64,000 bases of DNA from Alphaproteobacteria bacterium (GTDB lineage Bacteria > Pseudomonadota > Alphaproteobacteria > Rhizobiales > CAJQND01), in assembly GCA_024227565.1 (NCBI GenBank), contig JAAEUE010000291.1, forward strand, positions 1 to 64,000, in the 5' to 3' direction. Below are positions 1-64,000 of this stretch, in pieces; positions within the stretch are counted from its first letter, which is position 1, and each line of letters begins with the position of its first letter. A program made the translations under genes and the position numbers. The notes beneath the pieces are model-generated. The model saw only the letters and a program-made list of their open reading frames with translations, was not told the DNA's origin and did not search any database.

Positions 1-621
1 GCCGGGTTGGTGACCGAAGGTGGGTTCGCCGAACTGCGCGATAACCTTCCGGACTTTTCATTGTTTAGAAAAACCTTCGACAAGCCGCGAAAGTATGGCC
101 AGAAAAGCCATGACCGCTATGCCTTGAAGTATAGTGACGAGATAGCAAATTTACTTCCCAAGCCCTGGCGGAATTTCATTGGAGAACTGCGTGGCCAGGA
201 CTATGCGAGGTTCTTGAACCGCACCTTGGGCACAAAGCGTTTCAACCTTAGTTTCTTCTGGTTCTTCACCCCGGCCGGTTGTTCGGTTAGCCCGCATTGT
301 GACCATGCCAATAAGATCGGGGCGCACCTGTTTTACATGAACACCGAAGACGATTGGGATCCAGCGTGAGGAGGGCAAACCGAAGTGCTCATTCCCCAAA
401 AGCGACTGCCACGCGCCTCTGCACCAGCGTTTTCTGATTTTGCCGATGCCATTCCAGGCAACACAACAGGAACTCACAGTTTCCTATTCAAACGGACCCA
501 GAATTCCTGGCATGGTGTGCGCGAAATTAAATGCCCGGAGGGCCATATGCGCAAAATGTTCATGGTAAGCATTCAGCACACGAGTGCCGTTTCAAAATAC
601 TATCACTTGATAGCTGATTGA
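1..621 (+). pseudogene. 2OG-Fe(II) oxygenase (prolyl-4-hydroxylase-like), in-frame UGA; 5' end outside window
   Basis: One reading frame runs from the left edge to the TGA at 619-621, interrupted only by a TGA at 367-369. The conceptual protein has the HxD iron pair (His at 295-297, Asp at 301-303), then a block reading LFYMNTEDDWDPA, the stop, and GGQTEVL. The distal His is in SWHGVRE (511-513), followed by an Arg that would bind 2-oxoglutarate. In this family (2OG-FeII_Oxy_3) the residue at the stop is normally Trp in a WDPxWGG block, so TGG to TGA is the simplest explanation. Every other element is intact. It could be a recent nonsense mutation or a base-call error. The start lies upstream of the window. 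A new start downstream of the stop would lack the HxD pair and so could not make an active enzyme. Confidence 0.8.
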
Positions 622-708
622 TTGACCAACGGCCCTGGGTGGATCACAGACGCCACCTCAAAAATGGTCATGGCAAGCAATAGCTGAGCGTTCTCTAGAA
701 GGCGAGCT

Positions 709-1251
709 TTAGACTTCGGCAAGTTCTTGTTTGTGCAGCCAAGCGGCATGACGCGGCGCCCGTTTGGTCGTTGACCACTCTTCAAGCATTTCCCATTTCA
801 CCGCACTCAGTTTTTCCAACATTACGTCTTCGTTCGGATCCGGCGCAGCCAGCTCAACGCGGTGCCCGTTCGGGTCGAAGAAGTAGATCGAATGGAAGAT
901 CGAATGATCCGTCACTCCGAGCACCTCGATGCCGTCTTCTTCAAGTTGCTCCTTAAAGCGCACCAGCGTTTCGCGGTCTTTCACTTTGAACGCGATATGC
1001 TGGACCCAATCAGGTGTGTTCAGGTCGCGGCCCATCTCAGGCTTCGTCGGCAGTTCGAAAAACGCAAGGATGTTGCCGTCGCCGGCATCGAGAAAAACGT
1101 GCATGTAAGGATCGGGCTCATGTGTGGACGGAACATGGTCTTCCGCGATGGCCAGCACAAACTCCATGTTCAGATGTTTTCCGTACCACTTGACCGTTTG
1201 CTTTGCGTCTCTGCAGCGATAAGCGACGTGGTGAATCTTCTCGATGTTCAT
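709..1251 (-). CDS. VOC (glyoxalase/extradiol dioxygenase fold) protein
   Basis: A 180-residue protein of the vicinal oxygen chelate superfamily, which coordinates a divalent metal in paired beta-alpha-beta-beta-beta modules. The first module starts IHHVAYRC and the second DWVQHIAFKV. The late motif HRVELAAP supplies the usual Glu ligand, so a His/His/Glu metal site is plausible. The start is set at the ATG ending at 1251 because homology begins there (MNIEKIHH) and an AGGGA-like ribosome site precedes it; the frame stays open further upstream without family similarity. It is transcribed away from the DUF6969-like gene, sharing a promoter region that carries a perfect FNR box. The substrate is unknown; dioxygenase, lyase or isomerase are all possible. 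Confidence 0.85.
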   Translation of the reverse strand: MNIEKIHHVAYRCRDAKQTVKWYGKHLNMEFVLAIAEDHVPSTHEPDPYMHVFLDAGDGNILAFFELPTKPEMGRDLNTPDWVQHIAFKVKDRETLVRFKEQLEEDGIEVLGVTDHSIFHSIYFFDPNGHRVELAAPDPNEDVMLEKLSAVKWEMLEEWSTTKRAPRHAAWLHKQELAEV

Positions 1252-1330
1252 GTTAGGTCCCTGTTGGCGGAGTGGCGGTGTGAAAAATTGAGCACGTTTG
1301 GTCACACTAGCGTGAGGCCGCGCGCTGTTT

Positions 1331-1344
1331 TTGATCCAGATCAA
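1331..1344. promoter_or_regulatory. FNR/FnrL/FixK-type box
   Basis: TTGATCCAGATCAA is a perfect TTGAT-N4-ATCAA dyad, the site bound by CRP/FNR-family oxygen sensors (Fnr, FnrL, FixK). It lies between the divergent VOC gene (start 1251) and the DUF6969-like gene (start 1445), about 80 and 100 nt from their start codons. It could therefore control either or both under low oxygen. Confidence 0.75.
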
Positions 1345-1444
1345 ACTCCGTCCCGCATCAGCTTCTAACCTCCTTAGCAAACGAGCTCGCTTCGGTTCAA
1401 GCCGCAGTGAGCCCGCTCCGGGACCAGCTGAAGAGGATGACACA

Positions 1445-2179
1445 ATGAAGGCAAGTCGGTTGAAGCAGTGCCTTCTCGAACTCACGCGTGAGGAGTTGGA
1501 GGACATGCAGGCTGCAGGCGCGGAAATCCTTGACTGCTACCGCCAACTGGGCAAAGCACAAACGAACCTCGTGGCCCAGTGCCTGGCAAATCAAGGGACC
1601 TTCTATGAGTTTGATCACTACCCCAAAGGGGATGTGATCGATGGTGAGACGTGTGGCCAATACTTCTATCATGCGCACCGGCCCGAGCTTGGAGAACACG
1701 GACATTTCCACACGTTCCTTCGGGCCGGCGGCATGCCAAGAAACTGTGCCCCGGTTCCCTATGAAGGCCAGGAAGTGCGGCCTACAGGCGAGAATGCAAT
1801 CGCTCACCTCATTGCCATTTCGATGGACCGTCCGGGATTTCCGATTGCGCTGTTCACCGTCAATCGTTGGGTGACGGGTGAAACCTTCTATTCCGCCAAA
1901 GACACGATCGCGATGGCTCGGAAATTCCATATGGATCACACCTATCCCTGTCTCGCTGTGAACCGCTGGATCACGGCAATGGTCCGTCTGTTCCGGCCGC
2001 AAATTTCATCTCTGCTGCACGAACGCGACCGGACGATTGACGATTGGGGTAAGCAACATCCTGATGGTGACGTATTTGAGGACCGTGACCTCGTGGTCAC
2101 CTCAATCCAGAGTATTGATGTTGCAAAGCAGATTGCGCTCGTGAACAAGACGCTGGCGCGGCATCAATGTGCAGCCTAG
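1445..2179 (+). CDS. Uncharacterised DUF6969-like protein
   Basis: A 244-residue soluble protein with no signal peptide or membrane segment. It has a conserved-looking aromatic/histidine core: YEFDHYPKGDV, then QYFYHAHRPELGEHGHFHTF, a His cluster that could bind metal, and later VNRWVTGETF. This pattern fits my memory of the DUF6969 family, whose function is not known. The start at 1445 is preceded by AAGAGGA at 1431-1437 with good spacing; the longer in-frame extension has no family character. A perfect FNR box sits about 100 nt upstream, so regulation by oxygen status is likely. No enzymatic role can be assigned from sequence. Confidence 0.7.
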   Translation: MKASRLKQCLLELTREELEDMQAAGAEILDCYRQLGKAQTNLVAQCLANQGTFYEFDHYPKGDVIDGETCGQYFYHAHRPELGEHGHFHTFLRAGGMPRNCAPVPYEGQEVRPTGENAIAHLIAISMDRPGFPIALFTVNRWVTGETFYSAKDTIAMARKFHMDHTYPCLAVNRWITAMVRLFRPQISSLLHERDRTIDDWGKQHPDGDVFEDRDLVVTSIQSIDVAKQIALVNKTLARHQCAA

Positions 2180-2410
2180 AGGCAGATGACACCAAGTTGG
2201 TCAATCGGGTCCCATCTCGCCCTGTCGGCGGGAGTGTCCCGCATGCGTGCTGAGGGGCGAGTTTGTAAGCGAGCTTTGCGGCAGGTGCGGAAACTGCGGC
2301 CACGAGTTGCCGGGCTATGAACCCAGAACGCCAAGATCTGAGTTATGTCATGATTGATTGGAGTATCTTGAAGTGATTGCCTCGACCCAAGCAAGAGAAT
2401 TCATTTTTGA
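2180..2410. other. Intergenic stretch without recognised gene
   Basis: About 230 nt between the DUF6969-like stop and the first Irr-type box. I see no coding sequence with family similarity and no clear terminator. Composition changes from GC-rich to strongly AT-rich near 2395. Confidence 0.5.
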
Positions 2411-2427
2411 ATTAGAATAATTATAAA
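2411..2427. promoter_or_regulatory. Irr-type iron-control element, box A
   Basis: ATTAGAATAATTATAAA matches the ICE consensus TTTAGAA-N3-TTCTAAA at 12 of 14 fixed positions. It lies about 135 nt upstream of the truncated ferric-binding protein gene and is followed directly by the 21-bp element that recurs after box C. Confidence 0.6.
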
Positions 2428-2428
2428 C

Positions 2429-2449
2429 TATTGATTTTATTATATTTTT
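2429..2449 (+). repeat. 21-bp promoter repeat, copy 1
   Basis: TATTGATTTTATTATATTTTT, which recurs at 3000-3020 with one mismatch. In both places it starts two bases after an Irr-type box, so box plus repeat looks like a duplicated promoter unit. Confidence 0.7.
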
Positions 2450-2462
2450 TAATAATTCTAAA
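2446..2462. promoter_or_regulatory. Irr-type iron-control element, box B
   Basis: TTTTTAATAATTCTAAA matches TTTAGAA-N3-TTCTAAA at 12 of 14 positions and overlaps the end of the 21-bp repeat. A -35-like TTGACT follows at once (2464-2469). Confidence 0.5.
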
Positions 2463-2562
2463 CTTGACTAAATTAGTATGATTTAATTGACAAGCTTCGA
2501 TCTACCAGCTTACAAGCGCTCTCAAGTGTTCCGTTTTCATGTCTCAAAACAGGATGAGCGTC

Positions 2563-2880
2563 ATGAAGAAACGTGTCTTGCAGAAATTGGTTTCAACCTC
2601 AGCGCTGGCCAGCGTGGCCGCTTTCTCCTTTGCTGGAAATGCTCTGGCGGCAAACGGCACGAAACTCACCGAGTTTCTATCCGGCGCCAAGGCCCAGCAG
2701 ATCTACGCCAGCGTCAATCGCGAATACCCCGCGAAAAATGGCGTTGCGTCGTCCGAACTTGTGAAGAGCTGGGGTAACTTTAAGGCGGATGATACGCCAC
2801 TGAAAAAGATCGAAAAGTCGCGCAAAAAAGCAACCGAACTGGTTGATGAAGTGGCGTTCAACGTCGGATCAGTTTCTTAG
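2563..2880 (+). pseudogene. Ferric iron ABC-transporter binding protein (FutA/AfuA type) with internal deletion
   Basis: A 105-residue open frame with a clear Sec signal peptide (MKKRVLQK, a hydrophobic core, GNALAANG) joined straight to the last ~65 residues of a periplasmic Fe3+-binding protein. The tail has LTEFLSG, QQIYASVNREYP, KSWGNFKAD and a closing helix typical of FutA/AfuA/IdiA proteins. Those proteins are about 330-350 residues, so roughly 230 residues, including nearly all iron ligands, are missing. The join is in frame. The start at 2563 leaves a standard signal peptide; ATGs at 2539 and 2554 are alternatives. The Irr-type boxes upstream fit an iron-transport ancestor. It cannot bind iron as FutA does; whether the small secreted remnant has any role is unknown. 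Confidence 0.7.
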
Positions 2881-2981
2881 AATCTGAACAGGAGCGCCGC
2901 TCTAACCTAGAGCCGCACTCGACTTAGAATTCTATCGATTGATCGCGTCTGCGACATACTTCTCCTTGCCCGGTTTTTGAA

Positions 2982-2998
2982 TTTAGAATTCTTCTAAC
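2982..2998. promoter_or_regulatory. Irr-type iron-control element, box C
   Basis: TTTAGAATTCTTCTAAC matches the ICE consensus TTTAGAA-N3-TTCTAAA at 13 of 14 positions. It is about 90 nt before the imelysin operon. Irr is the heme-dependent iron regulator of Rhizobiales and Rhodobacterales. A shorter palindrome, TAGAATTCTA, lies at 2925-2934. Confidence 0.75.
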
Positions 2999-2999
2999 T

Positions 3000-3020
3000 T
3001 ATTGATTTTATTATGTTTTT
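3000..3020 (+). repeat. 21-bp promoter repeat, copy 2
   Basis: TATTGATTTTATTATGTTTTT, one mismatch to 2429-2449, again directly after an Irr-type box and again followed by a TTGACT (at 3023-3028). It is the presumed promoter core of the imelysin operon. Confidence 0.7.
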
Positions 3021-3088
3021 ACTTGACTCTGTTGAATCCAAAAGTCTAACTGAACCCGTTAGCCAGCGAACTCCATTGCAGGTACCAG

Positions 3089-3616
3089 ATGACTATTCGC
3101 ATGAATTTCGAGACGTCTGCCAACTATCTGGTATTGAGGCCTGCAGAGCGGCTCGTGTTGACCGGTGTCAGGTGCTGGATGGCTGGTTATGAGCATGGCG
3201 ACATTCAATGCTGGGAGACTGCTTGGCGACATTTTTCAAGCGTGCTTGGTGCGCGCAGCGGCCGGTTGTTGTTGTCAGAATTGCAATACTGGATCCGGGT
3301 GTTGCGCGACGTCTCGTTGCGCCCAATCTCATTCTACCCGCACTGTTGCCGCCATGTCTGCGCAGATGAGTTCGTTGGGCTCTCCTTGTTGGCGGCCTAT
3401 CAACATCAAGACTTAGGCACTGCCCGGGGCGCTGCCCACCAACTCTCAGGCCTCAACCCAAGTGCTGCGTTCGATCTTTTGATTGATGCAAGTTTCAATT
3501 TTGCTACGGCACTTTCAGATGCCGATCAAGTTCTCTTGCCTGTTCCCCTGCATCTCATCGAGCACACGGCTGCCCTGGAAAATGCGGCGGGGCGGGACAG
3601 CAAAACCAAACACTAA
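3089..3616 (+). CDS. Uncharacterised protein, first gene of imelysin operon
   Basis: A 175-residue protein I do not recognise. It has no convincing signal peptide. It is rich in aromatic residues and histidines and has a Cys/His cluster, YPHCCRHVCADE, near residue 90 that could bind a metal or heme. The next gene, imelysin, starts 22 nt downstream on the same strand, and the Irr-type box at 2982 lies just upstream, so it is probably co-regulated by iron. Small unassigned proteins commonly accompany imelysin genes in alphaproteobacteria. A role in iron or heme handling is inferred only from position. Confidence 0.6.
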   Translation: MTIRMNFETSANYLVLRPAERLVLTGVRCWMAGYEHGDIQCWETAWRHFSSVLGARSGRLLLSELQYWIRVLRDVSLRPISFYPHCCRHVCADEFVGLSLLAAYQHQDLGTARGAAHQLSGLNPSAAFDLLIDASFNFATALSDADQVLLPVPLHLIEHTAALENAAGRDSKTKH

Positions 3617-3638
3617 ATCAAAGAAGGAAGCGACAAAC

Positions 3639-4904
3639 ATGAGAAAACTACTTGGATCTGCAACCTTGGCTGCACTGCTGGCGTGTGGTGCTGTTGGCCC
3701 TGCAAGTGCAATAGTGACGGCTGATGCGGTCATCAAGACGTATGCGGACATTGCTCACGCTGGATATGAAGATTCGCTCATAACCGCAAAGGCGTTGGAG
3801 AAGGCTGTTGAGGCCCTCTTGGCCAAGCCGACAGCGGAAGATTTGGCCACAGCAAGAACAGCATGGATTGCCGCACGTCGCCCTTATCAGCAGACAGAAG
3901 TTTATCGCTTCGGGAACACCATCGTTGATGACTGGGAAGGCAAGGTGAATGCTTGGCCTCTCGATGAAGGCCTGATCGATTATGTAGACGGCTCATACGG
4001 AACCGAATCTGATGAGAACCCGTTCTTCGTGGTCAATCTGATCGCCAACAAGTCACTCAGCGTGGGCGGTAAAACGATAGATGCTTCGTCGATCACCCCA
4101 GAATTGTTGGGAAACCTTCATGAGGTTGGGGAAGTCGAAGCAAACGTTGCGACTGGATATCACGCCATTGAGTTCCTGCTTTGGGGACAAGATTTGAACG
4201 GCACGGATGGTGGTGCTGGAAAGCGGCCGCATACTGATTTTGATAAGGCAAACTGCACCGGCGGAAACTGTGGCCGCAGAGCGGATTATTTAGCCGCAGC
4301 AACGAAGCTGATGATCTCTGACATCGAAGAGATGGTCGCCAGTTGGAAAGCTGATGGGAAGGCGCGTGAGGCGTTGATGAAGGATCCAGCAAAGGGCGGA
4401 TTGACCGCAATACTGACTGGAATGGGTTCATTGTCCTACGGCGAACTGGCTGGTGAGCGCATGAAACTTGGCCTGCTTCTGCACGATCCCGAAGAAGAGC
4501 ATGATTGCTTCTCCGACAACACACATGAATCTCACTACTACGACACCGTAGGCATTCAGAATGTCTACAACGGCAAATACACCCGAACCGATGGCAGTGT
4601 CGTAGAGGGCCCCAGCATCTCTGATTTGGTAAAGGCCAAGGACGCAAGCCTCGATGGTGCTTTGCGGAAAGATCTGGCTGCGACCCACGCCAAGATGACC
4701 ATTCTGAAGAAGCGGGCAGAAACCAAAGAGCGTTACGACCAAATGATCGGCGAGGGCAATGCGGAAGGCAATGCGGTCGTTCAGGCGGCAATTGACGCGC
4801 TTGTGGTGCAAACCAAATCGATCGAAAAGGCGGTTGTTGCCCTGGGCCTCAAAACTGAGGTTGAAGGTTCTGACAGTCTGGACAACCCCAACGCTGTGAA
4901 GTGA
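3639..4904 (+). CDS. Imelysin family iron-regulated periplasmic protein
   Basis: A 421-residue protein with a Sec signal peptide (MRKLLGSATL..., cleavage after GPASA near residue 24). The imelysin hallmark GxHxxE is present as G173-Y-H175-A-I-E178, within GYHAIEFLLWGQD. Imelysins (IrpA/ICMP-like, Pfam peptidase M75) are iron-regulated envelope proteins thought to take part in iron uptake; protease activity is doubted. The start is chosen for the signal peptide and the GAAGGAAG ribosome site at 3622-3629; the frame is open upstream but has no similarity. The stop overlaps the next start (TGATG), showing translational coupling with the small unknown gene and then the di-heme protein. Iron control through the upstream Irr-type box is likely. 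Confidence 0.92.
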   Translation: MRKLLGSATLAALLACGAVGPASAIVTADAVIKTYADIAHAGYEDSLITAKALEKAVEALLAKPTAEDLATARTAWIAARRPYQQTEVYRFGNTIVDDWEGKVNAWPLDEGLIDYVDGSYGTESDENPFFVVNLIANKSLSVGGKTIDASSITPELLGNLHEVGEVEANVATGYHAIEFLLWGQDLNGTDGGAGKRPHTDFDKANCTGGNCGRRADYLAAATKLMISDIEEMVASWKADGKAREALMKDPAKGGLTAILTGMGSLSYGELAGERMKLGLLLHDPEEEHDCFSDNTHESHYYDTVGIQNVYNGKYTRTDGSVVEGPSISDLVKAKDASLDGALRKDLAATHAKMTILKKRAETKERYDQMIGEGNAEGNAVVQAAIDALVVQTKSIEKAVVALGLKTEVEGSDSLDNPNAVK

Positions 4905-5194
4905 TGCATATCTCAATGCTATGGCAAGATCATCTGATGCAGTCCGTGCTCACTACTGAGCCCTCTTGGGCTCAGTGGCAGCTGCACGGCAAACACTTCT
5001 ACCTTCATGAGTTGCGAAGTTGGTGCTGCTCCGTTGTCGGCTCCTGTCTGACCGATGAAGACCTAGCGGCGTTGGCGCGCCAATGGAACGTGAGCATGGG
5101 GGCTGAGGCTCGCATGTTCGATGTGCATGGTTTCTTTGTCAAACAAACGGGGACGCGGGGAGACATCTCCCGCGTTCTGCAGGGGGGTGTATAA
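4904..5194 (+). CDS. Uncharacterised small protein between imelysin and di-heme oxidoreductase
   Basis: A 96-residue protein with no recognised family. It starts at the ATG overlapping the imelysin stop by one base and ends in TAATG, overlapping the start of the di-heme gene. Such double coupling argues strongly that it is translated. It has an aromatic N-terminal half (SWAQWQLHGKHFYLHELRSW) with two adjacent cysteines and a third nearby (CCSVVGSC), and no signal peptide. A GTG at 4901 is an alternative start. It may assist maturation or targeting of its neighbours, but that is inferred from position only. Confidence 0.6.
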   Translation: MHISMLWQDHLMQSVLTTEPSWAQWQLHGKHFYLHELRSWCCSVVGSCLTDEDLAALARQWNVSMGAEARMFDVHGFFVKQTGTRGDISRVLQGGV

Positions 5195-6675
5195 TGCAGA
5201 TGGGTCATGAGTTCCCTCGCGCCTTTGGTTTTGCCGGCATTTTGGCGCTGCTCATAGGCGTTGGGACTGCCGCCACCTATGGTGTTCAAACCGTCAGCGC
5301 AGAATTCGAAGCGGGCGAGGATCGACCGGGCGGCGCCGCGACCTCCAAGCGTTCCGGCCAAAACGCAAATGCCTTTTCCCATTCTTCCGGCAACCTGAGC
5401 TTTGAAGACGAATTCACGTTCAAGCTCGGGAACGGCATTTTCCGCAAGCTGTGGGTCTCGTCCCCAGCGTCAACCAAGGCGTCCGATGGCCTGGGACCTT
5501 ACTACAACGCCCGTGCCTGCCAGCGCTGCCATCTGAAAGACGGACGTGGGCATCCCCCGTCCGGGCCGGATGACACCTTTGTTTCCATGCTTTTCCGCAT
5601 CGGTGTTCCAGCTTCAACCTCCGAGCAGATTGCACAGCTAAAGGCTCACCAGGCGAACACATTTCCCGATGCTAACTATGGCGGGCAAATTCAGGACGTC
5701 GCCATTCAAGGCTTTCCCAGCGAAGCCACACCGTCGATTACCTATGAGGAGCACGAGGTTGAGTTAAACGGCGGAGAGACTGTCTCGCTGCGAAAGCCCA
5801 TCTACCGGTTCTCCAATATGGCATATGGCCCCTTCCCACAGGGCCTAATGATCTCTCCGCGCATTGCCAACCAAATGATTGGTTTGGGCTTGCTTGAGGC
5901 AATACCAGACGAGGCACTCCGCAAGCCTGCCGACCCTCAAGATGCAAATGGCGATGGCGTTTCGGGCCGCGTGAACAAGGTTTGGGACGTGCGCAAAAAG
6001 GTGGTGCGCATCGGCCGCTTTGGCTGGAAAGCCGGGCAACCCACTGTAGAGCAACAGGCCTCGGCGGCCTTCCTTGGTGATATGGGGCTGTCTACAGCGC
6101 TCTTTCCAAATTCAGCAGGCGATTGCACGAGAAAGAACGAACGCTGTCTCGCTGCGCCGCATGGATCGGATGCTCAAGCGGGCACGCCTGAGGTTACCGA
6201 TAAGATGCTCGAACTGGTAACGTTCTATGCGCAAAACCTGGCGGTGCCGCCCCGCGTTCGGGCAAAAGAGAAGGATATATTGAAGGGTAAGGCGTTGTTT
6301 TCATCGGCGGGCTGCGCTGCATGTCATACCCCTCGCCACGTGACGGGCGACCGTGGTGAGATCCCGAAGGCGTTTTGGGGACAAGTCATCTGGCCTCACA
6401 CAGACCTGTTGCTGCATGATCTCGGTCCAGACCTCGCCGACGGCTTTACCGAAGGAGTGGCAAACGGCAGCGAATGGCGGACCCCACCACTCTGGGGTAT
6501 CGGGCACACCAAAGCCGTGAGCAAGCATACGCAATTCCTACACGACGGGCGCGCGCGCAACCTGCTTGAAGCAATCTTGTGGCACGGCGGTGAAGCGGAA
6601 GGATCACGAAACCACATGATTGAAATGATGCCGGCAGAGCGCGAACTACTGCTCGGCTATCTGAATTCACTGTAG
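5194..6675 (+). CDS. Di-heme oxidoreductase family protein (DHOR, formerly DUF1111)
   Basis: A 493-residue exported c-type cytochrome. An N-terminal hydrophobic helix (about residues 10-30) serves as signal or anchor. Two heme-binding CxxCH motifs are visible: C109-QR-C112-H113 in ARACQRCHLKDGRG and C374-AA-C377-H378 in AGCAACHTPRH. Length and motif spacing fit the DHOR family, once called thiol oxidoreductases, which regularly occur next to imelysins. The partnership is thought to serve periplasmic iron redox chemistry. The usual second imelysin and DUF1513 gene of this operon type are absent. ATGs at 5194 and 5200 are both possible starts; the first overlaps the upstream stop. Confidence 0.9.
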   Translation: MQMGHEFPRAFGFAGILALLIGVGTAATYGVQTVSAEFEAGEDRPGGAATSKRSGQNANAFSHSSGNLSFEDEFTFKLGNGIFRKLWVSSPASTKASDGLGPYYNARACQRCHLKDGRGHPPSGPDDTFVSMLFRIGVPASTSEQIAQLKAHQANTFPDANYGGQIQDVAIQGFPSEATPSITYEEHEVELNGGETVSLRKPIYRFSNMAYGPFPQGLMISPRIANQMIGLGLLEAIPDEALRKPADPQDANGDGVSGRVNKVWDVRKKVVRIGRFGWKAGQPTVEQQASAAFLGDMGLSTALFPNSAGDCTRKNERCLAAPHGSDAQAGTPEVTDKMLELVTFYAQNLAVPPRVRAKEKDILKGKALFSSAGCAACHTPRHVTGDRGEIPKAFWGQVIWPHTDLLLHDLGPDLADGFTEGVANGSEWRTPPLWGIGHTKAVSKHTQFLHDGRARNLLEAILWHGGEAEGSRNHMIEMMPAERELLLGYLNSL

Positions 6676-6751
6676 CCGATTGAAGTTCCATGCCGCTGCC
6701 AACGAGATCGCTTCAATCAACTGCGAGCGCGCAAGACCGGCTGGTGTGCAG

Positions 6752-7294
6752 TCAGTCGGATGACGGCAGGGGCTTGCCTTCATTGTAGACGCGGCTGCCC
6801 GGGTGCCACTCAATCTTTGCGACTGGATCCACACTCGCCTTCTGGGAAGTCTTTGCCCTGTCCAAAGCTGCGGTCACTAGCCAGGCGTGGCGAAGGGGAA
6901 AGCGCTCATGGGCAACCAGGATGCGCGTTTCCAACCGAGCCAGCAGTTTCAGTTTGATTTCCCCATAAGGCTCAAATCGACCAGAGCCGCCAAGCATTCC
7001 GGTCGCATCAGCTTCGCTGAGCACCGCAACGTCAAGCTGGTCAGTGCCAATCAGACTGGCAAGTCGGCCCGCTGTCGGCGCCCTGGCCACGCGGCTTCTC
7101 GATTTGGGCAGATGTTCAGCCAGTTCGCTTGCAACCTTCTTTGCCAGCTCATAGGTCACCGGGTCTGCCCGGTGTGCGCCGACCAGAAGATGCTTCTTGC
7201 GGTACACCACCCATTGTCCAAATGGGGTGTGGGCCCAGACCGCCCGCCCCGTCACAAGCAATGCTGGAGCCCACAAAAACCACCGACGGTTCAC
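6752..7294 (-). CDS. Small periplasmic-binding-protein-like partner of acetamidase
   Basis: A 180-residue protein beginning MNRRWFLWAPALL, a twin-arginine-like or short Sec signal ending near VWAHT. The rest resembles a single lobe of a periplasmic solute-binding or TAXI/phosphonate-type domain: HLLVGAHRADPVTYELAKKV, then TDQLDVAVLSEADATGML. That is the 'value derived from a sensor domain' fold often seen in short binding proteins. Its GTG start overlaps the stop of the acetamidase-like gene (GTGA), so the two are translated together. The family is not firmly recognised. It may bind the substrate or product of the exported hydrolase. Confidence 0.6.
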   Translation of the reverse strand: MNRRWFLWAPALLVTGRAVWAHTPFGQWVVYRKKHLLVGAHRADPVTYELAKKVASELAEHLPKSRSRVARAPTAGRLASLIGTDQLDVAVLSEADATGMLGGSGRFEPYGEIKLKLLARLETRILVAHERFPLRHAWLVTAALDRAKTSQKASVDPVAKIEWHPGSRVYNEGKPLPSSD

Positions 7295-8547
7295 TTGTCG
7301 AAAACATCCATGTTGAGAACAGCCGTCACCACATAGTTTGGCACATCTACCACTTGGCCTACGCGCAGGTCCACCGCCACGCTGGCCAGAATGTAGGCCT
7401 GCTCAGACGTCAACCCATGCTCCCTCTGGATGTAGGCGATCATTTTGATAAGGGCATCACGTGCTGCCAACGTCAGGTCTTCTGACAAGTTCTCCAGGTT
7501 CTTTATTTTTTCGCTCTCCAGATATTTCAGGGGAGGAGGAACCTCGCCTACCTTTTTGATTGGCAAGCCGATGGTTTGATAGAATTTGGACGGTTCGATG
7601 TTCTTAATCTGCGAACCGCCTTCAACCTCCGGGCCCTTTATATTGGCGCCTCCGCCCTTCCGGATCTCGGTGCGAACCGTCACAACCGCGCCGGTTTCGA
7701 TGGCAGTGCCAGACACTTCGCCATCTCCTTGCGCATAGTGAACGTCCCCAACAAACAACCCGCAACCATCAACAAAGCAAGGAAGTAGGAGCGTTGTTCC
7801 CACTTGCATCTGCTGCACATCCATGTTCCCCCCATTTTCACGCGGTGGAATCGTGCGCAAGCACTTGTCTTTGTGGGTACCTTTTGGTCCGCAAACTGCC
7901 GCCGGTAGCGCACCAATTGGTTGCGGCGGCAGCGCCACTCCCTTTGCGGCGCCCAGCGCTGCCTCCCTGGCAAGCCAGGCATCAGTTTCCTGCGCTCCCG
8001 GCAAAACACCTACAGACCCCATAAAGGCCTCATAGGGAACTTTTATGCCCGGCATCTGGTCAGACACAGCATGGGTGCGCGAGAGCTTCCAGTTCACAAG
8101 ATGAGGTTTTGTATAGATGTCTCGGAGAAAGCCAAAGCCGGGCACAATAACGGTGTAGCCATACTCGTCCGGTTCGATGTCGACCAATGTTACGGCCAGC
8201 ACGTCGCCACGCTTGGCGCCTTCGATGTGGACCGGGCCGGTCATGGGATGGACAAGATTTAAGTCCACGGCCGCCAGATCGTCTGCAACAGAGGTCAGAT
8301 TAAGGTCGGAATCCAGCGCATCGCGTGTGTGAAATACCAGCATATCGCCTGGCTTTGCTTTCGCAACGGTTGGGATTTCCGGATGATATCGATTGAAACA
8401 GTTTGGGTCGTCCACACAATGCGCACCCTTCTTGGCGATCACCACCTTGTTCTGCCATTTCACATCGGATGTATCTGCCAGGGCAGCTGCCGTCAGGCCG
8501 ACCCACACAGCGCCTCCCGCTAGGAGCAACTTTTGAAGCTTATGCAT
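7291..8547 (-). CDS. Exported acetamidase/formamidase family protein
   Basis: A 418-residue protein of the FmdA/AmdA family (Zn-dependent hydrolysis of small amides to ammonia and carboxylate). Family blocks seen include HPMTGPVHIEGAKRGDVLAV, ENGGNMDVQQMQVGTTLLLP and FVGDVHYAQGDGEVSGTAIE, the last carrying the conserved His/Asp/Glu of the active site. Unlike the usual cytoplasmic enzymes it has a Sec signal peptide (MHKLQKLLLAGG..., cleavage near AALA/DT at about residue 24) and an extra Cys-containing N-terminal loop (HCVDDPNCFNRYHPE). The start at 8547 is preceded by AAGAAGGGA. It is coupled to the small binding-protein-like gene. The substrate is unknown; the periplasmic location is unusual. 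Confidence 0.85.
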   Translation of the reverse strand: MHKLQKLLLAGGAVWVGLTAAALADTSDVKWQNKVVIAKKGAHCVDDPNCFNRYHPEIPTVAKAKPGDMLVFHTRDALDSDLNLTSVADDLAAVDLNLVHPMTGPVHIEGAKRGDVLAVTLVDIEPDEYGYTVIVPGFGFLRDIYTKPHLVNWKLSRTHAVSDQMPGIKVPYEAFMGSVGVLPGAQETDAWLAREAALGAAKGVALPPQPIGALPAAVCGPKGTHKDKCLRTIPPRENGGNMDVQQMQVGTTLLLPCFVDGCGLFVGDVHYAQGDGEVSGTAIETGAVVTVRTEIRKGGGANIKGPEVEGGSQIKNIEPSKFYQTIGLPIKKVGEVPPPLKYLESEKIKNLENLSEDLTLAARDALIKMIAYIQREHGLTSEQAYILASVAVDLRVGQVVDVPNYVVTAVLNMDVFDK

Positions 8548-8783
8548 AATATCGGTTCCCTTCTTAAGCCTCACCCCTCAACCGGCACAGATTGTGGCCG
8601 ATGCGGCGGGCCCACGCAAGCCACCTGCGAAGTTCTCTCACTGTGTTCAAGGAATGCCGATCACCAAGCCGATTATGATGGGAGCGGTCTTGCAATGACG
8701 GAATGGATCATACCTCCATCCAGTTTGCTTTGACAGTGCCGTCCCACCTGTTGTGGGCGTGGAAGTAGAGGTTTCGAACAAGA

Positions 8784-10139
8784 TCAGCGTTCTGTGAACG
8801 CTGTGTTGAGCGAACTATAAACCGGCTTCAGAAGATACTGAACCAGCGACTTCCGGCCTGTTACCACGTCGGCCTGAACAAGCATTCCCGGTGTGATGCG
8901 ATGGGTTGTACCGGCAGCGCTCACAGAGTGCCGCGCCATTTTGAGTGTCGCCTTGTAATACACCTCTCCTTGATCCGACTGAAATGTGCTGGCGGATAGT
9001 TTGGTGACCTTTCCAGGAACAACACCGAAAACATTCGGATCGAAAGTGGATATTTTTATCTCAGCATCGTCTCCTATGCTGACATGCCCAATGTCCTTCG
9101 GGTCCAGGCGCACTTCAGCGACGATGTTGTTATCAACGGGGACTATCTTGGCAACGAGATCACCTGCCTTGATTACCTCACCTCTGGTGCGAAACGGCAA
9201 GAGATTGATGGTGCCGGCGGACGGTGCGCGTACGATCAGCCGGTCCACAAGATCATTCTGTTTTGCGAGTTCTTGCTCCAATTGAGCTAACTCAGCAGAA
9301 ACTGCCGCAAGCTCTTCAACGTATCTCTTTTGCATTTTGACCTTAGCTTCAAGTTGAAGAGAACGGGCCTCTTCAATGGCTGTCTGCGCAGCGTTGCGGC
9401 GACCGACAACGGAAATATGGCGCGTCACATTCTTTTCGTGCTCTGCCAATATCTCTTGCAGTTCTTTCCGCGCAACGACCTTTTTCGCATTCAGATTTTT
9501 CACGGATTTAACCCGCTGACGGGTCAACTCTACCCGGCGCTTAGCGCTCTCAATCTCTTTCACTAACGAGCTAAACTCCGACACGCGTTGATCGACCCGT
9601 GCTTGCATTGTGCGTTCTTCTTGCTGGCGCAACGACAGTTGGGCTTCATAAAGGTCAGTTTGATCGCGTGCCAACTGCGGATAGTGTTTCATCTGGGCGG
9701 TGACGACGAAACTCTCCCCGCGCAATAGGGCCCGTAGCCGCTTTTTCTGCAACTTGAGCGAGGCCGCCTTAACGGACAGTTGCTCCAGATCACTCTCGGC
9801 CGCATTCGAACGCAGTCGGAGCAACGGCGTACCAGTGATCACAACCTGACCTTCCTCAACCAGAACGTCTTGAACAATTCCCCCTTCCAGGTGGTGGGCA
9901 TTTTTAACCGCGCCCGCAGGCACAACTTCACCCTTCCCCACTGCCAGCTCCCGGATTTGTGCGACGCTCGACCACAGGACACCAAGCACAACAAGCCCAC
10001 CAGCAACAAATGCAATGTTTTGCAGCAATCCAGGAACACGACCATCTTCCAGGGCAAGTGGAAATATCAATTGTTTGCCGCTGAGGGCCCGTCCATCTGA
10101 CCCGGTTTCTTTGTGCTGGTTCCGCTTAAAAAAAGACAT
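8784..10139 (-). CDS. Type I secretion membrane fusion protein (HlyD family)
   Basis: A 451-residue periplasmic adaptor that would link the inner-membrane ABC exporter to a TolC-type outer-membrane channel. One transmembrane helix (about residues 40-62, IAFVAGGLVVLGVLW) is followed by a lipoyl half (AHHLEGGIVQDVLVEEGQVV), a long coiled-coil hairpin rich in Lys/Glu/Gln, the second lipoyl half (LIVRAPSAGTINLLP) and the HlyD C-terminal beta-barrel. The start is the ATG at 10139; a TTG three codons upstream is less likely. It is last in the order ABC, ABC, HlyD, 73 nt after the second ABC gene. The cargo is presumably the divergent RTX protein. No TolC gene is in the window. Confidence 0.93.
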   Translation of the reverse strand: MSFFKRNQHKETGSDGRALSGKQLIFPLALEDGRVPGLLQNIAFVAGGLVVLGVLWSSVAQIRELAVGKGEVVPAGAVKNAHHLEGGIVQDVLVEEGQVVITGTPLLRLRSNAAESDLEQLSVKAASLKLQKKRLRALLRGESFVVTAQMKHYPQLARDQTDLYEAQLSLRQQEERTMQARVDQRVSEFSSLVKEIESAKRRVELTRQRVKSVKNLNAKKVVARKELQEILAEHEKNVTRHISVVGRRNAAQTAIEEARSLQLEAKVKMQKRYVEELAAVSAELAQLEQELAKQNDLVDRLIVRAPSAGTINLLPFRTRGEVIKAGDLVAKIVPVDNNIVAEVRLDPKDIGHVSIGDDAEIKISTFDPNVFGVVPGKVTKLSASTFQSDQGEVYYKATLKMARHSVSAAGTTHRITPGMLVQADVVTGRKSLVQYLLKPVYSSLNTAFTER

Positions 10140-10212
10140 TTTGATCAATCTCAGCTTTGTGAATGATATGTTGCGATTTGCGTATCAACGGGTGCACTGG
10201 CATCTGGCCAGG

Positions 10213-12477
10213 TTATCCCGCCACCCTCAATCCAGGCTCTGGCTTGTTGCTTTGTTGCAGAATCAGTGGAACAACTTCCGCTGGGGGTCCTTCCAGGACG
10301 ATCTGGCCACGATCCAGCACAAACACTCGATCTGCCAGATGCATGTGGGAAGGCCGCGAGGTGGCCATGACGGTTGTCGCCTTTCCCTTCTGCTGCTTTA
10401 TGGCACTCACGAAAGCCTCATCTCCAGCCAGATCCAGCTGCGCACCCGGCTCGTCCAGCAAATACATGGATGGTCGCTTGACATAGGCGCGCGCCAGCAT
10501 GAGCTGCTTCAAAAACCCTTCGGAGAATCTCGTTTCACGGCTACCCATCATTCGGAATTCAATGCCACCGTCTAACGCCTTAACCTGGTCCAACATGCCG
10601 GCCATGGCCAATGCCTGTTCGATTTCAGCGTCAGTGGCCGTCGGGTGTGCCAGGCGGATGTTTTGACTGATGGTTCCATAGAAGAACGAAGGTTTCTGAG
10701 GAACGACTCCGATTGCGTGCCGCAGCTCCCCCATATCAAGCTGCCGGGTATTCAAGTCATCGATCAAAATTGATCCTGCTTGCGGTCGATAAAGACCGGA
10801 GATCACCTTCAGCAATGTCGATTTTCCTGAGCCGCTGTTGCCTGTAATTGCAATGGTTTCTCCAGCTTTGATCTTCAGCGATATACCGCTCAAAGCCGGC
10901 TCGGTTTGGCCTGAGTAACGCATGCTGACGGCGAACAGGGAGATCGTGCCTTTGAACGCACGATAGATTGTTGCATGCCGGCCAGGCTGTCGTTCCAAGT
11001 CCAGCCTCATCAATTGATTAATTTGTTTCAAGCTGTCTACCGATTGGCCCAGCCGGCTCAACCCCAGAAAGGCAGATTGAATCGGCGCCAGACCGCGCCA
11101 GACCATCGTCGTCGCGCCAATGAGCGCACCGATGGACACAGCACCGTCCATGGCGAGCAGACAGCCGACGCCAACGGTTGTCGCCCCTGCGAAAATCATC
11201 AACGACCCTGCAAGCGTTTGAACCGAGACATTGAAATTCTGCGCCTTGAACTGGGTGAGCATTTGATGACCAGCAAGGCCCTCAAACCTTTTGAGCCAAA
11301 CGTCTTCGGCGCCGGTGTCCCGAATACTTCTGTGCTTGCTGGTGGTCTCCATAAGGAAATTGCGCATGCGGGTCTTTGCACCGCCAGCACGGCGCATGTG
11401 TTTATTGGCCATCGGAATGGTGAGCGCTGCCAAGGCAGCATAAATCAAAACCAACGCCGCCGGAATGAAACCGAGAACCCCGCCGATCACAAAGGTTGCG
11501 ACAATGAACAATGAGATGAACGGCAGATCCAAAATGGCGACCGCCAAGGATCCGGTAAACAGCCCTTTCACATTCTGATATTGCTTAAGCCGTGTAACCT
11601 GAGTTGCAATGCTCGCTGTTTCCGTTGACTCCACTGGCAGGAAGAGCAGCTGTTGGAACGCATTCAAGGTGACCAAGCTCTCGACCCTTGCCCCCAGATA
11701 CGCAATAGCCCGGCTACGTATGATCCGCAGCCCGACTTCCGCCGAAAGAACCAACAGCGCCCCACCCAGCAGCGATGCGAGGGTCAAAAGAGACTTGGTG
11801 CCAATCGCGATTTGGTAGACAGCCATAATGTAGATCGGAACCGTCATCGCCAGCAGGTTAATTGCAAGCGACAGTCCGAACAGGGTTAGAAAGGTTGGCT
11901 TAAACTTGCCCAAGACTGTTTGAAACCAACCGGTTTTCTGGATTTCGGCATGGGAGAGCTTGTTGTCCATATCCTGGATCAGGAAGATGTCGGCAGATCC
12001 GCCCCGGGCTGCGATTTTCGTCAGATCACGCTTAGCGCCATCAAAAACCATTAACCGATCATCACCCAGAATCTCCATGACAATCGAAACATTTCCGTCT
12101 TGCACCAGGAGGCAGGGCAGCATCGATCGTTTCAGATCAGCCACGGGCATGGCCCGATTTGTGGTCTTGAAGTTCAGGGCGGCCAATACGGCCCTCAGAC
12201 CTTCAAACTCGCAGACGCGATCGAAGTGCGGCAGAGCCTCAACCAGATGCCTTTCCTCACCGCTCCATCCAAGCGCGAGGAGCAATGGCTTTAGGCACGC
12301 GCCAGCGGGCGAACTCTCATCGATCTTTTCGTCTCGCGCACATTGAAATGTTTCTTCCAATCGTCCGTGCATGGTGTGCACAGGATTGGAGGCCAGTTCG
12401 CCCGCTTCCGGGGCGATTTTGATTAGGGAACTTTGTAAGTTGCCAGGCTCCCTGCCGGCGTCGGCTGCATGTGTCAT
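10213..12477 (-). CDS. Type I secretion ABC exporter with C39-like domain, unusual NBD motifs
   Basis: A 754-residue half-exporter. Residues ~60-190 look like a C39-like domain without the catalytic Cys (MLPCLLVQDGNVSIVMEIL), which in RTX exporters binds cargo rather than cutting it. Six membrane helices follow (~205-470) and then the NBD. Walker A (GNSGSGKST) and Walker B with its catalytic Glu (MYLLDEPG) are normal. The signature reads FSEGFLKQ instead of LSGGQ, and the H-loop His is replaced by Ser (MATSRPS). The start at 12477 leaves 7 nt after the upstream gene; the frame extends into that gene without similarity. It probably pairs with the next ABC protein as a heterodimer. Confidence 0.88.
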   Translation of the reverse strand: MTHAADAGREPGNLQSSLIKIAPEAGELASNPVHTMHGRLEETFQCARDEKIDESSPAGACLKPLLLALGWSGEERHLVEALPHFDRVCEFEGLRAVLAALNFKTTNRAMPVADLKRSMLPCLLVQDGNVSIVMEILGDDRLMVFDGAKRDLTKIAARGGSADIFLIQDMDNKLSHAEIQKTGWFQTVLGKFKPTFLTLFGLSLAINLLAMTVPIYIMAVYQIAIGTKSLLTLASLLGGALLVLSAEVGLRIIRSRAIAYLGARVESLVTLNAFQQLLFLPVESTETASIATQVTRLKQYQNVKGLFTGSLAVAILDLPFISLFIVATFVIGGVLGFIPAALVLIYAALAALTIPMANKHMRRAGGAKTRMRNFLMETTSKHRSIRDTGAEDVWLKRFEGLAGHQMLTQFKAQNFNVSVQTLAGSLMIFAGATTVGVGCLLAMDGAVSIGALIGATTMVWRGLAPIQSAFLGLSRLGQSVDSLKQINQLMRLDLERQPGRHATIYRAFKGTISLFAVSMRYSGQTEPALSGISLKIKAGETIAITGNSGSGKSTLLKVISGLYRPQAGSILIDDLNTRQLDMGELRHAIGVVPQKPSFFYGTISQNIRLAHPTATDAEIEQALAMAGMLDQVKALDGGIEFRMMGSRETRFSEGFLKQLMLARAYVKRPSMYLLDEPGAQLDLAGDEAFVSAIKQQKGKATTVMATSRPSHMHLADRVFVLDRGQIVLEGPPAEVVPLILQQSNKPEPGLRVAG

Positions 12478-12484
12478 TGTAGGC

Positions 12485-14338
12485 CTATGCGGTTTGCGCT
12501 GCCGCGAAGGGGCGTGATTGAGATGCGGGTGTGTACTCTGAAAGGACACCGCTCTTCAAAACGTATGTTTTGTTGGCAATTGCGAGCAGTGAAGGCCGGT
12601 TTGAAATCAACAATATCGTCATCTTGCCGGCCAGCTGCATGAGCCCATTCTTCAAAGCAGTGTCTGAGCGCATGTCGAGCATTGAGTTGGCTTCATCGAA
12701 AAGTAGAATTGGGGGGTTAACCGCCAACGCGCGGGCGATGGTGATGCGTTGAACCATCCCGCGTGGCAGGGCATGCGTAATGCCCTGGCCGATTGGCGTG
12801 TCGTATCCTTTCGGCATGCGATGGATGTCATCTTCCAAGGCGATCAGCTGGGCGGCCTCCCGCGCACTTTTGATCGCTTGAGGCCCGCTTCTGAACATGG
12901 AAATGTTGTCCATGACGGTGCCTTCAAAGATTGCGCTGTCCTGCGAGACAAATACCATGTTGCGCGACAGCTCTGCATGGCTGATGGCGTGGGCGTCCTT
13001 GCCATTGATCCTACACAGTCCTCTCGATGGTTCTATTTCGCCAGAGATCAATCGGATCAGTGTCGATTTCCCACTCGCATGTTCGCCGCGAATGCCAACA
13101 ATTTCGCCTGGAGCAACATGTAGGCTGACATCCTGCAGGGCTGGCTTCTCGCTGCCGCCATAGGTGAAGGTGGCGCTCTTCAGTTCGATCTCTCCCATTT
13201 CCGGGACGGCCTCGCCCTCGGTGGCGAGATCTACCGATGGCAGATCCAAGAGCTTAACTGCATTGTCCTGCGCAAGCTTGGCGCTCTGGATCTCCATGAT
13301 AACCTGAATGCCGCGCATAACAGGCTGCATCACCCGACTGGTCAACAACGTGCAGCACGCCAGCGTGCCCACGCTTAAGGCCCCATTGATCACGGAAATG
13401 GCGCCGACTGTGACCATGGAGACCAGCACAATGTTTGCGATCAGTTGAGAATACGTCTGCAGCTCGCCATTAAGCAGGATACTTTGATGTGAAATGGCTG
13501 AATTGGTTTGCTGCAATCGCTCGAAGCGCCGCTGCATTTGCGGCTCCATCGCCATGCTTTTTACAGACTCGATGCCCTGAAGCGTTTCGGCAATGAAATC
13601 ATCGCGGCGGCTATCGTGCTTAAGCTGCTCAGCAAGGACCTTCCGCATTGCCTGCGCTCTGACGAGGATGACTGACACAACCAGACCGATCATTCCAATC
13701 AAGACAAACCCAAGAGATCCGGCCACGAGAAAGATTACCGTCAGATAGATCGCAACGAACGGTAAGTCCAAGATGATCAGTCGGGACTGCCCAGCCGTGA
13801 ACGCGTTGAATTGATCCAGAGATTCAAAACGATCCATCCATATGTTTGCTGGCTCTTTCTCAAATCTGTCAGGAGGCGCGTAAACCGCTCTTCTAACTGC
13901 TTCCAGATTCTGCGAATAATTCTGCTTTGTCGCAGACCAACTCATCAAATAGGCGCGGATTACCTTGAGGCCGCCTTCAACCAAAATTGCCGTGCTGAGC
14001 CCCATCATTAGAAGGCCCAAAGTCGCAACGGACTGATTGACAAGTATCCGGTCATAAACCTGAAGCATGACCAACGGCAGAGCGAGACCCAGAACGTTGA
14101 TCACAAATGATGAGACGATAGTGGAGCGCGCCAGGGCTTGCTTGCCTGAAAACAGCGAAACGATGTCTGAGATGAAACTGCTTCTGGGTATTTCGGGCGG
14201 AGGAGTGGCGCCAAGTGCCGTTGGATCGGGAGTTTCACGCGGCGGTTGCTCACTTTCGTCTAAACCTGTCTCAGTTTGAGCGGTTTCAGACATTCCTTCA
14301 GGCGCCTGCACCTCAGGTCGGAAAGTCTTGTTTTGCAT
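12485..14338 (-). CDS. Type I secretion ABC exporter (second half), unusual NBD motifs
   Basis: A 617-residue half-exporter with a Pro/Thr/Glu-rich N-terminal tail (~60 residues), six membrane helices (about 75-340) and an NBD. Walker A is GEHASGKST and Walker B PILLFDEAN with Glu present. The signature reads LPRGMVQR instead of LSGGQQQR, and the H-loop His is Asn (LISNRPS). It lacks a C39-like domain. ATG at 14338 is taken as the start; a GTG at 14365 sits directly on a GGGGAGG site and is less likely. It is the first gene of the ABC-ABC-HlyD operon, reading away from the RTX gene across a 272-nt AT-rich promoter region. Confidence 0.88.
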   Translation of the reverse strand: MQNKTFRPEVQAPEGMSETAQTETGLDESEQPPRETPDPTALGATPPPEIPRSSFISDIVSLFSGKQALARSTIVSSFVINVLGLALPLVMLQVYDRILVNQSVATLGLLMMGLSTAILVEGGLKVIRAYLMSWSATKQNYSQNLEAVRRAVYAPPDRFEKEPANIWMDRFESLDQFNAFTAGQSRLIILDLPFVAIYLTVIFLVAGSLGFVLIGMIGLVVSVILVRAQAMRKVLAEQLKHDSRRDDFIAETLQGIESVKSMAMEPQMQRRFERLQQTNSAISHQSILLNGELQTYSQLIANIVLVSMVTVGAISVINGALSVGTLACCTLLTSRVMQPVMRGIQVIMEIQSAKLAQDNAVKLLDLPSVDLATEGEAVPEMGEIELKSATFTYGGSEKPALQDVSLHVAPGEIVGIRGEHASGKSTLIRLISGEIEPSRGLCRINGKDAHAISHAELSRNMVFVSQDSAIFEGTVMDNISMFRSGPQAIKSAREAAQLIALEDDIHRMPKGYDTPIGQGITHALPRGMVQRITIARALAVNPPILLFDEANSMLDMRSDTALKNGLMQLAGKMTILLISNRPSLLAIANKTYVLKSGVLSEYTPASQSRPFAAAQTA

Positions 14339-14433
14339 GATAGATCCCGAAAAAGCCCGTTTCACCCTCCCCGAGATGAAATCTAACGAAACATCGTTAA
14401 TGAACTATTTTCCAGATATCTAGATTAAATTTA

Positions 14434-14467
14434 CTACCATTGGTAGATTTACTCTACTGAAGGTAGA
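14434..14467. promoter_or_regulatory. Tandem dyad operators between T1SS and RTX genes
   Basis: Two 13-bp dyads, CTACCATTGGTAG (14434-14446) and CTACTGAAGGTAG (14454-14466), start exactly 20 bp apart, about two helical turns. They share the form CTACY-N3-GGTAG. They lie in the middle of the AT-rich region separating the divergent exporter operon and RTX gene, where one regulator bound to both could coordinate cargo and exporter. The cognate regulator is not identified. Confidence 0.55.
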
Positions 14468-14610
14468 ATATCATTGCGTTGCATTTGTAATTTGTAAACC
14501 AGGTAAAGAACAAATCTGGAAATTACTCAATCACTGAAGGAAATATTTGAACATTGAGATCATGGTTGTCGCCAACGCAGGGATTTTCACTACTTCGGGC
14601 GCAATAAATC

Positions 14611-17600
14611 ATGTCGAATGTGAACCAAAAGGCCGATGCCATCGGCGCAAACCGTGTTTCAACAGGTCCGCTGGAGGATGTGCCAGAGGATGCGTTCGCA
14701 GCATTGAAGGACGGTGTCACAGACTTTGTCCTAGAAGAGTCCCCAGAACAGCGCGAGGACATGGTGTTGCCTGATACAGGCAACAAACACGATGTAGACG
14801 GTCAGGGTGATTTTCCTGAACCGAAAGATAGCACTGCCTTGGAACAACAGGCAGATACAGCCAGGAACGCCAACGAAGGCCCGTCCAGTGACTTCGCACA
14901 AGACAGCGCAGCCAACGAAAGTGCTCCAACAGCTCCGGTTGTCGCAACGTTACCCGAAGCTGATCCTGATCTTGCAGACACATTCAGCTACTCGATCAAA
15001 GGTGGTTCACCGGAGTTTGAAGTGGTCGGAAATGAAGTGCGCATCAAAGCAGGCGCGCATATCAGTCTTGAGAACACAGAGAACCACACCCTCACAATTG
15101 AGATGAAAGACGCTAGCGGCGAAATCCGTGAGGAACAGGTTACGATCAAGTCTGAAGACATCGAAAAAGCCAACGAAATTTTCGGCACGGAGAATGCTGA
15201 CCTTCTTCGCGGCACCGCTGAAAACGATTCTATCAAAGGGCTTGCTGGCAACGATTATCTGCTCGGCAATGAAGGCAACGATAGTCTTGACGGCGGTGCC
15301 GGCAATGATCGCTTGATCGGCGGCGCTGGCGCAGATGAACTGCGTGGTGGAGATGGTAATGACCTTCTCTATGCGGATGCTCAAGACACCGTCGTTGAAG
15401 GCGGCGCCGGCTATGACCGGGTCATCGTCCGGGGCAAAGATGGCATTGAGCTGGATATGGCCAAGGCAGGGGTCGAGCGGGTCGATGGCGGTGTTGGTGA
15501 TGACAAAATCGATGCCTCAGGCGCCAAATCCGCGGCAGTCATCCTTGGCAAGGGTGGCGATGACAAAATCGCCGGCGGTGCTGCCAACGATTACCTCCAT
15601 GGCGGCGACGGCAATGATAGCATCGACGGCGGAGCCGGCAACGACCGCTTGATCGGTGGCGCTGGCGCAGATGAACTGCGTGGCGGCGATGGCAATGATC
15701 TGCTCTATGCTGATGCCCAAGACACCGTCGTTGAAGGCGGCGCCGGCTATGACCGGGTCATCGTTCAAGGCAAGGATGGCATTGAGCTGGATATGGCCAA
15801 GGCTGGCATTGAGCGGGTTGATGGCGGTGTTGGTGATGACAAAATCGATGCTTCCGGTGCCAAATCCGCGGCAGTCATCCTCGGCAAGGGTGGCGACGAC
15901 AACATCTCAGGCGGTGACGCCAATGACTACCTCCATGGCGGCGCAGGTAATGATAGCATCCAAGGTGGGGCCGGCAATGATCGATTGATCGGCGGTGCGG
16001 GCAATGACGAGCTGAGCGGCGGCGTTGGCAATGACCGTATCCTCGGTGGCACGGGCGATGACAGCCTCGATGGCGGGGCCGGCAATGATCGGCTGATCGG
16101 CGGTGCTGGTGCAGACGAGCTGCGCGGCGGCGATGGTAATGACCTTCTCTATGCTGACGGCCATGACACCGTTGTGGAAGGCGGCGCCGGCTATGACCGG
16201 GTCATCGTCCAAGGCAAGGATGGCATTGAACTGGACATGGCAAAGGCCGGCATCGAGCGGGTTGATGGCGGTGTTGGCGATGACAAAATCGATGCTTCAG
16301 GTGCCAAATCTGCAGCGGTTATCCTCGGCAAGGGTGGGGACGACAAGATCACCGGCGGCGAGGCCAACGATTACCTCAACGGCGGCGCTGGCGACGATAT
16401 TCTTGATGGCGGTGCGGGCAATGACCGGCTGCATGGCGGCCTTGGCAATGACGAGATGAGCGGCGGTGGCGGCAACGACCGTATGTATGGCGGCGCTGGC
16501 AATGACAGCATCGATGGCGGGGCCGGCAATGATCGGTTGATCGGTGGCGCCGGCGCGGACGAACTGCGCGGCGGTGATGGTAACGACCTTCTCTATGCGG
16601 ATGGCCAAGACACTGTCGTTGAAGGTGGCGACGGCTATGACCGGGTCATCGTCCAAGGCAAGGATGGCATTGAGCTGGACATGGCCAAAGCTGGCATTGA
16701 GCGGGTTGATGGCGGGGCTGGTGATGACAAAGTCGACGCCTCCGGCGCCAAGTCCGCAGCGGTTATCCTGGGCAAAGGTGGTGACGACAACCTCACCGGC
16801 GGCGACGCGAACGATTACCTCAACGGCGGCGCTGGCGACGATAACCTTGACGGCGGGGCAGGCAATGATCGACTGCACGGCGGCGTTGGCAATGACGCGT
16901 TAAGCGGCGGCGCAGGCAATGACCGCCTACACGGCGGCGCAGGCAATGACAGTATCGACGGCGGGGCCGGCAATGATCGGCTGATCGGCGGGGCTGGCGC
17001 AGACGAACTGCGCGGCGGTGATGGCAATGACCTTCTTTATGCTGATGGCCAAGACACCGTCGTTGACGGCGGCGCCGGCTATGACCGGGTCATCGTCCAG
17101 GGCAAGGATGGCATTGAGCTGGACATGGCCGAGGCCGGCATCGAGCGGGTTGATGGCGGGGCTGGTGATGACAAAGTCGATGCCTCTGGCGCCGACTCCG
17201 CAACAGTCATCCTTGGCAAGGGTGGCGATGACAAGATAACCGGCGGCGACGCCAATGATTATCTCAACGGCGGGGCCGGCAACGACAGCCTCAACGGCGG
17301 TTCAGGCAATGATCGCCTGCACGGCGGCGCCGGCAACGACGAGCTGAGCGGCGGGGCCGGCAATGACCGTTCGTATGGCGGCGAGGGAAGTGATCTCTTC
17401 ACGTTCGGCGAGGGAGATGGCTCCGATTATGTGAACGGCGGTGCTGGCGCGTCTTGGACGGACACTGTTCAACTTGAGGGTGGATCATCTCTTGGCACCT
17501 TTGGAACCGATTGGACGATCAATGTCACTCAAGGGTCGGTTACAGATCAGGATTCCAACAGCATCACACTAAGTGACGACGCTGACGGTGTGATCGTTCT

Positions 17601-17652
17601 GCAGGACGGAAGTGAAATGAAGTTCCAGGATATTGAATCTATCCAATGGTAA
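14611..17652 (+). CDS. Large RTX protein (hemolysin-type calcium-binding repeats), T1SS cargo
   Basis: A 1013-residue acidic, Cys-free secreted protein. Residues 1-120 are an acidic low-complexity leader. A cadherin/VCBS-like segment follows (~125-180: ADTFSYSIKGGSPEFEVVG). From ~190 to ~930 come GGxGxDxLx nonapeptide arrays in blocks that alternate with a non-RTX spacer containing AGYDRVIVQGKDGIELDMA, present five times. The C-terminal ~85 residues (from GSDLFTFGEGDGSDYVNG to SIQW) form the non-cleaved type I secretion signal region. Calcium would fold the repeats outside the cell. It has no lipase, protease or toxin domain, so an adhesin, matrix or S-layer-like role is more likely. It is divergent from the exporter operon and 160 nt before a TPR-glycosyltransferase-like gene. 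Confidence 0.92.
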   Translation: MSNVNQKADAIGANRVSTGPLEDVPEDAFAALKDGVTDFVLEESPEQREDMVLPDTGNKHDVDGQGDFPEPKDSTALEQQADTARNANEGPSSDFAQDSAANESAPTAPVVATLPEADPDLADTFSYSIKGGSPEFEVVGNEVRIKAGAHISLENTENHTLTIEMKDASGEIREEQVTIKSEDIEKANEIFGTENADLLRGTAENDSIKGLAGNDYLLGNEGNDSLDGGAGNDRLIGGAGADELRGGDGNDLLYADAQDTVVEGGAGYDRVIVRGKDGIELDMAKAGVERVDGGVGDDKIDASGAKSAAVILGKGGDDKIAGGAANDYLHGGDGNDSIDGGAGNDRLIGGAGADELRGGDGNDLLYADAQDTVVEGGAGYDRVIVQGKDGIELDMAKAGIERVDGGVGDDKIDASGAKSAAVILGKGGDDNISGGDANDYLHGGAGNDSIQGGAGNDRLIGGAGNDELSGGVGNDRILGGTGDDSLDGGAGNDRLIGGAGADELRGGDGNDLLYADGHDTVVEGGAGYDRVIVQGKDGIELDMAKAGIERVDGGVGDDKIDASGAKSAAVILGKGGDDKITGGEANDYLNGGAGDDILDGGAGNDRLHGGLGNDEMSGGGGNDRMYGGAGNDSIDGGAGNDRLIGGAGADELRGGDGNDLLYADGQDTVVEGGDGYDRVIVQGKDGIELDMAKAGIERVDGGAGDDKVDASGAKSAAVILGKGGDDNLTGGDANDYLNGGAGDDNLDGGAGNDRLHGGVGNDALSGGAGNDRLHGGAGNDSIDGGAGNDRLIGGAGADELRGGDGNDLLYADGQDTVVDGGAGYDRVIVQGKDGIELDMAEAGIERVDGGAGDDKVDASGADSATVILGKGGDDKITGGDANDYLNGGAGNDSLNGGSGNDRLHGGAGNDELSGGAGNDRSYGGEGSDLFTFGEGDGSDYVNGGAGASWTDTVQLEGGSSLGTFGTDWTINVTQGSVTDQDSNSITLSDDADGVIVLQDGSEMKFQDIESIQW
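15271..17390 (+). repeat. Super-repeat array inside the RTX gene (336/444-bp units)
   Basis: The landmark GACACCGTCGTTGAAGGCGG or a close variant occurs at 15385, 15721, 16165, 16609 and 17053. Spacings are 336, 444, 444 and 444 bp, or 112 and 148 residues. The difference of 108 bp equals four 27-bp nonapeptide repeats. Units are highly similar in DNA, including third positions, which points to recent duplication or gene conversion. Confidence 0.9.
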
Positions 17653-17812
17653 CCACAGCGGCACTGCTCGCCAGCTCGTCATAAATTTGGGAAGTCAGGC
17701 ACGCGCAAGCTTGGATCGTTAACAATTTGGCAATCACTGTTTTTTCTGTGGTTTAGGGCGCGATGATGGCCCAAGCCTGGAGCGGCCTCATATTGTGATC
17801 GGTTTGTGAGCA

Positions 17813-19747
17813 ATGAACCAAGCAGCCCTAAAACCGCGTGCGAATAAGGCGGAACTGCGAAAAACACTTAAGCGCATTAAGGCGCTTTTCAATCAAAACC
17901 GCCTGAAGGACGCCAAGCCGCTCTGCGACAGAGTTTTTGCGCACGGGCTTGATAGCGCGGAATTCCTCCATCTCTATGGTCTGACCCTCAGGGCATGCGA
18001 CAATCTCAACGACGCCCTGTTGAAGACCTACGCTGCGCACGAAAAAAAGCCGACAGATGCAAGGATCCTGAATTCCCTCGGTCTTGTCTTCCTGGATATG
18101 CAAGACACCGAAACCGCGATCACAATGTTCAAGCGCGCAACGGCTGCCGACCAGAAATGCTACAATGCCTGGGAGAACCTGGGCATGGCGCTGAGAAGCA
18201 TGGACCGCTTCAACTCGGCGATATTGGCCTTCACATGCGCCCACCATCTTGATCGCTCCAAGCTGGATCCGCTTTTTAACATCGCGCTCCTGCAAGCCGA
18301 TATGCGCCGGTATGAAGAGTCGGCGAAAATCATGGATGAGCTTCTGGAGAGCCACAAGGACATCACACCCGGCGTGGAGCTCAGGCGCCTGCAAGTGGCC
18401 ATGAAGCTGGAGGACCTGAAGTATGTCGAGCAGCATCAAGACAATATCGACCGGGCAGCTCTAACCGATGAGGAGCAAGACGATCTCGACAGGGTGAAAG
18501 CACAATATCTCGAGGTCTTTGACCGATTTGATGAGGCCATCGAAATCCTCGAAAAGGCGGTTGCGCGCAAAGGCAAACGCCAGTCAGACCTGATTTCGCA
18601 TCTCGGATATTGCTATGGCACGGCAGGGCGGATCGACGATGGCATCGCCACCCTGAAGAACCTGCTGGACGAACACCCCGATCACTACGCCTCACGCTAC
18701 AATCTTTCCCTGCTGCAATTTAGGAAAGGCGACGTTGCAGACGGATTTGAAAACTACGAAACCCGCTGGCAGTTTCGGGCGTTTCCCTCCAAACGCCGGA
18801 AGTTTGACGCTCCGATCTGGCGGGGCGAACCGGTTGAAGGCAAAAACGTTCTGGTTTGGCGCGAACAAGGCCTCGGCGATGAAGTGCGCTATGCGTCTCT
18901 TCTCCCCGAGCTGCAAAAAAGAGGGTGTTCGATCACTTTTGAATGCACACCCAAACTGATCCCCCTTTGGGAGGCCACTTTTCCCTGGGCTCGCATCCGC
19001 CCGGAAGGCGAAGAGCTCTGCCTGCAAGAGCCCGAGTATGCCGAATTCGATTACCAGGTTCCAATCGGCTCCCTTGGTTATGTGTTCCGCAAGTCCATTG
19101 CCGATTTCGATGAGAACCAGAAATCTTGGATTGCACGAGATCATGATGCCGAATCCCAGCTTCGAACCCAGCTCGCCGTCCAACCCAATGAGCTGCTCAT
19201 TGGGGTTTGCTGGCGATCGATGAATCAGATCGCCTCACGCGACAAAGTCTTCTTGAACTGCGAACAGCTGGCGGCCTTCAAGGACCTGCCGAATGCCCGC
19301 TGGCTCAACCTTCAGTATGCCAGTGCGCAAGAAGAAATTGACACCATGCGCAAGGGCGGTCTCGATATGCATCACTATGTGGATCTAGATCAAAAGAATG
19401 ACCTGGTCGGCGCCTGCAATCTGCTTGGCGCGTGCGATCTGATCATCTCCGTGGGCGGCTCCGTGGGTGATCTCGCCGGCGGTGTCGGGACCCCATTGGT
19501 CTATATGACCCGCGAACAGTCAGAGGCTTTCCTGGGCACCGATCATGTGCCTTGGTTCGTGAACTGCAAATCCTATCCGATACCGGCTTACAAGTCCGAC
19601 GAGACAATTGCGAGGATCGTGAAGGACTGGCCGTCCATCGCACAGTGGGCCGAAGATCAAAAACCCGAGGATAGAAAAGCCTCCGCCTCTGCCAGCGCAC
19701 CGCGCCTGGACCTTGAATATCCACTTTCCCGCCGGGGATCGCCATGA
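17813..19747 (+). CDS. TPR protein with glycosyltransferase (GT9/OGT-like) C-terminal domain
   Basis: A 644-residue cytoplasmic protein. Residues ~10-330 are tetratricopeptide repeats (examples: ARILNSLGLVFLDMQDTETA, NAWENLGMALRSMDRFNSAI). The C-terminal half carries the fold usually annotated as TPR-linked glycosyltransferase: VWREQGLGDEVRYASLLPEL, then IGVCWRSMNQ and CDLIISVGGSVGDLAGGVGTP, a likely nucleotide-sugar-binding loop. Its stop overlaps the neuB start (ATGA), so it belongs to the nonulosonate operon. The inferred role is transfer of the sugar made by the downstream genes onto protein, with the TPRs choosing the acceptor. The neighbouring RTX protein, or flagellin encoded elsewhere, are candidates. 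Neither donor nor acceptor can be proved from sequence. Confidence 0.8.
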   Translation: MNQAALKPRANKAELRKTLKRIKALFNQNRLKDAKPLCDRVFAHGLDSAEFLHLYGLTLRACDNLNDALLKTYAAHEKKPTDARILNSLGLVFLDMQDTETAITMFKRATAADQKCYNAWENLGMALRSMDRFNSAILAFTCAHHLDRSKLDPLFNIALLQADMRRYEESAKIMDELLESHKDITPGVELRRLQVAMKLEDLKYVEQHQDNIDRAALTDEEQDDLDRVKAQYLEVFDRFDEAIEILEKAVARKGKRQSDLISHLGYCYGTAGRIDDGIATLKNLLDEHPDHYASRYNLSLLQFRKGDVADGFENYETRWQFRAFPSKRRKFDAPIWRGEPVEGKNVLVWREQGLGDEVRYASLLPELQKRGCSITFECTPKLIPLWEATFPWARIRPEGEELCLQEPEYAEFDYQVPIGSLGYVFRKSIADFDENQKSWIARDHDAESQLRTQLAVQPNELLIGVCWRSMNQIASRDKVFLNCEQLAAFKDLPNARWLNLQYASAQEEIDTMRKGGLDMHHYVDLDQKNDLVGACNLLGACDLIISVGGSVGDLAGGVGTPLVYMTREQSEAFLGTDHVPWFVNCKSYPIPAYKSDETIARIVKDWPSIAQWAEDQKPEDRKASASASAPRLDLEYPLSRRGSP

Positions 19748-20784
19748 GAATTGCCCACCGAGAAATCGGACCTGACCATCCCCCCCTGGTGATTGCCGAA
19801 ATCGGCATCAACCACGGCGGTGATCTCGATGTGGCCGAGCATATGGTTGGTCTGGCCGCCCAATCTGGCGCCGAATGCGTCAAGCATCAGACACACTTCA
19901 TCGAAGACGAGATGACAGAGGAAGCCAAGTCGATCTTCCCGCCCAATGCCGATATGTCCATCTGGGAGGTGATGCAAAATTATTCCCTGTCGGCCGACGA
20001 TGAAATAGCGCTGAAGGGCTACGCTGAATCCTTGGGGCTGATCTATCTTTCAACCCCATTCTCGCGGCAGGCTGCAAATTTTCTAGTCGAAATCGGTGTG
20101 CCCGCGTTCAAGATCGGCTCCGGCGAAGTCGATAACCTTCCATTGATCCGCCATATCGCCAATTTCGGCAAACCGATCATCATGTCCACAGGCATGCAAT
20201 CTATCGCAACCCTCGGCCGTTCGGTTGAGATCCTTGAGAGCTCCAACGTTCCTTTTGCGCTGTTGGAATGTACCAACCTCTATCCCTCGCCGCCTGAAAT
20301 TGTCTCCCTCCAAGGCATTGGTGAACTCAGGCAGGCGTTCCCCCGCGCGACAATCGGGTTTTCAGATCACTCAATCGGCCCAACGATGGCACTCGCAGCC
20401 GTCGCCCTGGGGGCCTGCATTGTCGAGAGGCACTTCACCGACACGCGCCACAGAAGCGGACCTGACATTTCCTGCTCAATGGATCCGGCAGAGCTGCGGT
20501 TTCTCGTGGACCGATCCCAGGAAGTTCACACAGCCTTGTGTAACCCCAAGGAACGCACAAAGGCAGAAGAACCGGTCTATCGATTTGCACGCTCGTCAAT
20601 TGTCGCAGACCGGGATCTCCAAAAAGGGCACCTGATCGAGGAAGCCGATATTTGGGCGCGGCGTCCAGGAACAGGTGAAATCCCCGGCTTTGAATTTGAC
20701 AAAGTCGTCGGCCAACGACTGGCACGTGCAGTGAGCCGAAACACCCAACTTTCCTGGCCGGACTTTGAGCAGATAGAGCACTGA
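19744..20784 (+). CDS. neuB: Nonulosonic acid synthase (NeuB/LegI family)
   Basis: A 346-residue enzyme that would condense phosphoenolpyruvate with a 6-carbon amino sugar (ManNAc, or 2,4-diacetamido-2,4,6-trideoxymannose in the legionaminic branch) to a 9-carbon nonulosonic acid. The TIM-barrel start VIAEIGINHGGD, KHQTHF, KIGSGEVDNLPLI and STGMQSIATL are family blocks. The C-terminal SAF (antifreeze-like) domain begins near residue 285 (RSSIVADRDLQKG). The start overlaps the TPR gene by 4 nt, and neuC follows after 3 nt. With NeuC beside it, a sialic or legionaminic product is favoured over pseudaminic acid; the family alone does not separate LegI from NeuB. Confidence 0.9.
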   Translation: MRIAHREIGPDHPPLVIAEIGINHGGDLDVAEHMVGLAAQSGAECVKHQTHFIEDEMTEEAKSIFPPNADMSIWEVMQNYSLSADDEIALKGYAESLGLIYLSTPFSRQAANFLVEIGVPAFKIGSGEVDNLPLIRHIANFGKPIIMSTGMQSIATLGRSVEILESSNVPFALLECTNLYPSPPEIVSLQGIGELRQAFPRATIGFSDHSIGPTMALAAVALGACIVERHFTDTRHRSGPDISCSMDPAELRFLVDRSQEVHTALCNPKERTKAEEPVYRFARSSIVADRDLQKGHLIEEADIWARRPGTGEIPGFEFDKVVGQRLARAVSRNTQLSWPDFEQIEH

Positions 20785-20787
20785 GAA

Positions 20788-21939
20788 ATGCTCCAGAAGG
20801 TTCCAGTTCAGTCAAAAGACATCCTGTTTGTCACAGGCACAAGGGCAGATTTCGGCAAGCTGGAGCCACTCGCCATTGAAGCATGTTGCGCAGGCTTCCC
20901 GGTGTCGTTCTTTGTCACCGGCATGCACATGATGGAGAAGTACGGGCTCACAAAAACAGAAGTTCATCGCAGCGGCCGGTTCAACGTCGTTGAGTACATC
21001 AACCAACGCAGCGAAGACCCTCAGGATCTTGTGTTGGCAAAAACAATTATCGGTTTCTCAGACTTCCTTCAGGAGATGCGTCCAGATCTGGTGGTGGTGC
21101 ATGGTGACCGCGTCGAGGCCCTTGCCTGCGCCCTGGTTTGCTCAATGAACTACATACGGTGCGCCCACATCGAAGGCGGAGAAGTTTCCGGCACGATTGA
21201 CGAGATCTTCAGGCACTGCAACACCAAGCTGTCATCTATGCATTTGGTCTCGTCCGATGTCGCGCTCGAGCGGGTCATGCGCCTGGGTGAACCGCGCTCC
21301 TCCGTAGAGGTTATCGGGTCCCCTGAGCTGGACATTCATGCCCGGCCCTCAGGTGTGTCATTGGACGAGGTGCGCGAGCGATATGAAGTCACCTCAGACG
21401 ACTACGGCATATGCATCTTCCATCCGGTGACCTCAGAGGCTGACAACATAGGCGCTCAGGCAGAGGCTCTGTTTTCCTCTTTGATGGATTCACAACGCTA
21501 TTTCGTTGTGATTCTGCCAAACAACGATCCGGGCGCAAGTGAGATTTTGCACCATATTGATCGGCTGCCCGCTGCTCGGTTCCGCGTGCTGCCGTCCATG
21601 CGGTTTCGCTATTTCTCTGAGTTGCTGAAAAACGCGCAGGTCCTGATCGGCAATTCCAGCGCCGGGGTTCGAGAGGCGCCCTATTTGGGCATCGCGTCGC
21701 TGGATCTTGGAACACGCCAGACCAAACGTACCTTCGCTCCCTCTGTCAGCAAGGCTTGCGCCTTTGATCGGGCCGCGATTGCAGACTTCATTGCACACGA
21801 ATGGGGAAAGCGGCACCCGTGTGACAATTCCTTTGGAACCGGAACAGCGTCCGGGAAGTTCCGGGATCTTCTGTTGTCAGCCGAATTCTGGAGCAGGCCC
21901 ATGCAGAAATATTTTGCCGATGAGGCCGTAGATGCTTGA
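20788..21939 (+). CDS. neuC: UDP-GlcNAc-type 2-epimerase, hydrolysing (NeuC/LegG family)
   Basis: A 383-residue GT-B-fold epimerase that releases the 2-epimerised amino sugar (ManNAc or its 4-amino-6-deoxy analogue) from UDP for NeuB. Visible blocks are ILFVTGTRADFGKLEPL, VVHGDRVEALACAL, HIEGGEVSGTIDEIFRH, HPVTSE and LIGNSSAGVREAPYLG, the last being the UDP/active-site loop. It lies between neuB and neuA with an 8-nt overlap onto neuA. Making the legionaminic precursor would also need LegB, LegC and LegH (dehydratase, aminotransferase, acetyltransferase), none of which is in this window. Confidence 0.9.
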   Translation: MLQKVPVQSKDILFVTGTRADFGKLEPLAIEACCAGFPVSFFVTGMHMMEKYGLTKTEVHRSGRFNVVEYINQRSEDPQDLVLAKTIIGFSDFLQEMRPDLVVVHGDRVEALACALVCSMNYIRCAHIEGGEVSGTIDEIFRHCNTKLSSMHLVSSDVALERVMRLGEPRSSVEVIGSPELDIHARPSGVSLDEVRERYEVTSDDYGICIFHPVTSEADNIGAQAEALFSSLMDSQRYFVVILPNNDPGASEILHHIDRLPAARFRVLPSMRFRYFSELLKNAQVLIGNSSAGVREAPYLGIASLDLGTRQTKRTFAPSVSKACAFDRAAIADFIAHEWGKRHPCDNSFGTGTASGKFRDLLLSAEFWSRPMQKYFADEAVDA

Positions 21940-22642
21940 GGCAGCTCACGGCAATGCAATGGCGATTATCCCTCTGAGAGCCGGCTCAAAGGGGTTGCCG
22001 GGGAAAAACATCCGTCCCTTGGCGGGCAAGCCGCTTTATCTTCACAGCGTCGATCAAGCGCTGCGTGTGGTTGGGCACTGTGCCATTTCAACCGATATCT
22101 CCGATGTCTTGTGTGGTGATTACTCACCGGCCTGCCGGCTGGTGGCACGCCCGCCAGAGTTGGCGCAAGATCAAACACCAATTGCACCGGTATTGATGCA
22201 TGTGTTCGAGCATCTCAAACAGCAAGACGCTTTGCCGAAGATTGCGGTTCTTTTGCAGGCCACCTCCCCCTTGCGCCGGGATGAGGACATTCGAGATGCA
22301 ATTGCTCTCTATAAGTCGGGCCGGTTTGAGCTTGTGATGTCCGTGGTCAAAACAGATCCGGGAATTCTGAAGTACGGCTTTGCAAAGAGCGGCCGTTTCA
22401 CCCCGGTTTCTTCTCCTGAATTTTGTTTTTCCAACCGCCAGTCATTACCTGAAATCGTTCGCCCCAATGGCGCAGTTTATGTCTTTTCCCCACAGATGTT
22501 CATGCAGAACGGCAGTCTGGCCACTCAATCGATTGGTTCGATTGAGATGCCAGAGACCCATTCCATAGACATCGACACCATTGCGGATCTGAAAGCTGCA
22601 GAGGAGTTCCTCCTACGGCCTTCATTTTCCAAGGCAAGCTAG
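21932..22642 (+). CDS. neuA: Acylneuraminate/legionaminate cytidylyltransferase (NeuA/LegF family)
   Basis: A 236-residue CMP-sugar synthetase that activates the nonulosonic acid with CTP. The N-terminal nucleotide-binding motif is AIIPLRAGSKGLPGKNIRPL; LLQATSPLRRDEDI and RPNGAVYVF follow at the usual spacing, with an Asp pair near the end (SIDIDTIADL). The ATG at 21932 overlaps the neuC stop by 8 nt; the internal ATG at 21959 (MAIIPLRAG) would match the usual family start and is a real alternative. HisF-like follows after 10 nt. Confidence 0.9.
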   Translation: MLEAAHGNAMAIIPLRAGSKGLPGKNIRPLAGKPLYLHSVDQALRVVGHCAISTDISDVLCGDYSPACRLVARPPELAQDQTPIAPVLMHVFEHLKQQDALPKIAVLLQATSPLRRDEDIRDAIALYKSGRFELVMSVVKTDPGILKYGFAKSGRFTPVSSPEFCFSNRQSLPEIVRPNGAVYVFSPQMFMQNGSLATQSIGSIEMPETHSIDIDTIADLKAAEEFLLRPSFSKAS

Positions 22643-22652
22643 GCGGTGAAGC

Positions 22653-23408
22653 ATGCGCATTATCGCCAGGCTTGATGTGAAAAACGAATGGGTGATCAAA
22701 GGCATTCAAATGGAAGGCTTGCGGAAGGTCGGCGCGCCGATAGAGCTCGCGCAAGCCTATTACGAGGCCGGTGCACACGAACTCATTTTCATGGACGCGG
22801 TGGCAAGTCTCTACGACCGCAACAATCTGTTCCACATTATCGAGAAGGCTTGCGAGAACGTCTTCATTCCAATCAGCATCGGCGGCGGCCTTCGCAGCAT
22901 CGAAGATGTGTCAGACGCGCTCTCAGCGGGCGCTGACAAGGTGGCAATCAATACAGGCGCCGTGAACAACCTTTCATTGGTGAGCGAGGTTGCAAATCGG
23001 TTTGGTTCCCAATGCATTATGGGATCCATTGAGGCGAAACGACAACCTGACGGATCCTGGCAGGCCTATATCGACAATGGCCGTGAACCCACCGGTCTTG
23101 ACGTCCTCGATTGGGTTCAAAAGCTTGAAGCGGCAGGGGTTGGCGAGATTCTGTTGACCTCGGTCGATCAGGATGGAACACGCCGGGGTTTCGACCTTGA
23201 TCTCCTTGCGTCGGTCAACTCAGCAACATCACGCCCGGTCATTCTGAGCGGCGGATACGGTGAACCCAAGCATTTGGCCGCATTGCAGGACCACGGACAG
23301 GCACCAAGTGCAATAGCAGTTGCCTCGGTGCTCCATTACAATCAGGCAAATCCTTCAGAATTGATCCAGCTTGCAGCTGATTTGACCAGCACGGCCATGG
23401 CAGCATGA
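22653..23408 (+). CDS. HisF-like cyclase subunit paired with sugar amidotransferase
   Basis: A 251-residue TIM barrel of the HisF family. Key aspartates are present: Asp8 in ARLDVKN and the second in LLTSVDQDGTRRGFD. The loop VPISIGGG-like (IPISIGGGLRSIEDV) and VILSGGYG phosphate sites are also visible. It is not expected to serve histidine synthesis. HisF/HisH paralogues with a WbpG/PseA-type enzyme form an ammonia channel for amidino sugars in Pseudomonas O-antigen and in Campylobacter and Legionella nonulosonate clusters. Its stop overlaps the HisH-like start (ATGA). Confidence 0.87.
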   Translation: MRIIARLDVKNEWVIKGIQMEGLRKVGAPIELAQAYYEAGAHELIFMDAVASLYDRNNLFHIIEKACENVFIPISIGGGLRSIEDVSDALSAGADKVAINTGAVNNLSLVSEVANRFGSQCIMGSIEAKRQPDGSWQAYIDNGREPTGLDVLDWVQKLEAAGVGEILLTSVDQDGTRRGFDLDLLASVNSATSRPVILSGGYGEPKHLAALQDHGQAPSAIAVASVLHYNQANPSELIQLAADLTSTAMAA

Positions 23409-24040
23409 ACAGAGTTGGCGTGATCGATTACGGCGTGGGGAATTTGCGCAGCGTTGCAAATGCCCTTCGGCACGTCGGAGCCGAGCCCGTGGTTTCAGAT
23501 GACGCGGACACCTTGATGGCGTGCGAGCGAATAGTCTTTCCCGGTGTTGGCGCGTTCGCATATGGCAAAGAGGCCCTCTGCGCAAAGCAGCTCCACAATG
23601 TGGTGCTTGACGCGGTTGCTTGTGAAAAACCTTTGCTCGCCATTTGCGTCGGCATGCAGCTGATGTTCGAGCACTCGAGCGAGTTTGGAGAGCATGAAGG
23701 CTTGGGTGTAATCCCCGGCCGAATTGAAAAATTTGGTGCGTGCGCTGCGGACGCACCGCCCTTGCGCCTGCCCAATGTGGGCTGGCTTCCAATAGGTCCT
23801 TCGCAGGAAGCTGAAGGCCTTGCCGGCAAACTTTTGGAAGATGTGACCGCGGATTCGCGCTTCTACTTCGTTCATTCCTACTACGCCCAAAGCGCCAGTC
23901 CTCATGCGGTGGCAACATCGCAGTATGGCGGGCAGACCTTTGCCGCAGCCGTCGGAAAAGGGTCGATGTTCGCAACACAGTTCCATCCAGAAAAGAGCGG
24001 ACCGGATGGGCTGAAAATGCTCAAAAAATTTGTCAATTGA
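23405..24040 (+). CDS. HisH-like glutamine amidotransferase subunit
   Basis: A 211-residue class I glutaminase. The triad is Cys81 (AICVGMQLMFE) with His194 and Glu196 (FHPEKSG). The oxyanion region FPGVGAF is also seen. It would hydrolyse glutamine and pass ammonia through the HisF-like barrel to the sugar amidotransferase next door. Overlap of 4 nt with the HisF-like gene and 13 nt to the amidotransferase start indicate one operon. Its placement outside a his operon argues for the sugar-modification role. Confidence 0.88.
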   Translation: MNRVGVIDYGVGNLRSVANALRHVGAEPVVSDDADTLMACERIVFPGVGAFAYGKEALCAKQLHNVVLDAVACEKPLLAICVGMQLMFEHSSEFGEHEGLGVIPGRIEKFGACAADAPPLRLPNVGWLPIGPSQEAEGLAGKLLEDVTADSRFYFVHSYYAQSASPHAVATSQYGGQTFAAAVGKGSMFATQFHPEKSGPDGLKMLKKFVN

Positions 24041-24053
24041 TGAGAGGCAAGCT

Positions 24054-25268
24054 GTGACAATGCAATTACCTGTTGCCTACTACGGCCTGCCGCCAAAGGT
24101 GAGATTTTGCAAATCTTGCGTCATTTCCAATCAGCGTCCGAATTCAACGGTCGAATTCAAACACACCAAAGATGAAGCTAAAGCCACGATAGGCTTTGGC
24201 GACGACGGGATCTGCGATGCCTGCCGCTATAGCCAGACAAAAGAGCATCAGATTGATTGGGAAAAGCGCGAAGATCAGCTTGTCGCCGTGCTGGACCGAT
24301 ACAGGAAAAAGGATGGCGGGTATGACGTGGTTGTTCCGGGCAGCGGAGGCAAAGACAGCGCCTTCACGTCTCACGTTCTGAAATACCGCTATGGAATGAA
24401 CCCGCTAACCGTCACGTGGGCACCCCATCTCTATACGGACATAGGTTGGAAAAATTTTGAAGCGTGGTGTCATGTTGGCGGACATGACAACATCCTATTC
24501 ACACCGAACGGCAAGCTCCACCGACTGCTCACCAGACTGGCATTCACCAATCTGCTCCATCCGTTTCAGCCGTTCATTGTCGGCCAACGCATTATTGGCC
24601 CGCTCATGGCGGCGAAGTTCGGGGTTGAATTGGTGATGTATGGAGAAAACCAGGCAGAGTACGGCAACAATCCAGACGACAACTATGTCCCAACCATGGA
24701 CCGGAAATTTTTCACCGGCCAAGACCCCTACGAAATGATGCTGGGCGGTGTGTCGGTTAAGCAAATCATCGAAGAGCACGGTTACACGATAAATGACTTT
24801 GCCCCATACGTTCCTCCAAACGCCGACGACCTGGAACGCAAAGGCGTAGAGGTGCACTACCTGGGCTACTATCTGAAGTGGGATCCGCAGGAATGCTATT
24901 ACTACGCGGCTGAGAACACCGGCTTCCAGGCGAACTCGGAGCGGACCCCGGGCAGCTATTCAAAATATTCGAGCATCGATGACAAGATCGACATGTTCCA
25001 CTATTTCACGACCTTGATAAAATTCGGCATCGGGCGCGCAACTTATGACGCCGCGCAAGAGGTTCGAAACGGCAAGATTACCCGCGATGAAGCGGTGCAC
25101 CTGGTGAAGAAATACGATCAGGAGTTTCCAGATCGATACTATGCCGATTTTCTCGATTATATCGGCCTGACCAAGGACGAATTTTGGGAAACAGTTGACC
25201 GATTCCGCTCACCGCATCTCTGGGCGAGAACAGATGATCAATGGACCCTCATGCACCAAGTTCGATAA
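24054..25268 (+). CDS. N-acetyl sugar amidotransferase (WbpG/PseA family)
   Basis: A ~404-residue ATP-pyrophosphatase-type enzyme. Near the N-terminus are two Cys pairs (FCKSCV and CDACRY) typical of the family. The PP-loop is VVPGSGGKDSAF at about residue 95. These proteins convert an N-acetyl group of a sugar or nonulosonic acid to an acetamidino group, taking ammonia from the HisH/HisF pair. The GTG at 24054 is chosen because GAGAGG lies 7 nt upstream; ATG at 24060 is the alternative. In this operon the product is inferred to be a CMP-linked, amidino-modified legionaminic-like acid. Confidence 0.88.
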   Translation: MTMQLPVAYYGLPPKVRFCKSCVISNQRPNSTVEFKHTKDEAKATIGFGDDGICDACRYSQTKEHQIDWEKREDQLVAVLDRYRKKDGGYDVVVPGSGGKDSAFTSHVLKYRYGMNPLTVTWAPHLYTDIGWKNFEAWCHVGGHDNILFTPNGKLHRLLTRLAFTNLLHPFQPFIVGQRIIGPLMAAKFGVELVMYGENQAEYGNNPDDNYVPTMDRKFFTGQDPYEMMLGGVSVKQIIEEHGYTINDFAPYVPPNADDLERKGVEVHYLGYYLKWDPQECYYYAAENTGFQANSERTPGSYSKYSSIDDKIDMFHYFTTLIKFGIGRATYDAAQEVRNGKITRDEAVHLVKKYDQEFPDRYYADFLDYIGLTKDEFWETVDRFRSPHLWARTDDQWTLMHQVR

Positions 25269-25307
25269 TTCGCCTAGCGCGCAAACCAACTGGAAGATGA
25301 GACAAAC

Positions 25308-26453
25308 GTGCCGAAACCCCTCCGCCTCCTGCATATTGCAAGCTTCAGTGGCAATGTTGGTGACAACGCCAACCACATGGGGTTCCGGCCATGGTTTGAA
25401 GCGCAAGTTGGCACACCAGCCGCTTGGACAAATTTAGAGATTAGAGAGTTTTACTGGCGCGAACGCCAATGGGATGCAGGCTTGGTTGAGTTCATCAACA
25501 GCCATGACATGCTCATCATTGGAGGCGGCAATTATTTCGAATTGTGGGTTGAGCATTCCCCCACCGGAACATCCATCGCCATGGACCCAAAACTCTTTGA
25601 TGACATCAAGGTCCCTGTGTTCTTTAACGCGCTTGGGGTTGATCCGGGCCAAGGCGTACCACACACGTGCCGGCAGCGTTTCACCGCATTCCTCGATAAG
25701 CTCCTGAGCTCCGAACAGTATCTGGTTAGCGTGCGCAATGACGGCGCTCGCGAGAACTTGCGCCAACACATCGGCCAAGCCTACGCCGACCGGGTACACG
25801 ATCTTCCCGATCACGGTTTTTTTGTTTCACCTCCAGAAGAGGCCGCCCCGTGGGCTCAGGGCCATAACGGTCAGCGCGTGGCCATCAATCTGGCCTGCGA
25901 CATGAGCGAAACGCGCTTTTCAGGATTTGAAAACCAAGCTGCATTTGCGCGTGAAATGGCCTCGGTCATGACAGGTCTGGCTGAACATGATCGCCTGCTT
26001 CAGTTCTGTTTGGTGCCACACATCTTCCGCGATCTGGAAATCATCTCTCAGACGATAGGCTTTTTGGATGACCGCTTGCGGCGGACGCGCCTCACCGTAG
26101 CTCCTTATGGCTCTGGTGATCCCGCCGCCCGGCAAACCCTTTCTGTCTACCGTTCAGCTGATCTGGTCATGGGCATGCGGTTTCACGCCAATGTCTGTCC
26201 AATGGCCTTGGGCAAAAATGTGCTCGGATTGAATTGTTATCCGCAGATCGAAAACCTCTACCGTGGGCTCGACCTGACTGACCGATTGTTGAATGTTGGC
26301 CAGGCAGGTTTTGAGACTGAGGCCATACGGCGTGCAGAACTGGCGCTGGCGGACACTGGCGGTTCTGCAACAGCGACCCGCCAGGCAGTTTCACGTGTGA
26401 GCCAAGCACGCTCCGACTTCGAACCGCATTTGCAGCGCTGGCTGTCCTGTTAG
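25308..26453 (+). CDS. Polysaccharide pyruvyl transferase family protein
   Basis: A 381-residue protein resembling the CsaB/WcaK pyruvyl transferases: an N-terminal ASFSGNVGDNANHMG loop, a nucleotide-binding-like HDMLIIGGGNYFELW, and the C-terminal hallmark SADLVMGMRFHANVCPMALG. Such enzymes add pyruvate ketals to sugars, but many members in glycan clusters are of unknown acceptor. The GTG start at 25308 follows a GGAAGA site. It is 39 nt after the amidotransferase and the last gene of the operon. It could modify the nonulosonate glycan or act as a glycosyltransferase-like partner. Confidence 0.8.
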   Translation: MPKPLRLLHIASFSGNVGDNANHMGFRPWFEAQVGTPAAWTNLEIREFYWRERQWDAGLVEFINSHDMLIIGGGNYFELWVEHSPTGTSIAMDPKLFDDIKVPVFFNALGVDPGQGVPHTCRQRFTAFLDKLLSSEQYLVSVRNDGARENLRQHIGQAYADRVHDLPDHGFFVSPPEEAAPWAQGHNGQRVAINLACDMSETRFSGFENQAAFAREMASVMTGLAEHDRLLQFCLVPHIFRDLEIISQTIGFLDDRLRRTRLTVAPYGSGDPAARQTLSVYRSADLVMGMRFHANVCPMALGKNVLGLNCYPQIENLYRGLDLTDRLLNVGQAGFETEAIRRAELALADTGGSATATRQAVSRVSQARSDFEPHLQRWLSC

Positions 26454-26498
26454 CGCTGTTTTCCTGACCGAGTTTGGCCCGGCCGCCACATTAGCCGG

Positions 26499-28280
26499 TC
26501 AAGGGTTTGCTTCGTGTTCAGCGATCGCTTGAAGGCTCGAGACTATCTCAGATGCGGCTCGGCACACAATTGCACCAGATTGCGAGAGCTGATCTCCAAC
26601 ATCAACCGGCAAACTGCTGTTAGAATCTTCGGGTATTTGGTTCAAGCGCCCTCCGATCAAGAAGGGTATGTCCAGCTTCTTGTCAGCCATGGCGGTCTTT
26701 GAGTCTGTGTAATAGGTCAGAGCAACCCCGTTGTAGGTGCTTACTGCGACAGCATCCGGTTTCTGCTCGGCGGCCTGGGCAATCAGTTTCTCAACGTCCG
26801 TTGAAACCCCGCCATCAATCACCTCGACACCGATCCGGCGCAGGATTTCCTCGATCAACAACTTGCCGTGCTCATGCACATCCGTGGTCGCGACAATCAC
26901 GCGCATTTTCTTTGAGCGGACGACCGCGATTTCCTCAGGTGTGGCCTCGGCCATGGCAACATCTGCCATCTCACCAATTTCCTCGAGCACACTGCCCGGC
27001 ACAACCGGTTCGCGCCCGCCAATATAGGATGCATCTGAGCTCCCCACGCCAAACAAGCTTTCCAGCTGGCGCGCACCGACACGGCGCAGCGCCAGCATGA
27101 GCTCAAACGGGTCGCTTATGTTGATCCCGCCAGCCTCAAGCCCTGCCAGCACATTGTTCTTAAACTGCACGGCACCATCGACCAGCAAATCCACAATTTG
27201 ATCGGCTTGGTCCAACTCGATCAGCGGCAGCATGGTGTCGCGAAGTTGAATGAGCCGGCCGCAAAAAAGCTGAGCATCGACGATCTCATGGATATCCGGA
27301 ATTCGCTCGTTTTCGGTTACGGGCACAGCATTGACCGCATGCCCGGTCGGTTTCAGAGACTGCCCGATCGCATCAACATTCAGATAGCGGGCAAGCGAGG
27401 CATAATTCTCCGCATCGGTGCCGCGGTAAGACGTGGTGTTGCCGTAGATCATTGTTCCGGGCGTGTCGGTCAGGCCTGCGGATGCACGTTGAAAGGCCAA
27501 GCGGGTCAAGGGGTCGGAGAAATGGTGCCCAAAGCAATGGCCCATTTTCGCGCCAATCATGTCCTCTACAATTTGCCGTTCGATTTCCATCATCCCCAGC
27601 GCCGAGGTGAGGTCGGTAAACTGAGCTGCAAACCCATCATCGATGTTGGAATGAACCAGAATAGGTTCCCTCTGCCCGGCAATCAGCCCCAAGGCGACAA
27701 GGGTGGCGCGCGTGGTTTCAATGTCGTCGTCCCAGCGAGGCACGCGAAATGTGAAATACTGGCCGAAGTTGCCGATCACGGTAGACCCGCCAGCCAATAC
27801 CAGCTGAGTGTTTTCAATTGCCGCAGGAAACCCAAGTACGAAATCACCGAAATGCGGAGCAGCCGGAGCCTCCGACGTTAGTCGTGCGCAGGTTTCAGGA
27901 TCAGATAAGATCATCCCCGTCCCGCGGGTTGCCTTGGCCCTTTGATCGCGCGGCACCGCCATGGACCAGTCCAGACAGATGCCGATGCGATCGATCACAA
28001 CGTCCCGTGCGATGCATTCATTCCAAACAGTGCGATAAGCTTCACAGGTCCGCTCCACATCGCGGAACCCAACCTGCGCGTGCTGCATGACACGGCCATC
28101 AGCAATGCATCGCTTCTTGTAGGCATATTCGCTGGCCACATCATGGTGCGCCATGAACGCGTTCTTCTCAACGCTCCAGTCTCGCGCCAAGGCCTGCCCT
28201 TCAGACAAAAGATCTGATCCTCTGGGCAGCTCGGGTTCTGGAAAGATCTCTCTGCGATCTATGTGGTCTTTGCTTATCAT
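26499..28280 (-). CDS. B12-binding mutase-like protein of unknown substrate
   Basis: A 593-residue protein in two parts. Residues ~1-450 look like a TIM-barrel catalytic domain related in layout to glutamate-mutase/methylmalonyl-CoA-mutase large subunits, with motifs such as KATRGTGMILSDPE and GHCFGHHFSDPLTR. Residues ~460-590 are a cobalamin-binding domain with the base-off DxHxxG motif (VATTDVHEHGKLLI), a Ser-containing strand (VAVSTYNG) and FLIGGRLN. I cannot match it to a named carbon-skeleton mutase. The start ATG at 28280 has GGGAGCG upstream. It reads in the same direction as tetR, with a perfect 8-bp-arm dyad between them. A link to the hydantoin/amine catabolic genes nearby is plausible but unproved. 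Confidence 0.75.
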   Translation of the reverse strand: MISKDHIDRREIFPEPELPRGSDLLSEGQALARDWSVEKNAFMAHHDVASEYAYKKRCIADGRVMQHAQVGFRDVERTCEAYRTVWNECIARDVVIDRIGICLDWSMAVPRDQRAKATRGTGMILSDPETCARLTSEAPAAPHFGDFVLGFPAAIENTQLVLAGGSTVIGNFGQYFTFRVPRWDDDIETTRATLVALGLIAGQREPILVHSNIDDGFAAQFTDLTSALGMMEIERQIVEDMIGAKMGHCFGHHFSDPLTRLAFQRASAGLTDTPGTMIYGNTTSYRGTDAENYASLARYLNVDAIGQSLKPTGHAVNAVPVTENERIPDIHEIVDAQLFCGRLIQLRDTMLPLIELDQADQIVDLLVDGAVQFKNNVLAGLEAGGINISDPFELMLALRRVGARQLESLFGVGSSDASYIGGREPVVPGSVLEEIGEMADVAMAEATPEEIAVVRSKKMRVIVATTDVHEHGKLLIEEILRRIGVEVIDGGVSTDVEKLIAQAAEQKPDAVAVSTYNGVALTYYTDSKTAMADKKLDIPFLIGGRLNQIPEDSNSSLPVDVGDQLSQSGAIVCRAASEIVSSLQAIAEHEANP

Positions 28281-28392
28281 CACACGCTCCCAAGAAACTA
28301 TCTAAGAAGGACAGGAACTTGGCAAGGTCAGTGCACGCGCTCAGAGCGCGATGGCAGGTTGGCGGTGGATGCTGATCTCGTCCTTCCCTGAA

Positions 28393-28420
28393 GAACATTG
28401 CATCCTAGCGTTCAATGTTC
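28393..28420. promoter_or_regulatory. Perfect 8-bp inverted repeat upstream of the B12 protein
   Basis: GAACATTG at 28393-28400 and CAATGTTC at 28413-28420 are perfect complements separated by 12 nt. It lies 22 nt past the tetR stop and ~110 nt before the B12-protein start on the minus strand. There is no U-run, so an operator is likelier than a terminator. Confidence 0.5.
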
Positions 28421-28441
28421 GCGCTGCCGTCCGCCGCGCGC

Positions 28442-29086
28442 TCATTGTTTGCGCTCCAGAGCCAGAAAGCGCCTTGAGAACTCATCGGCAACCCGCTGGT
28501 CAATGTTTCGGCCGGTGAAGCACTGGAAATAAGCTGCAAGATAGCTCACACGCTTCTCCATGGGCTCGCTGATGTTGAGCACGTAATAGCTGAGCTGGGT
28601 AAAGTAGATGACACGCGCGCGGATGAACGATTCTGGATGCACGTAGCCGTGGCGCTCATAGAACGCTGCAATCGCTTCAACCCGGTCATCATCTTCCTTG
28701 GAGAGAATCTCTCTTACAACCGTGTCGCGCCGGCCCCAATCTCGAATGGCCTGATCGAGCTGGAAACTGAAGCGTGAGTGACCCACCCACACGGAAAAGA
28801 GGTCCAGCACCCCGTCATCCAACGATTTTGCATTCTTGAGCACATCGACCATGACGCCGGTGTTTCTGGCACTCCATTCTTCCAGCAGGGCAGACAAAAG
28901 GTCCTTGCGCCCCTTGAAGTGCCAATAATAACTGCCGCGCGTCACACCAAGATCGCGGGCAAGCCGGGTGATTTGAACGGCCTCGACACCGTCGTCAATC
29001 AACACGCCGAGCGCGGCGACAATCCAATCATCCCGGTTGAGTTGGGGGTCGCGTTTGCGTTGGTTCTGCGTCGATAGGAGTTTCAT
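28442..29086 (-). CDS. TetR/AcrR family transcriptional regulator
   Basis: A 214-residue regulator. The N-terminal HTH (DDGVEAVQITRLARDLGVTR, then GSYYWHFKGRKDLLSALL) is a textbook TetR DNA-binding domain. The C-terminal ligand domain is helical and unassigned. The ATG at 29086 (MKLLSTQ) is preferred over an upstream in-frame start. It is divergent from the cupin/FAD oxidase pair across a ~95-nt gap holding a dyad (29116-29136), so repression of that pair and of itself is the natural reading. The B12 protein lies downstream on the same strand. Confidence 0.88.
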   Translation of the reverse strand: MKLLSTQNQRKRDPQLNRDDWIVAALGVLIDDGVEAVQITRLARDLGVTRGSYYWHFKGRKDLLSALLEEWSARNTGVMVDVLKNAKSLDDGVLDLFSVWVGHSRFSFQLDQAIRDWGRRDTVVREILSKEDDDRVEAIAAFYERHGYVHPESFIRARVIYFTQLSYYVLNISEPMEKRVSYLAAYFQCFTGRNIDQRVADEFSRRFLALERKQ

Positions 29087-29115
29087 AAAACAGTTCACCA
29101 CACACTATTGTGCGG

Positions 29116-29136
29116 AACCATACACGGTTGTATGTT
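29116..29136. promoter_or_regulatory. Candidate TetR operator
   Basis: The 21 bp from 29116 form an imperfect dyad: AACCATACA on the left and TGTATGTT on the right, complementary apart from one bulged base. It is in the gap between tetR and the divergent cupin gene, the usual position for a TetR operator. Confidence 0.5.
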
Positions 29137-29181
29137 GCTGCGTCAATAATCGCCCCAACAGGCTTTTAGGGAGAGGTTCGC

Positions 29182-29547
29182 ATGACACAGTCGGTAAAAT
29201 CCGCCGCGGCCAGAACGGTTCGCTTTGAGGAGCTCGGGTTCAGCCCGCGTTTTGCCTATGGAGACCAGGCAGAGGTCGTGGAGGTGACGGGAACCGGCGA
29301 TGGAACGGTACTCGGCACAGGCTTTGGCCGTTTTACCAATGCGGAAATCCCCTGGACCACCAAATACGATGAAGTTCTGCTTATCATTGAAGGGGAAGTC
29401 ACGGTGCGCACGCCGTCCGGCGATCTAACAGCAGGCCCCAAAGACTGCATATGGCTGCCTAACGGTACGGAGCTGATCTACATCGCCAAGTCGGCTTTGG
29501 TTTTCTACACCATACATCCGAGCAATTGGGCGGAGGCTGAACAATGA
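29182..29547 (+). CDS. Cupin (EutQ-like) protein
   Basis: A 121-residue single-domain cupin. The strands YDEVLLIIEGEVTVRTPSGD and GPKDCIWLPNGTELIY match the two cupin motifs, with a Glu but few of the usual His ligands, as in EutQ-like proteins. It overlaps the FAD oxidoreductase start by 4 nt (ATGA) and is probably co-translated. In amine-degradation clusters such cupins often accompany DAO-type oxidases; the reaction is unknown. Confidence 0.78.
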   Translation: MTQSVKSAAARTVRFEELGFSPRFAYGDQAEVVEVTGTGDGTVLGTGFGRFTNAEIPWTTKYDEVLLIIEGEVTVRTPSGDLTAGPKDCIWLPNGTELIYIAKSALVFYTIHPSNWAEAEQ

Positions 29548-30860
29548 AGATCAACCGCATTCCAATAGTCGACAAAACCAACGGTTGGAGCGGCATCCTG
29601 GCGCCGCGCGCACCTAACCCTGCGCTTGAAACCAACGCGGCCGCCGACTGGATCGTCCTGGGCGGAGGCTATGCCGGCCTGTCTGCGGCGCGGCGCTTGG
29701 CTGAAAACTGCCCGGACCAGCACATTGCCCTCATCGATGCGGGCATGGCAGGAGAGAACGCCTCTGGACGGAATTCAGGCTTTGCCATCGACTTGCCCCA
29801 CAATGTGGGCTCATCACTGGATGAACTTGAAGGCTCGCACAGGTTCATGCGGCTCGCCCGCACAGCCATAGAGCAACTGGAAACAGCCGTAAAAACCCAT
29901 GGCATCAAGTGTGACTGGTCCGCCGATGGACGTTACCACACCGCCGTCTCGGCCCGCGGCGTCCAAGACGTGCTGGAGCCATATGCAAAGGAGCTTGAGG
30001 CATTGGGCGAACCATTTGAATGGATCGACCGCGACCAACTTGGCCAGCGCATAGGCACCGATCATTTCACCGCAGCAGTGTTCACTCCCGGCGGCGCCCT
30101 GATGAACCCGGCCGCCCTGACCCGCGGCCTGGCCGACAGCCTGCCCGGCAACGTCACGTTCTATGAAAACTCACCGGTCACCGAAGCAGTGTTTGAAAAC
30201 GGCATTCACCTGACCACCGCCAATGGGTCGCTCCGCGCCCCGAAGATGATCTTGGCGGCCAACGGCTACTCAGAACAGTTCGGCTTCTTCCGGCAACGAC
30301 TGCTGCATCTCTTGGCCTGGGGCAGCCTCACCCGTCCGCTGAACGAGGCTGAGCGTGCTGCCTATGGCGTCGATGCGCCCTGGGGCCTGACGCCGGCAAA
30401 TGCGTTCGCCGGCATCACAATGCGTTACACCAACGACCACCGCATCCTCATCCGGCAGGGCCTCAACTACTGCCCAAGCCAGGCGGTGGACCCAAGTGCG
30501 TATGCAGCCTTCGCGCGCCAGCACAAGAAGCTGTTCGATCTGCGCTTTCCGATGTTGCCTGATGTGGAAATTGAGCACACCTGGAGCGGTTTCGTTTGCC
30601 TGTCGCAGAACGCCGCTCCCGGGTTTGGTCAATTGGCCCCGAACATTTGGTCCGCCGTGTGCCAAAACGCAGTGGGCGTCACCAAAGGCACCTTCGGAGG
30701 CATGCTCGCCGCCGACATGGCGACCGAAAGGGACAATCCGCTGATCGGGGACATGCTCAGCTTGGGCGAACCGAGCCAACTTCCCCCCAGGCCGTTTCTC
30801 GATATCGGGGTCCGCGCCCGCTTTATGTGGGAGTTATGGTCGAACCGGCACGAGGCCTAG
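29544..30860 (+). CDS. FAD-dependent amine/amino-acid oxidoreductase (DAO family)
   Basis: A 438-residue flavoprotein similar to gamma-glutamylputrescine or N-methyl-amino-acid oxidases. The Rossmann dinucleotide motif is WIVLGGGYAGLSAARRLAE (from about residue 37). AGMAGENASGRNSGF is the adjacent FAD contact, GGALMNPAALTRGLAD a conserved middle block, and HTWSGFVCLSQNAAPGFGQL the substrate-face block near the C-terminus. It oxidises a C-N bond with FAD and is probably cytoplasmic. It is coupled to the cupin gene and controlled by the divergent TetR. The substrate is unknown; a secondary amine or N-methyl amino acid is plausible. Confidence 0.87.
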   Translation: MKINRIPIVDKTNGWSGILAPRAPNPALETNAAADWIVLGGGYAGLSAARRLAENCPDQHIALIDAGMAGENASGRNSGFAIDLPHNVGSSLDELEGSHRFMRLARTAIEQLETAVKTHGIKCDWSADGRYHTAVSARGVQDVLEPYAKELEALGEPFEWIDRDQLGQRIGTDHFTAAVFTPGGALMNPAALTRGLADSLPGNVTFYENSPVTEAVFENGIHLTTANGSLRAPKMILAANGYSEQFGFFRQRLLHLLAWGSLTRPLNEAERAAYGVDAPWGLTPANAFAGITMRYTNDHRILIRQGLNYCPSQAVDPSAYAAFARQHKKLFDLRFPMLPDVEIEHTWSGFVCLSQNAAPGFGQLAPNIWSAVCQNAVGVTKGTFGGMLAADMATERDNPLIGDMLSLGEPSQLPPRPFLDIGVRARFMWELWSNRHEA

Positions 30861-30872
30861 ACACGTCGCAGG

Positions 30873-31073
30873 TCAGCTCCGGCCCCAACCGATTTTTGAC
30901 CACATCATTTCGTGCATGAAATAGCTGATGAAGCCCACCAATGCTGATGCAATGGCGATACTTCCGCCGGCGGTGAAGGAGTTGGTGAACAGGTATCCGA
31001 TGAGGGTCATCACCAAGAGACCTGAAACTTGCCAGGTGATGGATTTGGTGATCAGTCTGCGGGTGGTGTCCAT
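30873..31073 (-). CDS. DUF2061 family small membrane protein
   Basis: A 66-residue protein with two hydrophobic helices (ITWQVSGLLVMTLIGYLFTN and GSIAIASALVGFISYFMHE) and an ending MMWSKIGWGR. This matches the DUF2061 family of small inner-membrane proteins without known function. Start MDTTRR at 31073 is preferred to the ATG four codons upstream. It is convergent with the FAD oxidase and divergent from the XRE regulator. Confidence 0.8.
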   Translation of the reverse strand: MDTTRRLITKSITWQVSGLLVMTLIGYLFTNSFTAGGSIAIASALVGFISYFMHEMMWSKIGWGRS

Positions 31074-31196
31074 TGGTTTCTCCATCTTGTCGTTGTGCTT
31101 TGTCTATTTGCTATCCGACAAATTGGAGATTGAACATTAGGTAATTTTGCTGCAATCTTCCTGCGTTGGTGATTAAAATCTGCAAAGGTGATTTTT

Positions 31197-32039
31197 ATGG
31201 ACAAACGCGATCGAGCTGCGATATTCCGCAACCGTCTCGCCCAGGCCATGGAGCGGCGGAAGTTTTCGCGCAGCAAGCTGGCTCGGGAAACCAAGGTTGA
31301 CCGCTCAACGGTCGGCCTCCTGCTCAAGGACGACGCGCCGCGTCTGCCCAATGCGCAACTGGCCGCAGACGCCGCCTTGGCGTTGGGTGTGAGCACAGAC
31401 TGGCTGCTTGGCCTCACAGACCGGCCCGAACGGCCCGGCGACATCGTCGCCGCGGCAATGGCTCTAAGCCCGGCAGAGCGCACCTCGGCCGACGCGCAAA
31501 TTTTGGGCTGGCACCGGGAAGCGGCCGGTTACAAGGTTCGACATGTGCCTGCAACTCTGCCAGACATTTTGAAAACAGAGAGGCTGCTGGATTGGGAATA
31601 CTCCTCCCAGCGCAACCAGGCGTCATCCCCGGCGGTTGAAGCAATGCGGGATCAACGGGCGTGGCTGCGCTCGGGCGTGTCTGACTATGAGATCGCTCTG
31701 CCCGTCCATGAGTTCAAGGCCTGCGCCGACGGGACCGGGTATTACGAAGGCCTTGCTAAGGATATCCGCTACGAGCAACTCGAGCTTCTTGCCGGTTTCT
31801 GCCACGAAATGTACCCCAGATTGCGCCTGTTCCTATTCGACGCCCATCATGTGTACAGCGCGCCGGTGACCGTCTTCGGACCCAAGCTCGCGGTCATCTA
31901 CATCGGGCAGTTTTTCTTGGCGTTTCGCGAAGGCCAGCGCGTGCGCTCAATCACAGATCACTTTGACCGGCTGGTGCGCGATGCGGTCGTTGATGCACGA
32001 AATGTTGCCGGTCATGTGAACGCACTTATCGGGAAATAG
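31197..32039 (+). CDS. XRE-family HTH regulator with unknown C-terminal domain
   Basis: A 280-residue protein. Residues ~5-70 form a helix-turn-helix of the XRE/Cro type (FSRSKLARETKVDRSTVGLLL) followed by LPNAQLAADAALALGVSTDWLLGL, typical of phage-like and metabolic XRE regulators. The rest (about 90-280) contains DYEIALPVHEFKACADGTGYY and LFLFDAHHVYSAPVTVFG and is probably a ligand-sensing part I do not recognise. The start at 31197 has AAGGTGA 7 nt upstream. It precedes the hydantoin genes on the same strand and is their likeliest local regulator. Confidence 0.78.
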   Translation: MDKRDRAAIFRNRLAQAMERRKFSRSKLARETKVDRSTVGLLLKDDAPRLPNAQLAADAALALGVSTDWLLGLTDRPERPGDIVAAAMALSPAERTSADAQILGWHREAAGYKVRHVPATLPDILKTERLLDWEYSSQRNQASSPAVEAMRDQRAWLRSGVSDYEIALPVHEFKACADGTGYYEGLAKDIRYEQLELLAGFCHEMYPRLRLFLFDAHHVYSAPVTVFGPKLAVIYIGQFFLAFREGQRVRSITDHFDRLVRDAVVDARNVAGHVNALIGK

Positions 32040-32065
32040 CTCAAGATACGTGTGGAGGCGATGAA

Positions 32066-32521
32066 ATGTCAGTCACAACGAACAAATCGACCGGCGGGTG
32101 CATGTGTGGCGCAGTGCGCTTTGAGATAAACGGAGCCTCAAGCAGGGTGCTTCATTGCCACTGCCAAAGCTGCCGCCAGCACACCGGCGCGCCCATGGCC
32201 ACGTTGGCGGTATTTGAGGCCGGCCAGGTGACCTTCAGCGGCGATGAGCGCAAGCGTTACACCTCGGCGCCCGGCGTTGAGCGCGCCTTCTGTGCCACTT
32301 GCGGAACCTCGCTCACCTGGGAGACCGTGTTTGGGGATGAGGGCAAAATGTGCGCCGTCCATATCAGCGCGTTCGACGATCCAGATGCCCTGAACCCAAC
32401 CGGGCACTCGTTCTATTCTGAGCGCATCTCCTGGTTTGACATCGCCGATGAGCTGCCGAGGCATGAAGGCTTCGTGGCCGGAAGCACGCCGCTGCAGTTC
32501 GGACCCAAAACACCAGGCTGA
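32066..32521 (+). CDS. GFA/CENP-V family zinc protein
   Basis: A 151-residue protein with the full zinc pattern of the GFA fold: GGCMCGAV, HCHCQSCRQHTGAP and FCATCGTSL. Members are often annotated glutathione-dependent formaldehyde-activating enzyme, though most have no proven activity. It lies 26 nt after the XRE regulator and 73 nt before the carbamoylase start. A role in trapping an aldehyde released by the neighbouring oxidases is possible but speculative. Confidence 0.87.
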   Translation: MSVTTNKSTGGCMCGAVRFEINGASSRVLHCHCQSCRQHTGAPMATLAVFEAGQVTFSGDERKRYTSAPGVERAFCATCGTSLTWETVFGDEGKMCAVHISAFDDPDALNPTGHSFYSERISWFDIADELPRHEGFVAGSTPLQFGPKTPG

Positions 32522-32594
32522 CAACCCCGCAACACCGGTTGCGCTCGTCCGCCTTGTGCCTCAAACTGCCCCACGGCAACATGGAGGTGGACAA

Positions 32595-33539
32595 GTGCGG
32601 CTAGTAACGGTTGCGGCAGCCCAGATGGGCCCAATACAAAAGGCTGACGGGCGCGGGCAAACCGTTGAGCGGATGATCGCCCTGATGGACCAGGCGAAGG
32701 CCGCAGGCGCGGACTTCATCGTCTATCCGGAACTTGCACTCACCACATTCTTCCCGCGGCACTATATGGAAGACCAGGCGGAAGTGGACACCTGGTTTGA
32801 GGCCGATATGCCGAACGCAGCAACGGCCCCATTGTTTGCCCGTGCCCGCGAACACGCCATGGCCATGTCCTTCGGCTATGCTGAGCTGACAGCGGACGGC
32901 CGCCACTTCAACACATCCATTCATGTGGATGCGAGCGGGGAGATTGTCTCCAAATACCGCAAGGTGCATCTGCCCGGCCATTCAGAGTTCGACCCGGAGC
33001 GCACACATCAGCATCTGGAAAAGCGCTACTTCGAGCCTGGTGATCTCGGGTTCCCCGTTTACCGCACCCTGAACGGGCTCTTCGGCATGTGCATCTGCAA
33101 CGACCGCAGATGGCCGGAGACCTACCGGGTCATGGGGTTGCAAGGCGTGGAGATGATCACCCTTGGCTACAACACACCGTCGGTGAACTCACAAAAGGCC
33201 GCAGAGGGCGCTGAAGACCGGCTGTTCCACAACCGCCTCGTGCTGCAGTCCGGCGCCTACCAGAACAGCACCTGGGTGGTGGCCGTCGCCAAGGCCGGCA
33301 ATGAGGATGGCCACCCTCTCATCGCCGGCAGTCTCATTGTCGACCCGGACGGCAAGGTTGTGGCCGAAGCAAAATCCGAAGACGATGAGGTCATCGTTCA
33401 CGGCTGCGACCTGGATGCCTGCACCTTCGGCAAGGAGACCATCTTCGACTTCGCGCGTCACCGGCGAACCGAACACTACGCCCGCATCTGCGAACAAACC
33501 GGCATCGTCGAGCCGCCCGAAACCAGACAACAGGACTGA
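32595..33539 (+). CDS. N-carbamoyl-D-amino acid hydrolase (nitrilase superfamily)
   Basis: A 314-residue amidohydrolase that would cleave N-carbamoyl-D-amino acids to the D-amino acid, CO2 and ammonia. The Glu-Lys-Cys triad is Glu46 (YPELALTTFFPR), Lys123 (YRKVHLPGH) and Cys168 (MCICNDRRWPE). The last block is diagnostic for D-carbamoylases, as is the Lys-Cys spacing of 45. The GTG start at 32595 sits behind GGAGGTGG; the frame is open upstream inside the GFA gene without similarity. It acts after the hydantoinase encoded two genes downstream. Confidence 0.9.
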   Translation: MRLVTVAAAQMGPIQKADGRGQTVERMIALMDQAKAAGADFIVYPELALTTFFPRHYMEDQAEVDTWFEADMPNAATAPLFARAREHAMAMSFGYAELTADGRHFNTSIHVDASGEIVSKYRKVHLPGHSEFDPERTHQHLEKRYFEPGDLGFPVYRTLNGLFGMCICNDRRWPETYRVMGLQGVEMITLGYNTPSVNSQKAAEGAEDRLFHNRLVLQSGAYQNSTWVVAVAKAGNEDGHPLIAGSLIVDPDGKVVAEAKSEDDEVIVHGCDLDACTFGKETIFDFARHRRTEHYARICEQTGIVEPPETRQQD

Positions 33540-33545
33540 CGCCCC

Positions 33546-34487
33546 ATGCCAGGAGCAGGCCGCATCAATGAGAAGACCGAAGGGGTTTACATCATTTCGG
33601 CCACACCCTTTGCCCAGGGCGGCTTGATAGATCTGGCAAGCGCCGACCGGCTGGTGGAGTTCTATATAGGCCACGGCGTCACCGGCATCACCATTCTGGG
33701 CATGATGGGCGAGGCCAACAAGCTGACCGCCGAAGAGGCAGACGGCTTCATGCACCACATGCTGGGCCGCGTTGCCGGCCGGGTGCCGGTTGTTGTCGGC
33801 GTCTCGGGGGCCGGCATCGGAAATCTGGCACACCTCTCCAAGCAAAGCATGGATGCCGGAGCTGCAGGTGTGATGATCGCGCCGACCCCTGGTCTCAATA
33901 CCGAAGCAAAAGTCCACGGCTACTTCGCCCAAGTTTTCGAGGCGCTGGGACCGAACATCCCGGTTTGCTATCAGGACTACCCGCAATCGACCGGTGTGCA
34001 CATCTCGGTGGACTGTTTCAACCGGCTGGTCGATGAGTTCCCGCAACTGATCATGTTCAAACATGAAGACTGCCCTGGGCTGGGCAAGCTATCGGCGCTC
34101 AGGGCGTCAGGAGATGGATCTGCCCGCCGCCGGGTCTCCGTGCTGGTCGGAAACGGAGGTCTCTACCTGCCTCAGGAACTTGCCCGCGGGGCAGATGGCG
34201 CGATGACCGGCTTTGCCTTTCCCGAAATGCTGGTTCAGGTGGTTTCGCTGTTTAAAGCAGGCAAGACGGAGCGGGCCCAGGACCTCTTCGATGCCTACCT
34301 GCCCATCGTGCGCCATGAACAGCAACCAGGATTTGGGCTGGCCTTGCGCAAGGAAATCCTGCACCGGCGCGGCGCGCTCGCCTGCCCGGCAACCCGCGCT
34401 CCAGGCCCCTGTTTGAACAAGACAGACATGGCCGAGCTCGACCAGCTGTTGGCACGGCTTGAGACGAGAGTTGCAGCCGTTGGGTGA
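33546..34487 (+). CDS. Dihydrodipicolinate synthase (DapA) family aldolase/lyase
   Basis: A 313-residue class I aldolase-like TIM barrel. The pyruvate/Schiff-base Lys is Lys172 in IMFKHEDCPG; the Tyr partner is in CYQDYPQ; GMMGEANKLTAEE and VVGVSGAGIGNLAHL are family blocks. True lysine-pathway DapA is unlikely here: the gene is sandwiched between a carbamoylase and a hydantoinase. Family members act as keto-acid aldolases, deaminases or decarboxylases in catabolic clusters. The C-terminus (ACPATRAPG, then an Asp/Glu helix) resembles members of unknown specificity. Confidence 0.83.
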   Translation: MPGAGRINEKTEGVYIISATPFAQGGLIDLASADRLVEFYIGHGVTGITILGMMGEANKLTAEEADGFMHHMLGRVAGRVPVVVGVSGAGIGNLAHLSKQSMDAGAAGVMIAPTPGLNTEAKVHGYFAQVFEALGPNIPVCYQDYPQSTGVHISVDCFNRLVDEFPQLIMFKHEDCPGLGKLSALRASGDGSARRRVSVLVGNGGLYLPQELARGADGAMTGFAFPEMLVQVVSLFKAGKTERAQDLFDAYLPIVRHEQQPGFGLALRKEILHRRGALACPATRAPGPCLNKTDMAELDQLLARLETRVAAVG

Positions 34488-34533
34488 TGCAGGCAGACTG
34501 GCCCCCTAAAACCGAGAACAGGAGGATGCCGCA

Positions 34534-35997
34534 GTGCCCGAGTTCGATCTTCTGATCAAAGGCGGAACGGTTGCCACGGCCGCAGACACGTTTTCAGCCG
34601 ATGTGGCAATCAAAGATGGCCGCATTGCCGCACTGGGTCATGATCTTGGCTCTGGCAGCCGCGAGATCGATGCGGGCGGCATGCTCCTCCTGCCCGGCGG
34701 CATTGATGCCCACTGCCACATCGAGCAGGAATCCTCCACCAAGATCATGACCGCCGACGACTTCTACTCCGGCAGCGTGTCGGCGGCCTTCGGCGGCAAC
34801 ACCACCATTGTACCGTTCGCCGCCCAACACCGGGGCCAGAGCCTGCGCGACGTGGTGGACACCGCCCATGGGCGGGCGGGCCCAAAGTGCGTCATCGACT
34901 ATGCCTTTCACCTGATCGTTTCCGACCCCACCGAAAGCGTTCTGGGCCAGGAACTGCCCGCATTGATCCAGAGCGGCTACACCTCGTTCAAAGTGTATCT
35001 CACCTATGAAATGCTGAAGATCAGCGACCGGCAGATGCTGGACGTCTTGTCGCTGGCCAGAAACCATGGCGCCATGACCATGGTGCATGCAGAGAATGAC
35101 GACGTCATCTCCTGGATCTCCGAGCGGCTTTTGACCCGCGGCTACACCGAACCGAAGTTTCATGCCGTCAGCCATGCCCAGATTGCTGAGAGCGAAGCCT
35201 CACGGCGGGCCATCGACCTTGCGCGCCTGGTGGATGCCAAGCTGTTGATCGTCCATGTATCGGCACCAGAGGCGGCCCAGGCCATACTAAATGCCCGCAA
35301 CAACGGCCTGCCGATTTATGGGGAAACCTGCCCGCAATATCTCTTCCTGACGGCCGAAGACCTCGACCGCGAAGGCATGGAAGGCGCCAAGTTCTGCTGC
35401 TCTCCGCCGCCGCGCGACAAGGCGGCCCAAGAGGTCATCTGGCGCGGGCTCACCAATGGCACCTTCCAGGTGTTCTCCTCAGACCATGCGCCCTACCGGT
35501 TCGATGCCACCGGCAAACTGAATGCAGGGCCGAACCCCACCTTCAAGAAGATCGCCAACGGCGTGCCCGGGCTTGAGGTCCGCATGCCGCTATTGTTCTC
35601 AGAGGGCGTGCGGAAGGGCCGCCTGAACCTCAACGAGTTCGTCGCTCTCACCTCAACCAACGCCGCCAAGATCTATGGGCTCTATCCTCAAAAGGGCTCG
35701 ATTGCCGTTGGAGGCGACGCCGACATCGGCATCTGGGACCCTGAGTGGGAGCGCACCATCAGCCAGTCCATGCTGCACGACAACATGGACTACACGCCTT
35801 ATGAAGGGCGCACGGTGACCGGCTGGCCGCGCATGACGATCAACCGGGGCCGCGTGGTGGTTGAAGACGACACCTTGCAGGTGGACCGGGGCTCGGGCGC
35901 CTTCATCGAGCGCGAGCCTGCAGGCGACGGCACTGCGGCGCTCACAGCAGGCACACCGCTCGCCCCAACCGGCGTGTTTGGCGCTGATCTGGCGTAG
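34534..35997 (+). CDS. Dihydropyrimidinase / D-hydantoinase
   Basis: A 487-residue binuclear-zinc cyclic amidohydrolase that opens hydantoin or dihydropyrimidine rings. Metal ligands are H60 and H62 (DAHCHIEQE), the carbamylated Lys153 (TSFKVYLTYE), then HAEND, HVSAPEAAQ and the Asp in SSDHAPYRF. The N-terminal FDLLIKGGTVATA and the C-terminal beta-sandwich strands are standard. The GTG at 34534 follows GGAGGATG. It is followed 4 nt later by the hydantoin racemase gene; with the carbamoylase this makes a complete hydantoin-to-amino-acid route. Confidence 0.92.
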   Translation: MPEFDLLIKGGTVATAADTFSADVAIKDGRIAALGHDLGSGSREIDAGGMLLLPGGIDAHCHIEQESSTKIMTADDFYSGSVSAAFGGNTTIVPFAAQHRGQSLRDVVDTAHGRAGPKCVIDYAFHLIVSDPTESVLGQELPALIQSGYTSFKVYLTYEMLKISDRQMLDVLSLARNHGAMTMVHAENDDVISWISERLLTRGYTEPKFHAVSHAQIAESEASRRAIDLARLVDAKLLIVHVSAPEAAQAILNARNNGLPIYGETCPQYLFLTAEDLDREGMEGAKFCCSPPPRDKAAQEVIWRGLTNGTFQVFSSDHAPYRFDATGKLNAGPNPTFKKIANGVPGLEVRMPLLFSEGVRKGRLNLNEFVALTSTNAAKIYGLYPQKGSIAVGGDADIGIWDPEWERTISQSMLHDNMDYTPYEGRTVTGWPRMTINRGRVVVEDDTLQVDRGSGAFIEREPAGDGTAALTAGTPLAPTGVFGADLA

Positions 35998-36001
35998 CGT
36001 G

Positions 36002-36658
36002 ATGGCTGGCCGCATTCTTGTCATCAACCCAAACTCGAACCAGGCCGTCACCGACGGCATGGACGAGGCGCTCGAGCCATTTCGCGATGGCAGCAGAGCA
36101 GAGATAGAGTGCGTCACCATTGCCGAAGGCCCGTTCGGCATCGAAAGCCAGGCAGACACCGAAGCGGTGGTGCTGCCGCTGCGTGACCTTGTGACCGCCC
36201 GCAACGATGCCGATTGCTTTGTCATCGCCTGCTACTCTGACCCCGGGCTTCATGTGTGCCGCGAGGCAACCGACCGGCCCGTACTGGGCATCCAGGAATG
36301 CGGCATCCTCACGGCCATGGCCAGGGGCGACAGGTTCGGCGTGATCGCCATTGCGCAAAAGTCCATCCAGAGGCACCTGCGTTACCTGCGCCAGATGGGG
36401 GTCAGCGGGCGGCTTGCGGCAGAACGGGCCGCCAATCTCACTGTGGCGCAAACCGCTACGGGCGAAGGCACATTCGCGCGTCTGGTTGAGGTCGGCACCG
36501 AGCTGCGCGATCAGGACGGCGCAGATACGATCGTGCTCGGTTGCGCCGGCATGGCGGCCCACCGGGCAGGCCTGGAGGCGCAGCTTGAGGTTCCGGTGAT
36601 CGATCCGGTTCAGGCTGCTGTGTCCACGGCTCTAGGGCTGGTCGTCCTCGGCCAATAG
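36002..36658 (+). CDS. Asp/Glu/hydantoin racemase
   Basis: A 218-residue cofactor-independent racemase. Two active-site cysteines are visible, in VIACYSDPG and VLGCAGMAA, at the usual spacing; the opening RILVINPNSNQAVTDGM is a family block. It would interconvert D- and L-5-substituted hydantoins so that the D-specific pathway can use both. The ATG at 36002 starts right after the hydantoinase stop. It is convergent with the anti-sigma gene, 10 nt away. Confidence 0.9.
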   Translation: MAGRILVINPNSNQAVTDGMDEALEPFRDGSRAEIECVTIAEGPFGIESQADTEAVVLPLRDLVTARNDADCFVIACYSDPGLHVCREATDRPVLGIQECGILTAMARGDRFGVIAIAQKSIQRHLRYLRQMGVSGRLAAERAANLTVAQTATGEGTFARLVEVGTELRDQDGADTIVLGCAGMAAHRAGLEAQLEVPVIDPVQAAVSTALGLVVLGQ

Positions 36659-36668
36659 GCCGTGCAGC

Positions 36669-37409
36669 TCACAGATCCAGGCTGCTGAATTTTTCCGCCA
36701 ATCTGGTGACCATGGATTGGTCCGTTCCGCCGATCAGCAGATATTGGTAGTTGCCTTTCGACCAGTACGCCGAACTCATGCCTTCCATGGATTTGGAGAC
36801 AACCGGCGCTGCTGCGCCCCGATCAGAGCGTATGATGCACAAGGCAACTGGGTGTCCTGTACTGGTGAGGAACGCGAGCTGAACGAGGGCCTGACCTTTG
36901 AACCCCAATATCTGAGCCCGCTTGTAGTCCATCTCGGGCGAGACATTCAGCGCATCCACCCTGATCGCCGTTCCAATGGCGCTTGAGACCCGGTTGAGTT
37001 CATCTTGTTGACGGGTTTGGCTCTGGTTCACATGGGCCAGGGTCGCGTTGATATAGAGCGCCTGATAGGCCGCCACATATTCCCGCCAGCCTGGCGTGCT
37101 CATGTTGGAGGTGGAAAAGCCAGCCCCAAATCCAATCACCAGCGCGACCATCGCAGCAACCGCCATCATGCCGTAGCGCAGCTTTGCCACCGGCACTTCA
37201 GGAAGATCGGGCAAGGGCCGGTCGTCTCTCGCCAGCGCCTTGAAACTTTCTGCAATCGCCGCAGTATTCACGCGCAGCCCTTCCAGGCGCTTGGCCAGTG
37301 CAATGTCCGTCTTCAAGGCGGCTGCAATCTCATCAACCGGCGCAAAATCATTCTCGCCATCAAGGTAGGCCACCAGTTCCTCGTCGGAGAAGTATCTCTC
37401 TTGCATCAT
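36669..37409 (-). CDS. Anti-sigma factor (membrane-anchored)
   Basis: A 246-residue protein with an acidic cytoplasmic N-terminus (FSDEELVAYLDGENDF, the usual zinc-less anti-sigma start), one transmembrane helix at about 78-98 (YGMMAVAAMVALVIGFGAG) and an extracytoplasmic domain ending in a DUF-like beta region (SAYWSKGNYQYLLIGGTD). Its ATG overlaps the stop of the ECF sigma gene. It would hold the sigma factor until an envelope signal releases it. Confidence 0.85.
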   Translation of the reverse strand: MMQERYFSDEELVAYLDGENDFAPVDEIAAALKTDIALAKRLEGLRVNTAAIAESFKALARDDRPLPDLPEVPVAKLRYGMMAVAAMVALVIGFGAGFSTSNMSTPGWREYVAAYQALYINATLAHVNQSQTRQQDELNRVSSAIGTAIRVDALNVSPEMDYKRAQILGFKGQALVQLAFLTSTGHPVALCIIRSDRGAAAPVVSKSMEGMSSAYWSKGNYQYLLIGGTDQSMVTRLAEKFSSLDL

Positions 37410-37930
37410 CCAACCTCGCTCTCATCGCGAAACTCTTCAACCAGCTTTCCGCGGGCAACAGCCAAGCGGCTCATCACGGTGCCCACCGGAATGTTCAGCA
37501 CCTTCGCGGCATCGCGGTAGGTGTAACCTTCCACATAGACCAGCAACACGGCTGCTCGCTGGGCCTCCGGCAGGCGCATAACGCCCAGCAGCACCTCGCG
37601 GCCCAGCAGGTTCATCTCCGGGTCATGCTTGGGGTCCACAAGCTCTGTCTCTTCGATGGCCGCCAAACCGCCACCCACCCGGACCGCCTGCTTCCTCAGC
37701 TCGTTGATCCAGAGGTTATGGGTGAGGCGGAAAACCCATCGGTCAAGATGGCTTCCAAGTTCAAACTGATCGGCCTTCTCCAGCGCGCGCAAGCATGCCG
37801 CTTGTGCCAAATCATCAGCCCGCTCCTTGTCGCCGGCCAACACAAGGCAATATCGCCAAAGCCTGGGAAACAACGGCTCAATGCCGGCACGGACGACATC
37901 GTAGGAGCTCTTGGCTTTCCAGATCTTCAT
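37406..37930 (-). CDS. ECF RNA polymerase sigma factor
   Basis: A 174-residue extracytoplasmic-function sigma-70. Region 2 spans FPRLWRYCLVLAGDKERADDLAQAACLRAL to RWVFRLTHNLWINELRK. Region 4 is the HTH around PEAQRAAVLLVYVEGYTYRD with AKVLNIPVGTVMSRLARGK-like recognition (IPVGTVMSRLAVARGK). The start at 37930 follows GGGAGA. It lies 69 nt after yceI on the same strand and overlaps the anti-sigma gene, so all three probably share the promoter upstream of yceI. Confidence 0.9.
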   Translation of the reverse strand: MKIWKAKSSYDVVRAGIEPLFPRLWRYCLVLAGDKERADDLAQAACLRALEKADQFELGSHLDRWVFRLTHNLWINELRKQAVRVGGGLAAIEETELVDPKHDPEMNLLGREVLLGVMRLPEAQRAAVLLVYVEGYTYRDAAKVLNIPVGTVMSRLAVARGKLVEEFRDESEVG

Positions 37931-37999
37931 GGTGTCTCCCAAACGCCAACAGTTTGCGCCTTGGCCCCGGGCTTTGGGCGACAAGACCTTTGCGGCGCT

Positions 38000-38587
38000 C
38001 TACTTCTGAAAGACCATGCGCACCGCAATGGGCACGACACGCGTGATTTCAGGAAGCTTGGCCAGCTTCTTCAGCATGTCGACACCGGCATCGATGCCAA
38101 GGTCCTTGGTGGACAGCAAGATGAAATCAGCGGTCGTCACCAGAACGCGGTTTTCCGACAAACGAGCCACCAGCATTTCTGCTTCGATATCGGTGTCCAC
38201 ACCGGCAAAGGAAAGCTTGGCATCAAGGTCGACCACCTTGGTTTCGCCGGCCTTCATGCCGTTCAGCTCATCCATGTCGATCTTGCCGGTGATCAGGGCT
38301 GTAGCTTTGCCTTCATCAAAAACGTGTTTGGCCATGCGTTCATTGCGTATGTCGATATTGGTTTCCAGCGAAGCAAGATCGATGGTGATCGTCATCTCAC
38401 CAAGCTCTTTCACAACGCCGCTCACTTTGTTGAAGTGATGCACCTCACCGGCCACGTTCTTCTTCACCGAGCCAAAGGCCACTCGGGATTCTTCGGCCAC
38501 CGACTTCCAGGCGATATGCCCACCGGCAAAGGCCGCCGACGAAATCAAAAGGGATATGGCACAGGCCATGCTAGCTAGAATTTTCAC
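38000..38587 (-). CDS. YceI family periplasmic lipid-binding-like protein
   Basis: A 195-residue exported lipocalin-like beta-barrel. A signal peptide (VKILASMACAISLLISSAAF, cleavage after AFA) precedes the YceI pattern ESRVAFGSVKKN, the strand MTITIDLASLETNIDIRNERM and the closing ITRVVPIAVRMVFQK. YceI proteins bind polyisoprenoid or similar lipids and are often under ECF sigma control. GTG at 38587 is the start, behind GGAGGAAACG. It is the first gene of yceI-sigma-anti-sigma. Confidence 0.88.
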   Translation of the reverse strand: MKILASMACAISLLISSAAFAGGHIAWKSVAEESRVAFGSVKKNVAGEVHHFNKVSGVVKELGEMTITIDLASLETNIDIRNERMAKHVFDEGKATALITGKIDMDELNGMKAGETKVVDLDAKLSFAGVDTDIEAEMLVARLSENRVLVTTADFILLSTKDLGIDAGVDMLKKLAKLPEITRVVPIAVRMVFQK

Positions 38588-38634
38588 GATCGTTTCCTCC
38601 AGGTTATTCACAGAGCACAAAACCCCATTGCATA

Positions 38635-38663
38635 GATAACGCCTGGCGGGCCGAAATTATTCA
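38635..38663 (-). promoter_or_regulatory. Candidate ECF sigma promoter of yceI
   Basis: On the minus strand TGAATAA (38663-38657) and GTTATC (38640-38635) are separated by 16 nt, an ECF-type spacing. They lie ~48 nt before the yceI start. This is not a housekeeping promoter shape, so control by the sigma factor two genes downstream is likely. Confidence 0.5.
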
Positions 38664-38700
38664 TCACTTTTTTGCAAAAAATGGCGTTTGCCAGAAATTG

Positions 38701-38945
38701 GTACGTCGCCCTGCCGCCCGACAGATCGAACACTGCGCCAGAATTGAAGGTGCAGGCAGCAGGACTCAGCCACATCACCCCGGCCTTGGCCGCACTCTAG
38801 GCCGGCGCGTTGGGAGTGCCCTCTTTGCCCGCAAGCGAGGCCATGTTGATGATCCGGCCAAATCCGGCCTGTTTCATCACCGGCACCACCGCAGGGCACG
38901 CATGGAATGTGCCGGTCAGGCTTATGTCCACGATCCGGCGTCGAG
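38701..38945 (-). pseudogene. Short-chain dehydrogenase remnant
   Basis: Reading the minus strand in one frame gives VDISLTGTFHACPAVVPVMK, then FGRIINMASLAGKEGTPNAPA, a TAG stop (38799-38797), SAAKAGVMWL, and after a jump NSGAVFDLSGGRATY. These are the middle, active site and C-terminus of an SDR. The stop replaces the catalytic Tyr of the YxxxK motif (*SAAK). Roughly 60 residues between KAGV and the C-terminus are deleted, and the N-terminal Rossmann part is gone. It is thus multiply broken. The left end abuts the yceI promoter. Confidence 0.75.
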
Positions 38946-39065
38946 CGCCCGGTTGCAAGTGTCAGCGTGTCGGTGCCGCTCTTCCGGTTGTCGGAAGACC
39001 CCTCACGCTACAGCACGCCTCTGCTGGCGGCCGTAGCTGAGATATCTGCGCAGCTGGGATTCTAG
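38937..39065 (+). pseudogene. IclR-family regulator C-terminal remnant
   Basis: The plus strand encodes GVERPVASVSVSVPLFRLSE, then DPSRYSTPLLAAVAEISAQL and GF before TAG at 39063-39065. This resembles the end of the IclR effector-binding domain (pVAaisvs.P..Rl ... l..aa.eIs..LG). No DNA-binding domain remains. It overlaps the 5' end of the SDR remnant on the other strand, so two degraded genes were joined here by deletion. Confidence 0.55.
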
Positions 39066-39070
39066 GGCAA

Positions 39071-39093
39071 CTTCCGCTCACATTGAGCGGAAG
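39071..39093. other. Perfect 10-bp hairpin with 3-nt loop
   Basis: CTTCCGCTCA (39071-39080), loop CAT, TGAGCGGAAG (39084-39093). It follows the IclR remnant stop by 6 nt and may have been its terminator, though no U-run follows. Confidence 0.6.
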
Positions 39094-39117
39094 ATGCCCA
39101 AGGTTTTCGTTACGGGC

Positions 39118-39165
39118 GAGCAACTTATCTCCGCTCAGACAATTCTGTCTGATCAGAGGTTGCTC
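39118..39165. terminator. Long two-part hairpin at the 3' end of the CBS gene
   Basis: Outer arms GAGCAAC (39118-39124) and GTTGCTC (39159-39165) enclose an inner perfect stem CAGACA (39136-39141) and TGTCTG (39146-39151). The structure touches the stop of the minus-strand CBS gene (39167-39165), so termination or mRNA protection is likely. Confidence 0.45.
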
Positions 39166-39629
39166 TAGTTGTAGCCTTGAAACATCCGCGGCAGCACGTC
39201 GCGCAAGCTTAGCAGGCCAATGAGCTTGCCTTTGTCGGTCACCGGCAGGTGGCGGATATGGTGGCTATGCATGAGCTCCATGGCATGAGCCACAGTGTGG
39301 CGCACTTCGCATGTGATCACGTTGTCCTGCATGAGAACGGCCACATGCAGATCGAACACATCCGCACCATAGTAGCGCATGCCGCGCACCACATCGCGCT
39401 CTGAGATGATGCCTTTGATCTTGCTGCCGTCGTCGCTCACAACAAGCGCCCCCACATCTTCAAACTCCAGCTTCGCCAACACATCCGTGACCAGTTCATC
39501 GGAACCGAGCCAGGCCGTATTGCGGGGGTCATGCTTGATGAGATCACCCACATATTGAGGGACGGCGTCTGTCAAAAGAGTAATCGTTTTCCCGCATTCA
39601 ACGGGACGTCGAGAGTCCATGCGCAACAT
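39165..39629 (-). CDS. CBS-domain pair protein
   Basis: A 154-residue protein made of two CBS motifs (about residues 28-85 and 93-150). Visible blocks are VGALVVSDDGSKIKGIISER, then HHIRHLPVTDKGKLIGLLSL and RDVLPRM. Such pairs bind adenine nucleotides and act as energy sensors, frequently as free-standing proteins. The ATG at 39629 follows a GGGAAACG site. Its neighbours on the other side are a MscS channel and UspA, suggesting a stress-response group. Confidence 0.9.
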   Translation of the reverse strand: MLRMDSRRPVECGKTITLLTDAVPQYVGDLIKHDPRNTAWLGSDELVTDVLAKLEFEDVGALVVSDDGSKIKGIISERDVVRGMRYYGADVFDLHVAVLMQDNVITCEVRHTVAHAMELMHSHHIRHLPVTDKGKLIGLLSLRDVLPRMFQGYN

Positions 39630-39931
39630 TGGCGTTTCCCACTGTTAAATGTTTGTTCCACACTCAAATGATCGAAGCCCCGCTTCGCGAGTATCGCTGC
39701 AAAGCTGCTTTCAAGATCACTCGGTAAATGATCCAGATGAGCGGAAATATCAATTGGCCATCCATGCTAAGATTGCAGGGCAGCCATCCAATTTTCCGAT
39801 AGCAAAACCCGTTCATTGGAGAAAAGAAGATCGACAACATAGACCCAGGCGCTTAAATCCAATTGCGCCGTGGCTCTGTTGCGATGCAGGCCGTGCTTCC
39901 AATCATTCGCCCTTCAAATGAGGATGACGCC
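39630..39931. other. Intergenic stretch between CBS gene and mscS
   Basis: A 302-nt gap with no convincing gene; the one open frame in it (39649-39921) has no family features or good start. A perfect 6-bp hairpin, CGAAGC-CCC-GCTTCG, is at 39673-39687. Divergent promoters must lie here. Confidence 0.5.
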
Positions 39932-40759
39932 ATGAATGACCAGCTGACCCCAGCCCTTCAGAACGCAATGGAGAAAGCAATGGCGGTGGTTGTCGATTAT
40001 TCGTTCTCCGTTCTCGGCGCCTTTGCGGTTCTCATTATCGGCATCATCGCAGCGTCCTTGATCTCGCGCTGGAGCCGCAGACGGCTCAACCAGCTCGCCT
40101 CGGTGGATGAAACGCTGGCGGCCTTCCTGTCCAACATCATCCGTTATGCCATTCTGGTGTTGGTTCTCGTCACGGTGCTTGCTCAGTTTGGGGTGAAGAC
40201 AACCAGCATTCTGGCCGCTCTGGGCGCGGCGGGTCTGGCGATCGGTCTGGCGCTGCAGGGCACATTGGCCAATGTGGCCTCGGGCATAATGCTGCTCATT
40301 CTGCGGCCCTTCAAAATTGGCGAATACATCGAAGCCGGCGAAACCGTTGGCACAGTTGAGGAGATCGGCCTGTTCACGACGGTGCTGCGGCGGCCGGACG
40401 GCCTGTTCGTCATGGCGCCCAACGGGCAGATCTGGAACCGCTCCATCCTGAACTATTCGCGCCATCCCACCCGGCGTTTCGAGCTGGTTGTGGGCATCGG
40501 CTATGACGACGACATCGGCAAGGCGAAAAAGACGCTGCTGGAGATCGCCTCGTCCAACGCAGCTGTTCTTGAGGACCCTGAGCCGGTTGTCTATGTGAGC
40601 GCGCTTGGCGACAGCGCGGTGAACATCGGCTTGCGCGTGTGGATCAACACAAGCGATTTTCTGTCCTCAACCTGGGAGTTGACCGAAGCGGCGAAATTGA
40701 AGTTCGACAAAGCCGGACTGTCGATCCCCTATCCGCAAATGGACGTGCACACCAAGTAG
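39932..40759 (+). CDS. Small-conductance mechanosensitive channel (MscS)
   Basis: A 275-residue membrane protein with three hydrophobic helices near residues 18-110. TM3 carries the MscS pore pattern LAALGAAGLAIGLALQGTLA followed by NVASGIMLLILRPFKIGEYI, and VEEIGLFTTVLRRPDG opens the beta domain. Length fits the short MscS class. The ATG at 39932 (MNDQLTP) has GAGGA upstream. It relieves hypo-osmotic stress. It is convergent with the uspA gene. Confidence 0.92.
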   Translation: MNDQLTPALQNAMEKAMAVVVDYSFSVLGAFAVLIIGIIAASLISRWSRRRLNQLASVDETLAAFLSNIIRYAILVLVLVTVLAQFGVKTTSILAALGAAGLAIGLALQGTLANVASGIMLLILRPFKIGEYIEAGETVGTVEEIGLFTTVLRRPDGLFVMAPNGQIWNRSILNYSRHPTRRFELVVGIGYDDDIGKAKKTLLEIASSNAAVLEDPEPVVYVSALGDSAVNIGLRVWINTSDFLSSTWELTEAAKLKFDKAGLSIPYPQMDVHTK

Positions 40760-40763
40760 GGTA

Positions 40764-41216
40764 TCACTTCACGATCAGCACGGGGCACTTTGCCATCAGC
40801 TCAACACGGTGAGACACGCCGCCCCTGAGGTAGCCTTCGATGTCGCCCATACCGCGCGACCCCATCACAATCATATTGGCGTTGTGGTGCTCGCCGCGCG
40901 CGATAATCGTGCGGGCAATCGGGCCTTCCTTCACTTCGCACACAACGTCTTCAACACCCACAGACCTGGCCTTGTCGGCAGCTTCGCTGAGCATGTTTTC
41001 TGCGCCGCGTTTGAGAAACTCCAACAGATCGACCTCTTGCTGGGGGAACTGTTCAGCTTCGGCGAACTTGCGCATGGCATCGGGAATTTCCCGCGGCTTG
41101 GCCACATTCAGCAACACGGCTTTGGCTTTCAGCGCTGCGGCAATCTCAAATGCCGTGTCGGCCGACCGCATGGAATGAGACGATCCATCGATTGCAACCA
41201 GTATTGAGGAAATCAT
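40764..41216 (-). CDS. Universal stress protein (UspA family)
   Basis: A 150-residue single-domain Usp. The ATP-binding motif G2xG9xG(S/T) is seen as GSRGMGDIEGYLRGGVSHRV near the C-terminus, and the N-terminal strand is SILVAIDGSSHSMRSADTA. It is 4 nt from the convergent mscS stop. It probably supports survival under stress; its promoter is separate from the LysR gene to its right. Confidence 0.9.
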   Translation of the reverse strand: MISSILVAIDGSSHSMRSADTAFEIAAALKAKAVLLNVAKPREIPDAMRKFAEAEQFPQQEVDLLEFLKRGAENMLSEAADKARSVGVEDVVCEVKEGPIARTIIARGEHHNANMIVMGSRGMGDIEGYLRGGVSHRVELMAKCPVLIVK

Positions 41217-41313
41217 GTTCCGTCTCCTGTGTAAGTGCCTTGAGGGCTTTGATCACCATTGACAACAATGCACCAGATCCAAAACGGTCGATACCCCGGA
41301 CCACTGCGTTGCC

Positions 41314-42180
41314 TTAAGCAGCTTGCCGCAGCCAGCTTGCGAACGTTTCCACATCCCGGTTCACCGTAGCTTCGGGCGGCAGTGCCAGATGGTAGCCGTA
41401 GTTCGACAATTCGGGAGTGCCCAGACGGAACAGGCTGCCGGCCTCGATCTCCTGATCCACAAGCTCATCGTTGAGCGCGATGCCTTGGCCGTCGATCACC
41501 GCCTGCACGCGCACATTGGGATCGGGCACCACCAGCGTGTCGGCACGCTCGGTGAAGGCGAGGCCGGCCACGTCATACCAGTGCGACCAGGCGTTGCTGT
41601 CGTCGCGGTCGCGCAAAAGGGTGAAGGTTTGAAACGCCTCTGAGAGCCCAACCTCGCGAACACGGTCGCGCGCAGCCCGGTCGCCCACCGGCCAGGCGGG
41701 ACAGGCGAACAGCGGCTCGGTCGGAATGTCCGTCCAGTCGCCGCAGCCCCACCGGATCGCCAGGTCAATCCCCTCTGCCTCAAGGTTCAACAGATCGATC
41801 ATCGGCTGGATTCTGAGCCGCACGCCCGGGTGCATGCGCATGAACTCCATCAGCCGGGGCGAGAGCCAGCGTGAGGCAAAGTAGGTGGTCATGCCGATTG
41901 TCAAAATGCGGTCTTCGGCCTTCCTCACGTGCTCAATCTTCCGCTCAATGGTCTCCAGCGCCGAGCGTGCCGTTGCCAACAGGTCCGCCCCTTGCGCCGT
42001 GAGCTGGGTGCCGCGCGCCAGCCTTTGAAACACCGGAAAGCCAAGCTCGCCCTCCAGCTGCTTGATCTGATAGCTCACCGCCCCCTTGGTGAGGCCGAGC
42101 TCATCGGCGGCGGCAGAAAAGCTCCCGAGGCGTGCGATCGCCTCGAAGACCGGAATTCTGTGAAAGGATCTAAAGCGCAT
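41314..42180 (-). CDS. LysR-family regulator (GcvA-like) for the MttB operon
   Basis: A 288-residue LTTR. The wHTH is at residues ~5-62 (FEAIARLGSFSAAADELGLT, KGAVSYQIKQLEGELGFPVF) and the GcvA-type effector domain contains HPGVRLRIQPMIDLLNLEAEG and IDLAIRWGCGDW. It is divergent from the trimethylamine-methyltransferase-like gene, across a 125-nt region with a CAAATG-N11-CATTTG dyad. By LTTR rule it activates that operon in response to its substrate. Confidence 0.88.
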   Translation of the reverse strand: MRFRSFHRIPVFEAIARLGSFSAAADELGLTKGAVSYQIKQLEGELGFPVFQRLARGTQLTAQGADLLATARSALETIERKIEHVRKAEDRILTIGMTTYFASRWLSPRLMEFMRMHPGVRLRIQPMIDLLNLEAEGIDLAIRWGCGDWTDIPTEPLFACPAWPVGDRAARDRVREVGLSEAFQTFTLLRDRDDSNAWSHWYDVAGLAFTERADTLVVPDPNVRVQAVIDGQGIALNDELVDQEIEAGSLFRLGTPELSNYGYHLALPPEATVNRDVETFASWLRQAA

Positions 42181-42212
42181 ATCAGTGCGGCCAAATTTTT
42201 TAAATGACAGTA

Positions 42213-42235
42213 CAAATGTTTTGCATTTTCATTTG
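42213..42235. promoter_or_regulatory. LysR-type binding dyad
   Basis: CAAATG (42213-42218) and CATTTG (42230-42235) are perfect arms 11 nt apart, the spacing of LTTR recognition sites (T-N11-A). It is about 35 nt from the lysR start and 70 nt from the mttB-like start. Confidence 0.55.
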
Positions 42236-42305
42236 GAGATTAATCACAGAAGATATGAAAATCAAACAGTGTTGCACTTTGATGGTGCTTTAAGGGATAG
42301 ATAAA

Positions 42306-43883
42306 TTGCACGCCTCAAGGCCAGAGACCGCTCCCCGCAGAGCCGCGGACAGCACGCTCCGGCGCGGCGGCCGTCAAGGCCGGCGCCAGCGCACGGTTGA
42401 GGCCACGGCTGCGCCAAGTATCCAGCCAGGTGCGAAACGCCTGATCCCAAGCTATGAGCTTCTGGACACAAAATCGCTGCAGCGCCTGGAAGACCAGGCC
42501 GACTGGATCCTTCAAACCGTGGGGGTGGAGTTCCACGGCGACACTCAAGCCCTGGAGCTGTTTCGCGCAGCAGGCGCCAAAGTTGACGGAACGCGGGTAT
42601 TTTTCGAGCCGGGACATGCGCGCGCCTTGTGTTCCACAGCGCCGGAACGCTTCAAGCTCCAGGCCCGGGACCCACAGCGAACCATAGAGCTGGGCGGCGA
42701 CAACATCGTTCTCATGCCGGGGTATGGCTCACCCTTTGTCACAGATCTTGATCAGGGCCGGCGCTACGCAACGCTTGAGGACTTCCAGAACTTTGTGAAG
42801 CTGACCTACATGACACCCTGGCTGCATCACTCAGGCGGCACGGTGTGCGAGCCCACCGATGTGCCGGTGAACAAGCGCCATCTCGATATGGTCTATGGCC
42901 ATCTGCGGTTCTCCGCCAAGCCCTTCATGGGCGGCGTCACCGCGCCTGACCGGGCTGAAGACAGCATCGCCATGGCGCGCATCGTGTTCGGCGATGGGTT
43001 CGTGGCGCGCAATGCGGTGATGCAGGCCAACATCAACGTGAACTCGCCCCTTGTTTACGATCACACAATGTCGGCAGCTTTGCGGATATACGCTGAGGCC
43101 AACCAGTGCGTCGCCATCTCTCCGGCCATCTTCGGCGGGGCCATGGGGCCGGTCTCACCGGCCGCGGTGGTGGCCCAAACCCTTGCAGAAGGCATGGTGG
43201 GCATCGCGCTGTCGCAGCTTGTGCGGCCTGGATGTCCCGCCGTGTTGGGCAGCTTTCATTCCACAATGAGCCTGAAATCCGGCGCCCTGACCTTTGGCAC
43301 TCCAGAGGCCAGCATCGCCACCATGGCGCTGTCGCAGCTGGGCCGCAGGCTGGGTGTTCCCGTGCGTTCAGGCGGCGGCCAGATCACCGCGTCCAACGCG
43401 CCGGATGGTCAGGCCATGCAAGACAGCACCAACGCCATGTGGTCGACCATGCTGTCGGGCGCCCATCAGGTGTGGCACGCAGCCGGGTGGCTGGAAGGCG
43501 GGCTCACCATGTCCTACGAGAAGTTCATCCTGGACACAGACAATTGCGGCGCCATGCTGAAACTCATGGAGGGCATGGCGGTGACCGAGGAGACCCTGGC
43601 CCGCGATGCCTACAGCGAGGCGGGTCCGGGGGAGAACTTCCTCTCGACAGCCCACACCTTGCGCAACTTCGCCACGGCCAATTTCGAGCCCAGCGTGCCT
43701 GAAGCGGGCCCTTATGAAACCTGGCTGGAGAACGGCAGCCCCACAGCCGCCGAGCGGGCCAATCAAAGATGGAAGGCACAGCTTGCCTCCTACGAGCCGC
43801 CGGCCATGAACGATAGCGTTGACGCCGAACTCAAAGACTTCATGGCGAGCCGCAAAGCGGCGATGCCGGACGAATGGTACTAA
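42306..43883 (+). CDS. MttB-family corrinoid-dependent amine methyltransferase, no pyrrolysine
   Basis: A 525-residue TIM-barrel protein of the trimethylamine methyltransferase family, which in aerobes mostly handles glycine betaine-like quaternary amines. The frame has no internal UAG, so it belongs with non-Pyl members such as MtgB. Characteristic stretches are HHSGGTVCEPTDVPVNKRHL, MQANINVNSPLVYDHTMSAA, SGGGQITASNAPDGQAMQDS and the C-terminal MPDEWY. A TTG at 42306 is the apparent start, behind AAGGGA; the first ~40 residues are Arg/Ala-rich and may be over-long. It is followed 17 nt later by a GcvT-like gene. No cognate corrinoid protein is adjacent. Confidence 0.85.
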   Translation: MHASRPETAPRRAADSTLRRGGRQGRRQRTVEATAAPSIQPGAKRLIPSYELLDTKSLQRLEDQADWILQTVGVEFHGDTQALELFRAAGAKVDGTRVFFEPGHARALCSTAPERFKLQARDPQRTIELGGDNIVLMPGYGSPFVTDLDQGRRYATLEDFQNFVKLTYMTPWLHHSGGTVCEPTDVPVNKRHLDMVYGHLRFSAKPFMGGVTAPDRAEDSIAMARIVFGDGFVARNAVMQANINVNSPLVYDHTMSAALRIYAEANQCVAISPAIFGGAMGPVSPAAVVAQTLAEGMVGIALSQLVRPGCPAVLGSFHSTMSLKSGALTFGTPEASIATMALSQLGRRLGVPVRSGGGQITASNAPDGQAMQDSTNAMWSTMLSGAHQVWHAAGWLEGGLTMSYEKFILDTDNCGAMLKLMEGMAVTEETLARDAYSEAGPGENFLSTAHTLRNFATANFEPSVPEAGPYETWLENGSPTAAERANQRWKAQLASYEPPAMNDSVDAELKDFMASRKAAMPDEWY

Positions 43884-43900
43884 CCCCTTGGGAGACCCCT

Positions 43901-44995
43901 ATGACCGAAGAACTCAGCCGCACCTCAGCCCTTGCCTCACGCCACAAAGCGCTTGGATCTGGCCTTGAAGACTGGAACGGAATGGGCACCGCCTGGACCT
44001 ACAACACCGACCCGAACGACGAACATGACGCCGTGCGCGCAGGGGCCGGCATGTTCGACATGTCGCCGTTGAAGAAGGTTTTCGTGCGGGGAACTGATGC
44101 CATGGTGGTGTTGAACCATCTCTCCACGAGAGAATTGTCGCGGGTCAGCCCCGGCCATGCCGCCTATCTCTCGGTGCTCACAGAGAACGGCACCATGGCA
44201 GATGATGCGATTGTGTCGAACAATGGCGGCGATGAATGGATGATCGTACACGGGTCCGGCGATACCATGGCGTTGCTTGAAGTCTCCGCAAACGGTCGCT
44301 CAGTTGAACTTGAGTTCACAGATGCCTTGCATGACATTTCCGTCCAGGGCCCAGGCGCCTTGGACATCCTGAACGCCCATTGTGATGCTGATCTGGGCGC
44401 CATGAAATACTTCCACCACGCCCCAGCCACGCTTTTCGGCCATGCCTGCAGGATCTCTCGCACAGGCTATTCCGGCGAACGCGGCTACGAGGTTTTTGCC
44501 GATGAAAGCGTGGTGGGCGAGGTCTGGGACGGCCTGGTCGCTGCGGGCGTCATGCCATGTTCCTTTACCGCGCTCGACAAAGTGCGCATCGAAGCCGGCC
44601 TTCTGTTCTACGGCTACGACATGACCACCGATCACACGCCTTGGGAGGTTGGATTGGGCTTTACGGTCAACCGCGACAAGGCCGCATTCCGGGGCCGGGA
44701 TGCCGTTCTGGCTGCAGAGGGCAACGAGAAGCTGCACAACGTGTGCCTGGATATCGCCCATGACGACATGGTCAATGGCGAGGAGGTGTTGGCACAAGGC
44801 GGCACCGAGGTCGGTGTGGTCAACAGCCCGTGCTATTCGCACCGTTTGGGCAAATCGCTGGCTCTGGCCCATGTGGCGCCCTCAGCATCGGCGGTGGGCA
44901 CAAGCCTGACCGTGAGCGGCGGCGGCATCGAGACCACGGCAACAGTGGTGGCCATGCCCATTTACGATCCCCAGAAGTCCCGCACGCACACTTGA
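43901..44995 (+). CDS. Aminomethyltransferase-like (GcvT family) THF-dependent demethylase
   Basis: A 364-residue protein of the GcvT/DmdA/DMGDH fold, which moves a one-carbon group from an N- or S-methyl substrate to tetrahydrofolate. Key blocks: AGAGMFDMSPLKKVFVRG, RISRTGYSGERGYEVFADES, the glycine-cleavage ALDKVRIEAGLLFYGYDM with the folate-side Glu, and NSPCYSHRLGKSLALAHV at the C-terminal barrel. The ATG at 43901 follows GGGAG. Paired with the MttB homologue it suggests a betaine or dimethylglycine demethylation step feeding one-carbon metabolism. The true substrate is unknown. Confidence 0.85.
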   Translation: MTEELSRTSALASRHKALGSGLEDWNGMGTAWTYNTDPNDEHDAVRAGAGMFDMSPLKKVFVRGTDAMVVLNHLSTRELSRVSPGHAAYLSVLTENGTMADDAIVSNNGGDEWMIVHGSGDTMALLEVSANGRSVELEFTDALHDISVQGPGALDILNAHCDADLGAMKYFHHAPATLFGHACRISRTGYSGERGYEVFADESVVGEVWDGLVAAGVMPCSFTALDKVRIEAGLLFYGYDMTTDHTPWEVGLGFTVNRDKAAFRGRDAVLAAEGNEKLHNVCLDIAHDDMVNGEEVLAQGGTEVGVVNSPCYSHRLGKSLALAHVAPSASAVGTSLTVSGGGIETTATVVAMPIYDPQKSRTHT

Positions 44996-45005
44996 CCTAG
45001 ATCAA
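44992..45005. promoter_or_regulatory. FNR-like box
   Basis: TTGACCTAGATCAA matches TTGAT-N4-ATCAA at 9 of 10 positions. It overlaps the stop of the GcvT-like gene and is about 320 nt before hemA, which is known to respond to oxygen through FnrL in Rhodobacter. The distance makes direct control uncertain. Confidence 0.45.
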
Positions 45006-45043
45006 CGCTGCTGCGGAGCGTGTCATCTACCTTTTTCGTTAAG

Positions 45044-45067
45044 CCAGGGTGACGGTGTCACCACTGG
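45044..45067. promoter_or_regulatory. 24-bp near-palindrome upstream of hemA
   Basis: The core GGTGAC-GGT-GTCACC is a perfect dyad, extended by CCA and TGG at the outer ends. It may be an operator or the terminator of the GcvT-like gene; no U-run follows. Confidence 0.45.
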
Positions 45068-45174
45068 CGAAATGATCAGATTTTGAGGCAATGACAAACT
45101 GACGCGACCCCAAAAAGCACAGCAATTCTACCAATAATGCGCAATCGCCACACTTGGCCGCATCTGAGCTTTGG

Positions 45175-45191
45175 TTTACAATTGTTCTAAA
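45175..45191. promoter_or_regulatory. Irr-type iron-control element upstream of hemA
   Basis: TTTACAATTGTTCTAAA matches the ICE consensus TTTAGAA-N3-TTCTAAA at 13 of 14 positions. It lies 132 nt before the hemA start. Irr couples heme synthesis to iron supply in Rhizobiales, so this site fits the gene. Confidence 0.75.
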
Positions 45192-45322
45192 CTTGGCATC
45201 GCACCCGTGCCGGCGCCGTTCGCCTTGTGACTCTGCTCACAGATGAACCCGCAGCAAAAGTGCTATCGGCAAACAAAGAATGTGCAGCCTGAGGGCGTTG
45301 AAGAGTTTGAGGAAGTCGTTTG

Positions 45323-46540
45323 ATGAACTACGATGAATTCATGTCAGGAAAGCTCGACGCGTTGCGCGACGACGGAAACTACCGGGTGTTCGCCGACCTT
45401 GAACGCCAGCGCGGGAAGTTTCCGCGCGCCACCCGCCACGACGCCGACGGCACCACCAGCGAAGTCACCGTCTGGTGCTCCAACGACTACCTGGGCATGG
45501 GCCAGCACCCAGCCGTTCTGGACGCCATGAAAGGCGCGATCGACCGCTGCGGCGCAGGCGCCGGCGGCACCCGCAACATCTCCGGCACCAACCACTATCA
45601 CGTGGAGCTGGAGCACGAATTGGCCGATCTGCATGGCAAGGAAGCGGCCCTGATCTTCACATCGGGATACGTGTCAAACTGGGCCTCGCTCAGCACCCTG
45701 GCGTCGCGCATGCCCAATTGCGTGGTCTTGTCTGACGCCGGCAACCACGCCTCGATGATCGAAGGCATCCGCCATTCGCGGGCCGACAAGGTTGTGTTCA
45801 AACACAACGATGTTGAGGATCTCGCCCGCAAGCTCTCTGAAATCGACCCGGAGCGCCCCAAGATCGTGGCCTTCGAAAGCGTTTACTCCATGGATGGCGA
45901 CATTGGCCCGATTGCAGAGTTCTGCGACGTGGCTGAGCAATATGGCGCCATGACCTATCTCGATGAAGTGCACGCTGTTGGCCTCTATGGCCCGCGCGGC
46001 GGCGGGATTGCAGAACGCGAAGGCCTGATGGACCGCGTGGACGTGATTGAAGGCACATTGGGCAAGGCGTTCGGTGTCATGGGCGGATACATCACCGCCT
46101 CAAAAACCATATGCGACTTTGTCCGCTCGTTCTCGTCCGGGTTCATTTTCACCACTGCGTTGCCGCCAGCAGTGGCAGCAGGGGCCATCACCTCGATCCG
46201 GCATCTCAAACAATCAGACACAGAACGGCTGGCCCAGCGCGAACGCGTGGCCAAGCTGCGCCAACGTCTTGATCAACTTGCAATTCCCTATATGGCCAAC
46301 GAGAGCCACATAGTGCCCGTGGTCGTTGGCGACCCGGTGAAGTGCAAATGGATCACCGACTGGCTGCTCGACAATGCCGGCATCTATGTGCAACCGATCA
46401 ACTATCCCACCGTGCCCAAAGGCACCGAACGCCTGCGCATCACCCCCTCTCCGCTCCACACGAATGAAGACATTGAAAACCTGGTCAATGCCTTGAGCGA
46501 GCTCTGGTCGCAATGCGCCTTGAGCCGGGCGGTCGCATAG
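45323..46540 (+). CDS. hemA: 5-aminolevulinate synthase
   Basis: A 405-residue PLP enzyme that makes 5-aminolevulinate from glycine and succinyl-CoA, the first step of the alphaproteobacterial C4 heme route. Visible blocks: [47 protein letters not shown], and [14 protein letters not shown] with the PLP-binding Lys248, the same number as in Rhodobacter enzymes. ATG at 45323 follows AGGAAG; a TTG just before it is not needed. Irr- and possibly FNR-type sites upstream suggest control by iron and oxygen. Confidence 0.96.
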
Positions 46541-46752
46541 ACCATTCAGCTTTCTGCATCCCGGTCTCTTGAGGCAGGGCCCGGGAAGAAAACCAAAAAG
46601 GTTGGGTCACGTCAAAAACCGCCACAAAAGGCGGCAGAACGAACTTTTTGTTCATCAAAATCACCTTACCAGAGACCGAATCTCAAATACCTGTCGACAA
46701 TCGGCCTTATAATGGCTCTATGGTCAAATATGTGTTTGGTTGAAAGGTGTTA

Positions 46753-48651
46753 GTGTTGAAGCAGTTCGCTTTGGGCATGATGCTCGCCAGCATCCTGTTG
46801 CTTGCACAACCGGCACAAGCTGGGGCCTTTGAGCTGTTTGGCGTGAAGATATTTGGCGGAGGCGAGGAGACCGACGCAGACGTCATCGATCCCGTCCCAT
46901 ACTCTGCAGAACTGAGAGTTGAAAACGACATTCCCTCACTGTCGGAAAAGCTCGTGGACGGCTCTCTGCTTATCCGCAAACAGGACCAGCCCCCCTCCGG
47001 CACAATCGGCCTGATCTCCAGAGCCCGGGACGACGAAGCCAATCTGCTCGCGCTCCTGTTCGAGGAGGCTTACTACGGCGGCACGGTGTCCACCCTGATC
47101 GGCGGCAGAAGGCCCGATCAGATCGGTGTTACAGAAACGCTCCGGCTGGTGGACGGCAAGGTTCCGGTTGCGATCGCAGTGAGCCCAGGACCGGAGTTTC
47201 GCTTTGGCGAGGTTCGCCTGCTTGGCGGGGACCCGGCACTGGCACAAGCCGCCGCAGCAGAAGGCGGTTTGGTGCCGGGAGACAAGGCCGCCTCACGAAC
47301 GATTATTGAAGCCGAAGGTGCCGTTGTCAGAACCTGGCAACGCGCAGGCCACCCGTTCGTCAAAATCGCAAAGCGTGAAGTGATTGCCGATCATGCCACG
47401 CGCCAACTGGACGTCACGCTCCACATCGCCCCTGGTCCTCCCGCCCGCCTTGGAACAGCGCGGGTTGAAGGCACAGAGCGGATGTCGCCGGAATTCCTGC
47501 TGCGCCAGGCCGAGGTGCCCGCCGGCGCTCCCTACCATCCCAAGACCATGGAACGGATCCGCAAGAATCTGACGTCGTTGGACGCGCTCGGCAGCGTTTC
47601 GGTCAAGGTGGCCGAGACGCCGGGGCCCGACGGGCTCTACCCGGTGATCATCGAGGTTTCTGAGCGCAAGCGCAGAACAATCGGCGCCGGGGCCTTCTAT
47701 TCCAGCATCGAGGGCCTGGCGCTGCAGACCTTCTGGCTGCACCGCAACTTGTTTGGAGAGGCTGAGAGCATCAGGGTGGATGCCAGCGTCGGCCAATTGT
47801 TCGAAGCCGAAGATCTGGATGAGTATGACGGCCTGTTTTCCGTGCTCTACAGCGTGCCAGGCTTCTTGCACCCCAGAAACCGGCTCGACGTGAAGGCAAC
47901 CGCCCTGCAGGAAGACACCGACCCCTTCCAGCGCCGCGGCGTGGTGCTGAACACCCAGATCACCCGGAAGATCGACGACTACACCACCGTGAGCGGCGGG
48001 GTGAGTTATGATTGGGCGCGCATTGACGATGCCTTCGGGCGCAACTCCTACACGCTGTTCAGCCTGCCCACCAGTTTGAAGTATGACACCCGGAACAATG
48101 TGCTTGACCCCACAAGCGGCGTGTTTGCACAGCTCAGCGCGGAACCTTTGGTGGAGGTGGATTCGGAGGCTGTGTTCTTTGCCGGTGATGCCGAATTGCG
48201 CGGCTATTTCTCAGTTGATGAGGCATCGCGCTACGTGCTGGCCGCCAGAGCTGTTGTGGGAACCATAGCCGGAGCAAAGCTTGCCGAGATCCCTGCCCAT
48301 AGACGCTTCTATGCCGGCGGCGGCGGGTCGGTCCGCGGCTACGACCACCTGGACATCGGGCCGCGGGTCGCAGGCTTCGGCGCCACCGGTGGCTTGTCCC
48401 GGGTGGAAGGCTCGCTCGAAGCCCGTCTGAAGATCACCGACACCATTGGCGTGGTGCCGTTCGTTGATGCCGGCCTGGTAACCGCCAGAACGCTGTTTGG
48501 CGGAACCGACGATTTTCAGATTGGGGCTGGCTTGGGCCTCAGATATTACACCGCCGTCGGGCCGATCAGGCTCGATGTTGCCGTGCCCGTCAATCCACGC
48601 CCGGGTGATCCGGATTTCGCATTCTACGCGGGAATAGGACAGGCGTTCTGA
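46753..48651 (+). CDS. tamA: TamA, outer-membrane translocation/assembly barrel
   Basis: A 632-residue BamA-superfamily protein with a signal peptide (VLKQFALGMMLASILLL..., cleavage after AQA), three POTRA domains (~30-270) and a 16-strand barrel ending in Phe (GIGQAF). The barrel has the diagnostic RRFYAGGGGSVRGYDHLDIG (loop 6 RGY). With TamB it bridges the envelope and serves outer-membrane protein assembly or lipid transport. GTG at 46753 is preferred over GTG 46747 for spacing from AAAGG. Its stop overlaps the tamB ATG by one base. Confidence 0.93.
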   Translation: MLKQFALGMMLASILLLAQPAQAGAFELFGVKIFGGGEETDADVIDPVPYSAELRVENDIPSLSEKLVDGSLLIRKQDQPPSGTIGLISRARDDEANLLALLFEEAYYGGTVSTLIGGRRPDQIGVTETLRLVDGKVPVAIAVSPGPEFRFGEVRLLGGDPALAQAAAAEGGLVPGDKAASRTIIEAEGAVVRTWQRAGHPFVKIAKREVIADHATRQLDVTLHIAPGPPARLGTARVEGTERMSPEFLLRQAEVPAGAPYHPKTMERIRKNLTSLDALGSVSVKVAETPGPDGLYPVIIEVSERKRRTIGAGAFYSSIEGLALQTFWLHRNLFGEAESIRVDASVGQLFEAEDLDEYDGLFSVLYSVPGFLHPRNRLDVKATALQEDTDPFQRRGVVLNTQITRKIDDYTTVSGGVSYDWARIDDAFGRNSYTLFSLPTSLKYDTRNNVLDPTSGVFAQLSAEPLVEVDSEAVFFAGDAELRGYFSVDEASRYVLAARAVVGTIAGAKLAEIPAHRRFYAGGGGSVRGYDHLDIGPRVAGFGATGGLSRVEGSLEARLKITDTIGVVPFVDAGLVTARTLFGGTDDFQIGAGLGLRYYTAVGPIRLDVAVPVNPRPGDPDFAFYAGIGQAF

Positions 48652-51600
48652 TGCGCAACAAGCTGATAGCTCTGACTGTTCTGATCGCGGCCCTGTTCGC
48701 CATGGCCTCCCTGCCCTATGTGGCAGCCCAGAACCAGACCGCGAAGGGGCTGGTTGAGGGCATGCTGCAGGACATTCTCTCAAGCAAAGGCCGGCGCGTT
48801 CTGGTCGACGGCGTGGGGATCGCGCTGGACGGCGATGTCACGGCCAAGCGGGTCCAGGTGCAGGACGAAACCGGCACCTGGCTGGTGATGGAACAGTTTG
48901 CCCTCGACTGGCAGCCCTTGTCGCTTCTCACCGAAAGCCTGAAGATCAACAGCCTGAGCGTAGAGCGGCTGCACGTGCAGCGCCTGCCCGAAGCGATCAA
49001 GGCCGAAGAGACGGCTGACGCCGGAGCCCCGGACGAGCTGAAGAACCTGCAAGACGCCGAAATCCAAAAGATCTCGGTTGCCAAATTGGAGCTTTCTGAG
49101 AAGGTCGCCGGCGAGATCTTCATCTTCAGCGTGGATGGATCAGGACGCGTGAAGCAAACGCCTGCCGAGGTCTCCTTCCAACTGGCCGCACAACGGACAA
49201 ATGGCGGTGACAGCCGCTTGACCGCGAACATGCTGCTCGACCCGCTCACCCGCGTGCTGAAGGTCGACCTTCAGCTCAAGGAAGGCCGCGATGGGCTGGT
49301 GGTCAATCTGCTGGATATCGCCAACCAGCCCGCCGTGGATCTGGACGTTTCAGCCCAGGGCTCCATCGACAATTGGGCCGGAAAATTCGGACTGAAGCTT
49401 AACAGCACCATCGTGGCGCAAGGAACGGCAAAGGTTGACACCACCGACGCCGGCAAACAGCTGACCCTGGATGCTGAGGGCGAGATCGGACGCCTGGTCT
49501 CCGACCGCTTTGCCGGCTGGCTTGGAGGGTCAACACAGCTTGTTGGCTCAGTGTTGTTTGAAAAGGACAAGTCGCGGGCGCAGGTCCAGCGCATCCGTAT
49601 TGGCAACACCAACGTGCAATTGCGCGCTTCCGGACCTATCGATTGGTCCGGTGAAACCAGCGATCTGGCCGTTGGGTTCCGCTCAACCGCGCAGCATCCC
49701 CTGTTGATTGCCGAACAGGCCGCAAGCTTCGGCAAGATGGAGGTCAGCGGCCTCAACGGCGATCTCAACGTGACCGGATCGATCAGCGATCCCACGTGGC
49801 AGTTCAAGGGAACCGCCAGCGCAATGACCTCAGAGCCGGCCGTCTTGAACCGGATCAAGCTCGACCTGCGCGGTCAAGGCGTTGATCTGGAAAAGGCCGG
49901 CACCGGCGTCAACGGCAGCCTTTCTGCAGATGTGACCAGAGGCAATTCCAATCTCATGCCGGCTGCCCTGCTGGGCCCGCTCCGCGCCAAACTTGCCGCG
50001 CGGACCGATCAGCAGGGCCAGATCGTCATCAGCGACACCAATGTTTCAGCAGGGGTGGTGAACTTTGCGCTGAACGGCAACCTGAAGCCCTCCGCGTCCT
50101 CCTTCGCCCTGGCCTTCAGGGCTTCTGCGAGCTCGCCTGTAACCGGCTATGCGCTTCTGGACGGGTTGTTGGCGGGCGATGCCAGACTGTCCGGCCGGTT
50201 CGCCGGCAATGGTGAGGCGCAGTTCAGCCTATCCGACTGGCAGATAGACAGCAGCGCGCTGTCTTTGACGTTGAACGGCAAGGTGGATGAAACTGTCGAT
50301 CTGACAGTGGCCGGGCGCCTTAGCGACCTGAGCCAGTTGCACCCGGAAGCCGGCGGCGGCGCCGAGCTTAAGGCAACCCTGAGCGGCGACCGTGCCGCGC
50401 CGCTGCTTAACCTGGTTGCATCTGGCGAAAGCATCACCCTGACCGGCGCAGCCCTGACAGACGCTGCATTGAGCGCCAACATGAAATTGAGCGAGAGTGC
50501 GCCCAGCGGTCAGTTGGACTTCTCCGCTAAACTGCAAGGTCAGCCCGTGACCGCCCGCGCGCTCCTGGCGACCACACCTGAAGGCACACGGCAGCTGCGG
50601 GAGTTTTCCATGGTTTCCGGATCAGCGCGGCTGAACGGAAGTCTCAATCTCCCCGTTTTGGGTGGCCCCTCAGGCACATTCAAGCTGACTGCTCCTGACC
50701 TCAGCGACATCGGACCGCTTTTGCTGACGCGTTTGCGCGGCAGCCTGAACTCCGACATCACGTTGGCGGATACCGGCGGCGAGACGACCCTAAAGGCGAT
50801 CTTCAAAGGCGCTGACATTGCCAGCGAAGAGTTTACGGCAGCAACGATGGCAGGCGATATGCGCATCGAAGATGCGCTGGGCAGTCCCCGCATTGAGGGC
50901 CAAGCCAAACTGCGCAGGGTACGGGCGGCAGATCTGTTCTTTGATGCAATCACCGCAACAGCCACAAGCAAGGGCGAGCGTGCTTACGCGCTCAACGTGG
51001 ATGTTAAGGGCCGCGATCTATCTGGCCGCGCCTTGGCTGATGTGGAGATTGCCGGGGACCAGACCGTCATCAGGATATCCAGGCTCAAGGGCAGCGCCCA
51101 ACGGGCCCCGTTCGCGCTGGCAAATCCATTCACAATTACGCGCAACGAGAGCGGCAGCGTCAGCGTGCAAAAGGCCGCTGTGCGAATTGGCAAGGGGCGC
51201 ATCAAGATTGATGGCCAGATCCTGCCTGAGCTGGAGGCAACAGTTGCGTTGAACGCTTTGCCTCTATCGCCCTTCAGGCAGTTGGCCGGCATACCGGGCT
51301 TGTCCGGCACGCTGACGGGCAATGCGGCCATGACAGGCGAGATCGGCGATCCTACGGGCCGGTTTGAGTTGACCGGCAGAAACCTGAGCGCAGACCAGCT
51401 GCGCGCGCAAGGCCTGCGCGCTTTGCAGCTGGCCCTCAAGGGACGGATGGAAAACCGCCAGATCGCCCTGCGGGGAACGGCAACCAGCGGCCGGGATCTG
51501 TCAGTTTCGATCCAGGGCCAGATTGACCGGTCGCGCGCGGTCACCCGGCTTGATGTGCGCGCAAGCGGCAAGGCGAACGCCAGAATGTTTGCCGACACTC

Positions 51601-52832
51601 TTGCAGACGCAGGCGCGCGCATCAGCGGCGGCGTAGGGTTTGACGTGCGGGTGCGCGGCACAGAAGATCAGCCGAACGTTCAAGGCACCTTGACCTTGAG
51701 CAACGCCACGGTTGGCGACGTGGATGGCAGGTTCATCGTCACGCGCGCAAACGGGCGGTTCGTGATTTCCCAGGACCGTGTCCAGATTGTTTCGTTCCGT
51801 GGGCGCACGGGAAAATCGGGCAGCGTGTCAGCCTCCGGCACCGTGGGCCTGGACGGGCCGCGCCAGGCCAGCATAAGGGTGCAAGTCCAAAATGGCGTCT
51901 ATGCAGACGGCACATTGGTATCCGCCCGTTATGATGCAAACCTTCAGCTTGTGGGGCCGTTGGATGGGTCGCCGCTGTTGCAGGGCGACATCATTCTGAA
52001 AAAGACCAAGGTCACGTTGAGCGAAATCCCGCCCTCGGCCCTGAAGCCGCTTGAGGTGCGCCACAGGCGTGCGCCGCCCAAGGTGCTGCAACAGCTCAGG
52101 CAGTTCAAATCCCGCAGCGGTGGGGGTGGTTCTGACCTTCGGGTGAACCTTCGCATCGTCGCCAAAGAGTCCATTTCCGTCAGCGGCCGCGGGGTCACCG
52201 CCTTGCTGGGCGGAGGGTTGAACCTGACCGGCACACCCTCGGCCCTCATTGCCAATGGTTCATTCCGCCTGCGCCGTGGCACCCTGAAGCTTCTGGGCCA
52301 GCGCCTTGAGTTCGAGCGCGGCCGGCTCGATTTTGATCGTGATCTCGACCCCAGGCTGAACCTGGTCGCGGTGTCGCGAACCTCCGATTCAACCATTCGG
52401 CTGATTATCGCGGGCCGGGCCAGTGCGCCGAAGATCTCGGTCACCTCATCACCTGAATTGCCTGAAGAAGAAGCCCTTGCACGCTTGGTCTTCAACCGCG
52501 ATCTGCTTCAGCTCTCGCCCTTGCAAATTGCTCAGTTGGCCGCCTCAATTGCCGTGTTGAGCGGCGGCAGCGACAGCAGCCTGCTTGGAGACTTGCAAGA
52601 CACACTGGGGGTCGATTGGCTTGAGGTTACAGAGACCGCGTCCGGCGAGACCGCAGTGGGGGCCGGCAAGCAAATCAACGAGCGACTGTCGATCGGGGTT
52701 GAGCAGACCACAAAGACCAACACCAGCCGGGTCATCATCGACTTAGGAATCGGCAAGAACTTCAAACTGCGCGGAGCCGCCGGGTCCGACGGCTCCTCGC
52801 GGGCCGGTGTGTTCTTTGAGAAGGACTACTAG
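48651..52832 (+). CDS. tamB: TamB, inner-membrane-anchored translocation/assembly protein
   Basis: A 1393-residue AsmA/TamB-type protein: one N-terminal signal anchor (residues ~4-24, LIALTVLIAALFAMASLPYV), a very long periplasmic beta-groove of repeating amphipathic strands, and the C-terminal DUF490/TamB domain (from about 1100: SGSVSASGTVGLDGPRQASI, RGVTALLGGGLNLTGTPSAL, VTSSPELPEEEALARLVFNR). It ends in the conserved VFFEKDY. It pairs with TamA directly upstream. Length is normal for alphaproteobacteria. It overlaps the convergent GFA gene by 4 nt. Confidence 0.95.
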   Translation: MRNKLIALTVLIAALFAMASLPYVAAQNQTAKGLVEGMLQDILSSKGRRVLVDGVGIALDGDVTAKRVQVQDETGTWLVMEQFALDWQPLSLLTESLKINSLSVERLHVQRLPEAIKAEETADAGAPDELKNLQDAEIQKISVAKLELSEKVAGEIFIFSVDGSGRVKQTPAEVSFQLAAQRTNGGDSRLTANMLLDPLTRVLKVDLQLKEGRDGLVVNLLDIANQPAVDLDVSAQGSIDNWAGKFGLKLNSTIVAQGTAKVDTTDAGKQLTLDAEGEIGRLVSDRFAGWLGGSTQLVGSVLFEKDKSRAQVQRIRIGNTNVQLRASGPIDWSGETSDLAVGFRSTAQHPLLIAEQAASFGKMEVSGLNGDLNVTGSISDPTWQFKGTASAMTSEPAVLNRIKLDLRGQGVDLEKAGTGVNGSLSADVTRGNSNLMPAALLGPLRAKLAARTDQQGQIVISDTNVSAGVVNFALNGNLKPSASSFALAFRASASSPVTGYALLDGLLAGDARLSGRFAGNGEAQFSLSDWQIDSSALSLTLNGKVDETVDLTVAGRLSDLSQLHPEAGGGAELKATLSGDRAAPLLNLVASGESITLTGAALTDAALSANMKLSESAPSGQLDFSAKLQGQPVTARALLATTPEGTRQLREFSMVSGSARLNGSLNLPVLGGPSGTFKLTAPDLSDIGPLLLTRLRGSLNSDITLADTGGETTLKAIFKGADIASEEFTAATMAGDMRIEDALGSPRIEGQAKLRRVRAADLFFDAITATATSKGERAYALNVDVKGRDLSGRALADVEIAGDQTVIRISRLKGSAQRAPFALANPFTITRNESGSVSVQKAAVRIGKGRIKIDGQILPELEATVALNALPLSPFRQLAGIPGLSGTLTGNAAMTGEIGDPTGRFELTGRNLSADQLRAQGLRALQLALKGRMENRQIALRGTATSGRDLSVSIQGQIDRSRAVTRLDVRASGKANARMFADTLADAGARISGGVGFDVRVRGTEDQPNVQGTLTLSNATVGDVDGRFIVTRANGRFVISQDRVQIVSFRGRTGKSGSVSASGTVGLDGPRQASIRVQVQNGVYADGTLVSARYDANLQLVGPLDGSPLLQGDIILKKTKVTLSEIPPSALKPLEVRHRRAPPKVLQQLRQFKSRSGGGGSDLRVNLRIVAKESISVSGRGVTALLGGGLNLTGTPSALIANGSFRLRRGTLKLLGQRLEFERGRLDFDRDLDPRLNLVAVSRTSDSTIRLIIAGRASAPKISVTSSPELPEEEALARLVFNRDLLQLSPLQIAQLAASIAVLSGGSDSSLLGDLQDTLGVDWLEVTETASGETAVGAGKQINERLSIGVEQTTKTNTSRVIIDLGIGKNFKLRGAAGSDGSSRAGVFFEKDY

Positions 52833-53239
52833 CCCGGGTTCTTCGGTGCCTTCTGGATGTCGTCATCCAACACGCCCCAAGACTGCGCTGAATCGCACCA
52901 GATCTGAACGCCTGGCTTGACCCATGAGTTGTCTTTCATGGTGCCGGCCTTGATTGCCGCCATGCCGCCGAAGGCATCAAGAACGGTTGAAAGCGGCGAG
53001 CCGCATTTGTTGCAGAAGTTCCGCGTCACGTTCTGTCCGGAGTCGCCTTTGACCACATATTGAGACAGCGATGATCCGGACATTTCAACCTTGTCGCCCG
53101 GAACGAGAACGTTCACCGAAAACGCGGTGCCGGTTTGCTTCTGGCAATCAGGGCAATGGCATACGGCAATCATCGCAGGTTCGGCATCGGCCGAATAAGT
53201 AACCTCTCCGCATAGGCAGCTTCCGGAAATATCATTCAT
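52829..53239 (-). CDS. GFA/CENP-V family zinc protein (second copy)
   Basis: A 136-residue GFA-fold protein with the zinc cysteines GSCLCGEV, VCHCPDCQKQTG and FCNKCGSPL. It is a paralogue of the protein at 32066, different in length and detail. The ATG at 53239 has AAGGAGGAAAG upstream. It is the last of a minus-strand series after the nitrilase gene (49 nt away). With a DcmA-like dehalogenase nearby, which would release formaldehyde, a formaldehyde-handling role is tempting but unproved. Confidence 0.87.
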   Translation of the reverse strand: MNDISGSCLCGEVTYSADAEPAMIAVCHCPDCQKQTGTAFSVNVLVPGDKVEMSGSSLSQYVVKGDSGQNVTRNFCNKCGSPLSTVLDAFGGMAAIKAGTMKDNSWVKPGVQIWCDSAQSWGVLDDDIQKAPKNPG

Positions 53240-53287
53240 CGTTCTTTCCTCCTTGGGTTTTTGGTTTTGGACGTCCTCGCCCACTGT

Positions 53288-54211
53288 TCATTCGATCCCC
53301 GGCCCATCAACACGCTCCCGGTTAACGTTGAGGCGCAGCACATCGTTTCGGCTGTAGTGCCCCGCCGGGTCCAGCTTGAGATGTTCAGCCAGCACCGTCT
53401 CCTTGGCGATGTCAGCGTAAAGGATGCACTCCTCATCAATCACCGGGCCGGCAATGATCTTTCCGCCCGGTTCCACAATCATCGAGCCGCCATTGTTGAT
53501 GACGTCTCGGCCCTCAACGATCTGCGCCCTGAGGGCAAAGCTTTTTGGAATGTCTCCGGTGCGCAGAATGCCGGAAGCGGAGATCACATACACCCTGCCC
53601 TCCATGGCGATGAACTGCGAGATGTTTTCGGTCACGTCCAAGTCGCCAGGCCAGGTGGCGATGTGCACGTCCTCGCCCTGCGCATAAAGAGCATGCCGTG
53701 CAAGCGGCAGCCAGTTTTCATAACAGTTGAGAGCGCCAAGCCGGAACTCACTCCAGGCGTGCACTTCCAGGCCATGACCATCCCCGTCGCTCCAGATCAG
53801 GCGCTCTTGAAATGTTGGCTTGAGTTTGCGGTGAACGCCCACAACACCGTTGTCGGGATGAATGGCCGCCAGAGAGGCATAGACCGAACCACCCGAACGG
53901 GTCTTTTCAAGGAACCCCATATAGGCGAACACGCCCAGCTCATGGGCCGTCTTTGCAATCTCCGTGATCTCGGGGCCCGATGCATCAACGGCGCTCTGCA
54001 GATAGGCGACGTGACCAATCTTCAAAAGCTCGTCATTGGTGACAACAGAGGGAACGCGCAGCCAGGAGGGGTAGCCGGATATGAAGACCTCGGGAAAGAC
54101 AATCAGCTCGGCCCCCTCGCCTGCAGCCTTGCGCAACAGTCCCAAGGCCTTGTCGGTTGTGGCCCGCGCATCGAGGAACACCGGCGCGGCCTGAATGGCG
54201 GCAACTTTCAT
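53288..54211 (-). CDS. Nitrilase family protein (aliphatic nitrilase branch)
   Basis: A 307-residue C-N hydrolase. The triad is Glu41 (VFPEVFISGYP), Lys129 (HRKLKPTFQER) and Cys163 (LNCYENWLP). The CxEN block after Cys163 places it in the true nitrilase branch (nitrile to acid plus ammonia) rather than amidases. ATG at 54211 overlaps the stop of the GST gene (ATGA), so both are co-translated. The substrate is unknown. Confidence 0.88.
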   Translation of the reverse strand: MKVAAIQAAPVFLDARATTDKALGLLRKAAGEGAELIVFPEVFISGYPSWLRVPSVVTNDELLKIGHVAYLQSAVDASGPEITEIAKTAHELGVFAYMGFLEKTRSGGSVYASLAAIHPDNGVVGVHRKLKPTFQERLIWSDGDGHGLEVHAWSEFRLGALNCYENWLPLARHALYAQGEDVHIATWPGDLDVTENISQFIAMEGRVYVISASGILRTGDIPKSFALRAQIVEGRDVINNGGSMIVEPGGKIIAGPVIDEECILYADIAKETVLAEHLKLDPAGHYSRNDVLRLNVNRERVDGPGIE

Positions 54212-54894
54212 GCGCCCATATGCTCCGCGGTTTGATTGAACAGACCGGGCGCGTTGTGAGCGTTTGCCGTTTTGGTGAACTGGGCGTCTTTGTGAAGATC
54301 TATCGCCCGCCGCACGGCAGGCCGGGACTTGATGGTTGAGCGCCAACGGGCCACCGCCGGGAACGTGGCCAGATCAACGCCCAAGTTCCTGGCAATGAAC
54401 ACCCAGGGAAATGTCATCATGTCAGCGATGGAATAGTCTCCCAAAATGTAGGGCTGATCTGAAAGCCGGCTCTCCAAGACCTTGATACAGCGCTCATATT
54501 CTCCGCGATATCTGTTTTGAGCATACTCCATATGCTGCGGGGCGTAGTTCACAAAGTGGCTAACTTGCCCGGCCATGGGCCCAAGGTTTGCAGCCTGCCA
54601 GAACAACCATTCATCCAGCTCCTTGGCCGGCAAGCTGGCAGCACCGCCGAACCGGCCGGTCTTCAAATGGAGATGGCGCAAAATTGCACCGCTCTCAAAC
54701 ACCGTCAGGCCGCCTGCCCCATGATCCACAATGGCGGGGATCTTGGCGTTGGGATTGATAGCCAGAAACTCCGGTGCGAACTGATCTCCACCTGGCAGAT
54801 CCATCAGATGAACACTGTAGTCCACCCCGCACTCCTCCAGCATGATGGCCACCTTCCAGCCATTGGGAGTTGGGGCGAAATAGAAATCGATCAT
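54208..54894 (-). CDS. Glutathione S-transferase (YfcG/Nu-class-like)
   Basis: A 228-residue GST. The thioredoxin-fold start MIDFYFAPTPNGWKVAIMLE with the TPNGxK motif is that of disulfide-reductase-like Nu-class GSTs; AKIPAIVDH gives the cis-Pro and VFESGAILRHL the glutathione-binding Glu-Ser. The C-terminal helical domain has DYSIADMMTFPW. ATG at 54894 is 5 nt from the CoA-transferase stop. It is one of two distinct GSTs in this region. Confidence 0.88.
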   Translation of the reverse strand: MIDFYFAPTPNGWKVAIMLEECGVDYSVHLMDLPGGDQFAPEFLAINPNAKIPAIVDHGAGGLTVFESGAILRHLHLKTGRFGGAASLPAKELDEWLFWQAANLGPMAGQVSHFVNYAPQHMEYAQNRYRGEYERCIKVLESRLSDQPYILGDYSIADMMTFPWVFIARNLGVDLATFPAVARWRSTIKSRPAVRRAIDLHKDAQFTKTANAHNAPGLFNQTAEHMGA

Positions 54895-54898
54895 GGGG

Positions 54899-56050
54899 CT
54901 AGCCTGCGAGCTCAACAACGGCGGGGGCGCCCAAGATCTCGTCGGTATGCTCGCCCAGCGCCGGTGCCGGGGTCACCTTGCCCGTGGGCGTGCCGTGGAA
55001 CACCGCGGGGTTTCTGGCCTGGCGCAAGCGTCCGGCCACGGGGTGTTCATATTCAATGACAGCTTGGTTAGCGGCCACCTGAGGATGGACCCGCATCTCG
55101 CTGCGCGTCAGAACAGGGGCGCACGGCACGCCCTCCTGCTCCAGGCGCTCAAGCAATTCGTCTCGCTTCATTTCAGAAACGATCGCCTGGGTGAGCGCCA
55201 GCCGTGCATCCCGGTTCATCTCTCTCAGTTCGGCATTCAAGAACCGGCGATCCTCCAGAATGTCCGGCCGGTCCGTCGCCTTTGCCAGGCCTTCCCAATG
55301 CTTGTCCTGCATCACAGAGATGGTGGCGTAGCCATCGGACACCTCGTAAATCAGGTCGATGAAAGATTGCGATTCCTCCCGCTCCAGCTCATCGCCAACA
55401 AAGGTGTGGCCGTTCATGTCTGAGCCCCACAGGAAGGACACCACCGTGTCCAGCATCGACAGTTGCACCTCTTGCCCCTCCCCGGTTCGCTCACGGGAAA
55501 ACAGGGCGGCGGTGATCGCCTGGCTGGCTTGAACAGCTGTGAGTTTGTCGGGCACGATGGTGCGGATGAGGCGCGGGCGCTCCTCATCAGAACCCGCTTG
55601 CACGGTGGTGAGCGAGGAGACCGCCTGGACGAGCGGGTCATACACCGGCTTGCCCACCAATGGCCCGTCAAATCCAAACCCGGCGATCGACATGTAGATC
55701 AGACGCGGGTTCAGCGCCCTCAAAACCTCGGGCCCCAGGCCAAGCCGCTTGGCGACGCCGGGGCGGAAATTTTGAACAAACACATCCGCATCGCGGCAGA
55801 GCTGCTTAACCGCCCCCAAGCCCTCAGGGCTCTTCAGATCCACAACAACAGATTTCTTGTTCCTGTTGTTGTTGAGGTAGATCGCCGAATAGCCGGCACG
55901 CCGCGTGGCGAGCTGGCGCGTGAAGTCACCATCCTCGCGCTCGATCTTGATGACCTCTGCGCCTTGGTCGGCGAGCATCATTGTCGCCATGGGGCCGGAG
56001 ACGACTGTGGAGAGATCGATTATGCGCACACCGCTCAGTGGACCTGACAT
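54899..56050 (-). CDS. CoA-transferase family III (CaiB/BaiF type)
   Basis: A 383-residue family III CoA transferase. The start GVRIIDLSTVVSGPMATMML, FVQNFRPGVAKRLGLGPEVL and the catalytic Asp in VYDPLVQAVSSL are all present. These enzymes activate a carboxylic acid by CoA transfer. It heads the group CoA-transferase, GST, nitrilase, GFA, and lies ~77 nt downstream of a LysR gene on the same strand. The acid product of the nitrilase could be its substrate. Confidence 0.9.
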   Translation of the reverse strand: MSGPLSGVRIIDLSTVVSGPMATMMLADQGAEVIKIEREDGDFTRQLATRRAGYSAIYLNNNRNKKSVVVDLKSPEGLGAVKQLCRDADVFVQNFRPGVAKRLGLGPEVLRALNPRLIYMSIAGFGFDGPLVGKPVYDPLVQAVSSLTTVQAGSDEERPRLIRTIVPDKLTAVQASQAITAALFSRERTGEGQEVQLSMLDTVVSFLWGSDMNGHTFVGDELEREESQSFIDLIYEVSDGYATISVMQDKHWEGLAKATDRPDILEDRRFLNAELREMNRDARLALTQAIVSEMKRDELLERLEQEGVPCAPVLTRSEMRVHPQVAANQAVIEYEHPVAGRLRQARNPAVFHGTPTGKVTPAPALGEHTDEILGAPAVVELAG

Positions 56051-56127
56051 GATAGGGCTCCTTTTGACCGGACCCTAGCGCGGCGGCAGTCTCTCAAACA
56101 TTGAATATTAATCAACGTTTGTTGAAT

Positions 56128-57018
56128 TTAACTCAAATCACTTTCAGCAATGAGCCAATTCCTCAGCTTGCGTGCCATTGAATCAGGCTCATAGTCTTTG
56201 CGCGACACCAGGAAGTATCCCGACGTGCTGACCAGCGTGTCCTTGAACGGTTGAACCAGTTCAGCGGAGTCCAGCAGGGGATCAATCAAGGGACGCCGGC
56301 CCAGAGCAATCCCCAGCCCATCCTGGCAGGCAGCAACGGTCAGTTCATAGGATTCCAGAACGAACCGTTTGAGCTCAGGCCCAAAATCCAAATCGCCGGA
56401 CGTGCACCAGTCGTCCCATTCCCGAGGCAGGTTGGAGTTCACGAGCAATTGCGAGCGCTTCAGCAATGAATTGAGATCGTCGGCGTCAATTTCCTTCAGA
56501 AGACCGGGGGAGATGATCGGCACCACGTCCTCGTGGAAGAGCGGCACAACGTCCAGGCCCTCCCAGTTGCCGCCGCCCCGGCGAATGGCGATATCCACAT
56601 GCTCGGTGCCAAGTTCCACTACACGCGTGGTGCAGATCAGGTTGAGCTCCAGTTCCGGATGCAACTCCGCCAACTTCCGCATGCGCGGCATCAGCCAGCC
56701 AGCAGCAAAAGAGGGCGTCAGGGTGAGAGAGACCCGGCGGCGTTTGGGGGACGAGCGGATCTGCTCGGTCGCCTCACGTAACTGGCTCATGGGCTCTTCA
56801 ACGGCACGCAGATAAGCTTCCCCTTCCGTGGTCAACCTGAGCTTGCCCGCTTCGCGTTCATAGAGCCGCACGCCAAGCTCGGTCTCCAGTTTCTTCAGCT
56901 GATGACTGATCGCAGACCGGGACACGCCCAAGCGCTTGGCAGCCTGGGCGATACCATTTGCCCGGCCCACCGCGAAACAGGCCTTAAGTCCAGCAAACCC
57001 CGGGAAGTAATCTTCCAA
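56128..57018 (-). CDS. LysR-family regulator (GcvA-like)
   Basis: A 296-residue LTTR with wHTH at ~8-66 (IAQAAKRLGVSRSAISHQLK) and an effector domain including HPELELNLICTTRVVELGTE and VDIAIRRGGGNWEGL. Unusually for LTTRs it reads in the same direction as the genes next to it (CoA-transferase group downstream, CmcJ-like gene upstream). It may govern either side. Confidence 0.85.
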   Translation of the reverse strand: MEDYFPGFAGLKACFAVGRANGIAQAAKRLGVSRSAISHQLKKLETELGVRLYEREAGKLRLTTEGEAYLRAVEEPMSQLREATEQIRSSPKRRRVSLTLTPSFAAGWLMPRMRKLAELHPELELNLICTTRVVELGTEHVDIAIRRGGGNWEGLDVVPLFHEDVVPIISPGLLKEIDADDLNSLLKRSQLLVNSNLPREWDDWCTSGDLDFGPELKRFVLESYELTVAACQDGLGIALGRRPLIDPLLDSAELVQPFKDTLVSTSGYFLVSRKDYEPDSMARKLRNWLIAESDLS

Positions 57019-57102
57019 TCAAACCTCCTGCTGCGTGCGGCAAGGGCCGCTGTTTAGCAATGCGGGCCGCACTACAAAAGGTCAAGGGAAGGCGAAGGTG
57101 CG

Positions 57103-58107
57103 TCAGTCGAAGAGCGCGACGCAACGCACCTCGATGCTCCAGCGGTCAGGGGCATCGGCAGGCGCGGTGGGATCGGCAAACGCACTGTGGATACTGAACG
57201 TGCACGGCGCCTCTGGATTCAGAGCATCTGCGTTTCTGCCTTCAGAATGCGCCAGCTCACCGGCCGAATCCCACTGCTTGATCAACAGGGCTTCGTCCCG
57301 CGTCATGGCTGAGTAGAAATACCACTCATGTTGCTCTGTGTGCTTGGCGTAATAGTTCTCGCCGATCCGGTCCGCATAGTGGATCTCAAACACCACCAGA
57401 TCATCCGGATGCACCTTGGCAGCATCGCACAGTGCAAGCGGGTGGGTCGCAACCGGCTCTTCAGCGATGTTCCGCCAAAGGTTGATGATGGCGAACCGGC
57501 CGGAGCTGAGCGCCCGCTCCACATCCGCCTCGCTCAGAAGCGTTTCGCCTTCTGAAAGCAAGGCACCGAAGGTGTCATTGCTGGTCGGTGACCTTGCCAG
57601 ATCGCGTGCCCGCTGAGGGGCGCTGGTCAGGGTGTAGTCACCATGCACCATATGGAGCGGCGGCTGCACCAATTGCCCGCCTTCGCTGCGGCGCTTGCTC
57701 TGGCTGCCGGAGACGGACCGGATGTTGTGATCAAAGGCCGCAACAAGACTGGCCCCGCTTGCCGCCTGGATAATCTCTGCGCAGTGAGGATAATAGCGGC
57801 GCACCACAGTGTCGTGATCGAGGAAATCCGCAAATGGAGTTTCCAATCGGTCCTGAAGGATCTCAAAGCCGTTGGTGTGAAGCGTTTTGCGGTGGGGACC
57901 TGAAAGTCCGCGCGCATCGGCAACCGGCATCTGACACTTCTGCAGATCAGCCCCCACCCAACTGTTGTCATTTCCGCTGCCGTCACGGCGCGTGAACACC
58001 TTGCCGTTGCGATAGAGCGAGGTTTCCACCGATGCTGCCAGATAGGTGAATTCTCCGATCCGGCTCTCGTCGATCTCAGCGTGCGAAACCAAACTCATGG
58101 GAAACAT
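57103..58107 (-). CDS. CmcJ/NvfI-like oxygenase family protein
   Basis: A 334-residue protein resembling the CmcJ/NvfI/asaB group of Fe/2OG-dependent oxygenase-like proteins, mostly known from secondary metabolism and fungi. Blocks seen: AFDHNIRSVSG, HMVHGDYT, FAIINLWRNIAEEPV and EQHEWYFYSAMTRDEALLIK. The start is uncertain between ATG 58107 and ATG 58098; the frame continues upstream only as Arg/Gln-rich sequence. It is encoded ~100 nt downstream of the DcmA-like gene on the same strand, so co-transcription is likely. The substrate is unknown. Confidence 0.75.
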   Translation of the reverse strand: MFPMSLVSHAEIDESRIGEFTYLAASVETSLYRNGKVFTRRDGSGNDNSWVGADLQKCQMPVADARGLSGPHRKTLHTNGFEILQDRLETPFADFLDHDTVVRRYYPHCAEIIQAASGASLVAAFDHNIRSVSGSQSKRRSEGGQLVQPPLHMVHGDYTLTSAPQRARDLARSPTSNDTFGALLSEGETLLSEADVERALSSGRFAIINLWRNIAEEPVATHPLALCDAAKVHPDDLVVFEIHYADRIGENYYAKHTEQHEWYFYSAMTRDEALLIKQWDSAGELAHSEGRNADALNPEAPCTFSIHSAFADPTAPADAPDRWSIEVRCVALFD

Positions 58108-58205
58108 ACACCCCGGCCGATCGGCCTGCCTGTTGGTGAAACAACCGCCCTTGCGGAGGACCCGTTGGGCGCCCCTCCGCAAAGGCTGGCTTTGCAATGT
58201 TAGGC

Positions 58206-59006
58206 CTAGGATTCCACCTGCGCAATGTAGTCCTGGTTCTCGTCCAGGTGCGGAATGCCCGTGTTGTGTCCGCCATGGGCCTCGGTGCCTTTCAGCACGG
58301 CGGTTCTGCGGGTGAACTCAACCTTCATCTCACCGGCCATCACTTTGGCGATGGTCTCATACTGCCAACCGCTCACTGCCTCGTTGGCCGGCCGTGCAGA
58401 CATCATTTTGAACCAGGCCGTGATCTTGGGGTGCTTGGCCCAAACCTTGTCTGGAATGATATTACCGGCATCATGGGAGACAAACTCATGGAACGCGGCA
58501 AGATCGGCATAGCTGACCTCACCACCGCAAACATACTTGTCTTCTTTCAGCCAATAGTTCTCCAACAGTTCCATGGATTCATAGAGAACGTGAAAGCCTT
58601 TGCGGCGTTCTGCCGTGAAGTCCTTGTCCATGCCATAGATCATCGGCGCAAAAATCGTCCAGTGGAAGGCACCGCCGCCAAGGCGCAGCGTGTAGGCATA
58701 CCATTGAACGAACTGGTTGATCCGGGCGCGCTGCACCAAAGTGGAGCCGAACCAGTGGCTCGGACACTCGTATTTCTCGTGCAGGTAACGCCCGATCGCC
58801 ACGTTCTCCCAAACCCGAAGGTCGCCGTCCACCAGGATCGGCACCTGCCCGGTGGGGTTATATTCGTCCCGAAAGTCCTGCCTCTCGTTGATGTTCGTGG
58901 TGATGTCGACAATGTCGTCTTCAAACTCGATTTCATTCTCAATAAGAAACTGGCGCGCCGAGCGGCAGGGCTGGGACGCGGGATGGTGCAATAGACGTAA
59001 GCTCAT
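58206..59006 (-). CDS. dcmA: Theta-type GST closely resembling dichloromethane dehalogenase
   Basis: A 266-residue glutathione transferase. Its sequence tracks what I remember of Methylobacterium DcmA along the whole length: HPASQPCRSARQF with the catalytic Ser (residue 11), EYNPTGQVPILVDG, INQFVQWYAYTLRLGGGAFH, EVSYADLAAFHEFVSHDAG and the tail RRTAVLKGTEAHGGHN. DcmA converts dichloromethane plus glutathione to formaldehyde and HCl. The start is ATG 59006 behind GAGGGA. The protein is divergent from a DcmR-like regulator, as in known dcm loci. Another halomethane or related electrophile could be the true substrate. Confidence 0.8.
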   Translation of the reverse strand: MSLRLLHHPASQPCRSARQFLIENEIEFEDDIVDITTNINERQDFRDEYNPTGQVPILVDGDLRVWENVAIGRYLHEKYECPSHWFGSTLVQRARINQFVQWYAYTLRLGGGAFHWTIFAPMIYGMDKDFTAERRKGFHVLYESMELLENYWLKEDKYVCGGEVSYADLAAFHEFVSHDAGNIIPDKVWAKHPKITAWFKMMSARPANEAVSGWQYETIAKVMAGEMKVEFTRRTAVLKGTEAHGGHNTGIPHLDENQDYIAQVES

Positions 59007-59172
59007 AGACATTCCCTCGCTGTTTAAGGGTGGATTCTTGTATTGGCCGATCCACTCCAGTGGTCAGTTGCGCTTGGCGTCGATCCGATTGGCCGCCGCT
59101 TTCCAAGCCTGCAACTATGCTCAAGGCTAACATTGCTATACAAGCATTATCAAACAAACGACAGGAAAGTAT

Positions 59173-59197
59173 ATCATTGCATAGAATATGCAGTGAT
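59173..59197. promoter_or_regulatory. 25-bp dyad between dcmA-like and dcmR-like genes
   Basis: Arms ATCATTGCATA (59173-59183) and TATGCAGTGAT (59187-59197) are complementary at 10 of 11 positions with a 3-nt centre. Placed about 80 nt before the regulator start, it is the prime candidate operator for the DcmR-like protein. Confidence 0.65.
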
Positions 59198-59278
59198 GCG
59201 GTTCGCCGATATTCCTGCTAGGGATCGTGCAACGCCTTGCCGGTGCCGGGCCGCAAAAGGAATGAACGAGGAACTTTG

Positions 59279-60040
59279 GTGACGTTACAGCCCGACCAGA
59301 ATTCAGAACTGCTGAACATCAAGGAAGCTGCCGCCCTGTTGAAGGTCAGCGAAGCCTCCTTGAGACGCTGGACCAATTCGGGCCGGCTCGCCTGCATGCG
59401 CCTTGGCGCCAAGCGCGAGCGCCGCTTCAAGCGCGAAGACCTGATGGCGTTCATGGAAGACCGCGCCGCCCCGCAGGCTCCCCCAGCAAGCCGCCCAAGC
59501 GAGGTTTTGCTGGAAGGTGTCGCCATCGAGTATGGCAATCACATCTGCACGCTGTATGAGAACGATCTCGGCCGCCTGAAATGGTCGGTTCCCTTTATCC
59601 AGGACGGGCTGCGCAACGGCGAAGGGTGCCTGCTAATCGCCACCAAAGCGGTGCGCGAAGAGGTTCTCGATCATATCCGTGAAGTTTGGGACGGCGTGCC
59701 CGAGGCCATAGAGAAAGGCCAGCTCATTCAGAGTGACGGCATACCTGACGGCGAAGCAATGTGCCGGTTCGTGGAGCAAAGCGTGATGGCGGCGACCCGG
59801 GCCGGCATGCGGTCATTCAGGCTGCTGGGCGACATGAGCTGGTGCCTGGAATTGGGCATGAGCTATGACGACCTGCTCGCCTATGAGGTCCGCTACAACC
59901 ACGACATCGCCCGCAGGTTCCCGCTGGTGAGCGTGTGCCAATATGACGTTCGTGATTTCTCCGGACCTGCCGTTTTGAACGCGCTGAAGTGCCACGAGGA
60001 CACGTTCAACTATTCCCTGTCGCGCTTCCTCGCATCCTAA
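59279..60040 (+). CDS. dcmR: DcmR-like regulator (excisionase-type HTH plus MEDS domain)
   Basis: A 253-residue regulator. Residues ~10-60 form a MerR/excisionase-like HTH (LLNIKEAAALLKVSEASLRRW, RRFKREDLMAFME). Residues ~80-250 are a MEDS sensor domain (methanogen/methylotroph DcmR sensory), with GNHICTLYENDLGRLKWSVP and the later DMSWCLELGMSYDDLLAYE. DcmR represses the dichloromethane dehalogenase gene in methylotrophs. The GTG at 59279 follows GAGGAA. It is divergent from the DcmA-like gene and overlaps the convergent ABC ATPase stop by 4 nt. Confidence 0.82.
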   Translation: MTLQPDQNSELLNIKEAAALLKVSEASLRRWTNSGRLACMRLGAKRERRFKREDLMAFMEDRAAPQAPPASRPSEVLLEGVAIEYGNHICTLYENDLGRLKWSVPFIQDGLRNGEGCLLIATKAVREEVLDHIREVWDGVPEAIEKGQLIQSDGIPDGEAMCRFVEQSVMAATRAGMRSFRLLGDMSWCLELGMSYDDLLAYEVRYNHDIARRFPLVSVCQYDVRDFSGPAVLNALKCHEDTFNYSLSRFLAS

Positions 60041-62061
60041 ACTCTGCCTTCCTCCACTGCGTGACACGCCACATGGGTGCCATCCACCTCGATGGACATT
60101 GGACGTTCGCTCAAGCACCGGTCTTGCACGAACGGGCAGCGCGGATGAAATGCACATCCTGAGGGTGGATCGAGCGGGTTGGGAACCTCGCCGGCCATGG
60201 GCGCGCGCCGCATGCCGATCTTGGACAGATCCGGCACCGACTGCAGCAACAGGCGTGTGTAGGGATGCTGGGGGTTGGCGAAGAGGCGTTCAGTCTCGGC
60301 CCATTCCACCAGCCGCCCCAAATACATCACACCCACCCGGGTCGAGATGTGGTGCACCACCGCCAGATCATGGCTGATGAACAGATAGGTCAGCCCCAAC
60401 CTGCGCTGCAGGTCCACCATCAGGTTCAGGATCTGGGCCTGCACCGAGACATCCAAGGCGGACGTCGGCTCATCGCAAATGAGGAATTCCGGCTCGCCGC
60501 CAAGTGCCCTGGCAATGGAGATGCGTTGGCGCTGGCCGCCGGAAAACTCGTGGGGATATTTCTCGCCGTCTGCGTCTGCGAGCCCGACCTGGCGCAAAAG
60601 TTCGGCCACCCTGTCGGCGCTCACCCGGTCTTCGGGGATCGATTCCGAGATAACATCAGCAACCTTCCAACGCGGGTTCAGCGAGGCATGCGGGTCCTGA
60701 AAGATCATCTGGATCTTGTCATCGAACTCAGCCACGCGCTCTTTTGCAGTGGCGCCGCCGTTCTCGCCCGGCATGTAAGTGATGGTGCCGGCGGTTGGCG
60801 TGTAGAGCCCAACGATGGCCCGGGCCACGGTGGATTTGCCGCAACCGGACTCGCCCACAAGTCCAAAGGTCTCCCCCCGATTGATGGTGAATTCCAAATC
60901 ATCCACCGCCTTCACAATCTGCCGGCCGGAGCGTTCCAGCACCCGGGTGAGCCAAGGCGGGGAGACGTCGAAATATTGTTTCAGCCCATCGACCTTGACC
61001 AGTGGCAACGCCTCAGCAGCCTTGGCGGATGCTTTCTTTTTCCGTGCTGTTTCCTTGCGTGAAACGCTGGGTCCTTTGCCAGGCTTTTTCTCGTCATACA
61101 GCCAGCAGGCCACCTCTGAGCTGCCCGCCTTGATCAGCTCGGGCAGATCAATGTGACAGCGCTCAAAGGCGTGGGCACAGCGGGGGTGGAACCGGCAGCC
61201 GGGCGGAACCGCGTTCAACCGGGGCATGGCACCGTCGATCTGGGCCAGCTCATCCACCTCGGTTGTGATCGACGGAATGGACCCCATCAGCCCAACGGTA
61301 TAGGGCAGCTTTGGTTTGTGGATGATGTCGGCCACCGGGCCAATTTCGCCCACGCGCCCGGCATACATCACAGCCACCCGGTCGGCGGTCTCGGCGATGA
61401 CGCCCATGTCATGGGTGATCAGCATGATGGCCGTGCCGTGCTCATCGCAAAGCTTGCGCAGAAGCGCGATGATCTGCGCCTGGATCGACACATCCAGCGC
61501 GGTTGTAGGCTCATCGGCGATGATCAGTTTCGGGTCGGCACAGAGCGCAAGCGCGATGACCACGCGCTGGCGCATGCCGCCTGAGAACTGATGGGGATAA
61601 TGATCGATGCGCTCTTTGGCGGCCGGAATGCCAACTTCCTGCAACAGCTCCAAGGCGCGGGCGCGGGCCTGACGCTGGCTGAGCTTCAGGTGGGTGACGA
61701 TGGTGTCGATGATCTGCCGGCCGACCGTGTGCAGCGGGTTGAGGCTGGTGAGCGGGTCCTGGAAGATCGCACCAATTTGACGCCCGCGGATGACGCGCAA
61801 TTCATCGTCGCTCAAGGTATCGATGCGCTGGCCTTCAAACAGGATCTCGCCCTCTGCAATCCGTCCCGGTGCCTCCAGCAGGCCGATGATCGCCGCGCCG
61901 GTCATGGACTTGCCGGCGCCTGATTCCCCCACCACGCCCAGCACCTCGCCGCGGTCGATCTGCATGGACACATTGTCCACCGCCATCAGGGTTCCTGCCC
62001 GGGTGGGGAACTCGACCCGGAGATTTTTCACCTGCAAAAGAGGGGGGCTTTGCTCGCTCAC
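60037..62061 (-). CDS. Fused dipeptide/nickel-type ABC importer ATPase (two NBDs)
   Basis: A 674-residue DppD-DppF-type fusion. The first NBD has Walker [10 protein letters not shown] and signature FSGGMRQR; the second has GESGCGKST and FSGGQRQR, each followed by the oligopeptide C-terminal motif with cysteines ([28 protein letters not shown]). A ~35-residue Lys-rich linker joins them. GTG at 62061 is taken as the start, 15 nt after the permease stop; the frame extends into that gene. It powers uptake with the two permeases upstream. Confidence 0.92.
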
Positions 62062-62075
62062 GGGATCAATCGGTC

Positions 62076-63026
62076 CTAGCGCAATTTCGGGTTCAGGGCG
62101 TCCCGCAGCCAATCGCCTAAGAGATTGACCGAGAGCCCCATGATGGCGAGCGTGATGCCGGGGAAGATGGTGATCCACCATTCGCCGGAGAACAGGAAGT
62201 CGTTGCCCACCCGGATGAGCGTGCCCAGCGAGGGCTGGGTGGGCGGCAGGCCGACACCGAGGAACGACAGGGTGGCTTCGGTGACAATGGCCAGCGCCAA
62301 ATTGATGGTGGCGATCACCAGAACCGGGCCCATGACGTTGGGCAGCAGGTGCTTGAACATGATGTAGCCAGGGCTCTTGCCGGCAACCCTCGCCGCCTGG
62401 ACATATTCCTTGCCCTTCTCAACCATGGTGGTGGAGCGCACGGTACGGGCAAACTGCACCCAATAGGCCAGCGAGATGGCCGAGATCACCACGATGAAGG
62501 CAATGTTGCCATGGGTGCCGGGCCCTAGAATGCTGCGGATGATGCCGTCGATCAAAAGGGCGATGAGAATGTCCGGGAAGCTCAGCTGGATCTCGGCCAC
62601 ACGCATGATGGCCGCATCTGTGCGCCCGCCAATGTAGCCGCTGATGAGCCCCAGCGAGATGCCCAGTGTGGCGGCGAAGAAGACAGCGGCCACACCAACC
62701 CCCAGCGAGATGCGCGAGCCATACATGATGGTGGACAGGATATCGCGCCCCACGCTGTCGGTGCCGAGCAGAAAGCGGCTGTCGCCGCCCTCCATCCACA
62801 CCGGCGGCAGGAAGGCATTCAGAACGCTGATGCCCGTCATGTCGTAGGGGTTGCTGGGAGCGATCCAGGGGGCGAACAGGGCGATGAACACAAAGCCGAA
62901 GCTGATGATGCCGGCCACCACCGTGACCTTCGACTGGCGGAAGCTGTGGGCAAGATCGCTTTGCCAGATTTGGCGCAGCAGGCCCGGGCGGGCCGGACTT
63001 GTGTCTGGGATCTGCACTTCGCTCAT
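62076..63026 (-). CDS. Peptide/nickel-type ABC permease (DppC family)
   Basis: A 316-residue inner-membrane protein with an N-terminal OppC-type segment and six helices. It shows FAPWIAPSNPYDMTG, FLLGTDSVGRDILSTIMYGS (the OppC/DppC loop) and the EAA-like YVQAARVAGKSPGYIMFKHL. ATG at 63026 begins one base after the stop of the upstream permease. It forms the channel with the DppB-type protein. Confidence 0.93.
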   Translation of the reverse strand: MSEVQIPDTSPARPGLLRQIWQSDLAHSFRQSKVTVVAGIISFGFVFIALFAPWIAPSNPYDMTGISVLNAFLPPVWMEGGDSRFLLGTDSVGRDILSTIMYGSRISLGVGVAAVFFAATLGISLGLISGYIGGRTDAAIMRVAEIQLSFPDILIALLIDGIIRSILGPGTHGNIAFIVVISAISLAYWVQFARTVRSTTMVEKGKEYVQAARVAGKSPGYIMFKHLLPNVMGPVLVIATINLALAIVTEATLSFLGVGLPPTQPSLGTLIRVGNDFLFSGEWWITIFPGITLAIMGLSVNLLGDWLRDALNPKLR

Positions 63027-63027
63027 C

Positions 63028-64000
63028 TCACCACCCCCGGTCAACGCGCAGGCGCGGATCGACGAAATAGTAGAGCAGATCCACGATCAGGTTGATGATG
63101 ACGAAGAAACAGGCAATCAACATGAGATAGGTGGACATCACCGGGATATCCACCTCGGCAATGGCCTGGATGAACATCAGGCCCATGCCCGGCCACTGGA
63201 AGACGGTTTCGGTGATGATGGCAAAGGCGATGATGGAGCCCAGCTGAAGGCCGGTGATGGTGATCACCGGCACCAGGGTGTTCATCAGGGCATAGCCGAA
63301 GTTCACCGTGCGGCGGGTGAGGCCCCGGGCGCGAGCGAACTTGATGTAGTCGGTGCGCAGCACCTCCAGCATCTCAGAGCGCACCAGCCGCATGATCAAG
63401 GTCATCTGAAACAGCGCCAATGTGATGGACGGCATGATGAGGGCCTTGAGGCCACTGGCGGTCAGGAACCCGGTGGTCCAGAACCCCAGATCCACAACCT
63501 GCCCCCTGCCGAACGAGGGCAGCGCGTGCAATTGCACAGCGAAGACAAAGATCAGCATGATGCCGATCAGGAAGGTGGGCAATGAAACCCCCACGAGTGA
63601 GAGCGACAGCATGGCGTGCGAGAGCCAACTGTTTCGATTGAGCGCGGTATAGACCCCCATGGGAATGCCGATGAAGAGCGCCAGAAGGGCCGAGACAAAG
63701 CTCAGCTCAAGGGTTGCCGGCATGCGTTCGGCAATGATGGAGGAAACGCTGCGTTTCTGCTGATAGGAGATGCCGAACTCAAACTGAACCGTGCGCGAGA
63801 TGAAACGGGCAAACTGCACCGGGGCCGGGTCGTTGAGGCCGAGGGACTCGCGCAGTTGTTCGCGCTTTTCAGCCGATGTCTGGATGCCCACCAGGTTTGA
63901 GATGGGATCGCCCACATAGTTGAACAGGGAGAAGGCGATCATGGCCACGCCCAGCATCACGATGAATGCCTGCAGCACACGGCTCAAAATGAACGCGACC
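63028..64000 (-). CDS. Peptide/nickel-type ABC permease (DppB family), 5' end outside window
   Basis: At least 324 residues remain in frame to the right edge (VAFILSRVLQAFIVMLGVAM is the usual first helix), so only a short N-terminus is cut off. Family blocks include LGLNDPAPVQFARFI, FGISYQQKRSVSSIIAERMP and the EAA loop YIKFARARGLTRRTVNFGYA. It has six helices. The solute-binding protein, which would show the substrate, must lie beyond the window. Confidence 0.92.
   Translation of the reverse strand, partial: VAFILSRVLQAFIVMLGVAMIAFSLFNYVGDPISNLVGIQTSAEKREQLRESLGLNDPAPVQFARFISRTVQFEFGISYQQKRSVSSIIAERMPATLELSFVSALLALFIGIPMGVYTALNRNSWLSHAMLSLSLVGVSLPTFLIGIMLIFVFAVQLHALPSFGRGQVVDLGFWTTGFLTASGLKALIMPSITLALFQMTLIMRLVRSEMLEVLRTDYIKFARARGLTRRTVNFGYALMNTLVPVITITGLQLGSIIAFAIITETVFQWPGMGLMFIQAIAEVDIPVMSTYLMLIACFFVIINLIVDLLYYFVDPRLRVDRGW

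Follow-up and report, generated by a model that had tools for sequence, protein, structure and literature searches.

Two promoter units in a Hyphomicrobiales genome, one before a truncated ferric-binding protein gene (fbpA) and the other before an imelysin operon, are on sequence grounds a new and functional-looking example of a known control system, that of the Fur-family regulator Irr and its box, the ICE. Both are very probably promoters activated by Irr when iron (haem) is low. The units lie in a 64-kb stretch of DNA, analysed as a whole and referred to here as the window, on contig C291 of a 5.47-Mb, 418-contig MAG. The genome of a sister species of the same genus (G001; Hyphomicrobiales MAG, isolate IP29b_bin.146) served for comparison.

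Two promoter units with Irr boxes

The features of the two units are as follows.

Unit 1, before the truncated fbpA
2411–2427, + strand: distal ICE (Irr box 1), 17-mer ATTAGAATAATTATAAA; 25.2 bits, the window's best; orthologous position in G001
2429–2449, + strand: 21-bp element TATTGATTTTATTATATTTTT, starting with an RYTG flank and ending within ICE 2
2446–2462, + strand: proximal ICE (Irr box 2), 17-mer TTTTTAATAATTCTAAA; 24.8 bits; 35 bp from box 1, start to start
2463–2480, + strand: IscR-like dyad CTTGACTAAATTAGTATG, resembling TTGACTCCCTTAGTCGG at iscR and TTGACTAAAATAGTTGG at full-length fbpA
2487–2492, + strand: candidate −35, TTGACA, 24 bp past ICE 2; same place in G001
2510–2515, + strand: candidate −10, TTACAA, after a 17-bp spacer; weak match

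Unit 2, before the imelysin operon
2982–2998, + strand: ICE (Irr box), 17-mer TTTAGAATTCTTCTAAC; 24.7 bits
3000–3020, + strand: 21-bp element TATTGATTTTATTATGTTTTT, an AT-rich spacer with an RYTG flank
3023–3028, + strand: candidate −35, TTGACT, 24 bp past the ICE 17-mer and 2 nt past the 21-bp element
3046–3051, + strand: candidate −10, CTAACT, after a 17-bp spacer; weak match

A preliminary description of this DNA had reported the same series twice: a box, a 2-base step, a 21-bp element (20 of 21 identical) and then TTGACT. This holds in full for unit 2 (ICE, CT, 21 bp, AC, TTGACT) and, up to the final hexamer, for unit 1 (ICE, AC, 21 bp, 14 bp, TTGACT), where TTGACT stands 14 nt downstream of the element and not directly after it. 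Those 14 bp complete the second ICE-like box (2446–2462), which had been overlooked along with TTGACA at 2487–2492. The TTGACT of unit 1 (2464–2469) is the left half of the IscR-like dyad, and we rejected it as the −35 because relatives keep TTGACA 24 or 25 bp past the proximal ICE; the best −35 candidate of unit 1 is thus TTGACA at 2487, a position that several fbpA promoters share to within 1 bp. The resulting plans are ICE–ICE–24 bp–TTGACA–17–TTACAA for unit 1 and ICE–24 bp–TTGACT–17–CTAACT for unit 2, so that in both a box stands 24 bp upstream of the candidate −35, clear of the core promoter. Alphaproteobacterial −10 boxes are loose, and a simple consensus sigma-70 scan reported neither unit's promoter; the −35 and −10 assignments of both units rest on conservation.

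The reading of these units as Irr-box promoters before iron genes is supported by a matrix scan and by a search for the regulator's gene. With an ICE matrix trained on relatives' sites and on own-genome sites outside the window, and thus partly on orthologous sister-species promoters, units 1 and 2, with their three boxes, and a box before hemA (22.4 bits) supplied the four top positions in the 64 kb (22–25 bits). Background was far lower than the unit boxes (24.7–25.2 versus 10.8 bits at the fifth position, which itself overlaps unit 1), and 0 of 3001 local shuffles scored as high, so the boxes are not due to chance. The genome has three Fur-family genes, one of which, adjoining fabA/fabB, is irr and exceeds the cut-offs of both NCBI Irr models (NF045678, 208 bits against 150; NF045677, 197 bits against 170). 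The boxes are also kept before the orthologous genes in relatives.

Across the whole genome, TTAGAANNNTTCTAA has eight matches with at most one mismatch, and all eight precede iron genes: the imelysin operon, the truncated fbpA, full-length fbpA on contig C164 (a doublet with 35-bp spacing), bfr, a nifU-like gene, hemA (window position 45175) and iscR. The 15-mer core of unit 2 (TTAGAATTCTTCTAA, 2983–2997) is the genome's only perfect match, and the distal core of unit 1 (TTAGAATAATTATAA, 2412–2426) has one mismatch. The plain count is not above that of a reversed-pattern control (8 versus 9), so in this comparison only the positions before iron genes carry the case. At bfr and iscR the ICE lies over or directly after the core promoter. 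The hemA box (TTTACAATTGTTCTAAA, 45175–45191) lies about 130 bp before the gene, which encodes 5-aminolevulinate synthase (TIGR01821) and is likely a further member of the Irr regulon. Contig C164 holds a second iron cluster (20000–31000) with three ICEs, in which the doublet leads into full-length fbpA and a permease, and which also includes bfr and, alongside, a DHOR-like gene.

The genes behind the two units are the following.

2563–2880, + strand: truncated fbpA (periplasmic ferric-binding protein); the signal peptide is followed in frame by the C-terminal 75 residues
3089–3616, + strand: first gene of the imelysin operon, 175 aa, kept in G001 behind the unit 2 counterpart
3639–4904, + strand: imelysin (Peptidase_M75 family) gene; PF09375, E 9.7e-88
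4904–5194, + strand: 96-aa gene, kept in G001; no family
5194–6675, + strand: di-haem oxidoreductase (DHOR) gene; PF06537, E 8.7e-91; last gene of the probable imelysin operon

Compared with G001, the truncated fbpA has lost 245 codons in frame behind an intact promoter, a gap that is possibly an assembly fault. Third-position changes still dominate between the two (13, 12 and 43 changes by codon position), with 12 second-position changes compared with 2 between intact copies. Full-length proteins have a TYYM stretch that the truncated gene does not encode, and since the known iron ligands of FbpA are tyrosines, its product is unlikely to bind iron. On C164 the genome retains full-length fbpA behind a separate doublet promoter.

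Neither the 175-aa nor the 96-aa gene (3089–3616 and 4904–5194) matched a Pfam or NCBIfam family; both encode Cys/His-rich stretches (FYPHCCRHVCADE; LRSWCCSVVGSCL), and genes resembling the 175-aa gene seem to precede imelysin at two other loci (L018 and L021). The imelysin gene is part of the operon in the window, whereas its G001 orthologue lies on another contig behind its own ICE promoter and the corresponding G001 operon ends in a different imelysin-like gene. At the window's start, an open frame (1–600) has an in-frame TGA at 367–369 past which the coding style seems to continue, possibly marking a broken gene or a sequence error.

Promoter plans and spacing in relatives

Aligned fbpA promoters of relatives share one plan: ICE 1, ICE 2 about 35 bp on (33–36), an IscR-like dyad (CTTGACTAA-TTAGT-GG), TTGACA 24 or 25 bp past ICE 2, 17 bp and a TTA-type −10. 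The sequence of unit 1 aligns with this plan without gaps. The imelysin-type plan consists of one ICE, 24 bp, TTGACT as −35, 17 bp and a −10; unit 2 and the same-genus imelysin promoter conform to it, and in G001 the spacing also occurs, with TTGCGC, before a Bfd-like gene.

A pattern search of the order's 397 genomes for ICE-N{12,42}-TTGAC gave 75 matches compared with 7 for the reversed control. The gap after the ICE 15-mer peaked at 25/26 (31 matches) and, one helical turn on, at 35/36 (13 matches), equivalent for the 17-mer to 24/25 bp before the −35 or one turn more. After removal of near-copies, 14 of 51 gaps fell at 25/26 (p = 2.8e-6), and the gaps have a period of about 10.5 bp (p ~5e-5; periods of 10–11.5 do equally well). 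These p-values, like that for the flank below, are only guides, because the tests were designed with the first cases already in view and related genomes do not count as independent samples. Most of the 25 ICE-TTGAC loci examined lead into fbpA homologues, the rest including imelysin, Bfd-like proteins and di-haem or other cytochromes. At gaps of 24–26, all 10 loci examined lead into fbpA or imelysin homologues 34–119 nt downstream, identified from their similarity to the FbpA and imelysin sequences rather than by a family search for each.

The spacing is accompanied by a flank. RYTG directly past the box, found at the start of the 21-bp element of unit 1, is conserved in activator-type ICEs and was present at 18 of 29 sites with gaps of 25, 26, 35 or 36 compared with 4 of 28 at other gaps (p = 2e-4). 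Among six sites tested in the window's own genome, it occurs at the imelysin and truncated-fbpA promoters and not at hemA, bfr, nifU or iscR. We found no description of the 24/25- or 34/35-bp distance to the −35, or of the RYTG flank, in the published passages on Irr that we consulted.

Imelysin promoters are more varied. Among 80 named imelysin loci, an upstream ICE was present in 0 of 8 betaproteobacterial and about half of the alphaproteobacterial cases, where the commonest distances to TTGAC were 24, 33–36 or 9 bp; several loci thus depart from the 24-bp rule, with 9-bp spacing or no box. In Rhizobiaceae imelysin promoters (L151, L155, L162, L166, L171, L173, L175, L178, L197 and L201), 9 bp separate a weak ICE from TTTGACAC downstream; this second layout does not share the helical phase of the 24/35-bp class. 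A further geometry, unlike the 35-bp doublet, occurs at L115–L121 (family f6, mostly genus g7), where tandem ICEs are only 22 bp apart, frequently with CATTG between them.

Probable regulation by Irr and possible role of IscR

In published work, Irr is a repressor or an activator depending on ICE location (PMC7762939, citing Rudolph 2006), binds the ICE in its haem-free state and is one of few Fur-family proteins that often activate directly (PMC7762939). The activated promoters described there (Rudolph 2006, as cited in PMC7762939) share with units 1 and 2 the kind of palindrome (TTTAGAANNNTTCTAAA), the regulator family, a box upstream of the core promoter and iron-gene targets; they differ in that the targets here are fbpA and an imelysin/di-haem operon and in that the tandem boxes are 35 bp apart.

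We infer Irr binding and the direction of its effect from this arrangement. An Irr dimer would occupy the ICE, ahead of the site taken by RNA polymerase. The 17-mer ends 24 bp before the candidate −35, which puts the centre of the box at about −68 when the −35 hexamer is counted as −35 to −30. A box edge at a phased distance upstream of the −35 fits activation by contact with RNA polymerase, which Irr would help, perhaps through the C-terminal domain of the alpha subunit on the AT-rich 24-bp spacer. Both operons would be switched on together in low iron; once iron returns, haem-loaded Irr would be released (or degraded) and expression would drop. Counting against activation are the poor matches of the −10 candidates, the imelysin loci with other spacings or no box, and a report that Irr of Rhodobacter sphaeroides binds targets weakly and has only a small influence on iron genes (PMC3413700).

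Irr could instead repress both units, with the boxes as operators and low iron shutting the operons off. It is a repressor at many targets, and repression in low iron would be expected at this genome's own bfr and iscR, given ICEs over or directly after the core promoter. The published accounts of repressing boxes at mbfA of Sinorhizobium meliloti and R. sphaeroides describe the same box and regulator, but there the boxes overlap the −35/−10 or the start site (PMC7540006, PMC3413700), whereas in both units 24 bp lie between the end of the box and the best −35 candidate downstream. A simple operator would have no need of the helical-turn spacing kept in relatives, and the targets are uptake-type genes, which cells want in low iron. 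Repression of both units by Irr is therefore improbable.

There is similarly little chance that the main control comes from IscR or another Rrf2 protein, acting at an Iron-Rhodo-box or RirA-like site, with the ICEs in a secondary role. Unit 1 does carry CTTGACTAAATTAGTATG, which resembles the iscR and full-length fbpA promoters, and IscR represses uptake genes, afuA among them, in R. sphaeroides, whose Iron-Rhodo-box regulon includes an IscR-type site in a ferric-binding protein promoter (PMC4618611). Here, by comparison, the site accompanies Irr boxes; the dyad is imperfect in unit 1, and in unit 2 and its G001 counterpart just the left half is present, a half that doubles as the −35 candidate. 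It is the ICE that is kept in all these promoters. A search of the genome for the IscR dyad gave perfect matches only at iscR and full-length fbpA, the pattern's own source sites.

Activation by Irr leaves room for IscR at unit 1. This fbpA-type promoter has two ICEs and, past the proximal one but ahead of the −35, an IscR-like dyad, so IscR may add a second, Fe-S-based check, and by analogy this may be repression, as at afuA in R. sphaeroides (PMC4618611). In G001, an Rrf2-type regulator gene lies divergent from fbpA on contig C79 (L109, 7261–7692), and its product may read the TTGACT dyad.

History of the units and meaning of the spacing

The likeness of the two units is well beyond chance: a repeat finder reported a single 46-nt direct repeat with 80% identity, its copies 571 nt apart, and the best gap-free 46-nt match between them has 37 identities, whereas 100 composition-preserving shuffles average 24 and never exceed 28. 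The preliminary description took this for a promoter duplication that wired two iron operons to one regulator. On contig C79 of G001, an intact fbpA with its unit 1 counterpart is followed, in the same order, by a unit 2 counterpart and then by equivalents of the 175-aa gene, the 96-aa gene and DHOR, so any duplication was neither local nor recent. Over 40 compared positions, each unit is closer to its G001 counterpart (36/40 for unit 1, 35/40 for unit 2) than the two are to each other within the window (32/40).

A recent local copying of one promoter to the other operon, suggested by the 80% repeat and the 20-of-21 element far above shuffles, is thus highly unlikely, given the conserved order in G001, the closer cross-species likeness and a layout that recurs in distant families. 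Any duplication predates the split of the two species, and it may predate the families. Similar ICE-ATTG-AT-rich-TTGAC units precede fbpA and imelysin genes in many families, and the likeness would therefore stem from shared selection or from a very old common origin.

More tentatively, and with somewhat less confidence than doubt, we propose a hard geometric code in Hyphomicrobiales, in which an ICE with RYTG stands 24/25 bp, or one turn more, before the −35, optionally as a 35-bp doublet, and two ICEs with an IscR site form a combined haem/Fe-S gate for fbpA. If the fixed, phased distance holds true, one could read from sequence alone whether Irr turns a promoter on or off, and direct contact of Irr with RNA polymerase would be suggested. 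The imelysin/di-haem operon would also come under the same low-iron switch as fbpA.
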